A DNA stretch of 36,616 nucleotides. It comes from Chitinophagaceae bacterium. GTDB taxonomy: Bacteria > Bacteroidota > Bacteroidia > Chitinophagales > Chitinophagaceae. A program made the position numbers and the translations under genes. How positions within the stretch are numbered: the first letter of the stretch is position 1; the number at the start of each line of letters is the position of its first letter. Under the pieces are notes generated by a model. The model was given only the letters and a program-made list of their open reading frames with translations, did not search any database and was not told the DNA's origin. Below are positions 1 through 36,616 of this stretch, piece by piece. Where the stretch lies: assembly GCA_027486835.1 (NCBI GenBank), contig JAIXOJ010000089.1:1-36616 (forward strand), given 5' to 3'.

Positions 1-10
1 GAAATAAAAT

Positions 11-55
11 AAACGACCCAGAATAAATAGTGTAAAAAATTTATTTTGGGCGTTT
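11..55. repeat. Long imperfect inverted repeat at left edge
   Basis: The left arm AAACGaCCCAGAATAAA and the right arm TTTATTTTGGGCGTTT pair over about 16 bp around a 12-nt AT-rich spacer. No T-tract follows on either strand, so it is not a standard terminator. It lies between the attenuator at 222-349 and whatever gene continues to the left, so it may be a leader-RNA structure or a protein-binding dyad. Confidence 0.5.
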
Positions 56-221
56 ATCTCTTGGAAAACTCAAAAGTATAAAGCAGGAAAACGTTCTAAT
101 TTATAGGGGGTTAGACCAATAGTTAGGCTTATAAGCGAATTGTATGAATTGAGGAAAATAAGTAGTAAAAAAACAAAAAAATGAATTTTCCATTTTCCAT
201 CTCGCCCTCATCCCTTGATTG

Positions 222-349
222 TATAAAACAAAAAACCCGTCGCAAAAAATTTGCAGACGGGAAAAAAGAAAATAAAAATAGGGGGAAATGATGGTACGAA
301 AGCAAATTATTTTTTTAACCCGATAATGGGGATTAGAAAGAAGCAACAA
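222..349 (-). promoter_or_regulatory. Probable Phe/Tyr transcription attenuator with leader peptide
   Basis: Read leftward, an open frame contains the aromatic-rich run Y-F-Y-F-L-F (codons at 261-280). Immediately after it comes a strong hairpin at 236-261 (CCCGTC/GACGGG extended by GCAAA/TTTGC) and then a U-rich tract (plus-strand A run at 222-235). Control codons, then a terminator hairpin, is the arrangement of amino-acid attenuators such as the pheA leader. The leader frame has no ATG; a TTG at 347-349 is the only conventional start I see. The controlled gene would lie left of position 1, so its identity, expected to be aromatic amino-acid biosynthesis, is inference. Confidence 0.55.
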
Positions 350-400
350 AATGTGCTGGTTTTTAGATTGTAAAGCAACAAGCGGCTATTTTTACAAGCT

Positions 401-874
401 ATGCAGTTTTCATTTGAATACGAAAAAGGTAAAACGTTACAGGCACTTCGTTATCATTTTCTCTCAAGAAATGAAATTAAGGTTTTGCTTGTACTCATTA
501 ATGTATTTGCGATAGTTTCTGCGGTATTGTTTTATAGCAAACGCATACGTCCAGAACCTTTTTTGCTTGGCACTTGTGTTTGGATAGCCATGATGGTGAG
601 TATTTGGTACTTATTGCCGATGAGCATTTATAAAAAATCACAAACATTCAAAGACCACTTTTCTATTCAGATTACCCAATGGCAAATTAGATTAGACGGT
701 TCGCAGGGCCATGTAGTTTGGGATTGGAAAATGGTGATTAAGCACTTGGAAACACCCTATTTTTTTCACATCTACTTTACAGAAAAGTCCTTTTTCTTAA
801 TCCCAAAAGATTCTATGAATGAGGAAATGAAACATGAAATGAGGGGTTACTTAAATGAATTGGTGAAAAAATAA
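401..874 (+). CDS. YcxB-like small membrane protein
   Basis: A 157-residue protein with two adjacent transmembrane segments (about residues 27-45 and 53-73) and a soluble C-terminal half. That half (about 85-157) has the pattern of YcxB-like domains: a W-x-I strand, an aromatic-rich stretch ending F-F-L-I-P-K, then a short helix. Function is unknown for the family; it is presumably an inner-membrane protein. It is transcribed alone, facing a convergent acetyltransferase gene 91 nt downstream. The ATG at 401 is preceded by TATTTTTA, one base away from TAnnTTTG, about 8 nt upstream, so the transcript may be nearly leaderless. The call is from motif pattern only. Confidence 0.7.
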   Translation: MQFSFEYEKGKTLQALRYHFLSRNEIKVLLVLINVFAIVSAVLFYSKRIRPEPFLLGTCVWIAMMVSIWYLLPMSIYKKSQTFKDHFSIQITQWQIRLDGSQGHVVWDWKMVIKHLETPYFFHIYFTEKSFFLIPKDSMNEEMKHEMRGYLNELVKK

Positions 875-965
875 CGTAATCAGTCGCTCTTGTATAGTTG
901 TTGATCACTGATGGGACAAATGCAGCTTTGGGTTTCATTTTCTTCTTCCCGTTCTTATTGACCTA

Positions 966-1463
966 TTATTTGAGCATTAATTGCATAAACACCAAATCAA
1001 GCCATCGGTTAAATTTAAATCCTACATCTTTTATTCTCCCCGATTCCACAAATCCGAATGATTGATGAAACAAGCAACTCGCAGTATTAGCAGCATCTAT
1101 ACCGCCCAGCATGGTATGATACCCTCCGCTTTTTGCAGTAGCTATTAATTCTGCCATCAACATTTTCCCAACACCCTTTCCTCGCCAATTTGGATGAACA
1201 TAAATGGAATGTTCCACAGTGTATTGATAGGCATCCCAAGCCCTAAACGTTCCAAAGCTGGCATATCCCACAGTTTCATTATTCCATTCGCAGACTAATA
1301 CTGGCCAACCACTCTCTTGCTTTTGCTCGTACCATTTTTCCACTAAAGACATTGTTCGTGGGTGGTAATCATAAATAGCCGTGCTATTTAAAATGACATC
1401 ATTCATAATAAAGTGGATAACTGGGAGATCTTTTGTGTCTGCGGGTCTTATTTTAATATCCAT
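966..1463 (-). CDS. GNAT N-acetyltransferase, phosphinothricin/MnaT-like
   Basis: 165 residues, the full length of the phosphinothricin acetyltransferase/MnaT (YncA) branch of GNAT enzymes, which acetylate amino groups of small amino-acid analogues with acetyl-CoA. Family features are the N-terminal IRPA start, Y-D-Y-H-P-R (31-36), the pre-motif strand E-H-S-I-Y-V (85-89) and the acetyl-CoA pyrophosphate loop R-G-K-G-V-G-K (94-100), followed by the conserved N-x-A-S...F...G-F region. It is a cytoplasmic monocistronic gene. The substrate cannot be read from sequence. A 22-bp piece of this gene (1395-1416) recurs with one inserted T at 2076-2098. Confidence 0.85.
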   Translation of the reverse strand: MDIKIRPADTKDLPVIHFIMNDVILNSTAIYDYHPRTMSLVEKWYEQKQESGWPVLVCEWNNETVGYASFGTFRAWDAYQYTVEHSIYVHPNWRGKGVGKMLMAELIATAKSGGYHTMLGGIDAANTASCLFHQSFGFVESGRIKDVGFKFNRWLDLVFMQLMLK

Positions 1464-1575
1464 CGCTCTAAAGTTTTATCTGATTGTAGTCAGTGTTATT
1501 CAACTTGTATTTTTTGCTTGATTAAAAAATGGGTTAACTCTACTCATTCATACCCCATCTTATGGCCATGGCATT

Positions 1576-1614
1576 AAAAAAGGTAGCTGGCGTTAAAACA
1601 CCAGCTACCTTTTT
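1576..1614 (-). terminator. Rho-independent terminator for the small T9SS gene
   Basis: Near-perfect hairpin AAGGTAGCTGG / CCAGCTACCTT with a short loop, flanked by A and T runs on both sides. Its position just past the 3' end of the leftward gene at 1636-1974 indicates that gene as its user. Confidence 0.85.
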
Positions 1615-1635
1615 CATTAATAAGAAACCATTAAA

Positions 1636-1974
1636 TTATCTAATCACTTGGAATTTGCCACTTTCAACAATATTTCCAGAAGCATCTCTTAATTGGAAAA
1701 CATATAAGCCCCTGAAAAAACTTTCTAGGGGGAGCGTTATCTTGGTATTATTTACAGGTACACTTATTAATTTTTTTCCCAAAAAATTGTACACCTGCAA
1801 AGTGTAAGCCTTATCTGCGTTTTTAAATTCAAAATTGATGACACTGCTAGCAGGGTTTGGGTAGAAACGAGCTACTTTTATAAAAATCACATCGCCAACA
1901 AAGGGTTCGGCGGTGTTAGCATTAACAGCAATGGTGCAGAAAAATAAACAGGCGAGTAAGTAATATTTTTTCAT
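1636..1974 (-). CDS. Small secreted protein with T9SS type A sorting domain
   Basis: 112 residues: a Sec signal peptide (about 1-19, cleaved after V-N-A) and then, almost immediately, a C-terminal sorting domain of the type IX secretion system. The hallmark F-Y-P-N-P-A starts near residue 37, followed by the beta-strand pattern L-x-V-Y-N-F-L-G-K and G-L-Y-V-F-Q-L. There is practically no cargo between signal and sorting domain (about 17 residues), so this is either a minimal secreted peptide or a gene that lost its passenger domain. T9SS export to the cell surface is established for this domain family. The start ATG sits close after TTCTTTG, similar to a Bacteroidota -7 element. Confidence 0.8.
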   Translation of the reverse strand: MKKYYLLACLFFCTIAVNANTAEPFVGDVIFIKVARFYPNPASSVINFEFKNADKAYTLQVYNFLGKKLISVPVNNTKITLPLESFFRGLYVFQLRDASGNIVESGKFQVIR

Positions 1975-2075
1975 CGCAAAGAATTAGTGGGTAAAAATAG
2001 TTATTCACATCCACAAATAGGCATGTGGATAGAAAAAAAGATTTTTTTCATCAAACTAACTACTCCTGCTGTGAA

Positions 2076-2098
2076 GACATTCATTCATAATAAAGTGG
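2076..2098. repeat. Intergenic copy of a 22-bp segment of the GNAT gene
   Basis: GACAT-t-CATTCATAATAAAGTGG matches 1395-1416 inside the acetyltransferase gene except for one inserted T, in the same orientation. The rest of the 1975-2280 gap shows no gene. It contains a short ATCCACA/TGTGGAT hairpin at 2009-2030. Confidence 0.5.
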
Positions 2099-2266
2099 CA
2101 AAGTGTAATTTAATTGACTAAAAATTTTGCTGTCAGCCAAGCTTAATGCATGTTTCTGGATATAAAGCAAATCGATTCATCAATAAGGTTTCACCATGTT
2201 TTGTCGTTTTATCTTGCTTTTTAACTTCCCTTTTTTTCCTTACGACGGGTGTTGGTTTAGCTCCGT

Positions 2267-2274
2267 TACATTTG
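2267..2274 (+). promoter_or_regulatory. TAnnTTTG promoter element, probably leaderless start
   Basis: TACATTTG matches the Bacteroidota -7 consensus TAnnTTTG and ends 6 nt before the ATG at 2281, which places the transcript start at or next to the start codon. No TTG element is visible at the usual distance upstream. It favours 2281 as the true start of the ABC transporter. Confidence 0.45.
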
Positions 2275-2280
2275 CTACTA

Positions 2281-4101
2281 ATGGCAAAGGAAAAAGCGAC
2301 CAAAAAAGTGTTTGACTTTTCGTTAATGAAAAGATTGTTTTACTATGTAAGACCTTACAACCAGTTTTTCTATATCAGTTTGTGCTTGGGTGTCTTAATG
2401 GCTTTTATTGCGCCTGTACGTCCGTATTTAATCCAGCTTACCGTAAACAAAGCAATTAATCCGCACTTGATAATACCTAGTTGGTTACAGTCTATTCTAC
2501 AATTGGCGTCCACTAGCGGGGTATTTGAATTTATTCTGCACATCACCATTTTCCAGATTATTTTTTTAATGGTGGAGTCTGTTATCCGATTCGTGTTTTC
2601 TTATATCACTGCACTTATGGGTCAAAATGTGGTAAAGGATTTACGGGTGGCAGTATATCGTAAAATAATGAACCTTAATTTGAGTCAATTTGATAAAACA
2701 CCAATAGGAACCCTTACTACCCGTACGATTAACGATATAGAAAGTATCAACGAAATTTTTAGTGATGGCTTAGTACCCATTGTGGCTGATTTACTCACGA
2801 TTATTATCACTTTAGCCACGATGTTTTACATGAATTGGAAAGTCACTTTAATCAGCCTTATCCCCTTTCCGCTTTTGATTGTTGCCACTTATATTTTTAA
2901 AGAAAGCGTGAACAAAAGCTTTACCAATGTTCGGAATGCGGTGTCGGCTCTTAATGCTTTTGTTCAAGAACACATTACGGGTATGCACATTGTACAGGCT
3001 TTTGCAGCGGAGGAGCGTGAACTAGCCAAGTTTACCACTATTAACCAACAGCACCGCGATGCCAATATCAAAGCCATATTCGCTTACAGTGTATTTTTTC
3101 CAGTTGTAGAATTGGTTTTGGCCATCAGTACGGGTTTGCTTGTTTGGTGGGTGGCCGATAATCGGTTAGATGCTGGCTTGTTGGTGGCCTTTATCTTGTA
3201 TTTAAACCAGATTTTTCGCCCACTTAGGGTGGTAGCAGACAAGTTTAATGTGTTACAAATGGGGATGATTGCTGCTGAAAGAGTATTTAAAGTATTGGAC
3301 AATCAGGATGAACTACTTCCTTCGAGCGAAACACTTTTGGCATCGAGCCCTTCTGTTTTGTTTAAGGGTAGCATTGAATTTAAGGATGTTTGGTTCGCTT
3401 ATGTTGAATCACAATATGTGCTTAAGCATATTTCATTTTCCGTTGCGGCTGGAGAAACTATAGCATTGGTAGGACATACCGGCAGCGGCAAAACATCTAT
3501 CATTAGCTTGCTTAATCGTCTTTACCACATTCAAAAAGGAATGATTAGCATCGATGGGATGCCAATAACAGATTATCCGATAGAAACCCTTAGAAGCAAT
3601 ATTGGGGTGGTGTTGCAAGATGTATTTTTATTTTCTGGTTCGGTAATGGACAACATCACTTTACGCAACCCACTTGTTACTAGGGAAAATGTGATTTCGG
3701 CGGCTAAAATGATTGGTATGCACGAATTTATTTTGCGATTACCAGAAGGATATGATTACCAAGTGATGGAAAGGGGCAATACACTAAGCCTTGGACAAAG
3801 GCAGTTAATTTCTTTTGTAAGAGCTTTATTGTACAATCCTTCCATTCTAATATTAGACGAAGCCACCTCTTCTATTGATACCGAAAGCGAAATACTGATT
3901 CAACATGCTATTGATACCTTAATCAAAGGCCGCACTTCCATCGTTATTGCTCACCGGCTTTCAACGATTAAAAAAGCGCATAAAATTATTTTATTGGACA
4001 AAGGTGAAATCAAAGAAATGGGTACTCACGCTGAATTATTAGCACTTGGTGGTTATTATGCACAACTTCATGAAATGCAATTTGACGAAGCCGTTCGTTG
4101 A
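2281..4101 (+). CDS. ABC transporter, fused permease/ATPase (exporter half-transporter)
   Basis: 606 residues from the chosen ATG. An N-terminal membrane domain with about six segments (to ~310) is followed by a nucleotide-binding domain with Walker A G-H-T-G-S-G-K-T (~398-405), Q-loop V-V-L-Q-D-V-F, signature L-S-L-G-Q-R-Q (~503) instead of L-S-G-G-Q, Walker B I-L-I-L-D-E (~523) and switch histidine in I-V-I-A-H-R. This is a type IV exporter of the MdlA/YheI/MsbA-like class; it likely works as a dimer in the inner membrane, with substrate unknown. An in-frame ATG exists at 2146, but it would add 45 odd hydrophobic residues before a typical M-A-K-E-K start, and a promoter element lies just before 2281. 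It is convergent with idi, 30 nt away. Confidence 0.9.
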   Translation: MAKEKATKKVFDFSLMKRLFYYVRPYNQFFYISLCLGVLMAFIAPVRPYLIQLTVNKAINPHLIIPSWLQSILQLASTSGVFEFILHITIFQIIFLMVESVIRFVFSYITALMGQNVVKDLRVAVYRKIMNLNLSQFDKTPIGTLTTRTINDIESINEIFSDGLVPIVADLLTIIITLATMFYMNWKVTLISLIPFPLLIVATYIFKESVNKSFTNVRNAVSALNAFVQEHITGMHIVQAFAAEERELAKFTTINQQHRDANIKAIFAYSVFFPVVELVLAISTGLLVWWVADNRLDAGLLVAFILYLNQIFRPLRVVADKFNVLQMGMIAAERVFKVLDNQDELLPSSETLLASSPSVLFKGSIEFKDVWFAYVESQYVLKHISFSVAAGETIALVGHTGSGKTSIISLLNRLYHIQKGMISIDGMPITDYPIETLRSNIGVVLQDVFLFSGSVMDNITLRNPLVTRENVISAAKMIGMHEFILRLPEGYDYQVMERGNTLSLGQRQLISFVRALLYNPSILILDEATSSIDTESEILIQHAIDTLIKGRTSIVIAHRLSTIKKAHKIILLDKGEIKEMGTHAELLALGGYYAQLHEMQFDEAVR

Positions 4102-4131
4102 TGAATGCTTTTGCAAGTGTTTTAATATAAA

Positions 4132-4680
4132 TTATGGATGCAAGATGGAATTACTAGTACCATTTGTTTCTAACCATTGCTCAATTTTAGGAAATGCAAT
4201 TAAAAACCATTCAGTAAATATTTGGGGCTGGCTTGTTATGTCGGTTTTAATTACTTCCAACGAAACGTATTTATAATCTGCAACTTCCTCAATATTGGGG
4301 GAAATGTTGTCATCGTACTGACCAATAAACACATGGTCAAACTCATGCTCAGTTAATCCATTGGCAAAATGAGCCTTGTAAGTAAAATTCAGTGCATAAT
4401 GCAATGGTGTCACAAAGCCTAACTCCTCCTGCAACCTACGAACTGCGGCTTGTTCGGTCAATTCATTGGGCTTAGGGTGGCTACAACAAGCATTCGTCCA
4501 TAACCCACCACTATGGTACTTACTAAATGCCCGCTGCTGGAGTAGCATTTCACCCTCGTTATTGAAAATAAAAATGCTAAAAGCTCGGTGTAGAAGCCCT
4601 TGTTCGTGAGCAGCCATTTTTTCCATAACCCCAATCTCAACATCATTTTCATTAACAAGTATCACTTCTTCCACATTCAT
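4132..4680 (-). CDS. idi: Isopentenyl-diphosphate delta-isomerase, type I
   Basis: Interconverts isopentenyl and dimethylallyl diphosphate, supplying the starter unit for carotenoids, quinones and other isoprenoids. At 182 residues it has the usual length of type I Idi. The catalytic cysteine motif T-N-A-C-C-S-H-P (62-69, catalytic Cys probably C66) and the glutamates in T-E-H-E-F-D-H (E111, E113) are present within a Nudix-like fold, with the Nudix-box variant A-A-V-R-R-L-Q-E-E-L-G at 78-88. It lies 40 nt downstream of a membrane-protein gene on the same strand and is probably co-transcribed with it. The phytoene synthase and desaturase genes lie about 2 kb upstream on the same strand, which fits a role in pigment supply. 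Confidence 0.95.
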   Translation of the reverse strand: MNVEEVILVNENDVEIGVMEKMAAHEQGLLHRAFSIFIFNNEGEMLLQQRAFSKYHSGGLWTNACCSHPKPNELTEQAAVRRLQEELGFVTPLHYALNFTYKAHFANGLTEHEFDHVFIGQYDDNISPNIEEVADYKYVSLEVIKTDITSQPQIFTEWFLIAFPKIEQWLETNGTSNSILHP

Positions 4681-4720
4681 TTGTTTACTATAGTTATTGA
4701 TGGATTATTGAAAAACTAAT

Positions 4721-5491
4721 TTAAAATACGGGCTTGCCTAATAATGCCTGAACAAACAAGAAGGTTGTAACTATAAAGTAAATAGCCGCAGCCATTACAA
4801 TGGTTTTAATATCCTTCAACAAATAATATCCAAGCAATGGAAGTACCTGCAAAGCATGCATCCCCAAAAAATGAGCGATTCTTAAATCGCCGTGGTGCTT
4901 GCTCCATTGAGTAACCGGAAATCCTTCTCCACCATCCGCAGCCCCTACCGTATGCGCCAATCTAGCACCCATTAGGCCGCCCTCAAGCGCAAAGACTACA
5001 AATAGCAACAGACCAAAACGGATACCCCAAACATAAGAGTCAGGCAACTGGGGGAATGTGGTAGTAAAAAAAAGAAAACTAAGGAAGGCGGTCCACACCG
5101 TTAATACCAATATAGATATGCCCATTGCTGCATACATGGCCGAGTTAAACGATGTGCTGATATTGAAATGTGACAACTCCCCTTTGCTAGCTTTGAACGC
5201 TATATATAGGGTTTCAAAAGCTAAAATTGCTATGGTTGTGCAACTATAGGCAAACACATGTCTGGGTGTATTGAGGTAATGCAGTATCCATGCCATTGTA
5301 AAACTAAAAATGGCAGAGGAAATAAAAAACTTGAAGGGTTTTAACCAAGCATTTGCCCCTGCAATTATGGTTTCTGTTTTAGCAATACCCACAATGCAGG
5401 CTATTGCCATAACCATGCAAATCCATCCAAAAGAAGATAAAATGGGATTCCGATGATGTAGTGTTGCGAAGAAATCGATAATAAAATTCAT
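4721..5491 (-). CDS. Polytopic membrane protein of unknown function
   Basis: 256 residues with about seven hydrophobic helices. A polar loop between the later helices carries a dense, probably conserved signature: G-G-x-x-G-A-R-x-A-H-T-V-G, then D-G-G-E-G-F-P, W-S-x-x-H-G-D-L-R, and finally A-H-F-x-G-M-H-A-L-Q-x-L-P. The His, Arg and Asp residues at the membrane face suggest a metal- or cofactor-binding site or an enzyme active site (inference). I do not recognise a named family. It lies 40 nt upstream of idi on the same strand, so an isoprenoid-related role is possible but unproved; it does not look like the known heterodimeric-type lycopene cyclases. Confidence 0.75.
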   Translation of the reverse strand: MNFIIDFFATLHHRNPILSSFGWICMVMAIACIVGIAKTETIIAGANAWLKPFKFFISSAIFSFTMAWILHYLNTPRHVFAYSCTTIAILAFETLYIAFKASKGELSHFNISTSFNSAMYAAMGISILVLTVWTAFLSFLFFTTTFPQLPDSYVWGIRFGLLLFVVFALEGGLMGARLAHTVGAADGGEGFPVTQWSKHHGDLRIAHFLGMHALQVLPLLGYYLLKDIKTIVMAAAIYFIVTTFLFVQALLGKPVF

Positions 5492-5539
5492 GGTAAATCA
5501 ATGCTGAAAGATGAATAAAGCAGTATAAACTTTCTTGTG

Positions 5540-5592
5540 GCAATTAATTGAAAGTACTCTAACTTATTTTTTAAGGTACTTCAACTAATTGC
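5540..5592. repeat. Inverted repeat upstream of the membrane protein-idi pair
   Basis: GCAATTAaTTGAAaGTAC (5540-5557) and GTACtTCAAcTAATTGC (5576-5592) form an imperfect 16-bp dyad around an 18-nt AT-rich spacer, about 50-100 nt upstream of the start at 5491. The left arm contains TGGCAATTA, resembling the TTGGCAATTT boxes at 6326-6472, so it may be another operator of the same regulator (inference). Nothing else is seen in 5492-5757. Confidence 0.4.
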
Positions 5593-5757
5593 AGCAAATA
5601 TAAAATTCGACGAGGTACATAAAAATTTTTACGCATTCGCTAAAAGCCGAAATTGGATTCTACACTTCATAGCGTTGATAAAGAATGGCATGTTCAAATG
5701 GGAGCACTTTTTTCCACCTAAAACGACATTTCAACTGCTGTTGCTATACTGTTACTC

Positions 5758-6270
5758 TTACAATCCTGCCAAATAGGCATCAGCTTCTTGCTGTAGCAGT
5801 GCTATTGAAACAGTCAATTTTTTTTGAAGTACCAGTCCATTGTCTTCTATGCGCTTTTCGGCTTGATACTGTTGTTCGGCCAGCCATCGCTGCCGTCTTT
5901 CTGTAGCATTTTCTGGCTTAGCTTCCAGTGTAGGCAACAGTTGCAACATACGCAGCCCTTGTGCATATCGCTGCTGCATTTTGGTCAGTTGCATCTCTAG
6001 CTTCTTTCTTTTAAACTCGCAGTTTGCCGCCATTTCTTGCAATTGGGTACGTTCCTCTGTTGACAGGGGTAGTGGCTCGGGAGTAGGTAGCCCATGAAGA
6101 AATGTAAACATTTCGGCCATTTTTATTAAAGCTAGGGCAGGTAATGTGCGGGTATTATCGATAAATCGGGACAAGTTACTTGGATTTACTTCTATATAAG
6201 AAGCCAAATCCTGATGGGTAACGCCTGTTAAAGACACTATAGATTCAGGTAGAGACAGTTCCTTTGGCAT
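5758..6270 (-). CDS. HTH (XRE-like) regulator with C-terminal coiled coil
   Basis: 170 residues. Residues about 14-55 form a helix-turn-helix of the lambda-repressor/XRE kind (T-H-Q-D-L-A-S-Y-I, then N-P-S-N-L-S-R-F-I-D as the recognition helix, then L-P-A-L-A-L-I-K-M-A). Residues about 75-165 are charged, Leu/Gln-rich and helical, probably a coiled-coil dimerisation region. Its own upstream DNA holds a cluster of AAATTGCCAA boxes, starting about 55 nt before the ATG, which suggests autoregulation. It lies between idi and the carotenoid genes, all reading the same way, so pigment control is conceivable but not shown. No effector-binding domain is visible. Confidence 0.75.
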   Translation of the reverse strand: MPKELSLPESIVSLTGVTHQDLASYIEVNPSNLSRFIDNTRTLPALALIKMAEMFTFLHGLPTPEPLPLSTEERTQLQEMAANCEFKRKKLEMQLTKMQQRYAQGLRMLQLLPTLEAKPENATERRQRWLAEQQYQAEKRIEDNGLVLQKKLTVSIALLQQEADAYLAGL

Positions 6271-6325
6271 GAAAAACGTTTTTGTATTTAAAACTCAAAG
6301 AAAATAAGTTGCGGCAAAATAGTAG

Positions 6326-6472
6326 TTGGCAATTTAAAACAATCAGTAGAAACAAATTGCCAATGCAGGCAAAAACAATTAGGCAATTTATTCAGATTGC
6401 CTAAATAAAATTGCCAACATTGGCAAAAATCAATTTCTCTGTTTTAAAAATTGCCAAAAGAATAATTGCCAA
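6326..6472. promoter_or_regulatory. Cluster of AAATTGCCAA/TTGGCAATTT operator-like boxes
   Basis: Boxes seen: TTGGCAATTT 6326-6335; AAATTGCCAA 6354-6363; an inverted pair TTAGGCAAT 6379-6387 and ATTGCCTAA 6396-6404; an inverted pair AAATTGCCAA 6408-6417 and TTGGCAAAAA 6420-6429; AAATTGCCAA 6448-6457; TAATTGCCAA 6463-6472. That is eight occurrences in 147 bp, in both orientations, all inside the upstream region of the HTH gene. They most likely form an operator array bound cooperatively by that regulator. Confidence 0.6.
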
Positions 6473-6858
6473 ATTATTTTTTCATTCCTTTTGATTGAAA
6501 AAAGGTTCTATCACTCAGAAAACCGTTTTCGGGGTTAAAAACGATAAAGTGGTTTACAGTAAAAACACCTGCTTGCTTTTCCATTTGTTGAAAAGAGGAC
6601 AACATAAACTAAGCGGTGTATAACGAGGCATCCTGACTCGAATAGAGAAGAACCATTTTATACCACTTCGTTATTTGTTTTAGCAGTAAAATGTATGTCT
6701 TATTCAGGTTTGGTTAGGATGATTGGAAAGTTTTTTAGCCTTTTTGTTTTTTTGTGTATTTCACAACTATACATGTAAAAGTGTGGTCAGTCTTTTTGAA
6801 ATTGCATTCTGCAAGGTGGAATTAAACAAATGAGCAACTTGAATTGCATCATGCAACC
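6473..6858. other. Non-coding stretch with twin TTGCAT-type palindromes
   Basis: I see no credible gene in these 386 bases. At the right end are two 13-bp palindromes, TTGCATTCTGCAA (6802-6814) and TTGCATCATGCAA (6844-6856), spaced 42 nt start to start and ending 2 nt before the stop codon of phytoene synthase. They could be protein-binding sites or weak RNA hairpins. Neither has a U-tract typical of a terminator. Confidence 0.4.
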
Positions 6859-7701
6859 TCACATAATGTTCAATTGGCTGCGAATGCCTGCTTTGGCTAC
6901 AATAAATAATTTATTATAATCTGGTATTCTGACTCTTTCGTGCATTATTTTTTGCGGTTGAAGTTGTTGTATTTTTTTAAATAAGGATAGATAGTATTTA
7001 TATGCCACGTACACGCCAAAACGGGCTTGGATAGGCAGCATCAAAATGGCATTATAAGCTGCATCGAAATCGCGCTGGATATCTGCTTCGATGGCCGCTT
7101 TGTCTGTTTGCCCAAAATTATTAAAGTCGCATTGGGGGAAATAGACACGCTCCAAACCCATAAAATCAGCCTTAATATCACGCAAGAAATTTACCTTTTG
7201 AAAAGCGGCTCCTAAACTTTTTGCCCCTGGTTTTAATTGTTCATACAAGGCTTCGTTACCATCACAGAATACATACAAACACATTAAACCAACAACCTCG
7301 GCACTACCATAAATATATTCTTCGTAGCCAGCACGATCATATTGCTGTTTGTTTAAGTCAAGCTCCATGCTATGAAGAAAAGCTTCAATTAGTGATGGAT
7401 CAATATTGTATTGGTTAACGGTAATTTGAAAACTATTTAAAATTGGATTAAGGCTAATGCCTTTATCAATGGCTTCGTAAGTGTCTGTTCTAAATTTTTG
7501 TAAGAGTACTGCTTTATCGTGATCGTGGAAAGTATCTACTATTTCATCTGCAAAACGTACAAAACCATAGATATTATAAATAGGTTGTCGTAATGATTTC
7601 CCCAATAGTTTGATGGCTGAAGAAAAACTGGTACTATATTTTTCTGTGGTGTTTTTACTGCACTCCTGGCAAACGTTGTGGAAGAGTTGCATGTTAGTCA
7701 T
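6859..7701 (-). CDS. crtB: Phytoene synthase (squalene/phytoene synthase family)
   Basis: Condenses two geranylgeranyl diphosphates into phytoene, the first committed step of carotenoid synthesis. 280 residues, a usual length for bacterial CrtB. Both Mg-diphosphate binding aspartate motifs are present: D-E-I-V-D (52-56) and R-D-I-K-A-D (174-179), the latter in K-V-N-F-L-R-D-I-K-A-D followed by G-L-E-R-V-Y-F-P. It is the last gene of the leftward sigma factor - crtI - crtB group, 149 nt after crtI. Squalene synthase is the main alternative in the family, but the direct neighbour crtI argues for phytoene. An in-frame ATG three codons in is an alternative start. Confidence 0.93.
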   Translation of the reverse strand: MTNMQLFHNVCQECSKNTTEKYSTSFSSAIKLLGKSLRQPIYNIYGFVRFADEIVDTFHDHDKAVLLQKFRTDTYEAIDKGISLNPILNSFQITVNQYNIDPSLIEAFLHSMELDLNKQQYDRAGYEEYIYGSAEVVGLMCLYVFCDGNEALYEQLKPGAKSLGAAFQKVNFLRDIKADFMGLERVYFPQCDFNNFGQTDKAAIEADIQRDFDAAYNAILMLPIQARFGVYVAYKYYLSLFKKIQQLQPQKIMHERVRIPDYNKLFIVAKAGIRSQLNIM

Positions 7702-7850
7702 ATTCCTGATTCCGATTTTTAATGGGGCTGATTCCTTATGGAATCTTTTTAAAATTAGGTACTATTTATTTGAATTTTAAATTACCAATCACCAATGGTT
7801 TTGTTTAGAAATCAAGGAAAGAAAAGAATTTTTTTTGTATAGGGCTATTG

Positions 7851-9335
7851 TTAACCAAAAGCTTTAACAATTTCTTTGGCTACCACTTCGCCACTAATTA
7901 AACTTGGCGGCACTCCTGGGCCAGGTACCGTAAGCTGTCCTGCATAATATAAATTCTTCACTTTACTGCTTTTACAAGCGGGTTTCAAAATAGCAGTTTG
8001 CAGGAGTGTATTTGCCAATCCATAGGCATTCCCTTTGAATGCGTTGTAATCTTCCACAAAATCGGTTAGAGCAAATGACTTTTTGTACACCACATGCGGA
8101 CGGATGGATTGATTAAATTGTTGTTCCATGCGGGCAATGATCATATCAAAATACTTTTCCCTCAATGGTTCATCATCGCCGGTAAGACCAGTGGCTACAG
8201 GAATAAGAAGGAATAGATTTTCACAATTTTCAGGCGCACCAGAAGGATCTGTGGCAGTGGTGGCGCTTACATAAAACAATGGATTGCTGGGCCATTTTTT
8301 GTCGGTATAAATTTCATTACCATGAACCTCAAAAGAAGTATCAAAAAATAGGGAATGATGCGGAACATCTTTAAGGCGTTTATTCAACCCAACATAGTAC
8401 AATAGACAACTGGGCGCCATCACTCTTTTCTCCCAATACTCATCTGTGTAAGAACGCATGTTCGATGGCAGCAACTTGGCTTCTATGTGGTGATAATCTG
8501 CACTACCTACCACTATTGAAGCTTCGAACCTATCACCATCTGTACATTCAATACCAGTTGCAATAGCATCATTGATGGTAATCTTGCTAACGTTTTTGTT
8601 GAATTGGAACTGAACACCAAGTTCGACTGCTAATTGATACATCCCGTCCACCACTTGATACATGCCCCCATTGGGAAACCAAGTACCTCCCTTTATGTCA
8701 GCATAATTCATGAGGCTGTATAAAGCAGGGGTGTTTTTGGGTAGTGCTCCTAAAAAAAGTACTGGAAAAGCAAGCAATTGGCGGAGTTGCTCATTTTTAA
8801 ATAATCCGTTGATGTGGGATTGTATGGAGTTAAACACATCGAGTCTAAACACGCCACTAATTAAATCCCAATCAATAAATTCTGTTAATGATCTTCCGGG
8901 TTTGTGTACCAGCTTGTTGATACCTACCTCATATTTATAGGCAGCTTCTGCCAAAAATTGATCAAGTTTTTCGCCACTTCCAGGTTCCGTTTTTTCAAAT
9001 AATGCTTTTAATGCTTCATAATTTGCTGGAATATCCATTGTGCCGTCTGGCCAATAGATTCTATAAGAGGGGTCTAATCTTGTAAGTGTATAATAATCCG
9101 AGACTCGTTTGCCAAATTGAGCAAAATACCTTTCGAAAACATCTGGCATCCAATACCAACTTGGCCCCATATCAAATGTGAACCCAGCGGCCTCCATTCT
9201 TCTTGCCCTGCCTCCTGGTATGGCGTGTTTTTCCACCACCGTTACCTCATAACCCCATTTTGCTAAAAAGCTGGCTACAGATAATCCTGAAAATCCAGCT
9301 CCTATGACCACTACTTTTTTATGATTGTTTTTCAT
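7851..9335 (-). CDS. crtI: Phytoene desaturase
   Basis: FAD-dependent desaturase that converts phytoene to neurosporene or lycopene. 494 residues, standard CrtI length. The N-terminal dinucleotide-binding motif G-A-G-F-S-G (12-17), the acidic strand end V-V-E-K and P-G-G-R-A-R-R are present, and the C-terminal signature Y-Y-A-G-Q-L-T-V-P-G-P-G-V-P closes the protein. The number of desaturation steps cannot be read from sequence. It lies 140 nt downstream of an ECF sigma gene and 149 nt upstream of crtB on the same strand. These gaps are larger than in a tight operon, so internal promoters are possible. Confidence 0.95.
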   Translation of the reverse strand: MKNNHKKVVVIGAGFSGLSVASFLAKWGYEVTVVEKHAIPGGRARRMEAAGFTFDMGPSWYWMPDVFERYFAQFGKRVSDYYTLTRLDPSYRIYWPDGTMDIPANYEALKALFEKTEPGSGEKLDQFLAEAAYKYEVGINKLVHKPGRSLTEFIDWDLISGVFRLDVFNSIQSHINGLFKNEQLRQLLAFPVLFLGALPKNTPALYSLMNYADIKGGTWFPNGGMYQVVDGMYQLAVELGVQFQFNKNVSKITINDAIATGIECTDGDRFEASIVVGSADYHHIEAKLLPSNMRSYTDEYWEKRVMAPSCLLYYVGLNKRLKDVPHHSLFFDTSFEVHGNEIYTDKKWPSNPLFYVSATTATDPSGAPENCENLFLLIPVATGLTGDDEPLREKYFDMIIARMEQQFNQSIRPHVVYKKSFALTDFVEDYNAFKGNAYGLANTLLQTAILKPACKSSKVKNLYYAGQLTVPGPGVPPSLISGEVVAKEIVKAFG

Positions 9336-9475
9336 TTGGACTTATCGGTTTTAATGAAGAAGATATTCAGCATGAAAAATCAGGGTCAAGTTTTGGGATA
9401 CTCTTTACTTTAAATATTGGTAAATGGGGGTTAACTATTTTTTTTAAGCAAGTAGATAATAAATAAGGTCTGCTT

Positions 9476-9976
9476 TTAATAGCGTTCAATCTGTTCTTTC
9501 AACAATTTGCGAGCAAAGTGAATACGGCTTTTGATGGTGCCGAGCGGCTCTCCAAGCATTTCTGCAATTTCGTGGTACTTATAACCATCAAAGTATAGCA
9601 AGAATGGGTTTTTAAAAATGATGGGTAGGTTATGAATAGCTTCCTGTACTTCTTTAATGTTTAAGCTAGCAACAGCTTGATTGACCACCGCACCTTGGTT
9701 AATGTTCAACAAATACTCATTAGGTGTGCTATCAAAAATGGTATTTTGTTTAGCCTTCCTACGATAATTGTTAATAAATATGTTACGCATGATGGTGTAC
9801 AACCATGCTTTAATATTGGTACCTGCGTGGTATTTTTCTTTATTGGCTAAAGCCCTGAAAAGTGTTTCTTGAAATAAATCCTTCGCTTGTTCATTGTCCC
9901 TTGTTAGGGTGATTGCGAATGGTTTTAAAAATTCGGTGTTGTTCAAAAGCATTTGATTAAAATCGTTCGTTGTCAT
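9476..9976 (-). CDS. ECF-type RNA polymerase sigma factor
   Basis: 166 residues with the two domains of an extracytoplasmic-function sigma factor. Region 2 is about 20-90 (L-F-Q-E-T-L-F-R-A-L, then W-L-Y-T-I-M-R-N-I-F-I-N-N-Y-R-R) and region 4 about 110-166 (F-L-L-Y-F-D-G-Y-K-Y-H-E-I-A-E-M, then G-T-I-K-S-R-I-H-F-A-R). It heads the crtI-crtB group, resembling carotenoid loci controlled by a local sigma factor, as with CarQ of Myxococcus. No anti-sigma gene is adjacent, so control may be transcriptional. Its upstream region (9977-10202) contains the palindrome ACAAACGGTTTGT at 10118-10130, a possible operator. Confidence 0.9.
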   Translation of the reverse strand: MTTNDFNQMLLNNTEFLKPFAITLTRDNEQAKDLFQETLFRALANKEKYHAGTNIKAWLYTIMRNIFINNYRRKAKQNTIFDSTPNEYLLNINQGAVVNQAVASLNIKEVQEAIHNLPIIFKNPFLLYFDGYKYHEIAEMLGEPLGTIKSRIHFARKLLKEQIERY

Positions 9977-10236
9977 GATATTTTCTATTTTTCCAGTACT
10001 AAAAAGGGTTTTGTTTAATTATGATGGATGCGAAGCTAAACAAAAAATTGCCCTTGTAGCACTACTGCTCGTAAAAAAGCATAAAATAATCTCTAAAGAG
10101 TGAAAAAAGTCTGGCAAACAAACGGTTTGTATCTCTTAGAAATTGTAGTCCGTTGGTTGATTTATAGCATAGGGTGAAATAAACGAACCCACTCCTACCG
10201 AAATGAGTAATGTGAAATACCGTGAAGCAAGGCAGC

Positions 10237-10244
10237 TATATTTG
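10237..10244 (+). promoter_or_regulatory. TAnnTTTG promoter element, probably leaderless start
   Basis: TATATTTG matches TAnnTTTG and ends 6 nt before the ATG at 10251, the same spacing as at 2267-2274. It argues that translation starts at 10251 rather than at the upstream in-frame ATG at 10203. Confidence 0.4.
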
Positions 10245-10250
10245 TCCCTG

Positions 10251-10604
10251 ATGCTTCGATTGCTTGCCAATTTTACGTTTGTACTGCTGTTGATTATACA
10301 GATGTTTTCAGTACGCGAGTATTGCATTGACCAAAGGACTAAGCAGATTTCACTAAACACCCCTGTATCACAGAACGAAGAAAAAGAAGAAGATGAAGAT
10401 GATACTGATGAAGACAGTTCAGGAGGAACTATGTCGCTCATCAAAAAACTAATGATTAGGCAGGCTATAGAATTATCACCCGAGGATTTGTCCATTGCAC
10501 AGCCAAAGGGGTTAGTGGCTATTCTTTACTCTGAATACGGTGTAATATTCCCCAACAATCTTGCCTGTGAAGTACAAACTCCACCACCCATTAAAGCTGT
10601 CTAA
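10251..10604 (+). CDS. Small single-pass membrane protein with acidic linker, unknown
   Basis: 117 residues from the chosen start. One hydrophobic segment near the N-terminus (about 3-23) could be a signal anchor or signal peptide. A strongly acidic low-complexity linker (E-E-K-E-E-D-E-D-D-T-D-E-D, about 45-60) is followed by a short folded-looking tail. The acidic stretch and the hydrophobic start suggest a real coding gene. A longer form starting at 10203 adds 16 residues. I do not recognise the family. It is divergent from the sigma-factor gene and alone on its strand until the SulP gene 250 nt later; that gap shows nothing clear. Confidence 0.55.
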   Translation: MLRLLANFTFVLLLIIQMFSVREYCIDQRTKQISLNTPVSQNEEKEEDEDDTDEDSSGGTMSLIKKLMIRQAIELSPEDLSIAQPKGLVAILYSEYGVIFPNNLACEVQTPPPIKAV

Positions 10605-10854
10605 CACATTAAACTGTGCTATGAATATTACAGCGACTTTTTGGGAAAAATGTAATTTGCATTTTTAATCCAGAAAAACTATGACGTAGCTAGTTAGAAT
10701 GTTATACCAGTTATTGCCATCCCCTTTGAAAGTTTGTTTACTTACATAATCACACAACAGAATAAATAAATTATTTACCCTTCCATCAAGCTAAACGCTA
10801 GGTGGATAATGGCTCTTTGTAGCCGACAACCTTAAACCCCCTAACGGTTTTATT

Positions 10855-12414
10855 ATGCAAAAATATTTTAAGTACGCGGGTGCAGACCTACCTGCATCCA
10901 TTGTTGTATTATTAGTGGCTTTACCTCTTTGTTTAGGTATTGCTCTTGCCAGCGGTGCTCCACTTTTTTCCGGCATTATTGCTGGTATTATAGGCGGTGT
11001 AGTGGTTGGTTTTTTCAGTGCTTCGCAATTGAGTGTAAGCGGCCCGGCGGCGGGGTTAACAGCCATCGTATCTGTAGCCATTCTTAAACTCCATGTGTAT
11101 GAAGCGTTTTTACTTTCGGTGGTGATAGCAGGCATTTTACAAGTGATCCTTGGCTTTTTAAAAGCTGGGATTATTGGCGATTATGTACCCAATTCGGTAA
11201 TCAAAGGAATGCTAGCTGCAATTGGTTTGATTTTGATTTTGAAACAATTACCTCATTTGGTGGGCTATGATGCAGACTACGTGGGCGATGAGAATTTTGC
11301 ACAAATGGACAACGCCAACACTTTCACGGAAATAGCGAAAGCATTTGGTGCGTTTGCCCCTGTGGCCATACTTATCGGCACCTTATCAATAGGTATTTTG
11401 ATTTTGTGGGAACTTCCGTTTATGAAAAAACAAGTGATTTTCAAATACATACCAGGGCCGTTAGTGGTGGTAATTCTTGGTGCTATTATCAATCAATATT
11501 TCATTATTTCAGCTCCTTCATTGGCTTTAGAAGGAAAAGAATTAGTACGACTACCTGTTGCACAGCACTTTGGGCACTTTCTTTCTTTTTTTACTTTCCC
11601 CGATATACATTTTCTAAGCAATATTGAAGTTTGGAAAACAGGTGTTACCCTAGCGGTAGTTGCCAGCTTAGAAACGCTTTTGGGCATTGAAGCAGTGGAT
11701 AAAATTGACCCGCTAAAAAGGGTAACGCCAACTAATACAGAGTTAAAAGCCCAAGGCATTGGGAATATAGTGAGCGGATTGATTGGTGGGCTACCAATTA
11801 CTTCAGTTATCGTTCGTAGTTCAGCCAATGTGGGTGCTGGAGCAAAAAGCAAAACCTCCGCCATTATGCACGGCTTGCTAATGTTGATGTGTGTGTTACT
11901 GATCCCACTTTTATTAAACAAGATTCCCTTATCTGGCTTAGCCGCAATACTGGTATTTACTGGTTACAAATTAGCCAAGGTCTCTTTGTTTAAAGAGTTC
12001 TTTGATAAGGGATGGGATCAATTCATGCCATTTGCGGTGACAATTGTGGCCATATTAATGACAGATCTGCTTATTGGAATAGTAGTAGGATTGGCTGTTG
12101 CCTTATTTTTTATGGTCAGAAGCAATTTCAGGTCATCTATTTTTGTGGTAAATGATGAAAACAATTACTTAGTACGCTTGAGAAAAGATGTGTCGTTCTT
12201 AAACAAACCCATCATCAAAAAGAAATTAGAATCTGTACCTGCTAATGCCTATGTGCTTATTGATGCCACCCGAGCAGATTTTATTGATAAGGACATTATT
12301 GAAGAAGTCAACAATTTCATGGTTCATGCACATCTCAAAAATATTAAGGTGGAAATTAAAAAAAGCTCCTTTAAGCCTATGCACTTGCTGTTTAAACAAC
12401 CTGCAGACGCGTGA
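10855..12414 (+). CDS. SulP-family anion transporter with STAS domain (likely bicarbonate)
   Basis: 519 residues. The membrane domain begins with the SulP/SLC26 start D-L-P-A-S-I-V-V-L-L-V-A-L-P-L-C-L-G-I-A-L-A, then Q-L-S-V-S-G-P-A-A-G-L-T-A (58-70). The family motif E-T-L-L-G-I-E-A-V-D and about 10-12 transmembrane helices follow. The last ~85 residues form a STAS domain. SulP proteins carry sulfate, bicarbonate or other anions as Na+ symporters or exchangers. The beta-carbonic anhydrase gene 117 nt downstream favours bicarbonate, as in fused SulP-carbonic anhydrase proteins; this is inference from context. It localises to the inner membrane. Confidence 0.9.
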   Translation: MQKYFKYAGADLPASIVVLLVALPLCLGIALASGAPLFSGIIAGIIGGVVVGFFSASQLSVSGPAAGLTAIVSVAILKLHVYEAFLLSVVIAGILQVILGFLKAGIIGDYVPNSVIKGMLAAIGLILILKQLPHLVGYDADYVGDENFAQMDNANTFTEIAKAFGAFAPVAILIGTLSIGILILWELPFMKKQVIFKYIPGPLVVVILGAIINQYFIISAPSLALEGKELVRLPVAQHFGHFLSFFTFPDIHFLSNIEVWKTGVTLAVVASLETLLGIEAVDKIDPLKRVTPTNTELKAQGIGNIVSGLIGGLPITSVIVRSSANVGAGAKSKTSAIMHGLLMLMCVLLIPLLLNKIPLSGLAAILVFTGYKLAKVSLFKEFFDKGWDQFMPFAVTIVAILMTDLLIGIVVGLAVALFFMVRSNFRSSIFVVNDENNYLVRLRKDVSFLNKPIIKKKLESVPANAYVLIDATRADFIDKDIIEEVNNFMVHAHLKNIKVEIKKSSFKPMHLLFKQPADA

Positions 12415-12531
12415 TAGGTGTTAGGTTGCTAATTAGTGAGTATAAAAAGTATATAAACGTCAAACATCGATTGCTTAATTTTTTGTGTTAACCTCACACT
12501 TTGATGATTAATACAAACAGAATAAAAAATT

Positions 12532-13164
12532 ATGAAACTATACGAAAGATTATTGCTTGAAAACAAAGCTTGGGCGCAGGAACAACTGGAGGAGGACCCA
12601 AAATTTTTCTCTCGATTGGCAGATTTGCAAACACCTGATTTTTTATGGATTGGGTGTAGCGATAGCCGCGTACCAGCAGATAGAATTACAGGTACGCAAC
12701 CAGGAGAAATATTTGTTCATCGAAACATTGCCAACATGGTGGTTCATACCGACCTTAATTTGTTGAGCGTTTTGCAGTATGCGGTGGAAGTATTGAAGGT
12801 GAAACACATTATCATCTGTGGACACTACGGTTGTGGTGGGGTGAAAGCGGCCATGTCGCACCATTCGTATGGCATCATCAACAAGTGGCTTAGAAACGTG
12901 AAGGATGTGTACCGATTTAATAAAGAAGAGGTGGACGCTATAGAAGATGAAGATAAACGACTAGATAAACTCATAGAGGTAAACGTACGCGAGCAGGTAA
13001 TGAACCTTGCTAAAACATCCATAGTGCAAACTGCTTGGAAAAACGATAACAGACCGCATTTGCATGGGTGGGTATATGGACTAGAAAATGGAATCATCAA
13101 ACCCATTTTTGAAATGCCTGCCGGAACTGAAATTGATCCTTTTTATACTTACGATAACCTGTAG
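12532..13164 (+). CDS. can: Beta-class carbonic anhydrase
   Basis: Zinc enzyme interconverting CO2 and bicarbonate in the cytoplasm. 210 residues with the zinc/active-site set C42, D44, R46 (C-S-D-S-R-V-P-A-D) and H98, C101 (G-H-Y-G-C-G-G), the same numbering as E. coli Can. The dimer-interface start M-K-L-Y-E-R-L-L-L-E-N-K-A-W is typical. It follows the SulP gene by 117 nt on the same strand and is likely its functional partner: imported bicarbonate could feed carboxylases or pH control. ACACTTTG about 33 nt upstream resembles a TAnnTTTG promoter with one mismatch, so independent transcription is possible. A terminator follows at 13228-13280. Confidence 0.95.
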   Translation: MKLYERLLLENKAWAQEQLEEDPKFFSRLADLQTPDFLWIGCSDSRVPADRITGTQPGEIFVHRNIANMVVHTDLNLLSVLQYAVEVLKVKHIIICGHYGCGGVKAAMSHHSYGIINKWLRNVKDVYRFNKEEVDAIEDEDKRLDKLIEVNVREQVMNLAKTSIVQTAWKNDNRPHLHGWVYGLENGIIKPIFEMPAGTEIDPFYTYDNL

Positions 13165-13227
13165 GGGCTAGATTGGAAAAATCTTTTGGTTTTGAATGGT
13201 GGACATATTGCTAGTTCAACTGACATA

Positions 13228-13280
13228 AAATGGGCTTGGGTCATTTAAGGGTACGCTTCCTTTAACCCTAAGCCCACTTT
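13228..13280 (+). terminator. Rho-independent terminator after carbonic anhydrase
   Basis: TGGGCTTGGGT pairs with ACCCTAAGCCCA (one bulged base) around a 22-nt loop, followed by CTTTTCCTT. It closes the SulP-carbonic anhydrase unit about 65 nt past the stop. Confidence 0.75.
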
Positions 13281-13407
13281 TCCTTCTTATTTTATCGTTT
13301 AGAACTTTGCCCAAGGGATAATTTGGGCAGATGGTGCTGAGCTTTTACTTAAAAACTATTATCCTCTTTTCCATATTCGTTACCTTATTTTTAAGCACAA
13401 CTCCTGT

Positions 13408-13998
13408 ATGAATTACCTAGCCCATGCTTATTTATCATTTCAGCAACCAGGGGTGCTTGTAGGCAACCTCATTAGCGATTTTGTAAAAGGACGCCAGCAA
13501 TTTCAATTTGATAAGGCTATCCAAAAGGGCATTCAACTGCACCGAGCAATAGATACTTTTACCGATACCCACCCTTTAGTAAAATCTACCAAAGCATATT
13601 TCAAACCCGCTGTAGGCGCTTATGCTGGTGCTTTTCTAGATGTGGCTTTTGACCATTTTATTGCCACAGACACCACCATTTTTCCGTCAGACCAGCACTT
13701 ATTGGACTTTTCGCAGGACACTTATCGTTTACTCCAACTACAAGCTGAGCAAATTCCAGAAAACTGCCAACCCATGTTTAACAGCATGCAAAAACATAAC
13801 TGGCTGTATCACTATCAACATTATTGGGGCATAGAAAATAGTTTTAAAAGCTTAACCAAACGGGCTGCTTATTTAGATGCTGACCATCAATGTTTTTCGC
13901 TTTTCACTGAGCATTACTTTGACATTAAAACCGCCTATCAGTCTTTTTTTCCAGCGTTGGTTGCTTTTGTTCAAGCTGAGCTAAATATTTCTTCATAG
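13408..13998 (+). CDS. ACP phosphodiesterase homologue (AcpH-like)
   Basis: 196 residues matching the AcpH (acyl carrier protein phosphodiesterase) pattern: M-N-Y-L-A-H-A-Y-L-S start, G-N-L-I-S-D-F-V-K-G (19-28), G-I-Q-L-H-R-A-I-D-T-F-T-D-T-H-P (41-56) and a conserved H-F/H-Y helix near the end. The His/Asp residues H6, D24, H45, D49, D53 and H55 probably form the metal site of this HD-like fold. AcpH removes 4'-phosphopantetheine from holo-ACP; whether this homologue does the same is inferred. It is monocistronic, with a terminator at 14004-14044. Confidence 0.85.
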   Translation: MNYLAHAYLSFQQPGVLVGNLISDFVKGRQQFQFDKAIQKGIQLHRAIDTFTDTHPLVKSTKAYFKPAVGAYAGAFLDVAFDHFIATDTTIFPSDQHLLDFSQDTYRLLQLQAEQIPENCQPMFNSMQKHNWLYHYQHYWGIENSFKSLTKRAAYLDADHQCFSLFTEHYFDIKTAYQSFFPALVAFVQAELNISS

Positions 13999-14003
13999 GA
14001 AAT

Positions 14004-14044
14004 AAGGCTTACAGGAATATAACCTAGAATGAAGCCTTTTTTTG
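14004..14044 (+). terminator. Rho-independent terminator after AcpH-like gene
   Basis: AAGGCTT (14004-14010) pairs with AAGCCTT, followed by a run of seven T. The loop is 21 nt, so the hairpin is modest, but its position 6 nt past the stop fits. Confidence 0.6.
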
Positions 14045-14260
14045 CTATTTCCCTATTTTTATTGCCTTTTGAGGGGACATTTTGCTGTTGCTTTATTTTA
14101 TTAAAAAAGATTTCCTTAATCAAGCTTGGCAAAAAGAGAAACTATTTGCATTTGCAGATATAGGAAAGTTCCTTTGAGTAGTATATACGTTTATTTATTT
14201 TTTCTTTTAACCATCAAAGCAAAGCTGTAAGATTTCAAGCCATTTAATTAATTAAGAGGG

Positions 14261-14470
14261 ATGCAAACAATTACCATAGATATTATCAACCAGAATGCCC
14301 TAAGGCTATTACAAGATTTGGAACTACTACAGCTCATTCGTCTCCGAAAGGAAAAAACGCAGTCTGATACTGTGGTCAATTGGGCCACAAAATACAAAGG
14401 GGCTATGACCAAAGAGCCTTTGACCGATATCGACAACCAATTAAACGAATTACGTAACGGATGGGAGTAA
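14261..14470 (+). CDS. Antitoxin-like small protein (partner of a truncated PIN toxin)
   Basis: 69 residues: an N-terminal strand M-Q-T-I-T-I-D-I-I-N, a helix A-L-R-L-L-Q-D-L-E-L-L-Q-L-I-R-L and a C-terminal tail ending Q-L-N-E-L-R-N-G-W-E. This is the layout of type II antitoxins in Bacteroidota: a small DNA-binding or helical N-part and a toxin-binding tail. The decisive evidence is context. Its last codons overlap, ATG within the final 10 nt, a frame encoding the start of a PIN-domain toxin, the usual toxin-antitoxin coupling. The toxin is broken, so this antitoxin is probably an orphan. The exact antitoxin family is not identified. Confidence 0.65.
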   Translation: MQTITIDIINQNALRLLQDLELLQLIRLRKEKTQSDTVVNWATKYKGAMTKEPLTDIDNQLNELRNGWE

Positions 14471-14640
14471 AACATTTATGGGATACCAACACTGCCATCT
14501 ACAGAATCTTTGCCACCAACTTATTTTCCTGTTGGAAAAAATCGGCATATAGTGGGCATTCATGCACCAGTCTTTTTAGCCATTCTGCACCATCTTTTTG
14601 CGAAGTCAAGCGGGTATTCAGGTGTTCGGGGTCAATGTAG
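14461..14640 (+). pseudogene. Truncated PIN-domain (VapC-like) toxin remnant
   Basis: The frame starting at the ATG overlapping the antitoxin stop reads M-G-V-K-H-L-W-D-T-N-T-A-I-Y, the first strand and first catalytic Asp (D8) of a PIN ribonuclease. After codon 14 (14502) the reading has no PIN character. It is the antisense of the 3' end of the neighbouring leftward gene and stops at 14638-14640 after 59 codons. The remaining PIN acidic residues are missing, so it cannot be an active nuclease. The break coincides with the stop codon of the neighbour (14499-14501), pointing to a deletion or rearrangement junction here. Confidence 0.65.
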
Positions 14641-16979
14641 CCATGACGGCAGTTGGCATACATGGCATAAAATGCGGCCTGCTTTGCATCTTTTGCTAAA
14701 CGAGCCGCTTTTTGGTAGTAATAGGTGGCTTTCGGCGATTCGTAGGTTTCGTAAGAAGATAAATTGGTCATGAGCCAGAATTTGCCACTAGAACCCATAC
14801 TGAAATAAGCATTGCCAATGATATAGCAAAGCCGAGCCTTTTTTTCCATATTGGTTTCTTTGGCTTCTAGCGCTTTATAATGCATAAGTTTTTCTAGAAA
14901 ATGAGCTTTGTTAGGGTCATTCTTGTAGGTACTGTCTTGACTGTCTTCATTAGGATGGTAAATATTTACTTCAAAGGGATTTCCTGTGAGATAAAAACAA
15001 AAGGCGTGAGCGCTGTCGGTCCAAAATTGCGGTGCCACCTGTTTAAAGCTATGGAGTGCAGCAGCTATATTGTCTTGCTTTAGGTAGTAGATTCCTTGTA
15101 AATCATGTACCCTAAAAGTATCCCAAAGGGGTATCAACTGCCCATAATTGGTGTTACTAATCTGTTTACGCAAATTGGCTGAATCACCAGTTTCATAGCC
15201 ATAATTGCCATAATCGTAGAAAATAGCAAGGCGGTTAATGCAATACTGCTCATAATGTGAATGTTTTTTAGCTCGTAACACCTTTAATAACTGCTCAAAA
15301 TCTGCCCCTTTTGCATGTTCATATAATATGGTATAAACGTTTTTGGGGGAATTAAGCATCCAAACGCCCCAAGGCTTGTTGGTATTGCCAAGTAACAGTG
15401 CAGCATTTACCACATCGCCAAAAGCCAATAGCGTTTTCCCAAGGTAAATACACAGATCATCTTTAATGGATAAACTAGGATTAAAATTGTAATAATTTAC
15501 GTAGTTGTCTTCCAATGCTTTGTTCACCGTGTGCTGTGCATCCATGAAAGTAAGCAGTTGGTAAAGTTGTTCTTTCAGCGGTTCATCTAGTTTTCGTTGC
15601 TGTTGTAGGCGGATAGCCAGCATATTTATCCTTGCTTGCAAATAGTATGTTGAGGTTTTGGCACAAAGGTTCATGGCCTTGGTGCAATAGCTCAATGCTT
15701 GGTCATATTGGTGGAGCATTAGGTGCAGATGGCTGATGGCCAAATACTTCTCTGCTGGTTGAATGATTCCGTTTGTGGAAATGTCGGATACCAATGCCAA
15801 TAACTGCTGTGCATAAGCCCGTTCTTTTTGGCTACTCCCCTTTTCTACGCCATAGTTGTAGATAAAATAATCCTCCTCTTTCTGCGCTTCCTTGCCCATT
15901 AGAGCAGGGGTAAGTAAATAGGCTTCTACCTTATTGATTTCTCGGCTCAGCAGCAGGGGCAGCAACTTATTGTAAGGATCTAATTGAATGATTTTCTGTA
16001 GCGCAGCCAAGCAATGAGCCTGATTTTTCACGGCAAACACTGCATGGGCCAATGCCTTTTCCTTTTTAGTGGGCAATAGCGGAAGCAGGTGCTGTAGGCT
16101 ATCCCGCGTAATTACACGAATGGCTGCCAACCTTTTGTCTGGCGATTCTGACACTACATGCAGCAAATGGCGGTAGAAATTGGCATTGTGGATGTAATTC
16201 CTGGTGCGGCTAGGTTCTAGGTAATCATCATATGCACTGTTTCTATTGCTATCCTTTGCCGCAGTCATGGTTACGTAATACTCAGCCGCTGCTTTTATCC
16301 AAGGGGTTGTCCTAGGTTTGTTTAGATATTTTTTATACACCGAATCTAATGAGTGGGGCTGGTGACCGTAATGAAACAAGCGGCAAAGCAAATAGGCACA
16401 TCGCTCCTGAATAAAGGGATGCTTGGTGGTATTGAGGAGTTGGGCAAGTGCAAGCTGTGTTTGGCTTTCAGCATAGCTATGTACCGAGTCTAAACCCCAA
16501 GGGTCTTTATAGGCATTGAAACTATTGAATCGCTCGGCGCTTTTGGCTAACGTAAAATAAGTCCAAAACGCCTGATTGGTAGGTTGGCGTAAGGCTTTAA
16601 TAAAAGAGTTGCAGGTAAAAAAAGCCTGATTGGTATCTGCTAATGATTGATACTCCAAAATTGACATGGCCGTATCAAAATCGGGTTTAGAGAACTGTTG
16701 TTGCAAGGCTTTTCTCCAACTTAAATAGTTTTGGTTTAATTCTATGGCGGAGGCGTATACGTAACCATATTTGTTTTTTCCAAAAACGTCTAATGAAAAA
16801 TACAATGCCTCCAAATGACCAGAGGAGTCCAATGCCGAAGGTTGCCATAAAGCCACCCTAAAATCTTCATCGGGTATAAATCCAATGCAGGCGATGGTGG
16901 TGTGTTTGGGTAATAATAGCAGGAAAGCAAATAGTACACTAGTGCTTAAACACTTCCATTGCTTTTTCAATAGCGGCAT
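14499..16979 (-). CDS. Large secreted TPR-like protein, unknown function
   Basis: 826 residues from the chosen ATG; a second ATG four codons upstream (16991) is equally possible. A signal peptide (about 1-32, V-L-F-A-F-L-L-L-L-P core) is followed by a long, almost wholly alpha-helical protein. Parts look like degenerate tetratricopeptide repeats, for example Y-L-A-I-S-H-L-H-L-M-L-H-Q-Y-D-Q-A-L-S-Y-C-T-K-A-M and the C-terminal A-T-Y-Y-Y-Q-K-A-A-R-L-A-K-D. No catalytic motif is recognised. It is probably periplasmic. Its start overlaps the end of the upstream lipoprotein gene (16939) by about 40 nt, so the two are translationally coupled and probably work together. Its last codons lie against the truncated PIN gene. 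Confidence 0.8.
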   Translation of the reverse strand: MPLLKKQWKCLSTSVLFAFLLLLPKHTTIACIGFIPDEDFRVALWQPSALDSSGHLEALYFSLDVFGKNKYGYVYASAIELNQNYLSWRKALQQQFSKPDFDTAMSILEYQSLADTNQAFFTCNSFIKALRQPTNQAFWTYFTLAKSAERFNSFNAYKDPWGLDSVHSYAESQTQLALAQLLNTTKHPFIQERCAYLLCRLFHYGHQPHSLDSVYKKYLNKPRTTPWIKAAAEYYVTMTAAKDSNRNSAYDDYLEPSRTRNYIHNANFYRHLLHVVSESPDKRLAAIRVITRDSLQHLLPLLPTKKEKALAHAVFAVKNQAHCLAALQKIIQLDPYNKLLPLLLSREINKVEAYLLTPALMGKEAQKEEDYFIYNYGVEKGSSQKERAYAQQLLALVSDISTNGIIQPAEKYLAISHLHLMLHQYDQALSYCTKAMNLCAKTSTYYLQARINMLAIRLQQQRKLDEPLKEQLYQLLTFMDAQHTVNKALEDNYVNYYNFNPSLSIKDDLCIYLGKTLLAFGDVVNAALLLGNTNKPWGVWMLNSPKNVYTILYEHAKGADFEQLLKVLRAKKHSHYEQYCINRLAIFYDYGNYGYETGDSANLRKQISNTNYGQLIPLWDTFRVHDLQGIYYLKQDNIAAALHSFKQVAPQFWTDSAHAFCFYLTGNPFEVNIYHPNEDSQDSTYKNDPNKAHFLEKLMHYKALEAKETNMEKKARLCYIIGNAYFSMGSSGKFWLMTNLSSYETYESPKATYYYQKAARLAKDAKQAAFYAMYANCRHGYIDPEHLNTRLTSQKDGAEWLKRLVHECPLYADFFQQENKLVAKIL

Positions 16980-18048
16980 AATTTGTAGCATTTACATGGT
17001 CAATATCAAAAAACACAACACTAAATTCGGGTTGGTTAAGGGCTTTTTTACACAGGTTAGCCGCTTGCAGCAACGATTTTTCGCTGATGGTTTCGTGGCG
17101 CAATACATCGCCTTGGTGCAGCAATCGGTCGTGCAAAACGGTATCTATTAGCAGTTCGAAGTTATTACCCGAAAGCGGACGTACATACGGCGGGAAACTA
17201 AAGAATGAATCCTCTATTTGATTGTCTAAGCCTACAAATTGTCCGTTTCTAAATATAACTGTCCACGAAAAAAAGGGCAGCGCAATGTTCATTTTTACTG
17301 GGTAGCTAGCTGCCTGTTGGAAATAAGGTTTAGCCGCTGCTTCGGTAAAAATGGAGTTTTCTTCTTTAGGGCTTTTTAGTTGCCCGGTATTGTAGCACAT
17401 GAGGTACACTTCATCCACGGGGGGCACTCCCGTTTGTTTCGGGTATTTATATTGATGCAGCCGAAGCGTGGCCGATAGCAGCAAGGAAGGCTGTTGTTGT
17501 TTAAGGGCTTGGAGCAGTTGGAAATACTTGTTGCGGGTCTGCACCGTCCAGTCGCAATCTATTTGTAGTGCATGGTAATGGAGTGGTGTATTAGGAGGCG
17601 GTGGCGGTGGTTGAGAATAATAAAAGGGGTTAGTGGATATATGGAGTATCTCTGTTTTCAGTAGTATTTTATTGGCCAATGCGGCTATTTGGTTGCTATC
17701 TATTTTTTCCAAGGTACGGTTGGTAATAAACACCACGGGGGTAACAGGGGCAGTAAACGTATCCCAATGATTGCGGAAAAGCGAATCACAATTAAATGTA
17801 GCGGTGGGGTATGCGCCATAAATGTCTGACCAATCTACGTCCATCACTTTTATAAACACCTGTCCACAACGCAGCGTAATGGCAGAGTCACTTTGCGAAT
17901 AGCTATGATTTCCCATCATCCGCCAATGATAAAAACCCAAGGTAGGATGCTTGGGTTGTCGCTTACACCCAAAGCAGCATAAAGTGGCGATGACAAATAC
18001 GACGAAAAAGCGAGTAGTTATTTGTTTTATGGTAACGAGTTGCAGCAT
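16939..18048 (-). CDS. Lipoprotein with TIM-barrel-like (DUF3142-like) features
   Basis: 369 residues from the ATG that gives a clean lipoprotein signal (hydrophobic F-F-V-V-F-V-I-A-T-L-C then C-F-G-C, lipid-attachment Cys about residue 28). An upstream in-frame ATG at 18135 adds 29 residues that spoil the signal. The mature part begins G-F-Y-H-W-R. It contains L-Q-I-D-C-D-W-T followed by a helix with K-Y-F-Q-L-L-Q-A-L-K, a strand L-L-L-S-A-T-L-R-L, D-E-V-Y-L-M-C-Y-N and M-N-I-A-L-P-F-F-S-W. This series of barrel strands with acidic ends resembles glycoside-hydrolase-like DUF3142 proteins (tentative). It is coupled to the downstream 826-residue protein by overlap; a surface or periplasmic pair is likely. 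Confidence 0.75.
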   Translation of the reverse strand: MLQLVTIKQITTRFFVVFVIATLCCFGCKRQPKHPTLGFYHWRMMGNHSYSQSDSAITLRCGQVFIKVMDVDWSDIYGAYPTATFNCDSLFRNHWDTFTAPVTPVVFITNRTLEKIDSNQIAALANKILLKTEILHISTNPFYYSQPPPPPPNTPLHYHALQIDCDWTVQTRNKYFQLLQALKQQQPSLLLSATLRLHQYKYPKQTGVPPVDEVYLMCYNTGQLKSPKEENSIFTEAAAKPYFQQAASYPVKMNIALPFFSWTVIFRNGQFVGLDNQIEDSFFSFPPYVRPLSGNNFELLIDTVLHDRLLHQGDVLRHETISEKSLLQAANLCKKALNQPEFSVVFFDIDHVNATNYAAIEKAMEVFKH

Positions 18049-18409
18049 AAATACAGGTTGATTTGCCCCCAAGCAATGCACCAATATTAGCTGAAATAGT
18101 TGATTGGGGAGGGGGTGGGAGGGATTGGGACACAATATTTTTTGTGGCTAAAAAAATAATCGGAAAAAATTCAAATTACCATTATTGTGTTTTTGACAAA
18201 TAAAAAAAATAGTATAAAATTCAAGACGGACAAGCGTTACAAATTAACCTCATTGGTAAAGGTTCGGGGGAGATGTTAATTCAATAGACTTGAAATGTTG
18301 AATACACACGTATGCACCCACATAATTTAACACTTATTTTTTACTGGCAAAAGAAACTTTTTCTATTATTGCACACGATAGCATTCTTTTAGAATTACAA
18401 AAAATATTT
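18049..18409. other. Divergent intergenic region, no gene seen
   Basis: Separates the leftward lipoprotein gene from the rightward gene at 18410. AT-rich. TATTATTG (18364-18371) is one base from TAnnTTTG and may be the promoter of the rightward gene. Nothing else is recognisable. Confidence 0.4.
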
Positions 18410-18913
18410 ATGGCATTAACGAATCTTGGCAGCAAGCATCTTACTGCTGCACAAAAAGCAACCATTGACACTGCATTAGCCAGCATTTTAACGGTTTTGC
18501 AGTCGGTATCTCCCAATTTTTCCGAAAAGGATCGAAAAAAATATGGCAGTATTAATGAACAAAACAAATTGGTGGTTAACAAGGCCAATGATTACCATTT
18601 AGCCCAACCTGCCCTTCAAAGTCCAGATGTAGATTGGACAGAATTTGATTTAGATTACCAAGACAGATTGTTTGCAGACACTCGGTTGAACACAGTTGAC
18701 AGCATCACTCACCTTTTGAGTGATTTTAAAATTGCGCATGATTTTGACAATTTACAAGATGCGCTAACCGATTATGGATATGCTCAATATAAAGCAGGAA
18801 GTAATACCCCTGGTTTTGCTGCTAAAGTTGCTGATTTTAAACCATTATTTCCACGTACTGGAACTGCTAAAAGTAAAGAAGAAGAAGTAGAAGAAGACCC
18901 AACTGGTGAATAG
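18410..18913 (+). CDS. Conserved-looking soluble protein, unknown function
   Basis: 167 residues, no signal peptide or membrane segment. The first ~55 residues are helical (A-A-Q-K-A-T-I-D-T-A-L-A-S-I-L-T-V-L-Q-S-V), the middle contains D-V-D-W-T-E-F-D-L-D-Y and the C-terminus is an acidic tail (K-E-E-E-V-E-E-D-P-T-G-E). Clean coding structure, a strong terminator 55 nt after the stop and an isolated position suggest an independently expressed cytoplasmic protein. No named family is recognised and no function is proposed. Confidence 0.7.
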   Translation: MALTNLGSKHLTAAQKATIDTALASILTVLQSVSPNFSEKDRKKYGSINEQNKLVVNKANDYHLAQPALQSPDVDWTEFDLDYQDRLFADTRLNTVDSITHLLSDFKIAHDFDNLQDALTDYGYAQYKAGSNTPGFAAKVADFKPLFPRTGTAKSKEEEVEEDPTGE

Positions 18914-18967
18914 CACCACGAGCGTTCTACTTGTTATTGATTGATTAGTATAAAAAATAAGTATTGC

Positions 18968-19005
18968 AAACCCGTCAAGTTTCTAAAGGCTTGACGGGTT
19001 TTTTT
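18968..19005 (+). terminator. Strong rho-independent terminator
   Basis: AACCCGTCAAG pairs perfectly with CTTGACGGGTT around a 10-nt loop, followed by T7. It ends the transcript of the gene at 18410-18913 and marks the border of the repeat region. Confidence 0.9.
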
Positions 19006-19109
19006 GTGGGTTGCAGTTCAAATACTTGTTCAGCCTGAGGTAAATCCAAAGCCTTGTGTGCATAAAACCAACAGAGAGCAGTTGTAGCCCCATTTTTACG
19101 TGTACTTAC

Positions 19110-19552
19110 CAAAGTTTTACCCTTAAGTACGTAAAGTTTTACGTTCTTGACCTAAAGTTTTAGGCTCAGGACGTAAAACTTTAGGCTTTATATCTAAAGT
19201 TTTACCCCTAGGGAGGTAAAGTTTTGGGTTCTTGACCTAAAGTTTTACCTCGCGGAGGTAAAGTTTTGGGTTCTTGACCTAAAGTTTTAGGCTCGGGACT
19301 TAAAATTTTGGGTTCTTGGTCTAAAGTTTTATGCTCGGGACTTAAAATTTTGGGTTCTTGGTCTACAGTTTTAGGCTCGGGACGTAAAGCTTTGGGTTTT
19401 TGGTCTGAAGTTTTACTTCGAGGACGTTAAGTTTTGGGTTCTTGGTCTAAAGTTTTAGGCTCGGGATGTAAAGTTTTGGGTTTTTGGTCTATAGTTTTAG
19501 GCTCGGGACTTAAAATTTTGGGTTTTTGGTCTAAAGTTTTACCTGTGTAAAC
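19110..19552. repeat. Minisatellite of 21-bp units (about 21 copies)
   Basis: Each unit starts with the near-palindromic core TAAAGTTTT plus a 12-bp tail. Tails alternate between type A (AGGCTCGGGACT) and type B (GGGTTCTTGGTC), giving a 42-bp higher-order period. Unit starts run 19132, 19153, 19174, 19195, then (after one 22-bp unit) 19217, 19238 ... to 19532 at exact 21-bp steps. Left copies are more diverged than right copies. Stops in all forward frames argue against coding. One reverse frame is open for 72 codons (19211-19426, P-E-P-K-T-L-D-Q type) but has no start. Confidence 0.9.
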
Positions 19553-19925
19553 AATATTTGGTCATACACCTCGCTTATTAGATGTGTTCTTTACATGGTT
19601 TTTCCCTTCAATCCCAAATAGGATGAAGCTGGTAACAAAATTCAAAACCCAGGGCTTTATAGCACTGGTAAAAGCATTTCAAAGTAAAAAAGGAGCGCAG
19701 TACTATCAAAGTGACTATATCGAATGTTAAAGCAAATCAAGATATTTGCGAACACTTGGAGGCTGGATAAGATGAAGCCAAGCTATTTTTTTAGAGCACT
19801 CAATTAAAGTATAAAAAACGTAATTATGAACCCTAAAATTGGATACCCTATAGTTTGTTCACAGCCCATGTGGTTTCAATTGTCTGCAGATGCTAATGGT
19901 CTTATTACAGAATTTTACTCAAATA
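19553..19925. other. Non-coding or decayed stretch between minisatellite and palindromic element
   Basis: Only very short frames are present: 35 codons from the ATG at 19622, and 52 codons at 19826-19984 whose end runs into the palindromic element (so its last residues are dictated by the repeat). Neither has a recognisable domain. It may be the remains of a displaced gene. Confidence 0.35.
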
Positions 19926-20009
19926 GGGATAAAAACGTGCATCAACTTCCCGAAAGTTTTAAACTTTCGGGAAGTTTTACTTAGTATTCCGAGCGTATCT
20001 TTTTATCCC
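19926..20009. repeat. Nested palindromic element, copy 1
   Basis: Outer arms GGGATAAAAA (19926-19935) and TTTTTATCCC (20000-20009) enclose a perfect inner 14-bp palindrome CTTCCCGAAAGTTT (19946-19959) / AAACTTTCGGGAAG (19961-19974) with a 1-nt centre. A second element with the same outer arms and a related inner palindrome lies at 30064-30157. It could be a REP/MITE-like dispersed element. The inner part is followed by TTTTACTT and could also act as a terminator. Confidence 0.65.
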
Positions 20010-20124
20010 GTTTAAAGTATTATTAGACAATTGGAGTAAGACCTTAGCTCTGTTATAAGTAAATCAAACTACCCTCCTAGTCAAAAAAAGCATACTTATT
20101 TTAAAGAAAAAACAAATCAATAAA

Positions 20125-21915
20125 ATGAAGATAATTAGCACCCATACATTCAAACACATCCTTAGAGATATTCACAAAAAATCTAGTAACAGAAACTTCT
20201 GTTTTATCATTGGTGCAGGAGCCAGCTATAAAAGTGGTATCCCCACAGGAGGCCAATTAGCAAATGGTTGGTTTAAAGAAATACAATACAGATCCTCAAC
20301 CAAAGAATTTGAACAATGGATAGCGGATGTAAAGCTTGATAAAAATGACCTTGCTGCCCATTATGGGGATATTTACAGAAAACGTTTTGAGTACGATAAA
20401 ACATCGGGGTACGAGTTTTTAATTCAGGCAATGCGAGATGCGAAACCATCGTTTGGCCACTTTGTACTAGCCCAAATATTGACCAAAGTGCCAGAAAGTT
20501 GTGTTTTGACTACCAATTTTGACAGCTTAGTGGAGTCCTCCATTTATCAATATACCGATAAAACACCCTTAGTATGTGGCCATGAATCGCTAAGTGGTTA
20601 TGCCCGACCCTCTAAAATTCACCCATTAATCATTAAGATTCATAGAGACCTATTGTTGGCCCCCATGAGTGAACCTAACCAGATAAATGCATTAGATAAA
20701 GCTTGGAAAGAACCCTTGGATAATATTTTTAGCACCCATATACCCATCATTATTGGTTATGGAGGAAATGATGGCAGCTTGATGACCTATTTTGAACAAA
20801 TGAACAAGCCGAGCAATTTCTTTTGGTGTGGACTTGCTAACAACCCACCATCGAACCATATAAAAGAATTGGTGGCAAAAATGGGTGGATGCTATGTGGA
20901 AATTGATGGATTTGACCAATTGATGCATGAGCTATTGTGGGTTTTTGATGAAATTAAACCAGCAGATGAAGAATTAGAAACCATCACTAAGAGTAGGTTA
21001 GAGGCCATGAAAAAGCAACTAACGGAAATGAAGAATAAACCAAGCACGACTAACGCTACTGAAACAAATACGGTTAAGGAACTGTCGGCATTTGAATATG
21101 CCAACCTTGCGGACAATGAACCCGATTATGAAAAACGAAAAACCATTTATTTAGAAGCATTAGAGAAATTTCCAAATACCGCTTGGTTATGGAATAAGTT
21201 CACCTACTTTTTGCAATGGGTAAAAAAGGACTATTCTAATTTAAATGACTATTATCTAAAAGCTTTATCCATTGACCCTGAATATGCAATGAATATTGGA
21301 AATTATGCCGCTTACTTATTCGATATTAAAAAGGATTATGAAAATGCAGAAAAATATTATCTCAAAGCCTTAGCAATAGACCCTAAAAATGCAAACATTA
21401 ATGGGAATTATGCAAATTATTTGTGTGATATAAAAAAGGATTATGAAAATGCAGAAAAATATTATCTCAAAGCCTTAGCCATAGACCCTGAAAATGAAAA
21501 CAATAATGGGAATTATGCAGTTTTCTTAAAAGAAATAAAAAAGGATTATGAAAATGCAGAAAAATATTACCTCAAGGCCTTATCGATTGACCCAAATAGT
21601 GAAAATAAGAATGGAAATTATGCAAAGTTGTTATTAATAACAAATAGACAAAATGAAGCAACTACTTATGTAGAAAAAGCATTTGAGTTAAATAAAAATG
21701 AAGAAAATGGATTATTACTAGAGTTATGGTTTTACCGATTTGCACATTATCCAGAATGGTTGGATAAGGCCGAACAAGCAATGGAGCAATTGTTAGAAAA
21801 AGGAATTCAATCCATTGGTTGGGATTTCTCACAAAATATAGAAATAGCCATTGCTAATAACCACCCCAAACCGGATAAACTAAAAGAGCTTGCAAAGAGA
21901 ATTACAGAGAAGTAA
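20125..21915 (+). CDS. SIR2-domain protein with C-terminal TPR repeats (putative defence NADase)
   Basis: 596 residues. The N-terminal SIR2-like Rossmann domain (about 20-285) has the NAD-binding G-A-G-A-S (30-34), T-T-N-F-D-S-L-V-E (129-137), K-I-H-R-D (171-175, with the usual catalytic His but Arg where many have Gly) and I-I-I-G-Y-G-G-N-D (208-216). A charged linker (~285-315) leads to about five TPR-like repeats (to ~510), three almost identical, and a helical tail. SIR2-TPR architectures occur in antiphage systems where SIR2 depletes NAD+ on infection. That role is inferred from domain family and from the adjacent Septu-like genes. No signal peptide; cytoplasmic. Confidence 0.85.
   Translation: MKIISTHTFKHILRDIHKKSSNRNFCFIIGAGASYKSGIPTGGQLANGWFKEIQYRSSTKEFEQWIADVKLDKNDLAAHYGDIYRKRFEYDKTSGYEFLIQAMRDAKPSFGHFVLAQILTKVPESCVLTTNFDSLVESSIYQYTDKTPLVCGHESLSGYARPSKIHPLIIKIHRDLLLAPMSEPNQINALDKAWKEPLDNIFSTHIPIIIGYGGNDGSLMTYFEQMNKPSNFFWCGLANNPPSNHIKELVAKMGGCYVEIDGFDQLMHELLWVFDEIKPADEELETITKSRLEAMKKQLTEMKNKPSTTNATETNTVKELSAFEYANLADNEPDYEKRKTIYLEALEKFPNTAWLWNKFTYFLQWVKKDYSNLNDYYLKALSIDPEYAMNIGNYAAYLFDIKKDYENAEKYYLKALAIDPKNANINGNYANYLCDIKKDYENAEKYYLKALAIDPENENNNGNYAVFLKEIKKDYENAEKYYLKALSIDPNSENKNGNYAKLLLITNRQNEATTYVEKAFELNKNEENGLLLELWFYRFAHYPEWLDKAEQAMEQLLEKGIQSIGWDFSQNIEIAIANNHPKPDKLKELAKRITEK
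21226..21645 (+). repeat. 105-bp intragenic tandem repeats encoding TPR units
   Basis: The word AAGGA-TATG or its relative begins at 21226 (diverged), 21331, 21436 and 21541, exactly 105 bp apart (35 residues per unit). Units 2-4 are nearly identical at DNA level over the 5' half (AAAATGCAGAAAAATATTA), which indicates recent duplication or gene conversion and a potential for copy-number change without frameshift. Confidence 0.85.
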
Positions 21916-22174
21916 GGGATGATAAAATGGTAAAAATTATAGGCGAAACATCAGCGGTTTAAACAACTGAGTATAAGTGAATAAATAAGCATGAGGGTGT
22001 CTAGAAATCCTATTTAGCTTTTCATACAATAAGCACCAAAGAAAACGATACTCAATACTTTAATTTTTAAAATAGAGTTAGCTGGTTTGCCCAAAGATAT
22101 ATTTGCTAATTAGCCGTGTTTTTAATCGAAAGGGTAATACGTAACATTGGAAGACAATTTAAATCTACAAGAAT

Positions 22175-23944
22175 ATGAATGTTTGGAAAATAAGTTCTAG
22201 ATGGGATGAGAATGGAGGAAGGGAGGCCTCAATTTTATGGTTATTCAAAGAGCTAAAATTTGTATTTGCCTACACGTACGATTCAAAAATTAAGGAAAGG
22301 GTTAAATCTGGTGATTTGGTGGCCATTGCTGATGGAAGGACTGTTGTAGCAATAGGCAGGGCTATTAAAGACCCCTGTCTGATAATTGATTTTGATGAAG
22401 AAGCGCTAAGTAAGTACGATGACGGCAATGATGTTTATGGTTTTGAAGTTGACTTGGTAGAACTATTACCCGAAGAAAACTTTCATTACACACGTTCCAC
22501 ATTTCATGTTGTTCAAAGTGAATTTAGAAACAAAGTCATTGATTTATATAAAAGGCATAAGAATGTTTCTTTCCTTGAGGGTTATTTCAGGATAGACAAT
22601 TTAGAATTAACAAATTTTAAAAAGTATGAACATCTAGACATCGCTTTCAATCCCTGCATTAATTTATTTGTAGGCTTAAACGGGAGCGGAAAAACCACTT
22701 TGTTAGATGCAATAAGTGTGGCAGTTGGTGGGTTCTTTTCAAGTAGGGAAAGTAAAATGCAACGCTACATTAAATTCGAAGAAATAAGAATGACTGGTGT
22801 AGATGTAGAAACTGGTAAAATACGCCGGGAAGCCAAAACAAGTGTTTCAGCTACATGGAATCAACACCATTTTCTTTGGAAACGAACCATGAATAGGGAC
22901 ACAAAAAGCAATGAAAACAAAGACATGTTTTGGGCTGGTAATTATGGAGATATTTTTTTTGAAGGGTTCGAAAAAAACAATGGCGATAGAACGTTGGTTG
23001 CCCCATTGATTGCATACTATTCAACCTACAGGCTTTCAAAAGACAATAACCAAAATAAGTCACTGAATTACGATTTCGCAATGGGTCGGCAGAATGGCTA
23101 TTTGCGCTGTTTAGATGAAAAAGGAATCAAACAAACTTTGTCAGAATGGCTAGGAAATGCCTATTCCAGACGAGCGACCTTCAAATTAAAGGAAATTGAA
23201 AGGAGGGATTTAGATTTAGATAATGTTGAGGCTGCCATAAAAAAAGTAATGATACTTTTTTTGAAACTCCCCGAGGATTTTGCACTAAAGATATTTCCAG
23301 AGCCTGATGAGGATAACGAATTATACATTGGGTATGACCAACATATAATGCCCCTCAGTTATTATGCGGATGGTTTTAGAAATGTGCTGTTTTTGGTGAT
23401 AGACTTAGTATGGCGAGCATCTAAGTTAAATCCCTGGCTAGATATTGAAGGTTTAAAGGAATATTCTCATGGTGTTGTAATGATAGATGAAATAGACTTG
23501 CATTTACACCCAGGATGGCAAGCAGATGTACTACCACTTTTAAAAGATTTGTTTCCGAATGTTCAGTTTTTTATTACCACCCATAGCCCAACAGTAGTAG
23601 GTAATTTCAAGCCGAGAGAAAGAGAAAATCAGGATGGATTATTCAAGGATGGATTATTCATTATTGAAGACAACAAAATACATTCATATAACGACAGATA
23701 TTTTGGCAAGGAAATTAATGAGGTGCTTCGGGATGTTTTAGGGGCTTCGGACAGAAATATTGAAATACAACAGAAGCTTGATAAATTGTTGAACTTGGTC
23801 AGTGAAAATGCAAGCGATTATCAAGGTTTATTGGAAGAGCTTAAAAAAACTTTAGGCGAATATGATGCTGATATACAAAAGGTTGTAGCAATACTAGATT
23901 GGAATAAGTATAAAATAGAAAACAAGGATGCAGTTCATTCATAA
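22175..23944 (+). CDS. PtuA-like AAA ATPase with extra N-terminal domain (Septu/retron-Ec78-like)
   Basis: 589 residues. Residues about 1-130 form a separate domain beginning M-N-V-W-K-I-S-S-R-W with a central G-D-L-V-A-I-A-D-G-R-T-V-V-A-I-G (46-61), a beta-rich pattern reminiscent of PUA/EVE-like domains (tentative). An ABC/SMC-type ATPase follows: L-T-N-F-K-K (145-150), Walker A G-L-N-G-S-G-K-T-T (167-175), M-P-L-S-Y-Y-A-D-G-F (392-401) in the signature position, Walker B V-V-M-I-D-E-I-D (434-441) with L-H-P-G-W-Q, and H-loop T-T-H-S-P (468-472). It overlaps the HNH nuclease gene by 17 nt, so the products are made together. By analogy with Septu the ATPase would gate the nuclease during phage infection. 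Confidence 0.88.
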   Translation: MNVWKISSRWDENGGREASILWLFKELKFVFAYTYDSKIKERVKSGDLVAIADGRTVVAIGRAIKDPCLIIDFDEEALSKYDDGNDVYGFEVDLVELLPEENFHYTRSTFHVVQSEFRNKVIDLYKRHKNVSFLEGYFRIDNLELTNFKKYEHLDIAFNPCINLFVGLNGSGKTTLLDAISVAVGGFFSSRESKMQRYIKFEEIRMTGVDVETGKIRREAKTSVSATWNQHHFLWKRTMNRDTKSNENKDMFWAGNYGDIFFEGFEKNNGDRTLVAPLIAYYSTYRLSKDNNQNKSLNYDFAMGRQNGYLRCLDEKGIKQTLSEWLGNAYSRRATFKLKEIERRDLDLDNVEAAIKKVMILFLKLPEDFALKIFPEPDEDNELYIGYDQHIMPLSYYADGFRNVLFLVIDLVWRASKLNPWLDIEGLKEYSHGVVMIDEIDLHLHPGWQADVLPLLKDLFPNVQFFITTHSPTVVGNFKPRERENQDGLFKDGLFIIEDNKIHSYNDRYFGKEINEVLRDVLGASDRNIEIQQKLDKLLNLVSENASDYQGLLEELKKTLGEYDADIQKVVAILDWNKYKIENKDAVHS

Positions 23945-24602
23945 ACAAGATGCCCCACCAATAGGTTGGGAAAATTGGTTCACAACTGCCACAGGAAGAC
24001 GGTCATTTGATTATAAAGAAGACTATTCTGCAATGAGGAATATTCCAGAAGCGAGGAAATTTCTTTTAGAAGAGCAACATTATTTATGTGCTTATTGTCA
24101 AAAAGAAATCAAAATAAACACATCTTCAATTGAACATGTGGTACCTAAATCTTCTAATGTACCGTATTCAACTGTTTACCAAAACTTAGTGGCCATTTGT
24201 GTAAATCCTCCTAAAGATCCGGCTACAAAAAAATCACACTGTGGCGATCTGCGAGGCGATGATTTGTTAACACCCATTCTTTTTCACAAAGAAGCTCAAT
24301 TTACCATAGCATCTGGACACCCCTATTTTGAAGTGGAGAACGATGGGAGTATTGCGGCACAATGCAACTTGAAAGACCCAATTAAAAAGCAAGTTGAAGC
24401 ATTTATAGAAATTTTAAATCTTAATATTAGTACGCTTAAAAAGGATAGGGTGGTTGCTTATGACAAATTAGTAAAAAACATACCTCCAACGGAATTGGAG
24501 AACTTTCTAAAGCGACAAATTGAAATTATACTAGGCGATTTAAAACGACCATTTAGGCAGTTTCTTCTTTTATTCATAACAAAAAAATTGGCTCACAAAT
24601 AA
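23928..24602 (+). CDS. PtuB-like HNH endonuclease
   Basis: 224 residues of the HNH family found with Septu and retron Ec78 ATPases. Zinc/HNH residues: C-A-Y-C (C54, C57), S-I-E-H-V-V-P-K (H70), Y-Q-N-L-V-A-I-C (N86, C91) and S-H-C-G-D (H104, C105). The N-terminal 50 residues are the usual short helical lead. It starts inside the ATPase gene (ATG at 23928, 17-nt overlap), showing translational coupling and a likely complex. Predicted function is nucleic-acid cleavage when licensed by the ATPase. No reverse transcriptase or retron RNA was found nearby, so this resembles stand-alone Septu rather than a retron. Confidence 0.88.
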   Translation: MQFIHKQDAPPIGWENWFTTATGRRSFDYKEDYSAMRNIPEARKFLLEEQHYLCAYCQKEIKINTSSIEHVVPKSSNVPYSTVYQNLVAICVNPPKDPATKKSHCGDLRGDDLLTPILFHKEAQFTIASGHPYFEVENDGSIAAQCNLKDPIKKQVEAFIEILNLNISTLKKDRVVAYDKLVKNIPPTELENFLKRQIEIILGDLKRPFRQFLLLFITKKLAHK

Positions 24603-24818
24603 ATTCCCCAACTCGTATAAGCATTCAGGTCGTGCCCCAAGCGTTCAGTTTTTAGTTTTTAAAAAATTGATTAATGGATAAAGGAATAGCAATATTGTAA
24701 TCATCATTTCGGTAATGGACTATGTGAAATCCAAGCTCCATAAAATGCCAAGTCATTTTTTGTTAGCAGTTACCTAAACAAAATACAAAAACTTGATTAA
24801 TAATTACCAACAAGAACA

Positions 24819-25235
24819 ATGCGTCTGACTACATTAAAAATTGCAGTATTATCACTAGCACTGTTGATATTGTATGGCTGCAACTACATCAGCTATACTC
24901 CACACACGAAAAAGCAACAGCAAGGTGCTAAACCATCCGTTGTGTTATTAAACTACGTGGTAGAATTTCGTGAAAAGAATAATGCCTGGCCAAATTCTAA
25001 AGCTGAATTTGCTGCAACAAGTGCAAAATATAAGCAAGCCATCAATGAATTTCCGTACCTCAATATTCGATTTAAAGTAATTGACCAAGATAAAATGACT
25101 TTTTATTTCGATTCACACATTTATGATGTAGAAAAACAAAAGACAATAAATAAGTTAGACTTGAATGCTTATGGGGGAGAAGTTAGATTCTATAAAGAAA
25201 ATGGGAAGTTTCTATGGAAAACAAAAATGTATTAA
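24819..25235 (+). CDS. Small lipoprotein, unknown function
   Basis: 138 residues with a lipoprotein signal peptide: hydrophobic L-S-L-A-L-L-I-L-Y-G then C21. The mature part starts with a helix (P-S-V-V-L-L-N-Y-V-V-E-F-R-E-K-N-N-A-W-P) and continues with alternating strands (I-R-F-K-V-I, K-M-T-F-Y-F-D, G-G-E-V-R-F-Y), a compact alpha/beta domain. Not recognised as a named family. It follows the PtuAB-like genes by 216 nt with nothing visible between, and there is no sign of a functional link. A 36-codon hydrophobic frame (from ATG 25214) overlaps its end; I do not call it. Confidence 0.7.
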   Translation: MRLTTLKIAVLSLALLILYGCNYISYTPHTKKQQQGAKPSVVLLNYVVEFREKNNAWPNSKAEFAATSAKYKQAINEFPYLNIRFKVIDQDKMTFYFDSHIYDVEKQKTINKLDLNAYGGEVRFYKENGKFLWKTKMY

Positions 25236-25655
25236 AGCTGTGGTTACTTCTAACACTTGGTTTAACTGTACAAGACTATCAGCAACAAACCACTACTTTA
25301 ATTCAATTTCTGACTAACCATTAACATCTAACATAATCTCCAATCTCGCTGGCGTAATCATGCTGCTTGTGTCATTTACTCAAGTCGTTGCTGTTGGACA
25401 AAATATTCCGAAATGTTTATCGCCTAATAGTAAAAAATCGTTTAGTTACCAGAATATACCTATACTTTATTTACCGTTTACCTGGTCCTCTTGACTCACG
25501 CAGACGATGCGCCTATTAAAATTAGGATCTCGTTTACTATATGTTTCTTTCCCATCAAGTAACAATTTATTAATCATTTAATAACACCAATTTAATATGA
25601 GCCATCCTATTACTAGAGGTTAGCCCGTTACTTTTGCCGCTGAACTTAATTTAAT
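25236..25655 (+). promoter_or_regulatory. 420-nt upstream region of the large T9SS gene with TAnnTTTG element
   Basis: No gene is seen. TACTTTTG at 25629-25636 matches TAnnTTTG and is followed by CC-G-C and, 19 nt later, the ATG at 25656, so it is a good promoter candidate with a short leader. No clear upstream TTG element was found. The rest is AT-rich without obvious structure. Confidence 0.45.
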
Positions 25656-28600
25656 ATGCGTAAAAAAATTACTCCATTTTTAGCTTTTGCTGCACTGCTT
25701 TTTTGCTTGCAAGCCCTACACGCTCAAAGCACCATTACCCAATGGAACTTTAATTCCAACCCACCAGATGCTAGCAACAGTACCGGAAGTCTTGTAGCAT
25801 CTGTTGGTAATGGCACAATTGCTTCAGTTAGTATTACAACTACCACATTCAACAGCGGTACTGGTTCAAGTGACATAGCAACAACAGATAACACTGGTAT
25901 GGGTTTATCAGGATTTCCTGCACAAGGAACTGGAAACAAAACTGCTGGTATTCAGTTTAGTGCTTCTACGGTTAACAATACTAATATTGTTATTACGTTT
26001 GATTTAAGACATAGTAATACTGGGCCAAGACATTTTACAGTACAATATTGTACTGATATTACTTCAACCACTCCAGTTTGGGTTGATTTTGCAGAAGATT
26101 CAACATTAGCTGGTGATGTATTTGTAAATGATAGAACTTACAATTTTTCAAGCATTACAGCATTAAATAACAATGCAAATGCAGGTTTTAGGGTTGTTGC
26201 TTCTTTTAGACCAACAACTAGCACCTATGTGGCTGCTACTTCAACAAGCAATTACGCCGCTACAGGCACTTGGCGCTTTGATATGGTAACTATAAAAGGT
26301 ACCTCTAGCGGGTCTGATGTAGTAGCACCAGTTGCACAATTATTAAAAACCACATCCTCTACTACTTCGTTTATAAAATTTAGCGAAGCGGTAACTAGTG
26401 CTACCGCTTCGGTTGTTGGTAATTATGTGTTTAATCCTGCATTAACGGTTACCAATGCTAGTTTATCTGCAACAGGCGATACTGTATTTTTAACACACAA
26501 CAGCTTGGTTAATGGTCAGCCTTATTCCGTATCGGTTTCTAATGTAAAAGATGCTGCTGGTAATACCATGGACACTGCCAACTTTAATACCATATTTAAT
26601 GCCTCAACACCTAATTTGGTGATTACCGAAATCATTCACTCTCCTAATGATATTGAAAGTATCGAAGTGTACAACGCTGGCACTACTACTGTAAACTTAG
26701 GTGGTTTAAGATGGACTGATGGTACTGGTGGTGCTTTCCCAACAACCACACTTGCTGCTGGCGGCACTGTGGTATTTGCAACTGCACCTACCACTGCTTC
26801 AACAACTTTAAATGTTGCTACTGTTTACACGCTTACTGCTGGTTTAAGTTCTTCCAACGATATTTTGGTAATAAGAAATTCGCTTAACCAAGTAGTAGAT
26901 AGTGTAGCCTATTTTGTAGGAACCAATGGATGGCCTACTGCACCTACTGGTGTATATGGCTACTCTATCGAACTAAATAGTGCTACCAACGATAACAATA
27001 TTGGTAGCAACTGGATAGTACCACAAAACACTGTAACCCCACAACCTGCTGTTGGTGTGGTTAGGGCTACACCTAGCGTGTATCCTGCACCTTTTTCCCC
27101 AACGAATGCGAGTGTAAGCTTTGTAGGCACTAAAGTTTCTGTAAGTGAAACCACCTCAACCGTAAGCATTATTGCCAAACTAGTAGGTGGTGGTGCATTA
27201 CCCTCATCTATTGATATAGAAGTATTGCCAATATCTACTGCTACCAATGGCAGCGATTTTGCCATTGCAACACCATTAAAATTTGAATGGGCTGCTGGTG
27301 CTAATGATGTAAATGACACCATTTTGGTAACCATTAATAACGACGCTATTCCTGAAAATGCAGAATACTTTATTGTACGGTTTACAAATCCAGTCAATAT
27401 TGCGTTGCCAAGTGCTGTTGCTAATCATTTTACTGTAGTAATTACTGATGATGATAAAGTAGCGCCAACTGCAACTCAAAGTATTAAACTCAACCATATT
27501 GCCTCATTTAGCAATGGCCCTGCAGCAGCACCCAACTCTGCTGAAATTGTAGCACACGATCCTGTATCTCAACGCCTGTTTATAGCCAATTCTTTGGCTG
27601 GTAAAATAGACATCGTCAACTTTAAAAATCCTGCAGCCGCTACATTAATTGGTTCTATACCAGTATCAGCTACTTACGGTAATATCAATTCTATTGCTGT
27701 AAAAAATGGCATTGTGGCCGCAGCCATAGAAAATACAGTACCAGAACAAGCGGGCAAGATTGTGTTCTTCGATACCACTGGTACATTCATTAGCCAAGTT
27801 ACGGTAGGAGCCATGCCCGATATGATTACGTTTACTAAGGATGGTTCTAAAATTTTAACTGCCAACGAAGGCCAACCCAATACTACTTATACTATTGACC
27901 CAGAAGGTTCAGTTAGCATTGTAGATATTTCTGGTGGTGTGGCAAGCGTTACCCAAGCCAATGTAACTACTGCCAGCTTTGCGCCTTTTAATGCACAAGC
28001 AGCTACCCTTAAAGCAGCAGGCGTAAGAATTTTTGGGAAAAACAATCCTACAGTAGCACAAGACATGGAGCCAGAATACATTAGCTTTTCAGATGATGGT
28101 GCCACGGCTTATGTTACTTGTCAAGAAAACAATGCCATTGTAGTTATTAACATGGCTACAAGCACGGTTACGTCAATTCGTCCATTGGGTGTAAAAGACC
28201 ATAGCCTTTCAAGCAATGCATTGGATGTAAGCGACCAAGGAAGTATTGTTGAAATAGCTAACTGGCCCGTTAAAGGCTTGTATATGCCCGATGCCATTGC
28301 ATCTTACAAAGTGGGTGGACAAGATTATTATATTACTGCAAATGAAGGTGACGCTAGAGAATATGGAACTGCATTGGTAGAACCAGTAAGAATTAATTCT
28401 TCTACCTACGTATTGGATTCCTTAAAATTCCCATACCGTGATGCATTAAAAGCAAATATTGGCAGATTAAACGTATCAACTGTTTCTGGTGATACAGATG
28501 GTGATGGTGATTATGACGAAATTCATGCGTTTGGCGCAAGGTCTATTTCTATTTGGAATGCTAGCACAGGTGCATTGATTTGGGATAGTGGTGATGCATT

Positions 28601-29507
28601 GGAATTAATTACTGCAAAACACCCTATTTATGGCGCTTTGTTTAATGCCAGCAATGCTAACAATACCTTTAAAAACAGAAGTGATGATAAAGGACCAGAA
28701 CCAGAAGGAGTAACTATTGCAGAAATTGGCGGTAAAATGTTTGCCTTTGTAGCCCTTGAGCGTATTGGTGGTTGCATCGTTTTTGATGTTACCGACCCTA
28801 ACAACCCTGTTTATGTTGACTATAAAAACACCAGAAACCTAACCAGTTTTGCTGGTGATAATGGTGCTGAAGGTATTGTGTACATTAGCGCAGCCAACTC
28901 ACCTACTGGTAATCCAATTGTTATTTTGGCAAACGAAGTATCCTCTACGCTATCTTTCTTTGGGGTAGATGCTAGCTTACTAGATATTACCTTAACCAAT
29001 CTTGATGTTAAAAACGAAGGCGCTAAAAATATCGTAACATGGCAAACGGCTAAAGAAGCCAAAGGCGATATTTTTGAACTGGAAAAAAGCAGCAACGGCA
29101 TCAACTTTTCATTTGTAACCACCATTGCTGCCAAAGGCACAGCTTCTCAATACAACTATACCGATGCACAGCCTTTCAATGGTGTAAACTATTACAGATT
29201 GAAGTTTAAAAATGTGTCTGGTGCCGTATCTTATTCATCTATTGTATCGGCTACTGTAAAAACACTAGAAAACAGTGGTATTCAAGTATATCCTAATCCT
29301 GCGGTTAATAAATTAACTGTTACCACCAATAACTGGCAGAATACAACTGTAAGCATTGTAGATGTAAAAGGTAGTATCGTAAAAACGGTGCGATTAACAG
29401 CCCAACAAACATCCATAGATGTTACAGCCTTGCCAAGTGGTACCTATAGTGTACGTAGTTACAATGGCGATTATTTATTGAAAACAATAAAAATAACGAA
29501 ACAATAA
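25656..29507 (+). CDS. Large multidomain T9SS-secreted protein (choice-of-anchor I, lamin-tail, Calx-beta)
   Basis: 1283 residues. Signal peptide 1-23 (cleaved near L-H-A-Q). A beta-sandwich follows to ~220, then an Ig-like domain ~230-318 (F-I-K-F-S-E-A-V-T pattern) and a lamin-tail-like domain ~320-450 (L-V-I-T-E-I-I-H-S-P-N-D, I-E-V-Y-N-A-G). A Calx-beta-like domain is at ~485-600 and a long beta-propeller-like region ~610-1110 of the choice-of-anchor I type (V-A-H-D-P-V-S-Q-R-L-F-I-A-N, I-L-T-A-N-E-G-Q-P, I-T-A-N-E-G-D-A-R-E-Y). A fibronectin-like segment and a T9SS sorting domain with V-Y-P-N-P-A (~1213) ending I-T-K-Q close it. It is presumably exported to the cell surface. Anchor I propellers sometimes relate to phosphatases; activity here is unknown. 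Confidence 0.88.
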   Translation: MRKKITPFLAFAALLFCLQALHAQSTITQWNFNSNPPDASNSTGSLVASVGNGTIASVSITTTTFNSGTGSSDIATTDNTGMGLSGFPAQGTGNKTAGIQFSASTVNNTNIVITFDLRHSNTGPRHFTVQYCTDITSTTPVWVDFAEDSTLAGDVFVNDRTYNFSSITALNNNANAGFRVVASFRPTTSTYVAATSTSNYAATGTWRFDMVTIKGTSSGSDVVAPVAQLLKTTSSTTSFIKFSEAVTSATASVVGNYVFNPALTVTNASLSATGDTVFLTHNSLVNGQPYSVSVSNVKDAAGNTMDTANFNTIFNASTPNLVITEIIHSPNDIESIEVYNAGTTTVNLGGLRWTDGTGGAFPTTTLAAGGTVVFATAPTTASTTLNVATVYTLTAGLSSSNDILVIRNSLNQVVDSVAYFVGTNGWPTAPTGVYGYSIELNSATNDNNIGSNWIVPQNTVTPQPAVGVVRATPSVYPAPFSPTNASVSFVGTKVSVSETTSTVSIIAKLVGGGALPSSIDIEVLPISTATNGSDFAIATPLKFEWAAGANDVNDTILVTINNDAIPENAEYFIVRFTNPVNIALPSAVANHFTVVITDDDKVAPTATQSIKLNHIASFSNGPAAAPNSAEIVAHDPVSQRLFIANSLAGKIDIVNFKNPAAATLIGSIPVSATYGNINSIAVKNGIVAAAIENTVPEQAGKIVFFDTTGTFISQVTVGAMPDMITFTKDGSKILTANEGQPNTTYTIDPEGSVSIVDISGGVASVTQANVTTASFAPFNAQAATLKAAGVRIFGKNNPTVAQDMEPEYISFSDDGATAYVTCQENNAIVVINMATSTVTSIRPLGVKDHSLSSNALDVSDQGSIVEIANWPVKGLYMPDAIASYKVGGQDYYITANEGDAREYGTALVEPVRINSSTYVLDSLKFPYRDALKANIGRLNVSTVSGDTDGDGDYDEIHAFGARSISIWNASTGALIWDSGDALELITAKHPIYGALFNASNANNTFKNRSDDKGPEPEGVTIAEIGGKMFAFVALERIGGCIVFDVTDPNNPVYVDYKNTRNLTSFAGDNGAEGIVYISAANSPTGNPIVILANEVSSTLSFFGVDASLLDITLTNLDVKNEGAKNIVTWQTAKEAKGDIFELEKSSNGINFSFVTTIAAKGTASQYNYTDAQPFNGVNYYRLKFKNVSGAVSYSSIVSATVKTLENSGIQVYPNPAVNKLTVTTNNWQNTTVSIVDVKGSIVKTVRLTAQQTSIDVTALPSGTYSVRSYNGDYLLKTIKITKQ

Positions 29508-29536
29508 TATTGTTGTAGTGAGCATTATTTCAAAAA

Positions 29537-29566
29537 GCCTGAGGTTGCAAAACCTTGGGCGTTTTT
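29537..29566 (+). terminator. Rho-independent terminator after the T9SS gene
   Basis: GCCTGAGGTT pairs with AACCTTGGGC (inner mismatches) and is followed by GTTTTT, 30 nt past the stop codon. Confidence 0.7.
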
Positions 29567-29861
29567 GTTATAACGAAACACCCAATGAGCAATCAAGGGA
29601 TCGTTTTCTGATCGTTCTTCCTTGCTTATTGGAAAAAATCTAGCGACACGAGATAGACAAAACAACATTTTCCCAAATCAAGAGAGAAGCAAACGTTGCA
29701 TAGTAGTAAGGAGATATACGCCGAGCATTATTATGTAAAAAAGAATCCTACACCTAGCATGGCTAACACAAAATTTTTTGTTCTCCTTTTTTTAAGAAAG
29801 ATTCCCAATTGCATCAATCCCTATTTTTGAAGCGCTACCATAACATAGAATATTTTGTTTT
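29567..29861. other. Intergenic stretch with a long imperfect hairpin, no gene
   Basis: CCAATGAGCAATCAAGG... pairs with ...CTTCCTTGCTTATTGG over 29582-29632 around a GATC-flanked loop. No U-tract follows. TATTTTTG (29822-29829) matches TAnnTTTG and points toward the terminator at 29862-29891. No credible coding frame was seen. Confidence 0.35.
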
Positions 29862-29891
29862 AGTCCTGCTACTCTTAGCGGGACTTTTTTT
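29862..29891 (+). terminator. Orphan rho-independent terminator
   Basis: AGTCCtGCT pairs with AGCgGGACT around a 6-nt loop, followed by T7. No gene precedes it between the previous terminator (29566) and here, so it may end a short non-coding RNA or be left over from a lost gene. Confidence 0.65.
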
Positions 29892-30063
29892 GTCCAATAG
29901 AACACCCTCATTTCCCTCCTCAACGGGTTTTATCCTTGGCAATGCATATTAATCCCTTTCGGAGTTGTTGGAAAATTGAAATTCGACTGTTTATTTCAGG
30001 TAAACATCGCAGCGCCTATTGTGGTACTATTTTAATTTCCAATCATTGGTACTTATTCCTCTT

Positions 30064-30157
30064 AATGGGATAAAAAGACATGATATAGAAACTGGCGTGT
30101 TTAAACTTCCAGAAGGTTTTGAACTTTCCGGAGGTAGAGAGACGATTTTATCCCATT
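30064..30157. repeat. Nested palindromic element, copy 2
   Basis: Outer arms AATGGGATAAAA (30064-30075) and TTTTATCCCATT (30146-30157) are perfect complements. The inner arms CTTCCAGAAGGTTT (30106-30119) and GAACTTTCCGGAGG (30121-30134) pair with four transition-type mismatches, several compatible with G-U pairs. Architecture and inner sequence resemble copy 1 at 19926-20009. The 64-codon frame across it (30019-30213) is not called as a gene. The surrounding 29892-30374 holds nothing else recognisable. Confidence 0.6.
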
Positions 30158-30374
30158 TTGTGTATTATTTATCCCAATGGAAGATTATTTTTTCCAAAAT
30201 AAATAATGAGTAAGATTCTTTCAAGGCTCTGTAAAAGCCCATTTGCAAACTGAATGATCGTTTGCCGTCCATCGGCTGCTACAAAAGAGCGTTACGGATA
30301 AGTAAATTAAACTAGCCACTTTTTCAAATGCTTGATTCTTTCATCTTTGCCAAAATTTTAAAAAACTTCGTTTA

Positions 30375-31112
30375 ATGAAAATAGTAGCAATGATTCCTGC
30401 ACGCTATGCTGCCACCCGATTTCCAGGGAAGCTAATGCAGTTGCTAGGAAATAAAACGGTGATACAGCATACCTACGACAATACGATAGCCACTGGCATT
30501 TTTGATGATGTATTTGTGGTAACAGATAGCGAATTGATTTATGATGAAATTACCAACAACGGCGGCAAGGCGGTTATGAGTAAACGAAATCATGAAAGCG
30601 GTAGCGACCGTATAGCCGAAGCGGCAATGGCCATTGATGTGGATGTGATTGTGAATGTGCAGGGCGATGAACCTTTTGTGAAAAAAGAACCATTGACCAA
30701 ATTGATAGAAGTGTTTGAACATGATGCCACCAATCAAATACAAGTAGCTTCGCTGATGCAGGTATTAACGGACGAAAAGAGCATTGCCGACCCTAATTAT
30801 GTGAAAGTGGCGGTGGACAGAAACTGGAATGCACTAATGTTTAGCCGCTCGGTGATTCCATATAATAGAGATGGAAAAATAAAACCCACTTATTATGAAC
30901 ACATTGGGGTGTATGCCTTTAGAAAAGCAGCCCTACTCCGATTTACGGCATGGAGCATGACCCATTTGGAAAGTGCAGAAAAAATTGAATGCCTCCGCTA
31001 TTTGGAAAATGGTGTGGGCATCAAAATGGTGGTAACAGATTATATGGGCATTGAAATAGACACTCCGGAGGACCTGGAAAAAGCTAGCAAAACTTTCCCT
31101 GCTTCTGTTTAG
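30375..31112 (+). CDS. kdsB: 3-deoxy-manno-octulosonate cytidylyltransferase
   Basis: Activates KDO as CMP-KDO (from CTP) for transfer to lipid A in LPS synthesis; cytoplasmic. 245 residues, the family's usual length. Motifs: nucleotide-binding [14 protein letters not shown] (7-20), [11 protein letters not shown] (73-83), V-N-V-Q-G-D-E-P-F (93-101, metal-binding D98), [17 protein letters not shown] and the terminal E-I-D-T-P-E-D-L. Monocistronic in appearance; CATCTTTG about 30 nt upstream is one base from TAnnTTTG. With the MsbA-like exporter near 34-36 kb it fits outer-membrane biogenesis, though the genes are not in one operon. Confidence 0.97.
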
Positions 31113-31333
31113 TGCTGTCTATTAGTGTTCATTCTTGGCGCAATAGGGTGGGATAAAATGGGGTGGTGCTTAGCGCATAACTTGCTTACAAAGAAGTTTA
31201 TGTACATCGTTACTGCTTAGAACTCTATTTTTACCACCCTCCAAAACACACCATCTGTGTTGACGGAGCATCCACTCCATTCTGAAAAAATAGAATTTTA
31301 ATTTATCGGTTAATCCCCTTCAACTATTTTGAT

Positions 31334-31750
31334 ATGAAACAATTGCTGCGCTTTCTTATGGTTGCTTTGCCCATGCTGTTGCTATTGTCTTGCGAAACGA
31401 TGACTAAGTACAATTTAGGCAATGGCTATTTTTTAATTGCAGATAAAGAAACCCCTGCCAACAGCAAAGTGGCCCATGGCAAGGAGGACAATTTTGAGGA
31501 TGTAATACTCGGAGAAATATTAGACTACGACATTGATAATGATTTTATTCTAATCCACCGCAAAGTGACCGACCAAGCTCGTAGCATTTTTGAAGAAAGC
31601 AATCTTTGGAAAAAACAATTGGGCGAACCTGACCAATATTGGATCATCGAAAAAAAATATGACGGTATTCATGGCCCAATGAACCTAAAAGAATATGAAA
31701 TAAAACGGAAAGAATTGGGCATTTCTCCTGGGGTAAAAATTAGAAAATAA
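31334..31750 (+). CDS. Small lipoprotein, unknown function
   Basis: 138 residues. Lipoprotein signal: hydrophobic run ending L-L-L-L-S-C with C20 as attachment site. The mature domain has strands Y-N-L-G-N-G-Y-F-L-I-A, I-L-D-Y-D-I-D-N-D-F-I-L-I-H-R-K and Y-W-I-I-E-K-K, followed by G-P-M-N-L-K-E-Y-E-I-K-R. The 'calculated residual value, then I-I-E-K' pattern is seen in small Bacteroidota lipoproteins such as DUF3997-like ones (tentative). It lies between kdsB and glyS on the same strand but 221 nt from kdsB and separated from glyS by tandem repeats, so no functional link is implied. Confidence 0.7.
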   Translation: MKQLLRFLMVALPMLLLLSCETMTKYNLGNGYFLIADKETPANSKVAHGKEDNFEDVILGEILDYDIDNDFILIHRKVTDQARSIFEESNLWKKQLGEPDQYWIIEKKYDGIHGPMNLKEYEIKRKELGISPGVKIRK

Positions 31751-31753
31751 TGA

Positions 31754-31854
31754 ATGGAGAATGGAGAATGGAAGATTGAGAATGGAGAATTGAGAATTAA
31801 GGATTGAGAATTAAGGATTGAGAATGGAGGATTGAGGATTAAGAGTGGAGGATT
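31754..31854. repeat. GA-rich heptamer tandem array
   Basis: About 14 tandem 7-bp units of consensus ATKGAGR (ATGGAGA, ATTGAGA, ATTAAGG, ATTGAGG variants) in strict 7-bp phase, starting 3 nt after the stop of the preceding lipoprotein gene. Purine-only on one strand except for T. Confidence 0.85.
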
Positions 31855-31899
31855 TACACTTACCTAATAGAACATAATACTTGCCATTAACCATTAATA

Positions 31900-31948
31900 A
31901 CTAACAACTAACAACTTACAACTTACAACTAACAACTAACAACCTATA
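31900..31948. repeat. AAC-rich heptamer tandem array directly upstream of glyS
   Basis: Seven units of ACTAACA/ACTTACA/ACCTATA in exact 7-bp phase, ending 6 nt before the glyS ATG. This is the second heptamer array within 150 bp. It would form most of the glyS 5' leader, a G-poor unstructured RNA that may help translation initiation. Confidence 0.85.
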
Positions 31949-31954
31949 ACATTT

Positions 31955-33430
31955 ATGAGTAGTACTTCAGAAAATACGTTTCAGGCAATTGTTTCCCATG
32001 CCAAAGAATATGGTTTTGTTTTTCCATCGAGTGAAATTTACGACGGCCTAAGTGCAGTGTATGATTATGGCCCTTACGGTAGTGAACTGAAAAAAAACAT
32101 TCGTGACCATTGGTGGAAAAGCATGACACAATTGCATGAGAACATTGTGGGTATTGATGCCGCCATTTTTATGCACCCAACCACCTGGAAGGCAAGCGGA
32201 CATGTGGACAATTTTAGCGACCCATTAATTGATAACAAGGACAGTAAAAAAAGATACCGCGTGGATCACCTCATAGAAGCCCATGCGGAAAAACTTGCCC
32301 TTGCTGGTGATAAAGAAGGGGAGTTTGACTTGCTAAAAAATATGGATGAACTCCTGAAAGCGGATGATTTTGTGGGTCTTAAGCAATTGATAGAAGACAA
32401 TAAAATCGTTTGTTCTGTAAGCGGAACAGGCAATTGGACTGAAATCAGACAGTTTAACCTAATGTTTGCCACAGAATTTGGTGCTATTGCATCTGATAAT
32501 CCCGAGGATAACAAAGTGTATCTACGTCCAGAAACAGCACAAGGCATTTTTGTGAACTTCCTAAACGTGCAAAAAACGGCTCGGATGAAAATACCATTTG
32601 GTATTGCCCAAACGGGTAAGGCGTTTAGAAACGAAATAGTTGCCCGTCAGTTTATCTTCCGCATGAGGGAGTTTGAGCAAATGGAAATGCAGTTTTTCGT
32701 ACGTCCTGGTACTCAAGGTCATTGGTACCAATATTGGAAAGAAGCTAGACTAAAATGGCATACCGACTTAGGCATTAGCGCAGCAAAATATCGCTACCAC
32801 GATCATGTGAAGCTAGCCCACTATGCTAAGGAGGCTTGCGACATAGAATTTGAATTCCCATTTGGATTTAAAGAAGTAGAAGGTATCCACTCCCGAAGCG
32901 ATTTTGATTTGACCCAACACCAGCTCTACAGCAAAAAGAAAATACAGTACTACGACAACGACATCGACGAAACCACTGGCAAAGCTTTTGGCAACTATGT
33001 TCCTTATGTGGTAGAAACATCCATTGGCCTAGACCGTATGTTCCTTCTAGTGCTTTCCCATGCTTATGAGGAAGAAACCATCCAAAAAGAAGACGGCACT
33101 AGCGATAGCCGAGTGGTATTGCACATTCCACCAGTTATAGCCCCTAATAAATTGGCCATATTACCGCTTACTAAAAAAGATGGATTACCAGAAATTGCCC
33201 GTGAATTAATGGACGAATGCAAGCCCTACTTCAAATGTTTTTATGAAGAAAAGGATGCCATTGGTAAACGCTACCGCAGGCAAGACGCCATCGGTACTCC
33301 ATTTTGTGTAACCATCGATCATCAAACCAAAGAAGATCAAACGATTACCATCCGCTACAGAGATAGTATGTTGCAGGAGCGTATTTCGCTTAGTATGGTA
33401 AAATCATTAGTGCTTGCAGCGATACAGTAA
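31955..33430 (+). CDS. glyS: Glycine--tRNA ligase (alpha2 type)
   Basis: Charges tRNA-Gly in the cytoplasm. 491 residues of the dimeric class II (eukaryote/archaea/Bacteroidota-like) type, not the alpha2beta2 type. Seen: the N-terminal G-F-V-F-P-S-S-E-I-Y motif, Y-D-Y-G-P-Y-G, L-R-P-E-T-A-Q-G-I-F, motif 2 F-R-N-E with R-M-R-E-F-E-Q-M-E, motif 3 E-T-S-I-G-L-D-R-M-F, and a C-terminal anticodon-binding domain (A-I-L-P-L-T-K-K, R-Y-R-R-Q-D-A-I-G-T-P). The ATG follows directly after the heptamer array. A strong terminator follows at 33469-33515. Confidence 0.97.
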   Translation: MSSTSENTFQAIVSHAKEYGFVFPSSEIYDGLSAVYDYGPYGSELKKNIRDHWWKSMTQLHENIVGIDAAIFMHPTTWKASGHVDNFSDPLIDNKDSKKRYRVDHLIEAHAEKLALAGDKEGEFDLLKNMDELLKADDFVGLKQLIEDNKIVCSVSGTGNWTEIRQFNLMFATEFGAIASDNPEDNKVYLRPETAQGIFVNFLNVQKTARMKIPFGIAQTGKAFRNEIVARQFIFRMREFEQMEMQFFVRPGTQGHWYQYWKEARLKWHTDLGISAAKYRYHDHVKLAHYAKEACDIEFEFPFGFKEVEGIHSRSDFDLTQHQLYSKKKIQYYDNDIDETTGKAFGNYVPYVVETSIGLDRMFLLVLSHAYEEETIQKEDGTSDSRVVLHIPPVIAPNKLAILPLTKKDGLPEIARELMDECKPYFKCFYEEKDAIGKRYRRQDAIGTPFCVTIDHQTKEDQTITIRYRDSMLQERISLSMVKSLVLAAIQ

Positions 33431-33468
33431 TAGGATTGTTATTTAGCAAAACGGTTAATACCTAACAT

Positions 33469-33515
33469 AAAAAAGCCTCACACCTTAATTATAAAATGGG
33501 TGTGAGGCTTTTATT
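33469..33515 (+). terminator. Bidirectional rho-independent terminator between glyS and the LON-domain gene
   Basis: AAAAGCCTCACACC pairs perfectly with GGTGTGAGGCTTTT around a 15-nt loop, with T-rich sequence on the right and A-rich on the left. It serves glyS from the left and the convergent gene at 33538-34173 from the right. Confidence 0.92.
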
Positions 33516-33537
33516 TTTTTCTTGGAATGAATCGCAA

Positions 33538-34173
33538 CTAGAAATAGTATCCTTTTAATTCTCTAAAGTGCCCGTTCATTTGGATGCGCTTCTTTATTTC
33601 GGTAATACTAGCAGTGGCAGGAACATTTTTTTGAAGGTGACGCTTGATGTACTCCAATCGTTGGGCTTCAAAATACAACCCAAGCAACTCATATTCCTCT
33701 TGCATGGTAAAGCCTACATGATGGGCAACATCGTAGCTCAACAATTCATTGGTGGGTATTTTGAAATCTTTCTTAACCTTTATTGATTTATGGAACTCTG
33801 TTATCAAAGCCATAACAGAACGCATCATGCCTGCATTGTTGAGGGTAATGTTTTGAGGATAATTTACAATGGCACCGCTGTATAATTTGCTTGGAATGGT
33901 TTTAACTACGTCTAACATCTTAAACACTTGCAACCCCTTGGTCCTGATGTCCATTTTGCCATCTTTATAAACCTCCACAATTTCTTTTATTTCTACCAAG
34001 GTGCCCATTTCCTTCAATCCTGTGTTTAGTACTGCCGGAATTCCAAAAGGTTTCTTATTAGCAAAACAGTCTTTCACCAATTGTTTATACCTCGGTTCAA
34101 AAACGTGTAGGTTCAAATCCTCGTTTGGAAAAACAACGATACCCAATGGAAAGATGGGGATAAAATTTGTCAT
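33538..34173 (-). CDS. LON substrate-binding-domain protein
   Basis: 211 residues consisting only of the N-terminal (LON/PUA-like) substrate-binding domain of Lon protease: I-P-I-F-P-L-G-I-V-V-F-P-N-E (5-18), L-H-V-F-E-P-R-Y-K-Q-L-V-K-D (22-35), F-G-I-P-A-V, and a C-terminal helical part with R-L-E-Y-I-K-R-H-L. No AAA ATPase or Ser-Lys protease domain follows, so it is not a protease by itself. Such stand-alone proteins are common and of unclear function, perhaps peptide or substrate binding. Convergent with glyS and 91 nt downstream of the MsbA-like gene on the same strand, so it may share its transcript. Confidence 0.9.
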   Translation of the reverse strand: MTNFIPIFPLGIVVFPNEDLNLHVFEPRYKQLVKDCFANKKPFGIPAVLNTGLKEMGTLVEIKEIVEVYKDGKMDIRTKGLQVFKMLDVVKTIPSKLYSGAIVNYPQNITLNNAGMMRSVMALITEFHKSIKVKKDFKIPTNELLSYDVAHHVGFTMQEEYELLGLYFEAQRLEYIKRHLQKNVPATASITEIKKRIQMNGHFRELKGYYF

Positions 34174-34264
34174 AAAACGATATTTTCAATATCAAATTTT
34201 CTTTTCGGATTAAGCGGTGATAATGCGTTCTATTACTAGCTTAACTGCGTAAACTATCTATTTT

Positions 34265-36088
34265 CTATTTCACCTCTTGCATTTCAATTAATTTATAATA
34301 CAACCCGCCCAAAGCTAATAATTGTTCGTGGTTGCCCCGCTCAACAATATTACCTTTTTGTAACACAATAATTTCATCAGCATGTCTTATGGTACTAAGG
34401 CGATGGGCAATAACGATACTTGTTCTGTTTTTCATCATTTTATTTATCGCATCTTGTACCAAACGTTCGCTTTCTGTATCTAGCGAAGAAGTAGCTTCAT
34501 CTAATATTAAAATCGGTGGATTTTTCAATAATGCCCTAGCAATGGTCAATCGCTGCCTTTCGCCACCGCTTAGTTTGCTGCCCCTATCGCCAATATTTGA
34601 CTGAAAACCATTCTCCTTTTGCAGTATAAACTGGTAAGCATTGGCCACCTTGGCCGCATCCTCCATTTCTTGCTGAGAAGCCTGTTGTTTGCCCAACAAT
34701 AGATTGTTTGCTATGGAGTCATTAAATAAAATAGGATCTTGGGTAACCACACCAATTTGGTTGCGAATACTTTCTAGCGTATAGTTTTTAATATTCACGC
34801 CATCAATTAATAATTCCCCGGCAGTTACATCATGAAACCGAGGAATCAAGTCCGCCAAAGTGCTTTTGCCTGCACCACTGCTTCCAACCAAAGCCACCGT
34901 TTTTCCTTTTTCTATAACCAAGTTGATGCTATTGAGGATAACACCATCGCTGTAAGCGAAGGTTACGTTTTTAAATTCAATGCTATGTTTAAAATCATCC
35001 AACTGTTTAGCCTCTGGCAAATCGAAAATAACATTGGTGGTGTTGATGATCTCTTCAATTCTTCGCAAAGCGGCAGTACCACGTTGCATGTTATAAAAAG
35101 AAGTACTCAAACTTTTAGACGGATTAATTATTTGGCTGAAAATAGCTATGTACATGATAAAAGCCGCTCCATTTAGCCCAAAGCTTTTGTTTTCCAAAAT
35201 CAATCGTCCACCAAACCAAAGAATTACACAGAGAACAATAATCCCCATCACTTCGCTTGCAGGACTAGCCAAATCGCGTTTGAAATTCATCTTGTTTTTG
35301 AGGTGAAACAACTCATCATTTATTTTCAAGAATTTGTTTTGGACAAATTTTTCAGCGGTAAATGCTTTGATGACCCTCATTCCAGAGAGTGTTTCTTCAA
35401 TTATACTTAGGCTATCTGCATTTTTTTCAGCAGCCGTATTGCTTTGTTTCTTTAAACTTCTACTAATTCTACCAATAATAAATCCTGCAAGGGGTAACAA
35501 CACCAGCAGTATCAAGGATAATTGTGGGCTTAAAAAAACAAGGGTGCCTAAATAAAACAACACGGTTACCGGGTCTTTTATCAATCCCTCTAAGGTGTTT
35601 ACAATGGCGATTTCCAATTCCCCCATATCGTTGGTCATTCGACTCATAAGATCACCTTTGCGTTGTTCTGAAAAATAACCAATAGGGAGAGATAAAATTT
35701 TATCGTAGAGCTTGTTTTTTATTTGAATAACCATCCCATTTCTGATAGGCCCGAGGATATAATAACTGAGATACATCGAGGCGTTTTTCAAAAGAATGGC
35801 ACAAATAATAAATACACACACTAGACCCAAAGCGTATTCTTTATCGTGATGAATGATGATCTGGCTGAGGTAATACTGCAAGGTGTTGATGAAAAAAGCA
35901 GAGGTAAACTCGAGCTTTGGGGGATTTAGTATTAGGTTGTCGTTGTTGAAGATAATTTGTAAAAAAGGAAAAAGCATGGCAATAGACACCACACTGAATA
36001 TGATAGAGAAAAGAATGCATGCAAAGTATAACACAATTTTCTGCTTATAGGGGGATAGATACTTAACAAGACCCAGGTAATTCTTCAT
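34265..36088 (-). CDS. MsbA-like lipid/multidrug ABC exporter
   Basis: 607 residues: six-helix membrane domain (~1-330) and nucleotide-binding domain with Walker A G-S-S-G-A-G-K-S-T (402-410), Q-loop V-T-Q-D, signature L-S-G-G-E (506-510), Walker B I-L-I-L-D-E-A-T-S-S-L-D (526-537) and H-loop I-V-I-A-H-R. Full canonical motifs, unlike the other exporter at 2281-4101. It works as an inner-membrane homodimer. MsbA flips lipid A-core for LPS; the assignment to lipid rather than drug export is inference from similarity in length and motif set. A gap of 91 nt separates it from the LON-domain gene downstream. Confidence 0.92.
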   Translation of the reverse strand: MKNYLGLVKYLSPYKQKIVLYFACILFSIIFSVVSIAMLFPFLQIIFNNDNLILNPPKLEFTSAFFINTLQYYLSQIIIHHDKEYALGLVCVFIICAILLKNASMYLSYYILGPIRNGMVIQIKNKLYDKILSLPIGYFSEQRKGDLMSRMTNDMGELEIAIVNTLEGLIKDPVTVLFYLGTLVFLSPQLSLILLVLLPLAGFIIGRISRSLKKQSNTAAEKNADSLSIIEETLSGMRVIKAFTAEKFVQNKFLKINDELFHLKNKMNFKRDLASPASEVMGIIVLCVILWFGGRLILENKSFGLNGAAFIMYIAIFSQIINPSKSLSTSFYNMQRGTAALRRIEEIINTTNVIFDLPEAKQLDDFKHSIEFKNVTFAYSDGVILNSINLVIEKGKTVALVGSSGAGKSTLADLIPRFHDVTAGELLIDGVNIKNYTLESIRNQIGVVTQDPILFNDSIANNLLLGKQQASQQEMEDAAKVANAYQFILQKENGFQSNIGDRGSKLSGGERQRLTIARALLKNPPILILDEATSSLDTESERLVQDAINKMMKNRTSIVIAHRLSTIRHADEIIVLQKGNIVERGNHEQLLALGGLYYKLIEMQEVK

Positions 36089-36385
36089 GCAACAACTTAA
36101 TACGGCGTAGGTAACACCTATTTGAAAAGTTGCTAAGGTAGTGTCGAAACATTCACAGCTTTTCGTGTCAAGCCAAATTGATAAAAGATTATAGAATCTT
36201 TAGTTAAACAAGGGCTGGCTTAGTCGTTCGGTTATAATTAGTTTATAAGGTCAATGCCCTGTTTTTCTTCCAGCAATCTGCTGGCCTACCAGTTTAAGCC
36301 CTTGCCCAATTGAAATTAGCGGATGTATTTCTTCTTATTCTGGGTAATAATTCTTGCTTTATTTTGCCCTATTCAATTGTTTATC
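36089..36385. other. Divergent intergenic region with short palindromes
   Basis: No gene. Two short hairpins: AAAGATT-ATAG-AATCTTT (about 36184-36201) and CCAGCA-ATC-TGCTGG (36270-36284). Either could be an operator for the divergent genes; neither is a terminator. Confidence 0.3.
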
Positions 36386-36616
36386 ATGACAAAAAAATTA
36401 ATCCGCTTCGATTGGGCCATAAAAAGGCTATTAAGAAACAAGGCAAACTTTGCTGTTTTAGAGGGGTTTTTGAGCGAGCTATTGTTTGAGTCTATCTCAA
36501 TTGTGCGCATCATGGAAAGCGAAAGCAATCAAGACACAGCCGATGACAAGTTTAATAGGGTGGATATTTTGACCCAAAATGCCAATAACGAGCTCATTAT
36601 TGTGGAAATTCAAAAC
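36386..36616 (+). CDS. Rpn-family PD-(D/E)XK nuclease/transposase, 5' part only
   Basis: The first 77 codons are open to the end of the window. The sequence M-T-K-K-L-I-R-F-D-W-A-I-K-R-L-L-R-N-K, then L-E-G-F-L-S-E-L-L and F-N-R-V-D-I-L ... L-I-I-V-E-I-Q-N, is the start of Rpn/PD-(D/E)XK-family proteins ('recombination-promoting nuclease/putative transposase'). The catalytic Asp is in R-V-D and the E-x-Q in V-E-I-Q. These are DNA endonuclease-like proteins, often in multiple copies and with variable C-termini. The gene is cut by the window edge, so intactness is unknown. Confidence 0.85.
   Translation, partial: MTKKLIRFDWAIKRLLRNKANFAVLEGFLSELLFESISIVRIMESESNQDTADDKFNRVDILTQNANNELIIVEIQN

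What the first reader, a model, noticed from the sequence alone, without database searches (positions are those of the whole stretch)
22175..24602. Septu/Ec78-like ATPase-HNH pair with an extra N-terminal, possibly PUA/EVE-like domain on the ATPase
The ATPase has ~130 residues before the usual L-x-x-F-K start of PtuA-type ATPases. This block starts V-W-K-I-S-S-R-W and centres on G-D-L-V-A-I-A-D-G-R-T-V-V-A-I-G, which looks like a small beta-barrel of the PUA/EVE type. EVE-type domains bind modified bases in several restriction systems. A sensor for modified phage DNA fused to a PtuA-type motor and coupled (17-nt overlap) to an HNH nuclease would be a variant distinct from classical Septu, whose ATPase lacks such a domain, and from retron Ec78, as no RT is present.
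Basis: partly seen in the sequence, partly recalled or inferred. Interest (0 to 1): 0.72.

Follow-up and report, generated by a model that had tools for sequence, protein, structure and literature searches.

The report
Septu defence pair with added sensor-like domain
A two-gene bacterial anti-phage system of the Septu type carries, on its ATPase, an extra front domain otherwise seen on enzymes that cut chemically modified DNA, which suggests a defence switched on by modified phage nucleic acid.

Summary
22175-23944 encodes a PtuA-type ATPase (PADLOC PtuA model, residues 138-581, E 3.5e-87) with 137 extra N-terminal residues; 23928-24602 encodes a PtuB-type HNH protein, overlapping by 17 nt. 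The extra block is a real, mobile domain that the Pfam, PADLOC and NCBIfam scans do not recognise. Its closest relative is the N-terminus of a complete GmrSD enzyme (38% over 134 residues, 94 bits, same start). In 18 genomes with strong matches it sits on 15 McrB-type proteins (in several directly before an EVE domain), one GmrSD, one PDC-M01A ATPase followed by an HNH-like gene, and this one PtuA. The two closest PtuAs (53% and 51%), one from the same genome, lack it, so it was probably gained by domain shuffling. An EVE domain proper is not supported. A PUA-like fold is suggested by profile comparison, but both structure predictions failed (pLDDT 46 and 40). Best reading: a Septu variant in which a type IV recognition module senses modified phage nucleic acid and triggers PtuAB. 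Sensing is inferred, and the exact fusion was found once.

The parts
22175..22585 (+). N-terminal module of the ATPase, residues 1-137; shared with GmrSD, McrB-type and PDC-M01A proteins
   Evidence: no library family
22310..22357 (+). GDLVAIADGRTVVAIG motif, residues 46-61, the part that matches EVE and McrB-insert profiles
22586..23941 (+). PtuA-type ABC ATPase region, residues 138-589; Walker A at residue 167, Walker B at 434, TTHSP at 468
   Evidence: PADLOC PDLC00278 3.5e-87; PDB PtuA 8ee4 4.1e-36 over 139-570; motif positions
23928..24602 (+). PtuB-type HNH protein, 224 aa; CAYC at residue 54, EHVVPKS at 69, YQNLVAIC at 84
   Evidence: PADLOC PDLC00332 3.9e-29; Pfam HNH 8e-5 above its cut-off; TIGR02646 5.1e-17 above its cut-off
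23928..23944 (+). 17-nt overlap of the two reading frames

Best explanation
A stand-alone Septu (PtuAB) system whose ATPase has gained a recognition module of the kind carried by type IV, modification-dependent restriction enzymes. Shown here: PtuA and PtuB homology with catalytic motifs present, and a distinct, shuffled N-terminal domain shared with GmrSD, McrB-type and PDC-M01A proteins. Inferred: the module binds a modified base (or another mark of foreign nucleic acid) in phage DNA; binding is passed to the ATPase, which licenses the HNH protein PtuB to cut; the outcome is destruction of phage DNA or abortive infection through host nucleic-acid cleavage. The module would hold the trigger role that RT and msDNA hold in retron Ec78 (Eco7).
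For: PtuA/PtuB assignment. Closest relative of the module is on a complete GmrSD, GmrSD_N 2.3e-27 and GmrSD_C 1.8e-13. 15 McrB-type carriers among the 18 genomes with strong matches (with ORFs read), EVE directly after it in the four with a Pfam EVE hit, McrC next to one. A second module + ABC-type ATPase + HNH-like pair in L156. Module missing from the two sister PtuAs, while the module tree places the window with the GmrSD copy, which is what shuffling predicts. Profile similarity to EVE and McrB-insert domains. Septu and retron PtuAB act as phage-triggered nucleases in published work (passages).
Against: No binding or phage data. No EVE or other known recognition family is matched; the EVE similarity is short and local (34 columns, probability 43%), and the global alignment is weak (probability 7.9%); the McrB-insert match is 25 columns. 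Structure models unusable. The module's own role in McrB and GmrSD is unknown: in McrBs with EVE it may not be the base reader. The fusion to PtuA was seen once.
Confidence: 0.5

Rival explanations
1. The module binds RNA (for instance tRNA) and positions the PtuB substrate, rather than sensing modified phage DNA.
For: Septu EcB88 and retron-Eco7 PtuAB cut or deplete tRNA-Tyr (passages); PUA-type domains in general often bind RNA (recalled); some McrB-type systems are predicted to target RNA (passages of PMC11090510).
Against: The closest carrier is a GmrSD enzyme, a family known for cutting modified DNA (PMC7641849 passage); characterised tRNA-cutting PtuAs are not reported to need such a domain.
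Confidence: 0.17
2. The module is a protein-protein or oligomerisation element that tunes assembly or autoinhibition of the PtuAB complex, without recognising nucleic acid.
For: It can occur beside a separate EVE domain, which could be the actual reader; no known binding family is matched.
Against: It occurs on unrelated effectors (AAA_5 GTPase, GmrSD, two ABC-type ATPases), which is easier to explain by a shared ligand than by a shared protein interface; several carriers have it without an EVE hit (L109, L136, L137, L139, L136 incomplete).
Confidence: 0.23
3. An ordinary Septu system with an accidental or decaying N-terminal fusion that does nothing.
For: One PtuA fusion found in the genomes searched; other PtuA models with long N-termini exist (PDLC00287, 584 aa).
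Against: The frame is open, the start coincides with that of the GmrSD relative, and family positions are kept (Trp10, Asp47, Gly54, Leu97).
Confidence: 0.1

Closest known systems
Septu type I (PtuA1-PtuB1)
   Same: ATPase and HNH proteins match PADLOC PtuA1 and PtuB1 models and lie in one overlapping pair; no RT beside them
   Different: 137 extra N-terminal residues, absent from the closest PtuAs and not covered by any PADLOC model
Retron Ec78 / Eco7 effector pair (PtuA, PtuB)
   Same: Same ATPase-HNH chassis (NF041760 E 4.2e-56, NF041761 E 6.9e-20)
   Different: Scores far below the curated cut-offs (190.9 against 500 bits, 71.8 against 150); no RT found among the ORFs scanned, no Rfam hit in the window
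GmrSD type IV restriction enzyme (carrier L155 in G1011)
   Same: Same N-terminal module at the same start, 38% over 134 residues
   Different: Effector is GmrSD_N plus GmrSD_C, not PtuAB
McrB-type proteins with this module, several with EVE
   Same: Same module; AAA_5 effector
   Different: More distant module copies (22-27% to the window for the rows other than L138 and L137 in A4, 18% for L137); GTPase-McrC system
PADLOC candidate PDC-M01 (L156)
   Same: Module + ABC-type ATPase followed by an HNH-like gene; ATPase also matches PtuA1 PDLC00282 at 1.2e-64
   Different: Best match PDC-M01A 5.1e-121; module is internal (residues 85-210); nuclease PDC-M01B without a Pfam hit

Membership tests
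Septu type I | PtuA-type ATPase | tested here: met
   PADLOC PtuA1 3.5e-87 over residues 138-581; PDB PtuA 8ee4 4.1e-36
Septu type I | Adjacent PtuB-type HNH protein | tested here: met
   PADLOC PtuB1 3.9e-29, 17-nt overlap
Septu type I | No extra N-terminal domain on PtuA (as in the closest relatives) | tested here: not met
   137 extra residues; L004 and L150 lack them. Long N-termini do occur on some other PtuA models, so this marks a variant and does not exclude membership
Septu type I | Protection against phage | not testable with these tools
   needs phage challenge
Retron Ec78 | Reverse transcriptase and msr-msd RNA next to PtuAB | tested here: not met
   No RT Pfam hit in 23 of 28 ORFs of 120 aa or more; the other five are at most 170 aa; no Rfam hit in the window
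Retron Ec78 | NCBIfam equivalog cut-offs NF041760 and NF041761 | tested here: not met
   190.9 against 500 bits and 71.8 against 150 bits
EVE domain (PF01878) | Match to the Pfam model | tested here: not met
   No EVE hit for residues 1-134 or the whole protein at E<=1
PUA-like superfamily | Beta-barrel fold | tested here: inconclusive
   Models at pLDDT 45.8 and 40.2; no Foldseek match at E<=0.001 on the first
PUA-like superfamily | Profile similarity to members | tested here: inconclusive
   EVE: local score 29.4, 34 columns, above all 200 shuffles, but global probability 7.9%; McrB-insert family, itself PUA-like only by my reading: 41.3, 25 columns, above 198 of 200 shuffles, the two others being end artefacts
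Type IV recognition module | Homology to domains on modification-dependent restriction enzymes | tested here: met
   GmrSD 94 bits; 15 McrB-type carriers
Type IV recognition module | Binding of a modified base | not testable with these tools
   needs binding assays

The most novel reading that the evidence does not exclude
An undescribed plug-in recognition domain moves between type IV restriction enzymes (McrB, GmrSD) and Septu-type ATPase-HNH pairs (PtuAB, PDC-M01), so that some Septu systems are modification-sensing: the trigger is a phage base modification read by the ATPase's own N-terminus, in place of the retron msDNA.
Probability: 0.42. Interest if true: 0.75.

Novelty: new variant of a known kind. 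Interest (0 to 1): 0.58.

Why it matters
What activates stand-alone Septu is, as far as I recall, not settled. A Septu ATPase with a type IV recognition module offers a direct handle: the presumed trigger domain can be removed, exchanged or tested alone on modified DNA. It also defines a specificity domain missing from Pfam, PADLOC and NCBIfam that links McrBC, GmrSD, PDC-M01 and Septu and could be added to defence annotation.

Tried and rejected
EVE membership: rejected, no Pfam EVE match. Retron Ec78: rejected. Chance similarity: rejected by the McrB-only profile with 1000 shuffles and by the 94-bit BLASTP. Weak matches of the domain profile (E about 0.0005-0.1) were left out of the carrier count; those I read were HTH regulators, P-type ATPases, a permease and others over short stretches, and none scored above 20 bits when all loci were rescored. 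Of the 17 genomes at E<=0.1 (the window's included), five besides the window were McrB-type; I read nine of the 16 other loci, and the rest gave no strong hit.

The first EVE comparison was invalid, because my rows ran into the EVE domain; it was redone with trimmed rows. Structure: single-sequence model pLDDT 45.8, two-row model 40.2.

Seven scans of viral contigs: with the whole ATPase, gave two loci matching from residue 126 and 138 on; the six with the domain or McrB-type queries gave none. Plasmids: no hit for residues 1-134 at E<=1. Phages: four hits at E 0.4, not followed. Solved structures: no credible relative of the domain, and none for one McrB-insert domain. Two tRNA calls at 19153-19332 were rejected: they lie in a 42-bp tandem array and Rfam finds nothing there.

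Shuffle control: 2 of 200 column shuffles scored 133 and 138, above the real 41.3; one search shows them as alignments of 5 and 9 columns at the end of the template. The other 198 are at most 18.4. I treat the two as artefacts, but they show that this control is not clean. In the 61-row ATPase tree I dropped window duplicates, nine named loci and ORFs whose aligned span was under 330 residues before building.

Full report
Observation. The two ORFs are as described: 22175-23944 (589 aa) and 23928-24602 (224 aa), both +, overlapping by 17 nt. PADLOC assigns PtuA1 to residues 138-581 of the first (PDLC00278, 3.5e-87) and PtuB1 to the second (PDLC00332, 3.9e-29). The best solved-structure match is PtuA 8ee4, aligned over 139-570. 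Walker A (residue 167), Walker B (434) and TTHSP (468) are present, and the second protein has CAYC, EHVVPKS and YQNLVAIC. Residues 1-134 alone give no PADLOC or NCBIfam hit at E<=0.1 and only a 13-residue chance-level Pfam match.

Is the N-terminus unusual for PtuA? Among ORFs of 150 aa or more in the loci held at that time, 81 matched the window protein by BLASTP (E<=1e-5), three of them the window itself. Of the other 78, 12 lack the strict Walker A pattern that I used. Of the 66 left, 61 have Walker A within 53 residues of the start, two at 62 and 77, and three at 255, 306 and 389 (L048, L079, L081), against 167 in the window. L048 looks like an HNH-PtuA fusion by eye. A profile of the domain family, run over all frames of the loci then held, gave no strong match on a PtuA other than the window's; among the loci from the species-genome scan (L008-L081) its only strong hit was an McrB-type gene in L018. 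PADLOC does hold PtuA models with long N-termini (PDLC00287, 584 aa, matches L081 over 158-728), so a long N-terminus as such is not new. This one is not in that library.

Sister genes. Among 205 family genomes searched at E<=1e-25, 7 have a match; the closest PtuAs are L150 (53%, another genome) and L004 (51%, the window's own genome). Both start at the ATPase domain and lack the module. In a tree of 61 ATPase rows the window and these two form a group with 100/100 support, and the two module-free ones join at 98/83. The simplest history is a gain on the window lineage; loss in the others is not excluded.

What is the module? Searching residues 1-134 in 296 phylum genomes found only the window. 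In 294 family genomes 17 had a match at E<=0.1, the window included; the two best others (E 1e-4 and 5e-4) and three more were McrB-type proteins matched at equivalent positions. Profile searches then covered 395 phylum genomes (4 with a match at E<=0.01), 394 family genomes (33 at E<=0.1) and 395 class genomes (14 at E<=0.01); the samples overlap. Keeping only matches at E<1e-7, 18 different genomes carry the domain, the window's included. From the ORFs and Pfam on a subset, 15 are McrB-type, one is GmrSD, one is a PDC-M01A ATPase and one is the window's PtuA. Limits: the McrB label rests on Pfam AAA_5 for seven (L090, L108, L109, L135, L137, L139, and L136 below its cut-off) and on sequence likeness for the rest; L132 and L133 are nearly the same gene in two genomes; L132, L083 and L136 are cut or split. 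Pfam EVE directly follows the module in L090, L083, L108 and L135, and L134, L099 and L085 align with these EVE domains. L109, L136, L137 and L139 have no EVE hit. L137's gene is followed by McrC (PF10117, 1.8e-25).

Strength of the homology. A profile of eight McrB copies, window excluded, hits the window protein over residues 2-128 with 23.3 bits (E 3e-4 for a set of 97,973 sequences); the best of 1000 shuffles reaches 10.2. The GmrSD copy is much closer: 38% over 134 residues, 94 bits, both proteins starting MN(V/I)WKI; in a search of that genome with the whole window protein, the only match is residues 1-140 (E 5e-24). The GmrSD protein has GmrSD_N (2.3e-27) and GmrSD_C (1.8e-13). In a tree of 14 domain copies the window, GmrSD and one McrB (L139) are separated from the other 11 at 99/99; L139 is a very long branch, so its place is unsure.

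The PDC-M01A copy (L110, L156) is a second case of module + ABC-type ATPase followed at once by an HNH-like gene (PDC-M01B, 3.5e-61); its ATPase also matches a PtuA1 model at 1.2e-64. I call the partner HNH-like by eye; it has no Pfam hit.

Is it PUA-like? Suggestive only. hhalign of the trimmed domain profile against the EVE domains of the same McrBs gives a local score of 29.4 (probability 43%, 34 columns), above all 200 column shuffles (maximum 21.7), while the global alignment has probability 7.9%. Against an McrB-insert family with the same GD-motif pattern the score is 41.3 (probability 88.5%, 25 columns); 198 of 200 shuffles are at most 18.4 and two are end artefacts above 130. EVE membership as such is not met.

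Mechanism. Published work, seen as passages only: Septu EcB88, which has no retron, cleaves tRNA-Tyr in the variable loop, and both the PtuA ATPase and PtuB HNH motifs are needed (PMC13096335); retron-Eco7 PtuAB depletes tRNA-Tyr and is neutralised by RT with msr-msd, while another Septu is reported to target nicked DNA (PMC11555353); EVE-McrB is the commonest EVE architecture in defence systems, and rare EVE-GmrSD fusions exist (PMC7641849); McrBC proteins carry varied fused specificity domains (PMC11090510). From this I infer that the module is a specificity domain that detects a modified base in phage nucleic acid and activates PtuAB. Homology, architecture and the signs of shuffling are shown; binding, activation and target are inferred. 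The main rivals are an RNA-binding role and a purely structural role.

Print status. PUA with PtuA: 0 papers. Septu with modification-dependent: 14 papers, 10 listed, none of the listed titles about such a fusion. At least two of Septu, EVE domain, PtuA: 14 papers, none of which holds 'EVE domain'. Septu with modified, sensor domain and phage: 6 papers. The EVE census paper has no occurrence of Septu. Only open-licence PMC papers are covered, and the listed papers were not read beyond the passages named.

Host. The genome has 6.4 Mb in 219 contigs. It is probably Chitinophagaceae: G388, of the same family, has a contig of 1,719,030 bases, the same length as the Pseudoflavitalea sp. G-6-1-2 contig of L018, which the tree tool labels Chitinophagaceae. 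This is an inference.

Verdict. The finding is real, but with another label: not an EVE domain, but a module missing from the libraries searched and shared with GmrSD and McrB-type enzymes. It is a new variant of Septu, found once, with a plausible and untested sensing role.

Noticed in passing
window 20125-21915 (+): SIR2-like + TPR protein (596 aa) just upstream on the same strand, matching SIR2 parts of short-pAgo-associated models (PDLC02420, 2.1e-31, residues 12-319) with three 105-nt repeat units; possibly a second defence gene.
   Followed up: partly
window 19081-19583: Non-coding array of 42-bp tandem repeats that ARAGORN misreads as two overlapping tRNAs, one with anticodon TTA; no Rfam hit.
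   Followed up: partly
L159 (G000:C16:43000-57000), 1038-10332: The module-free PtuAB pair of the same genome lies between a DrmD-like helicase (PDLC02619, 1.3e-205) and a type III-like methyltransferase (PDLC03646, 1.9e-230), followed by an NsnA/GmrSD_N protein: Septu nested in a restriction-modification-like operon.
   Followed up: partly
L156:3845-6754: PDC-M01A ATPase with the same module inside it, followed at once by PDC-M01B (HNH-like by eye): a second module + ATPase + nuclease pair.
   Followed up: partly
L048:5329-7164: PtuA-like ATPase in a Draconibacterium MAG with an N-terminus that looks like HNH by eye, as if PtuB and PtuA were fused.
   Followed up: no
L081:4702-6918: Flavobacterium hydatis PtuA (PDLC00287, 9.7e-139) with about 360 residues before the ATPase and a different GD-type motif near its start; perhaps another sensor-like N-terminus.
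   Followed up: no
L018 / L144: Pseudoflavitalea locus where a PtuAB pair sits between an N6-methylase-like and a specificity-subunit-like ORF by eye, a few kilobases from an McrB-type gene that carries this module.
   Followed up: no
window 14499-16991 and 16939-18135 (-): Two long overlapping ORFs (830 and 398 aa) without a Pfam match at E<=1e-4.
   Followed up: no
L138/L155:2357-4567: A complete GmrSD enzyme with the module at its N-terminus, an architecture not named in the passages that I saw.
   Followed up: partly
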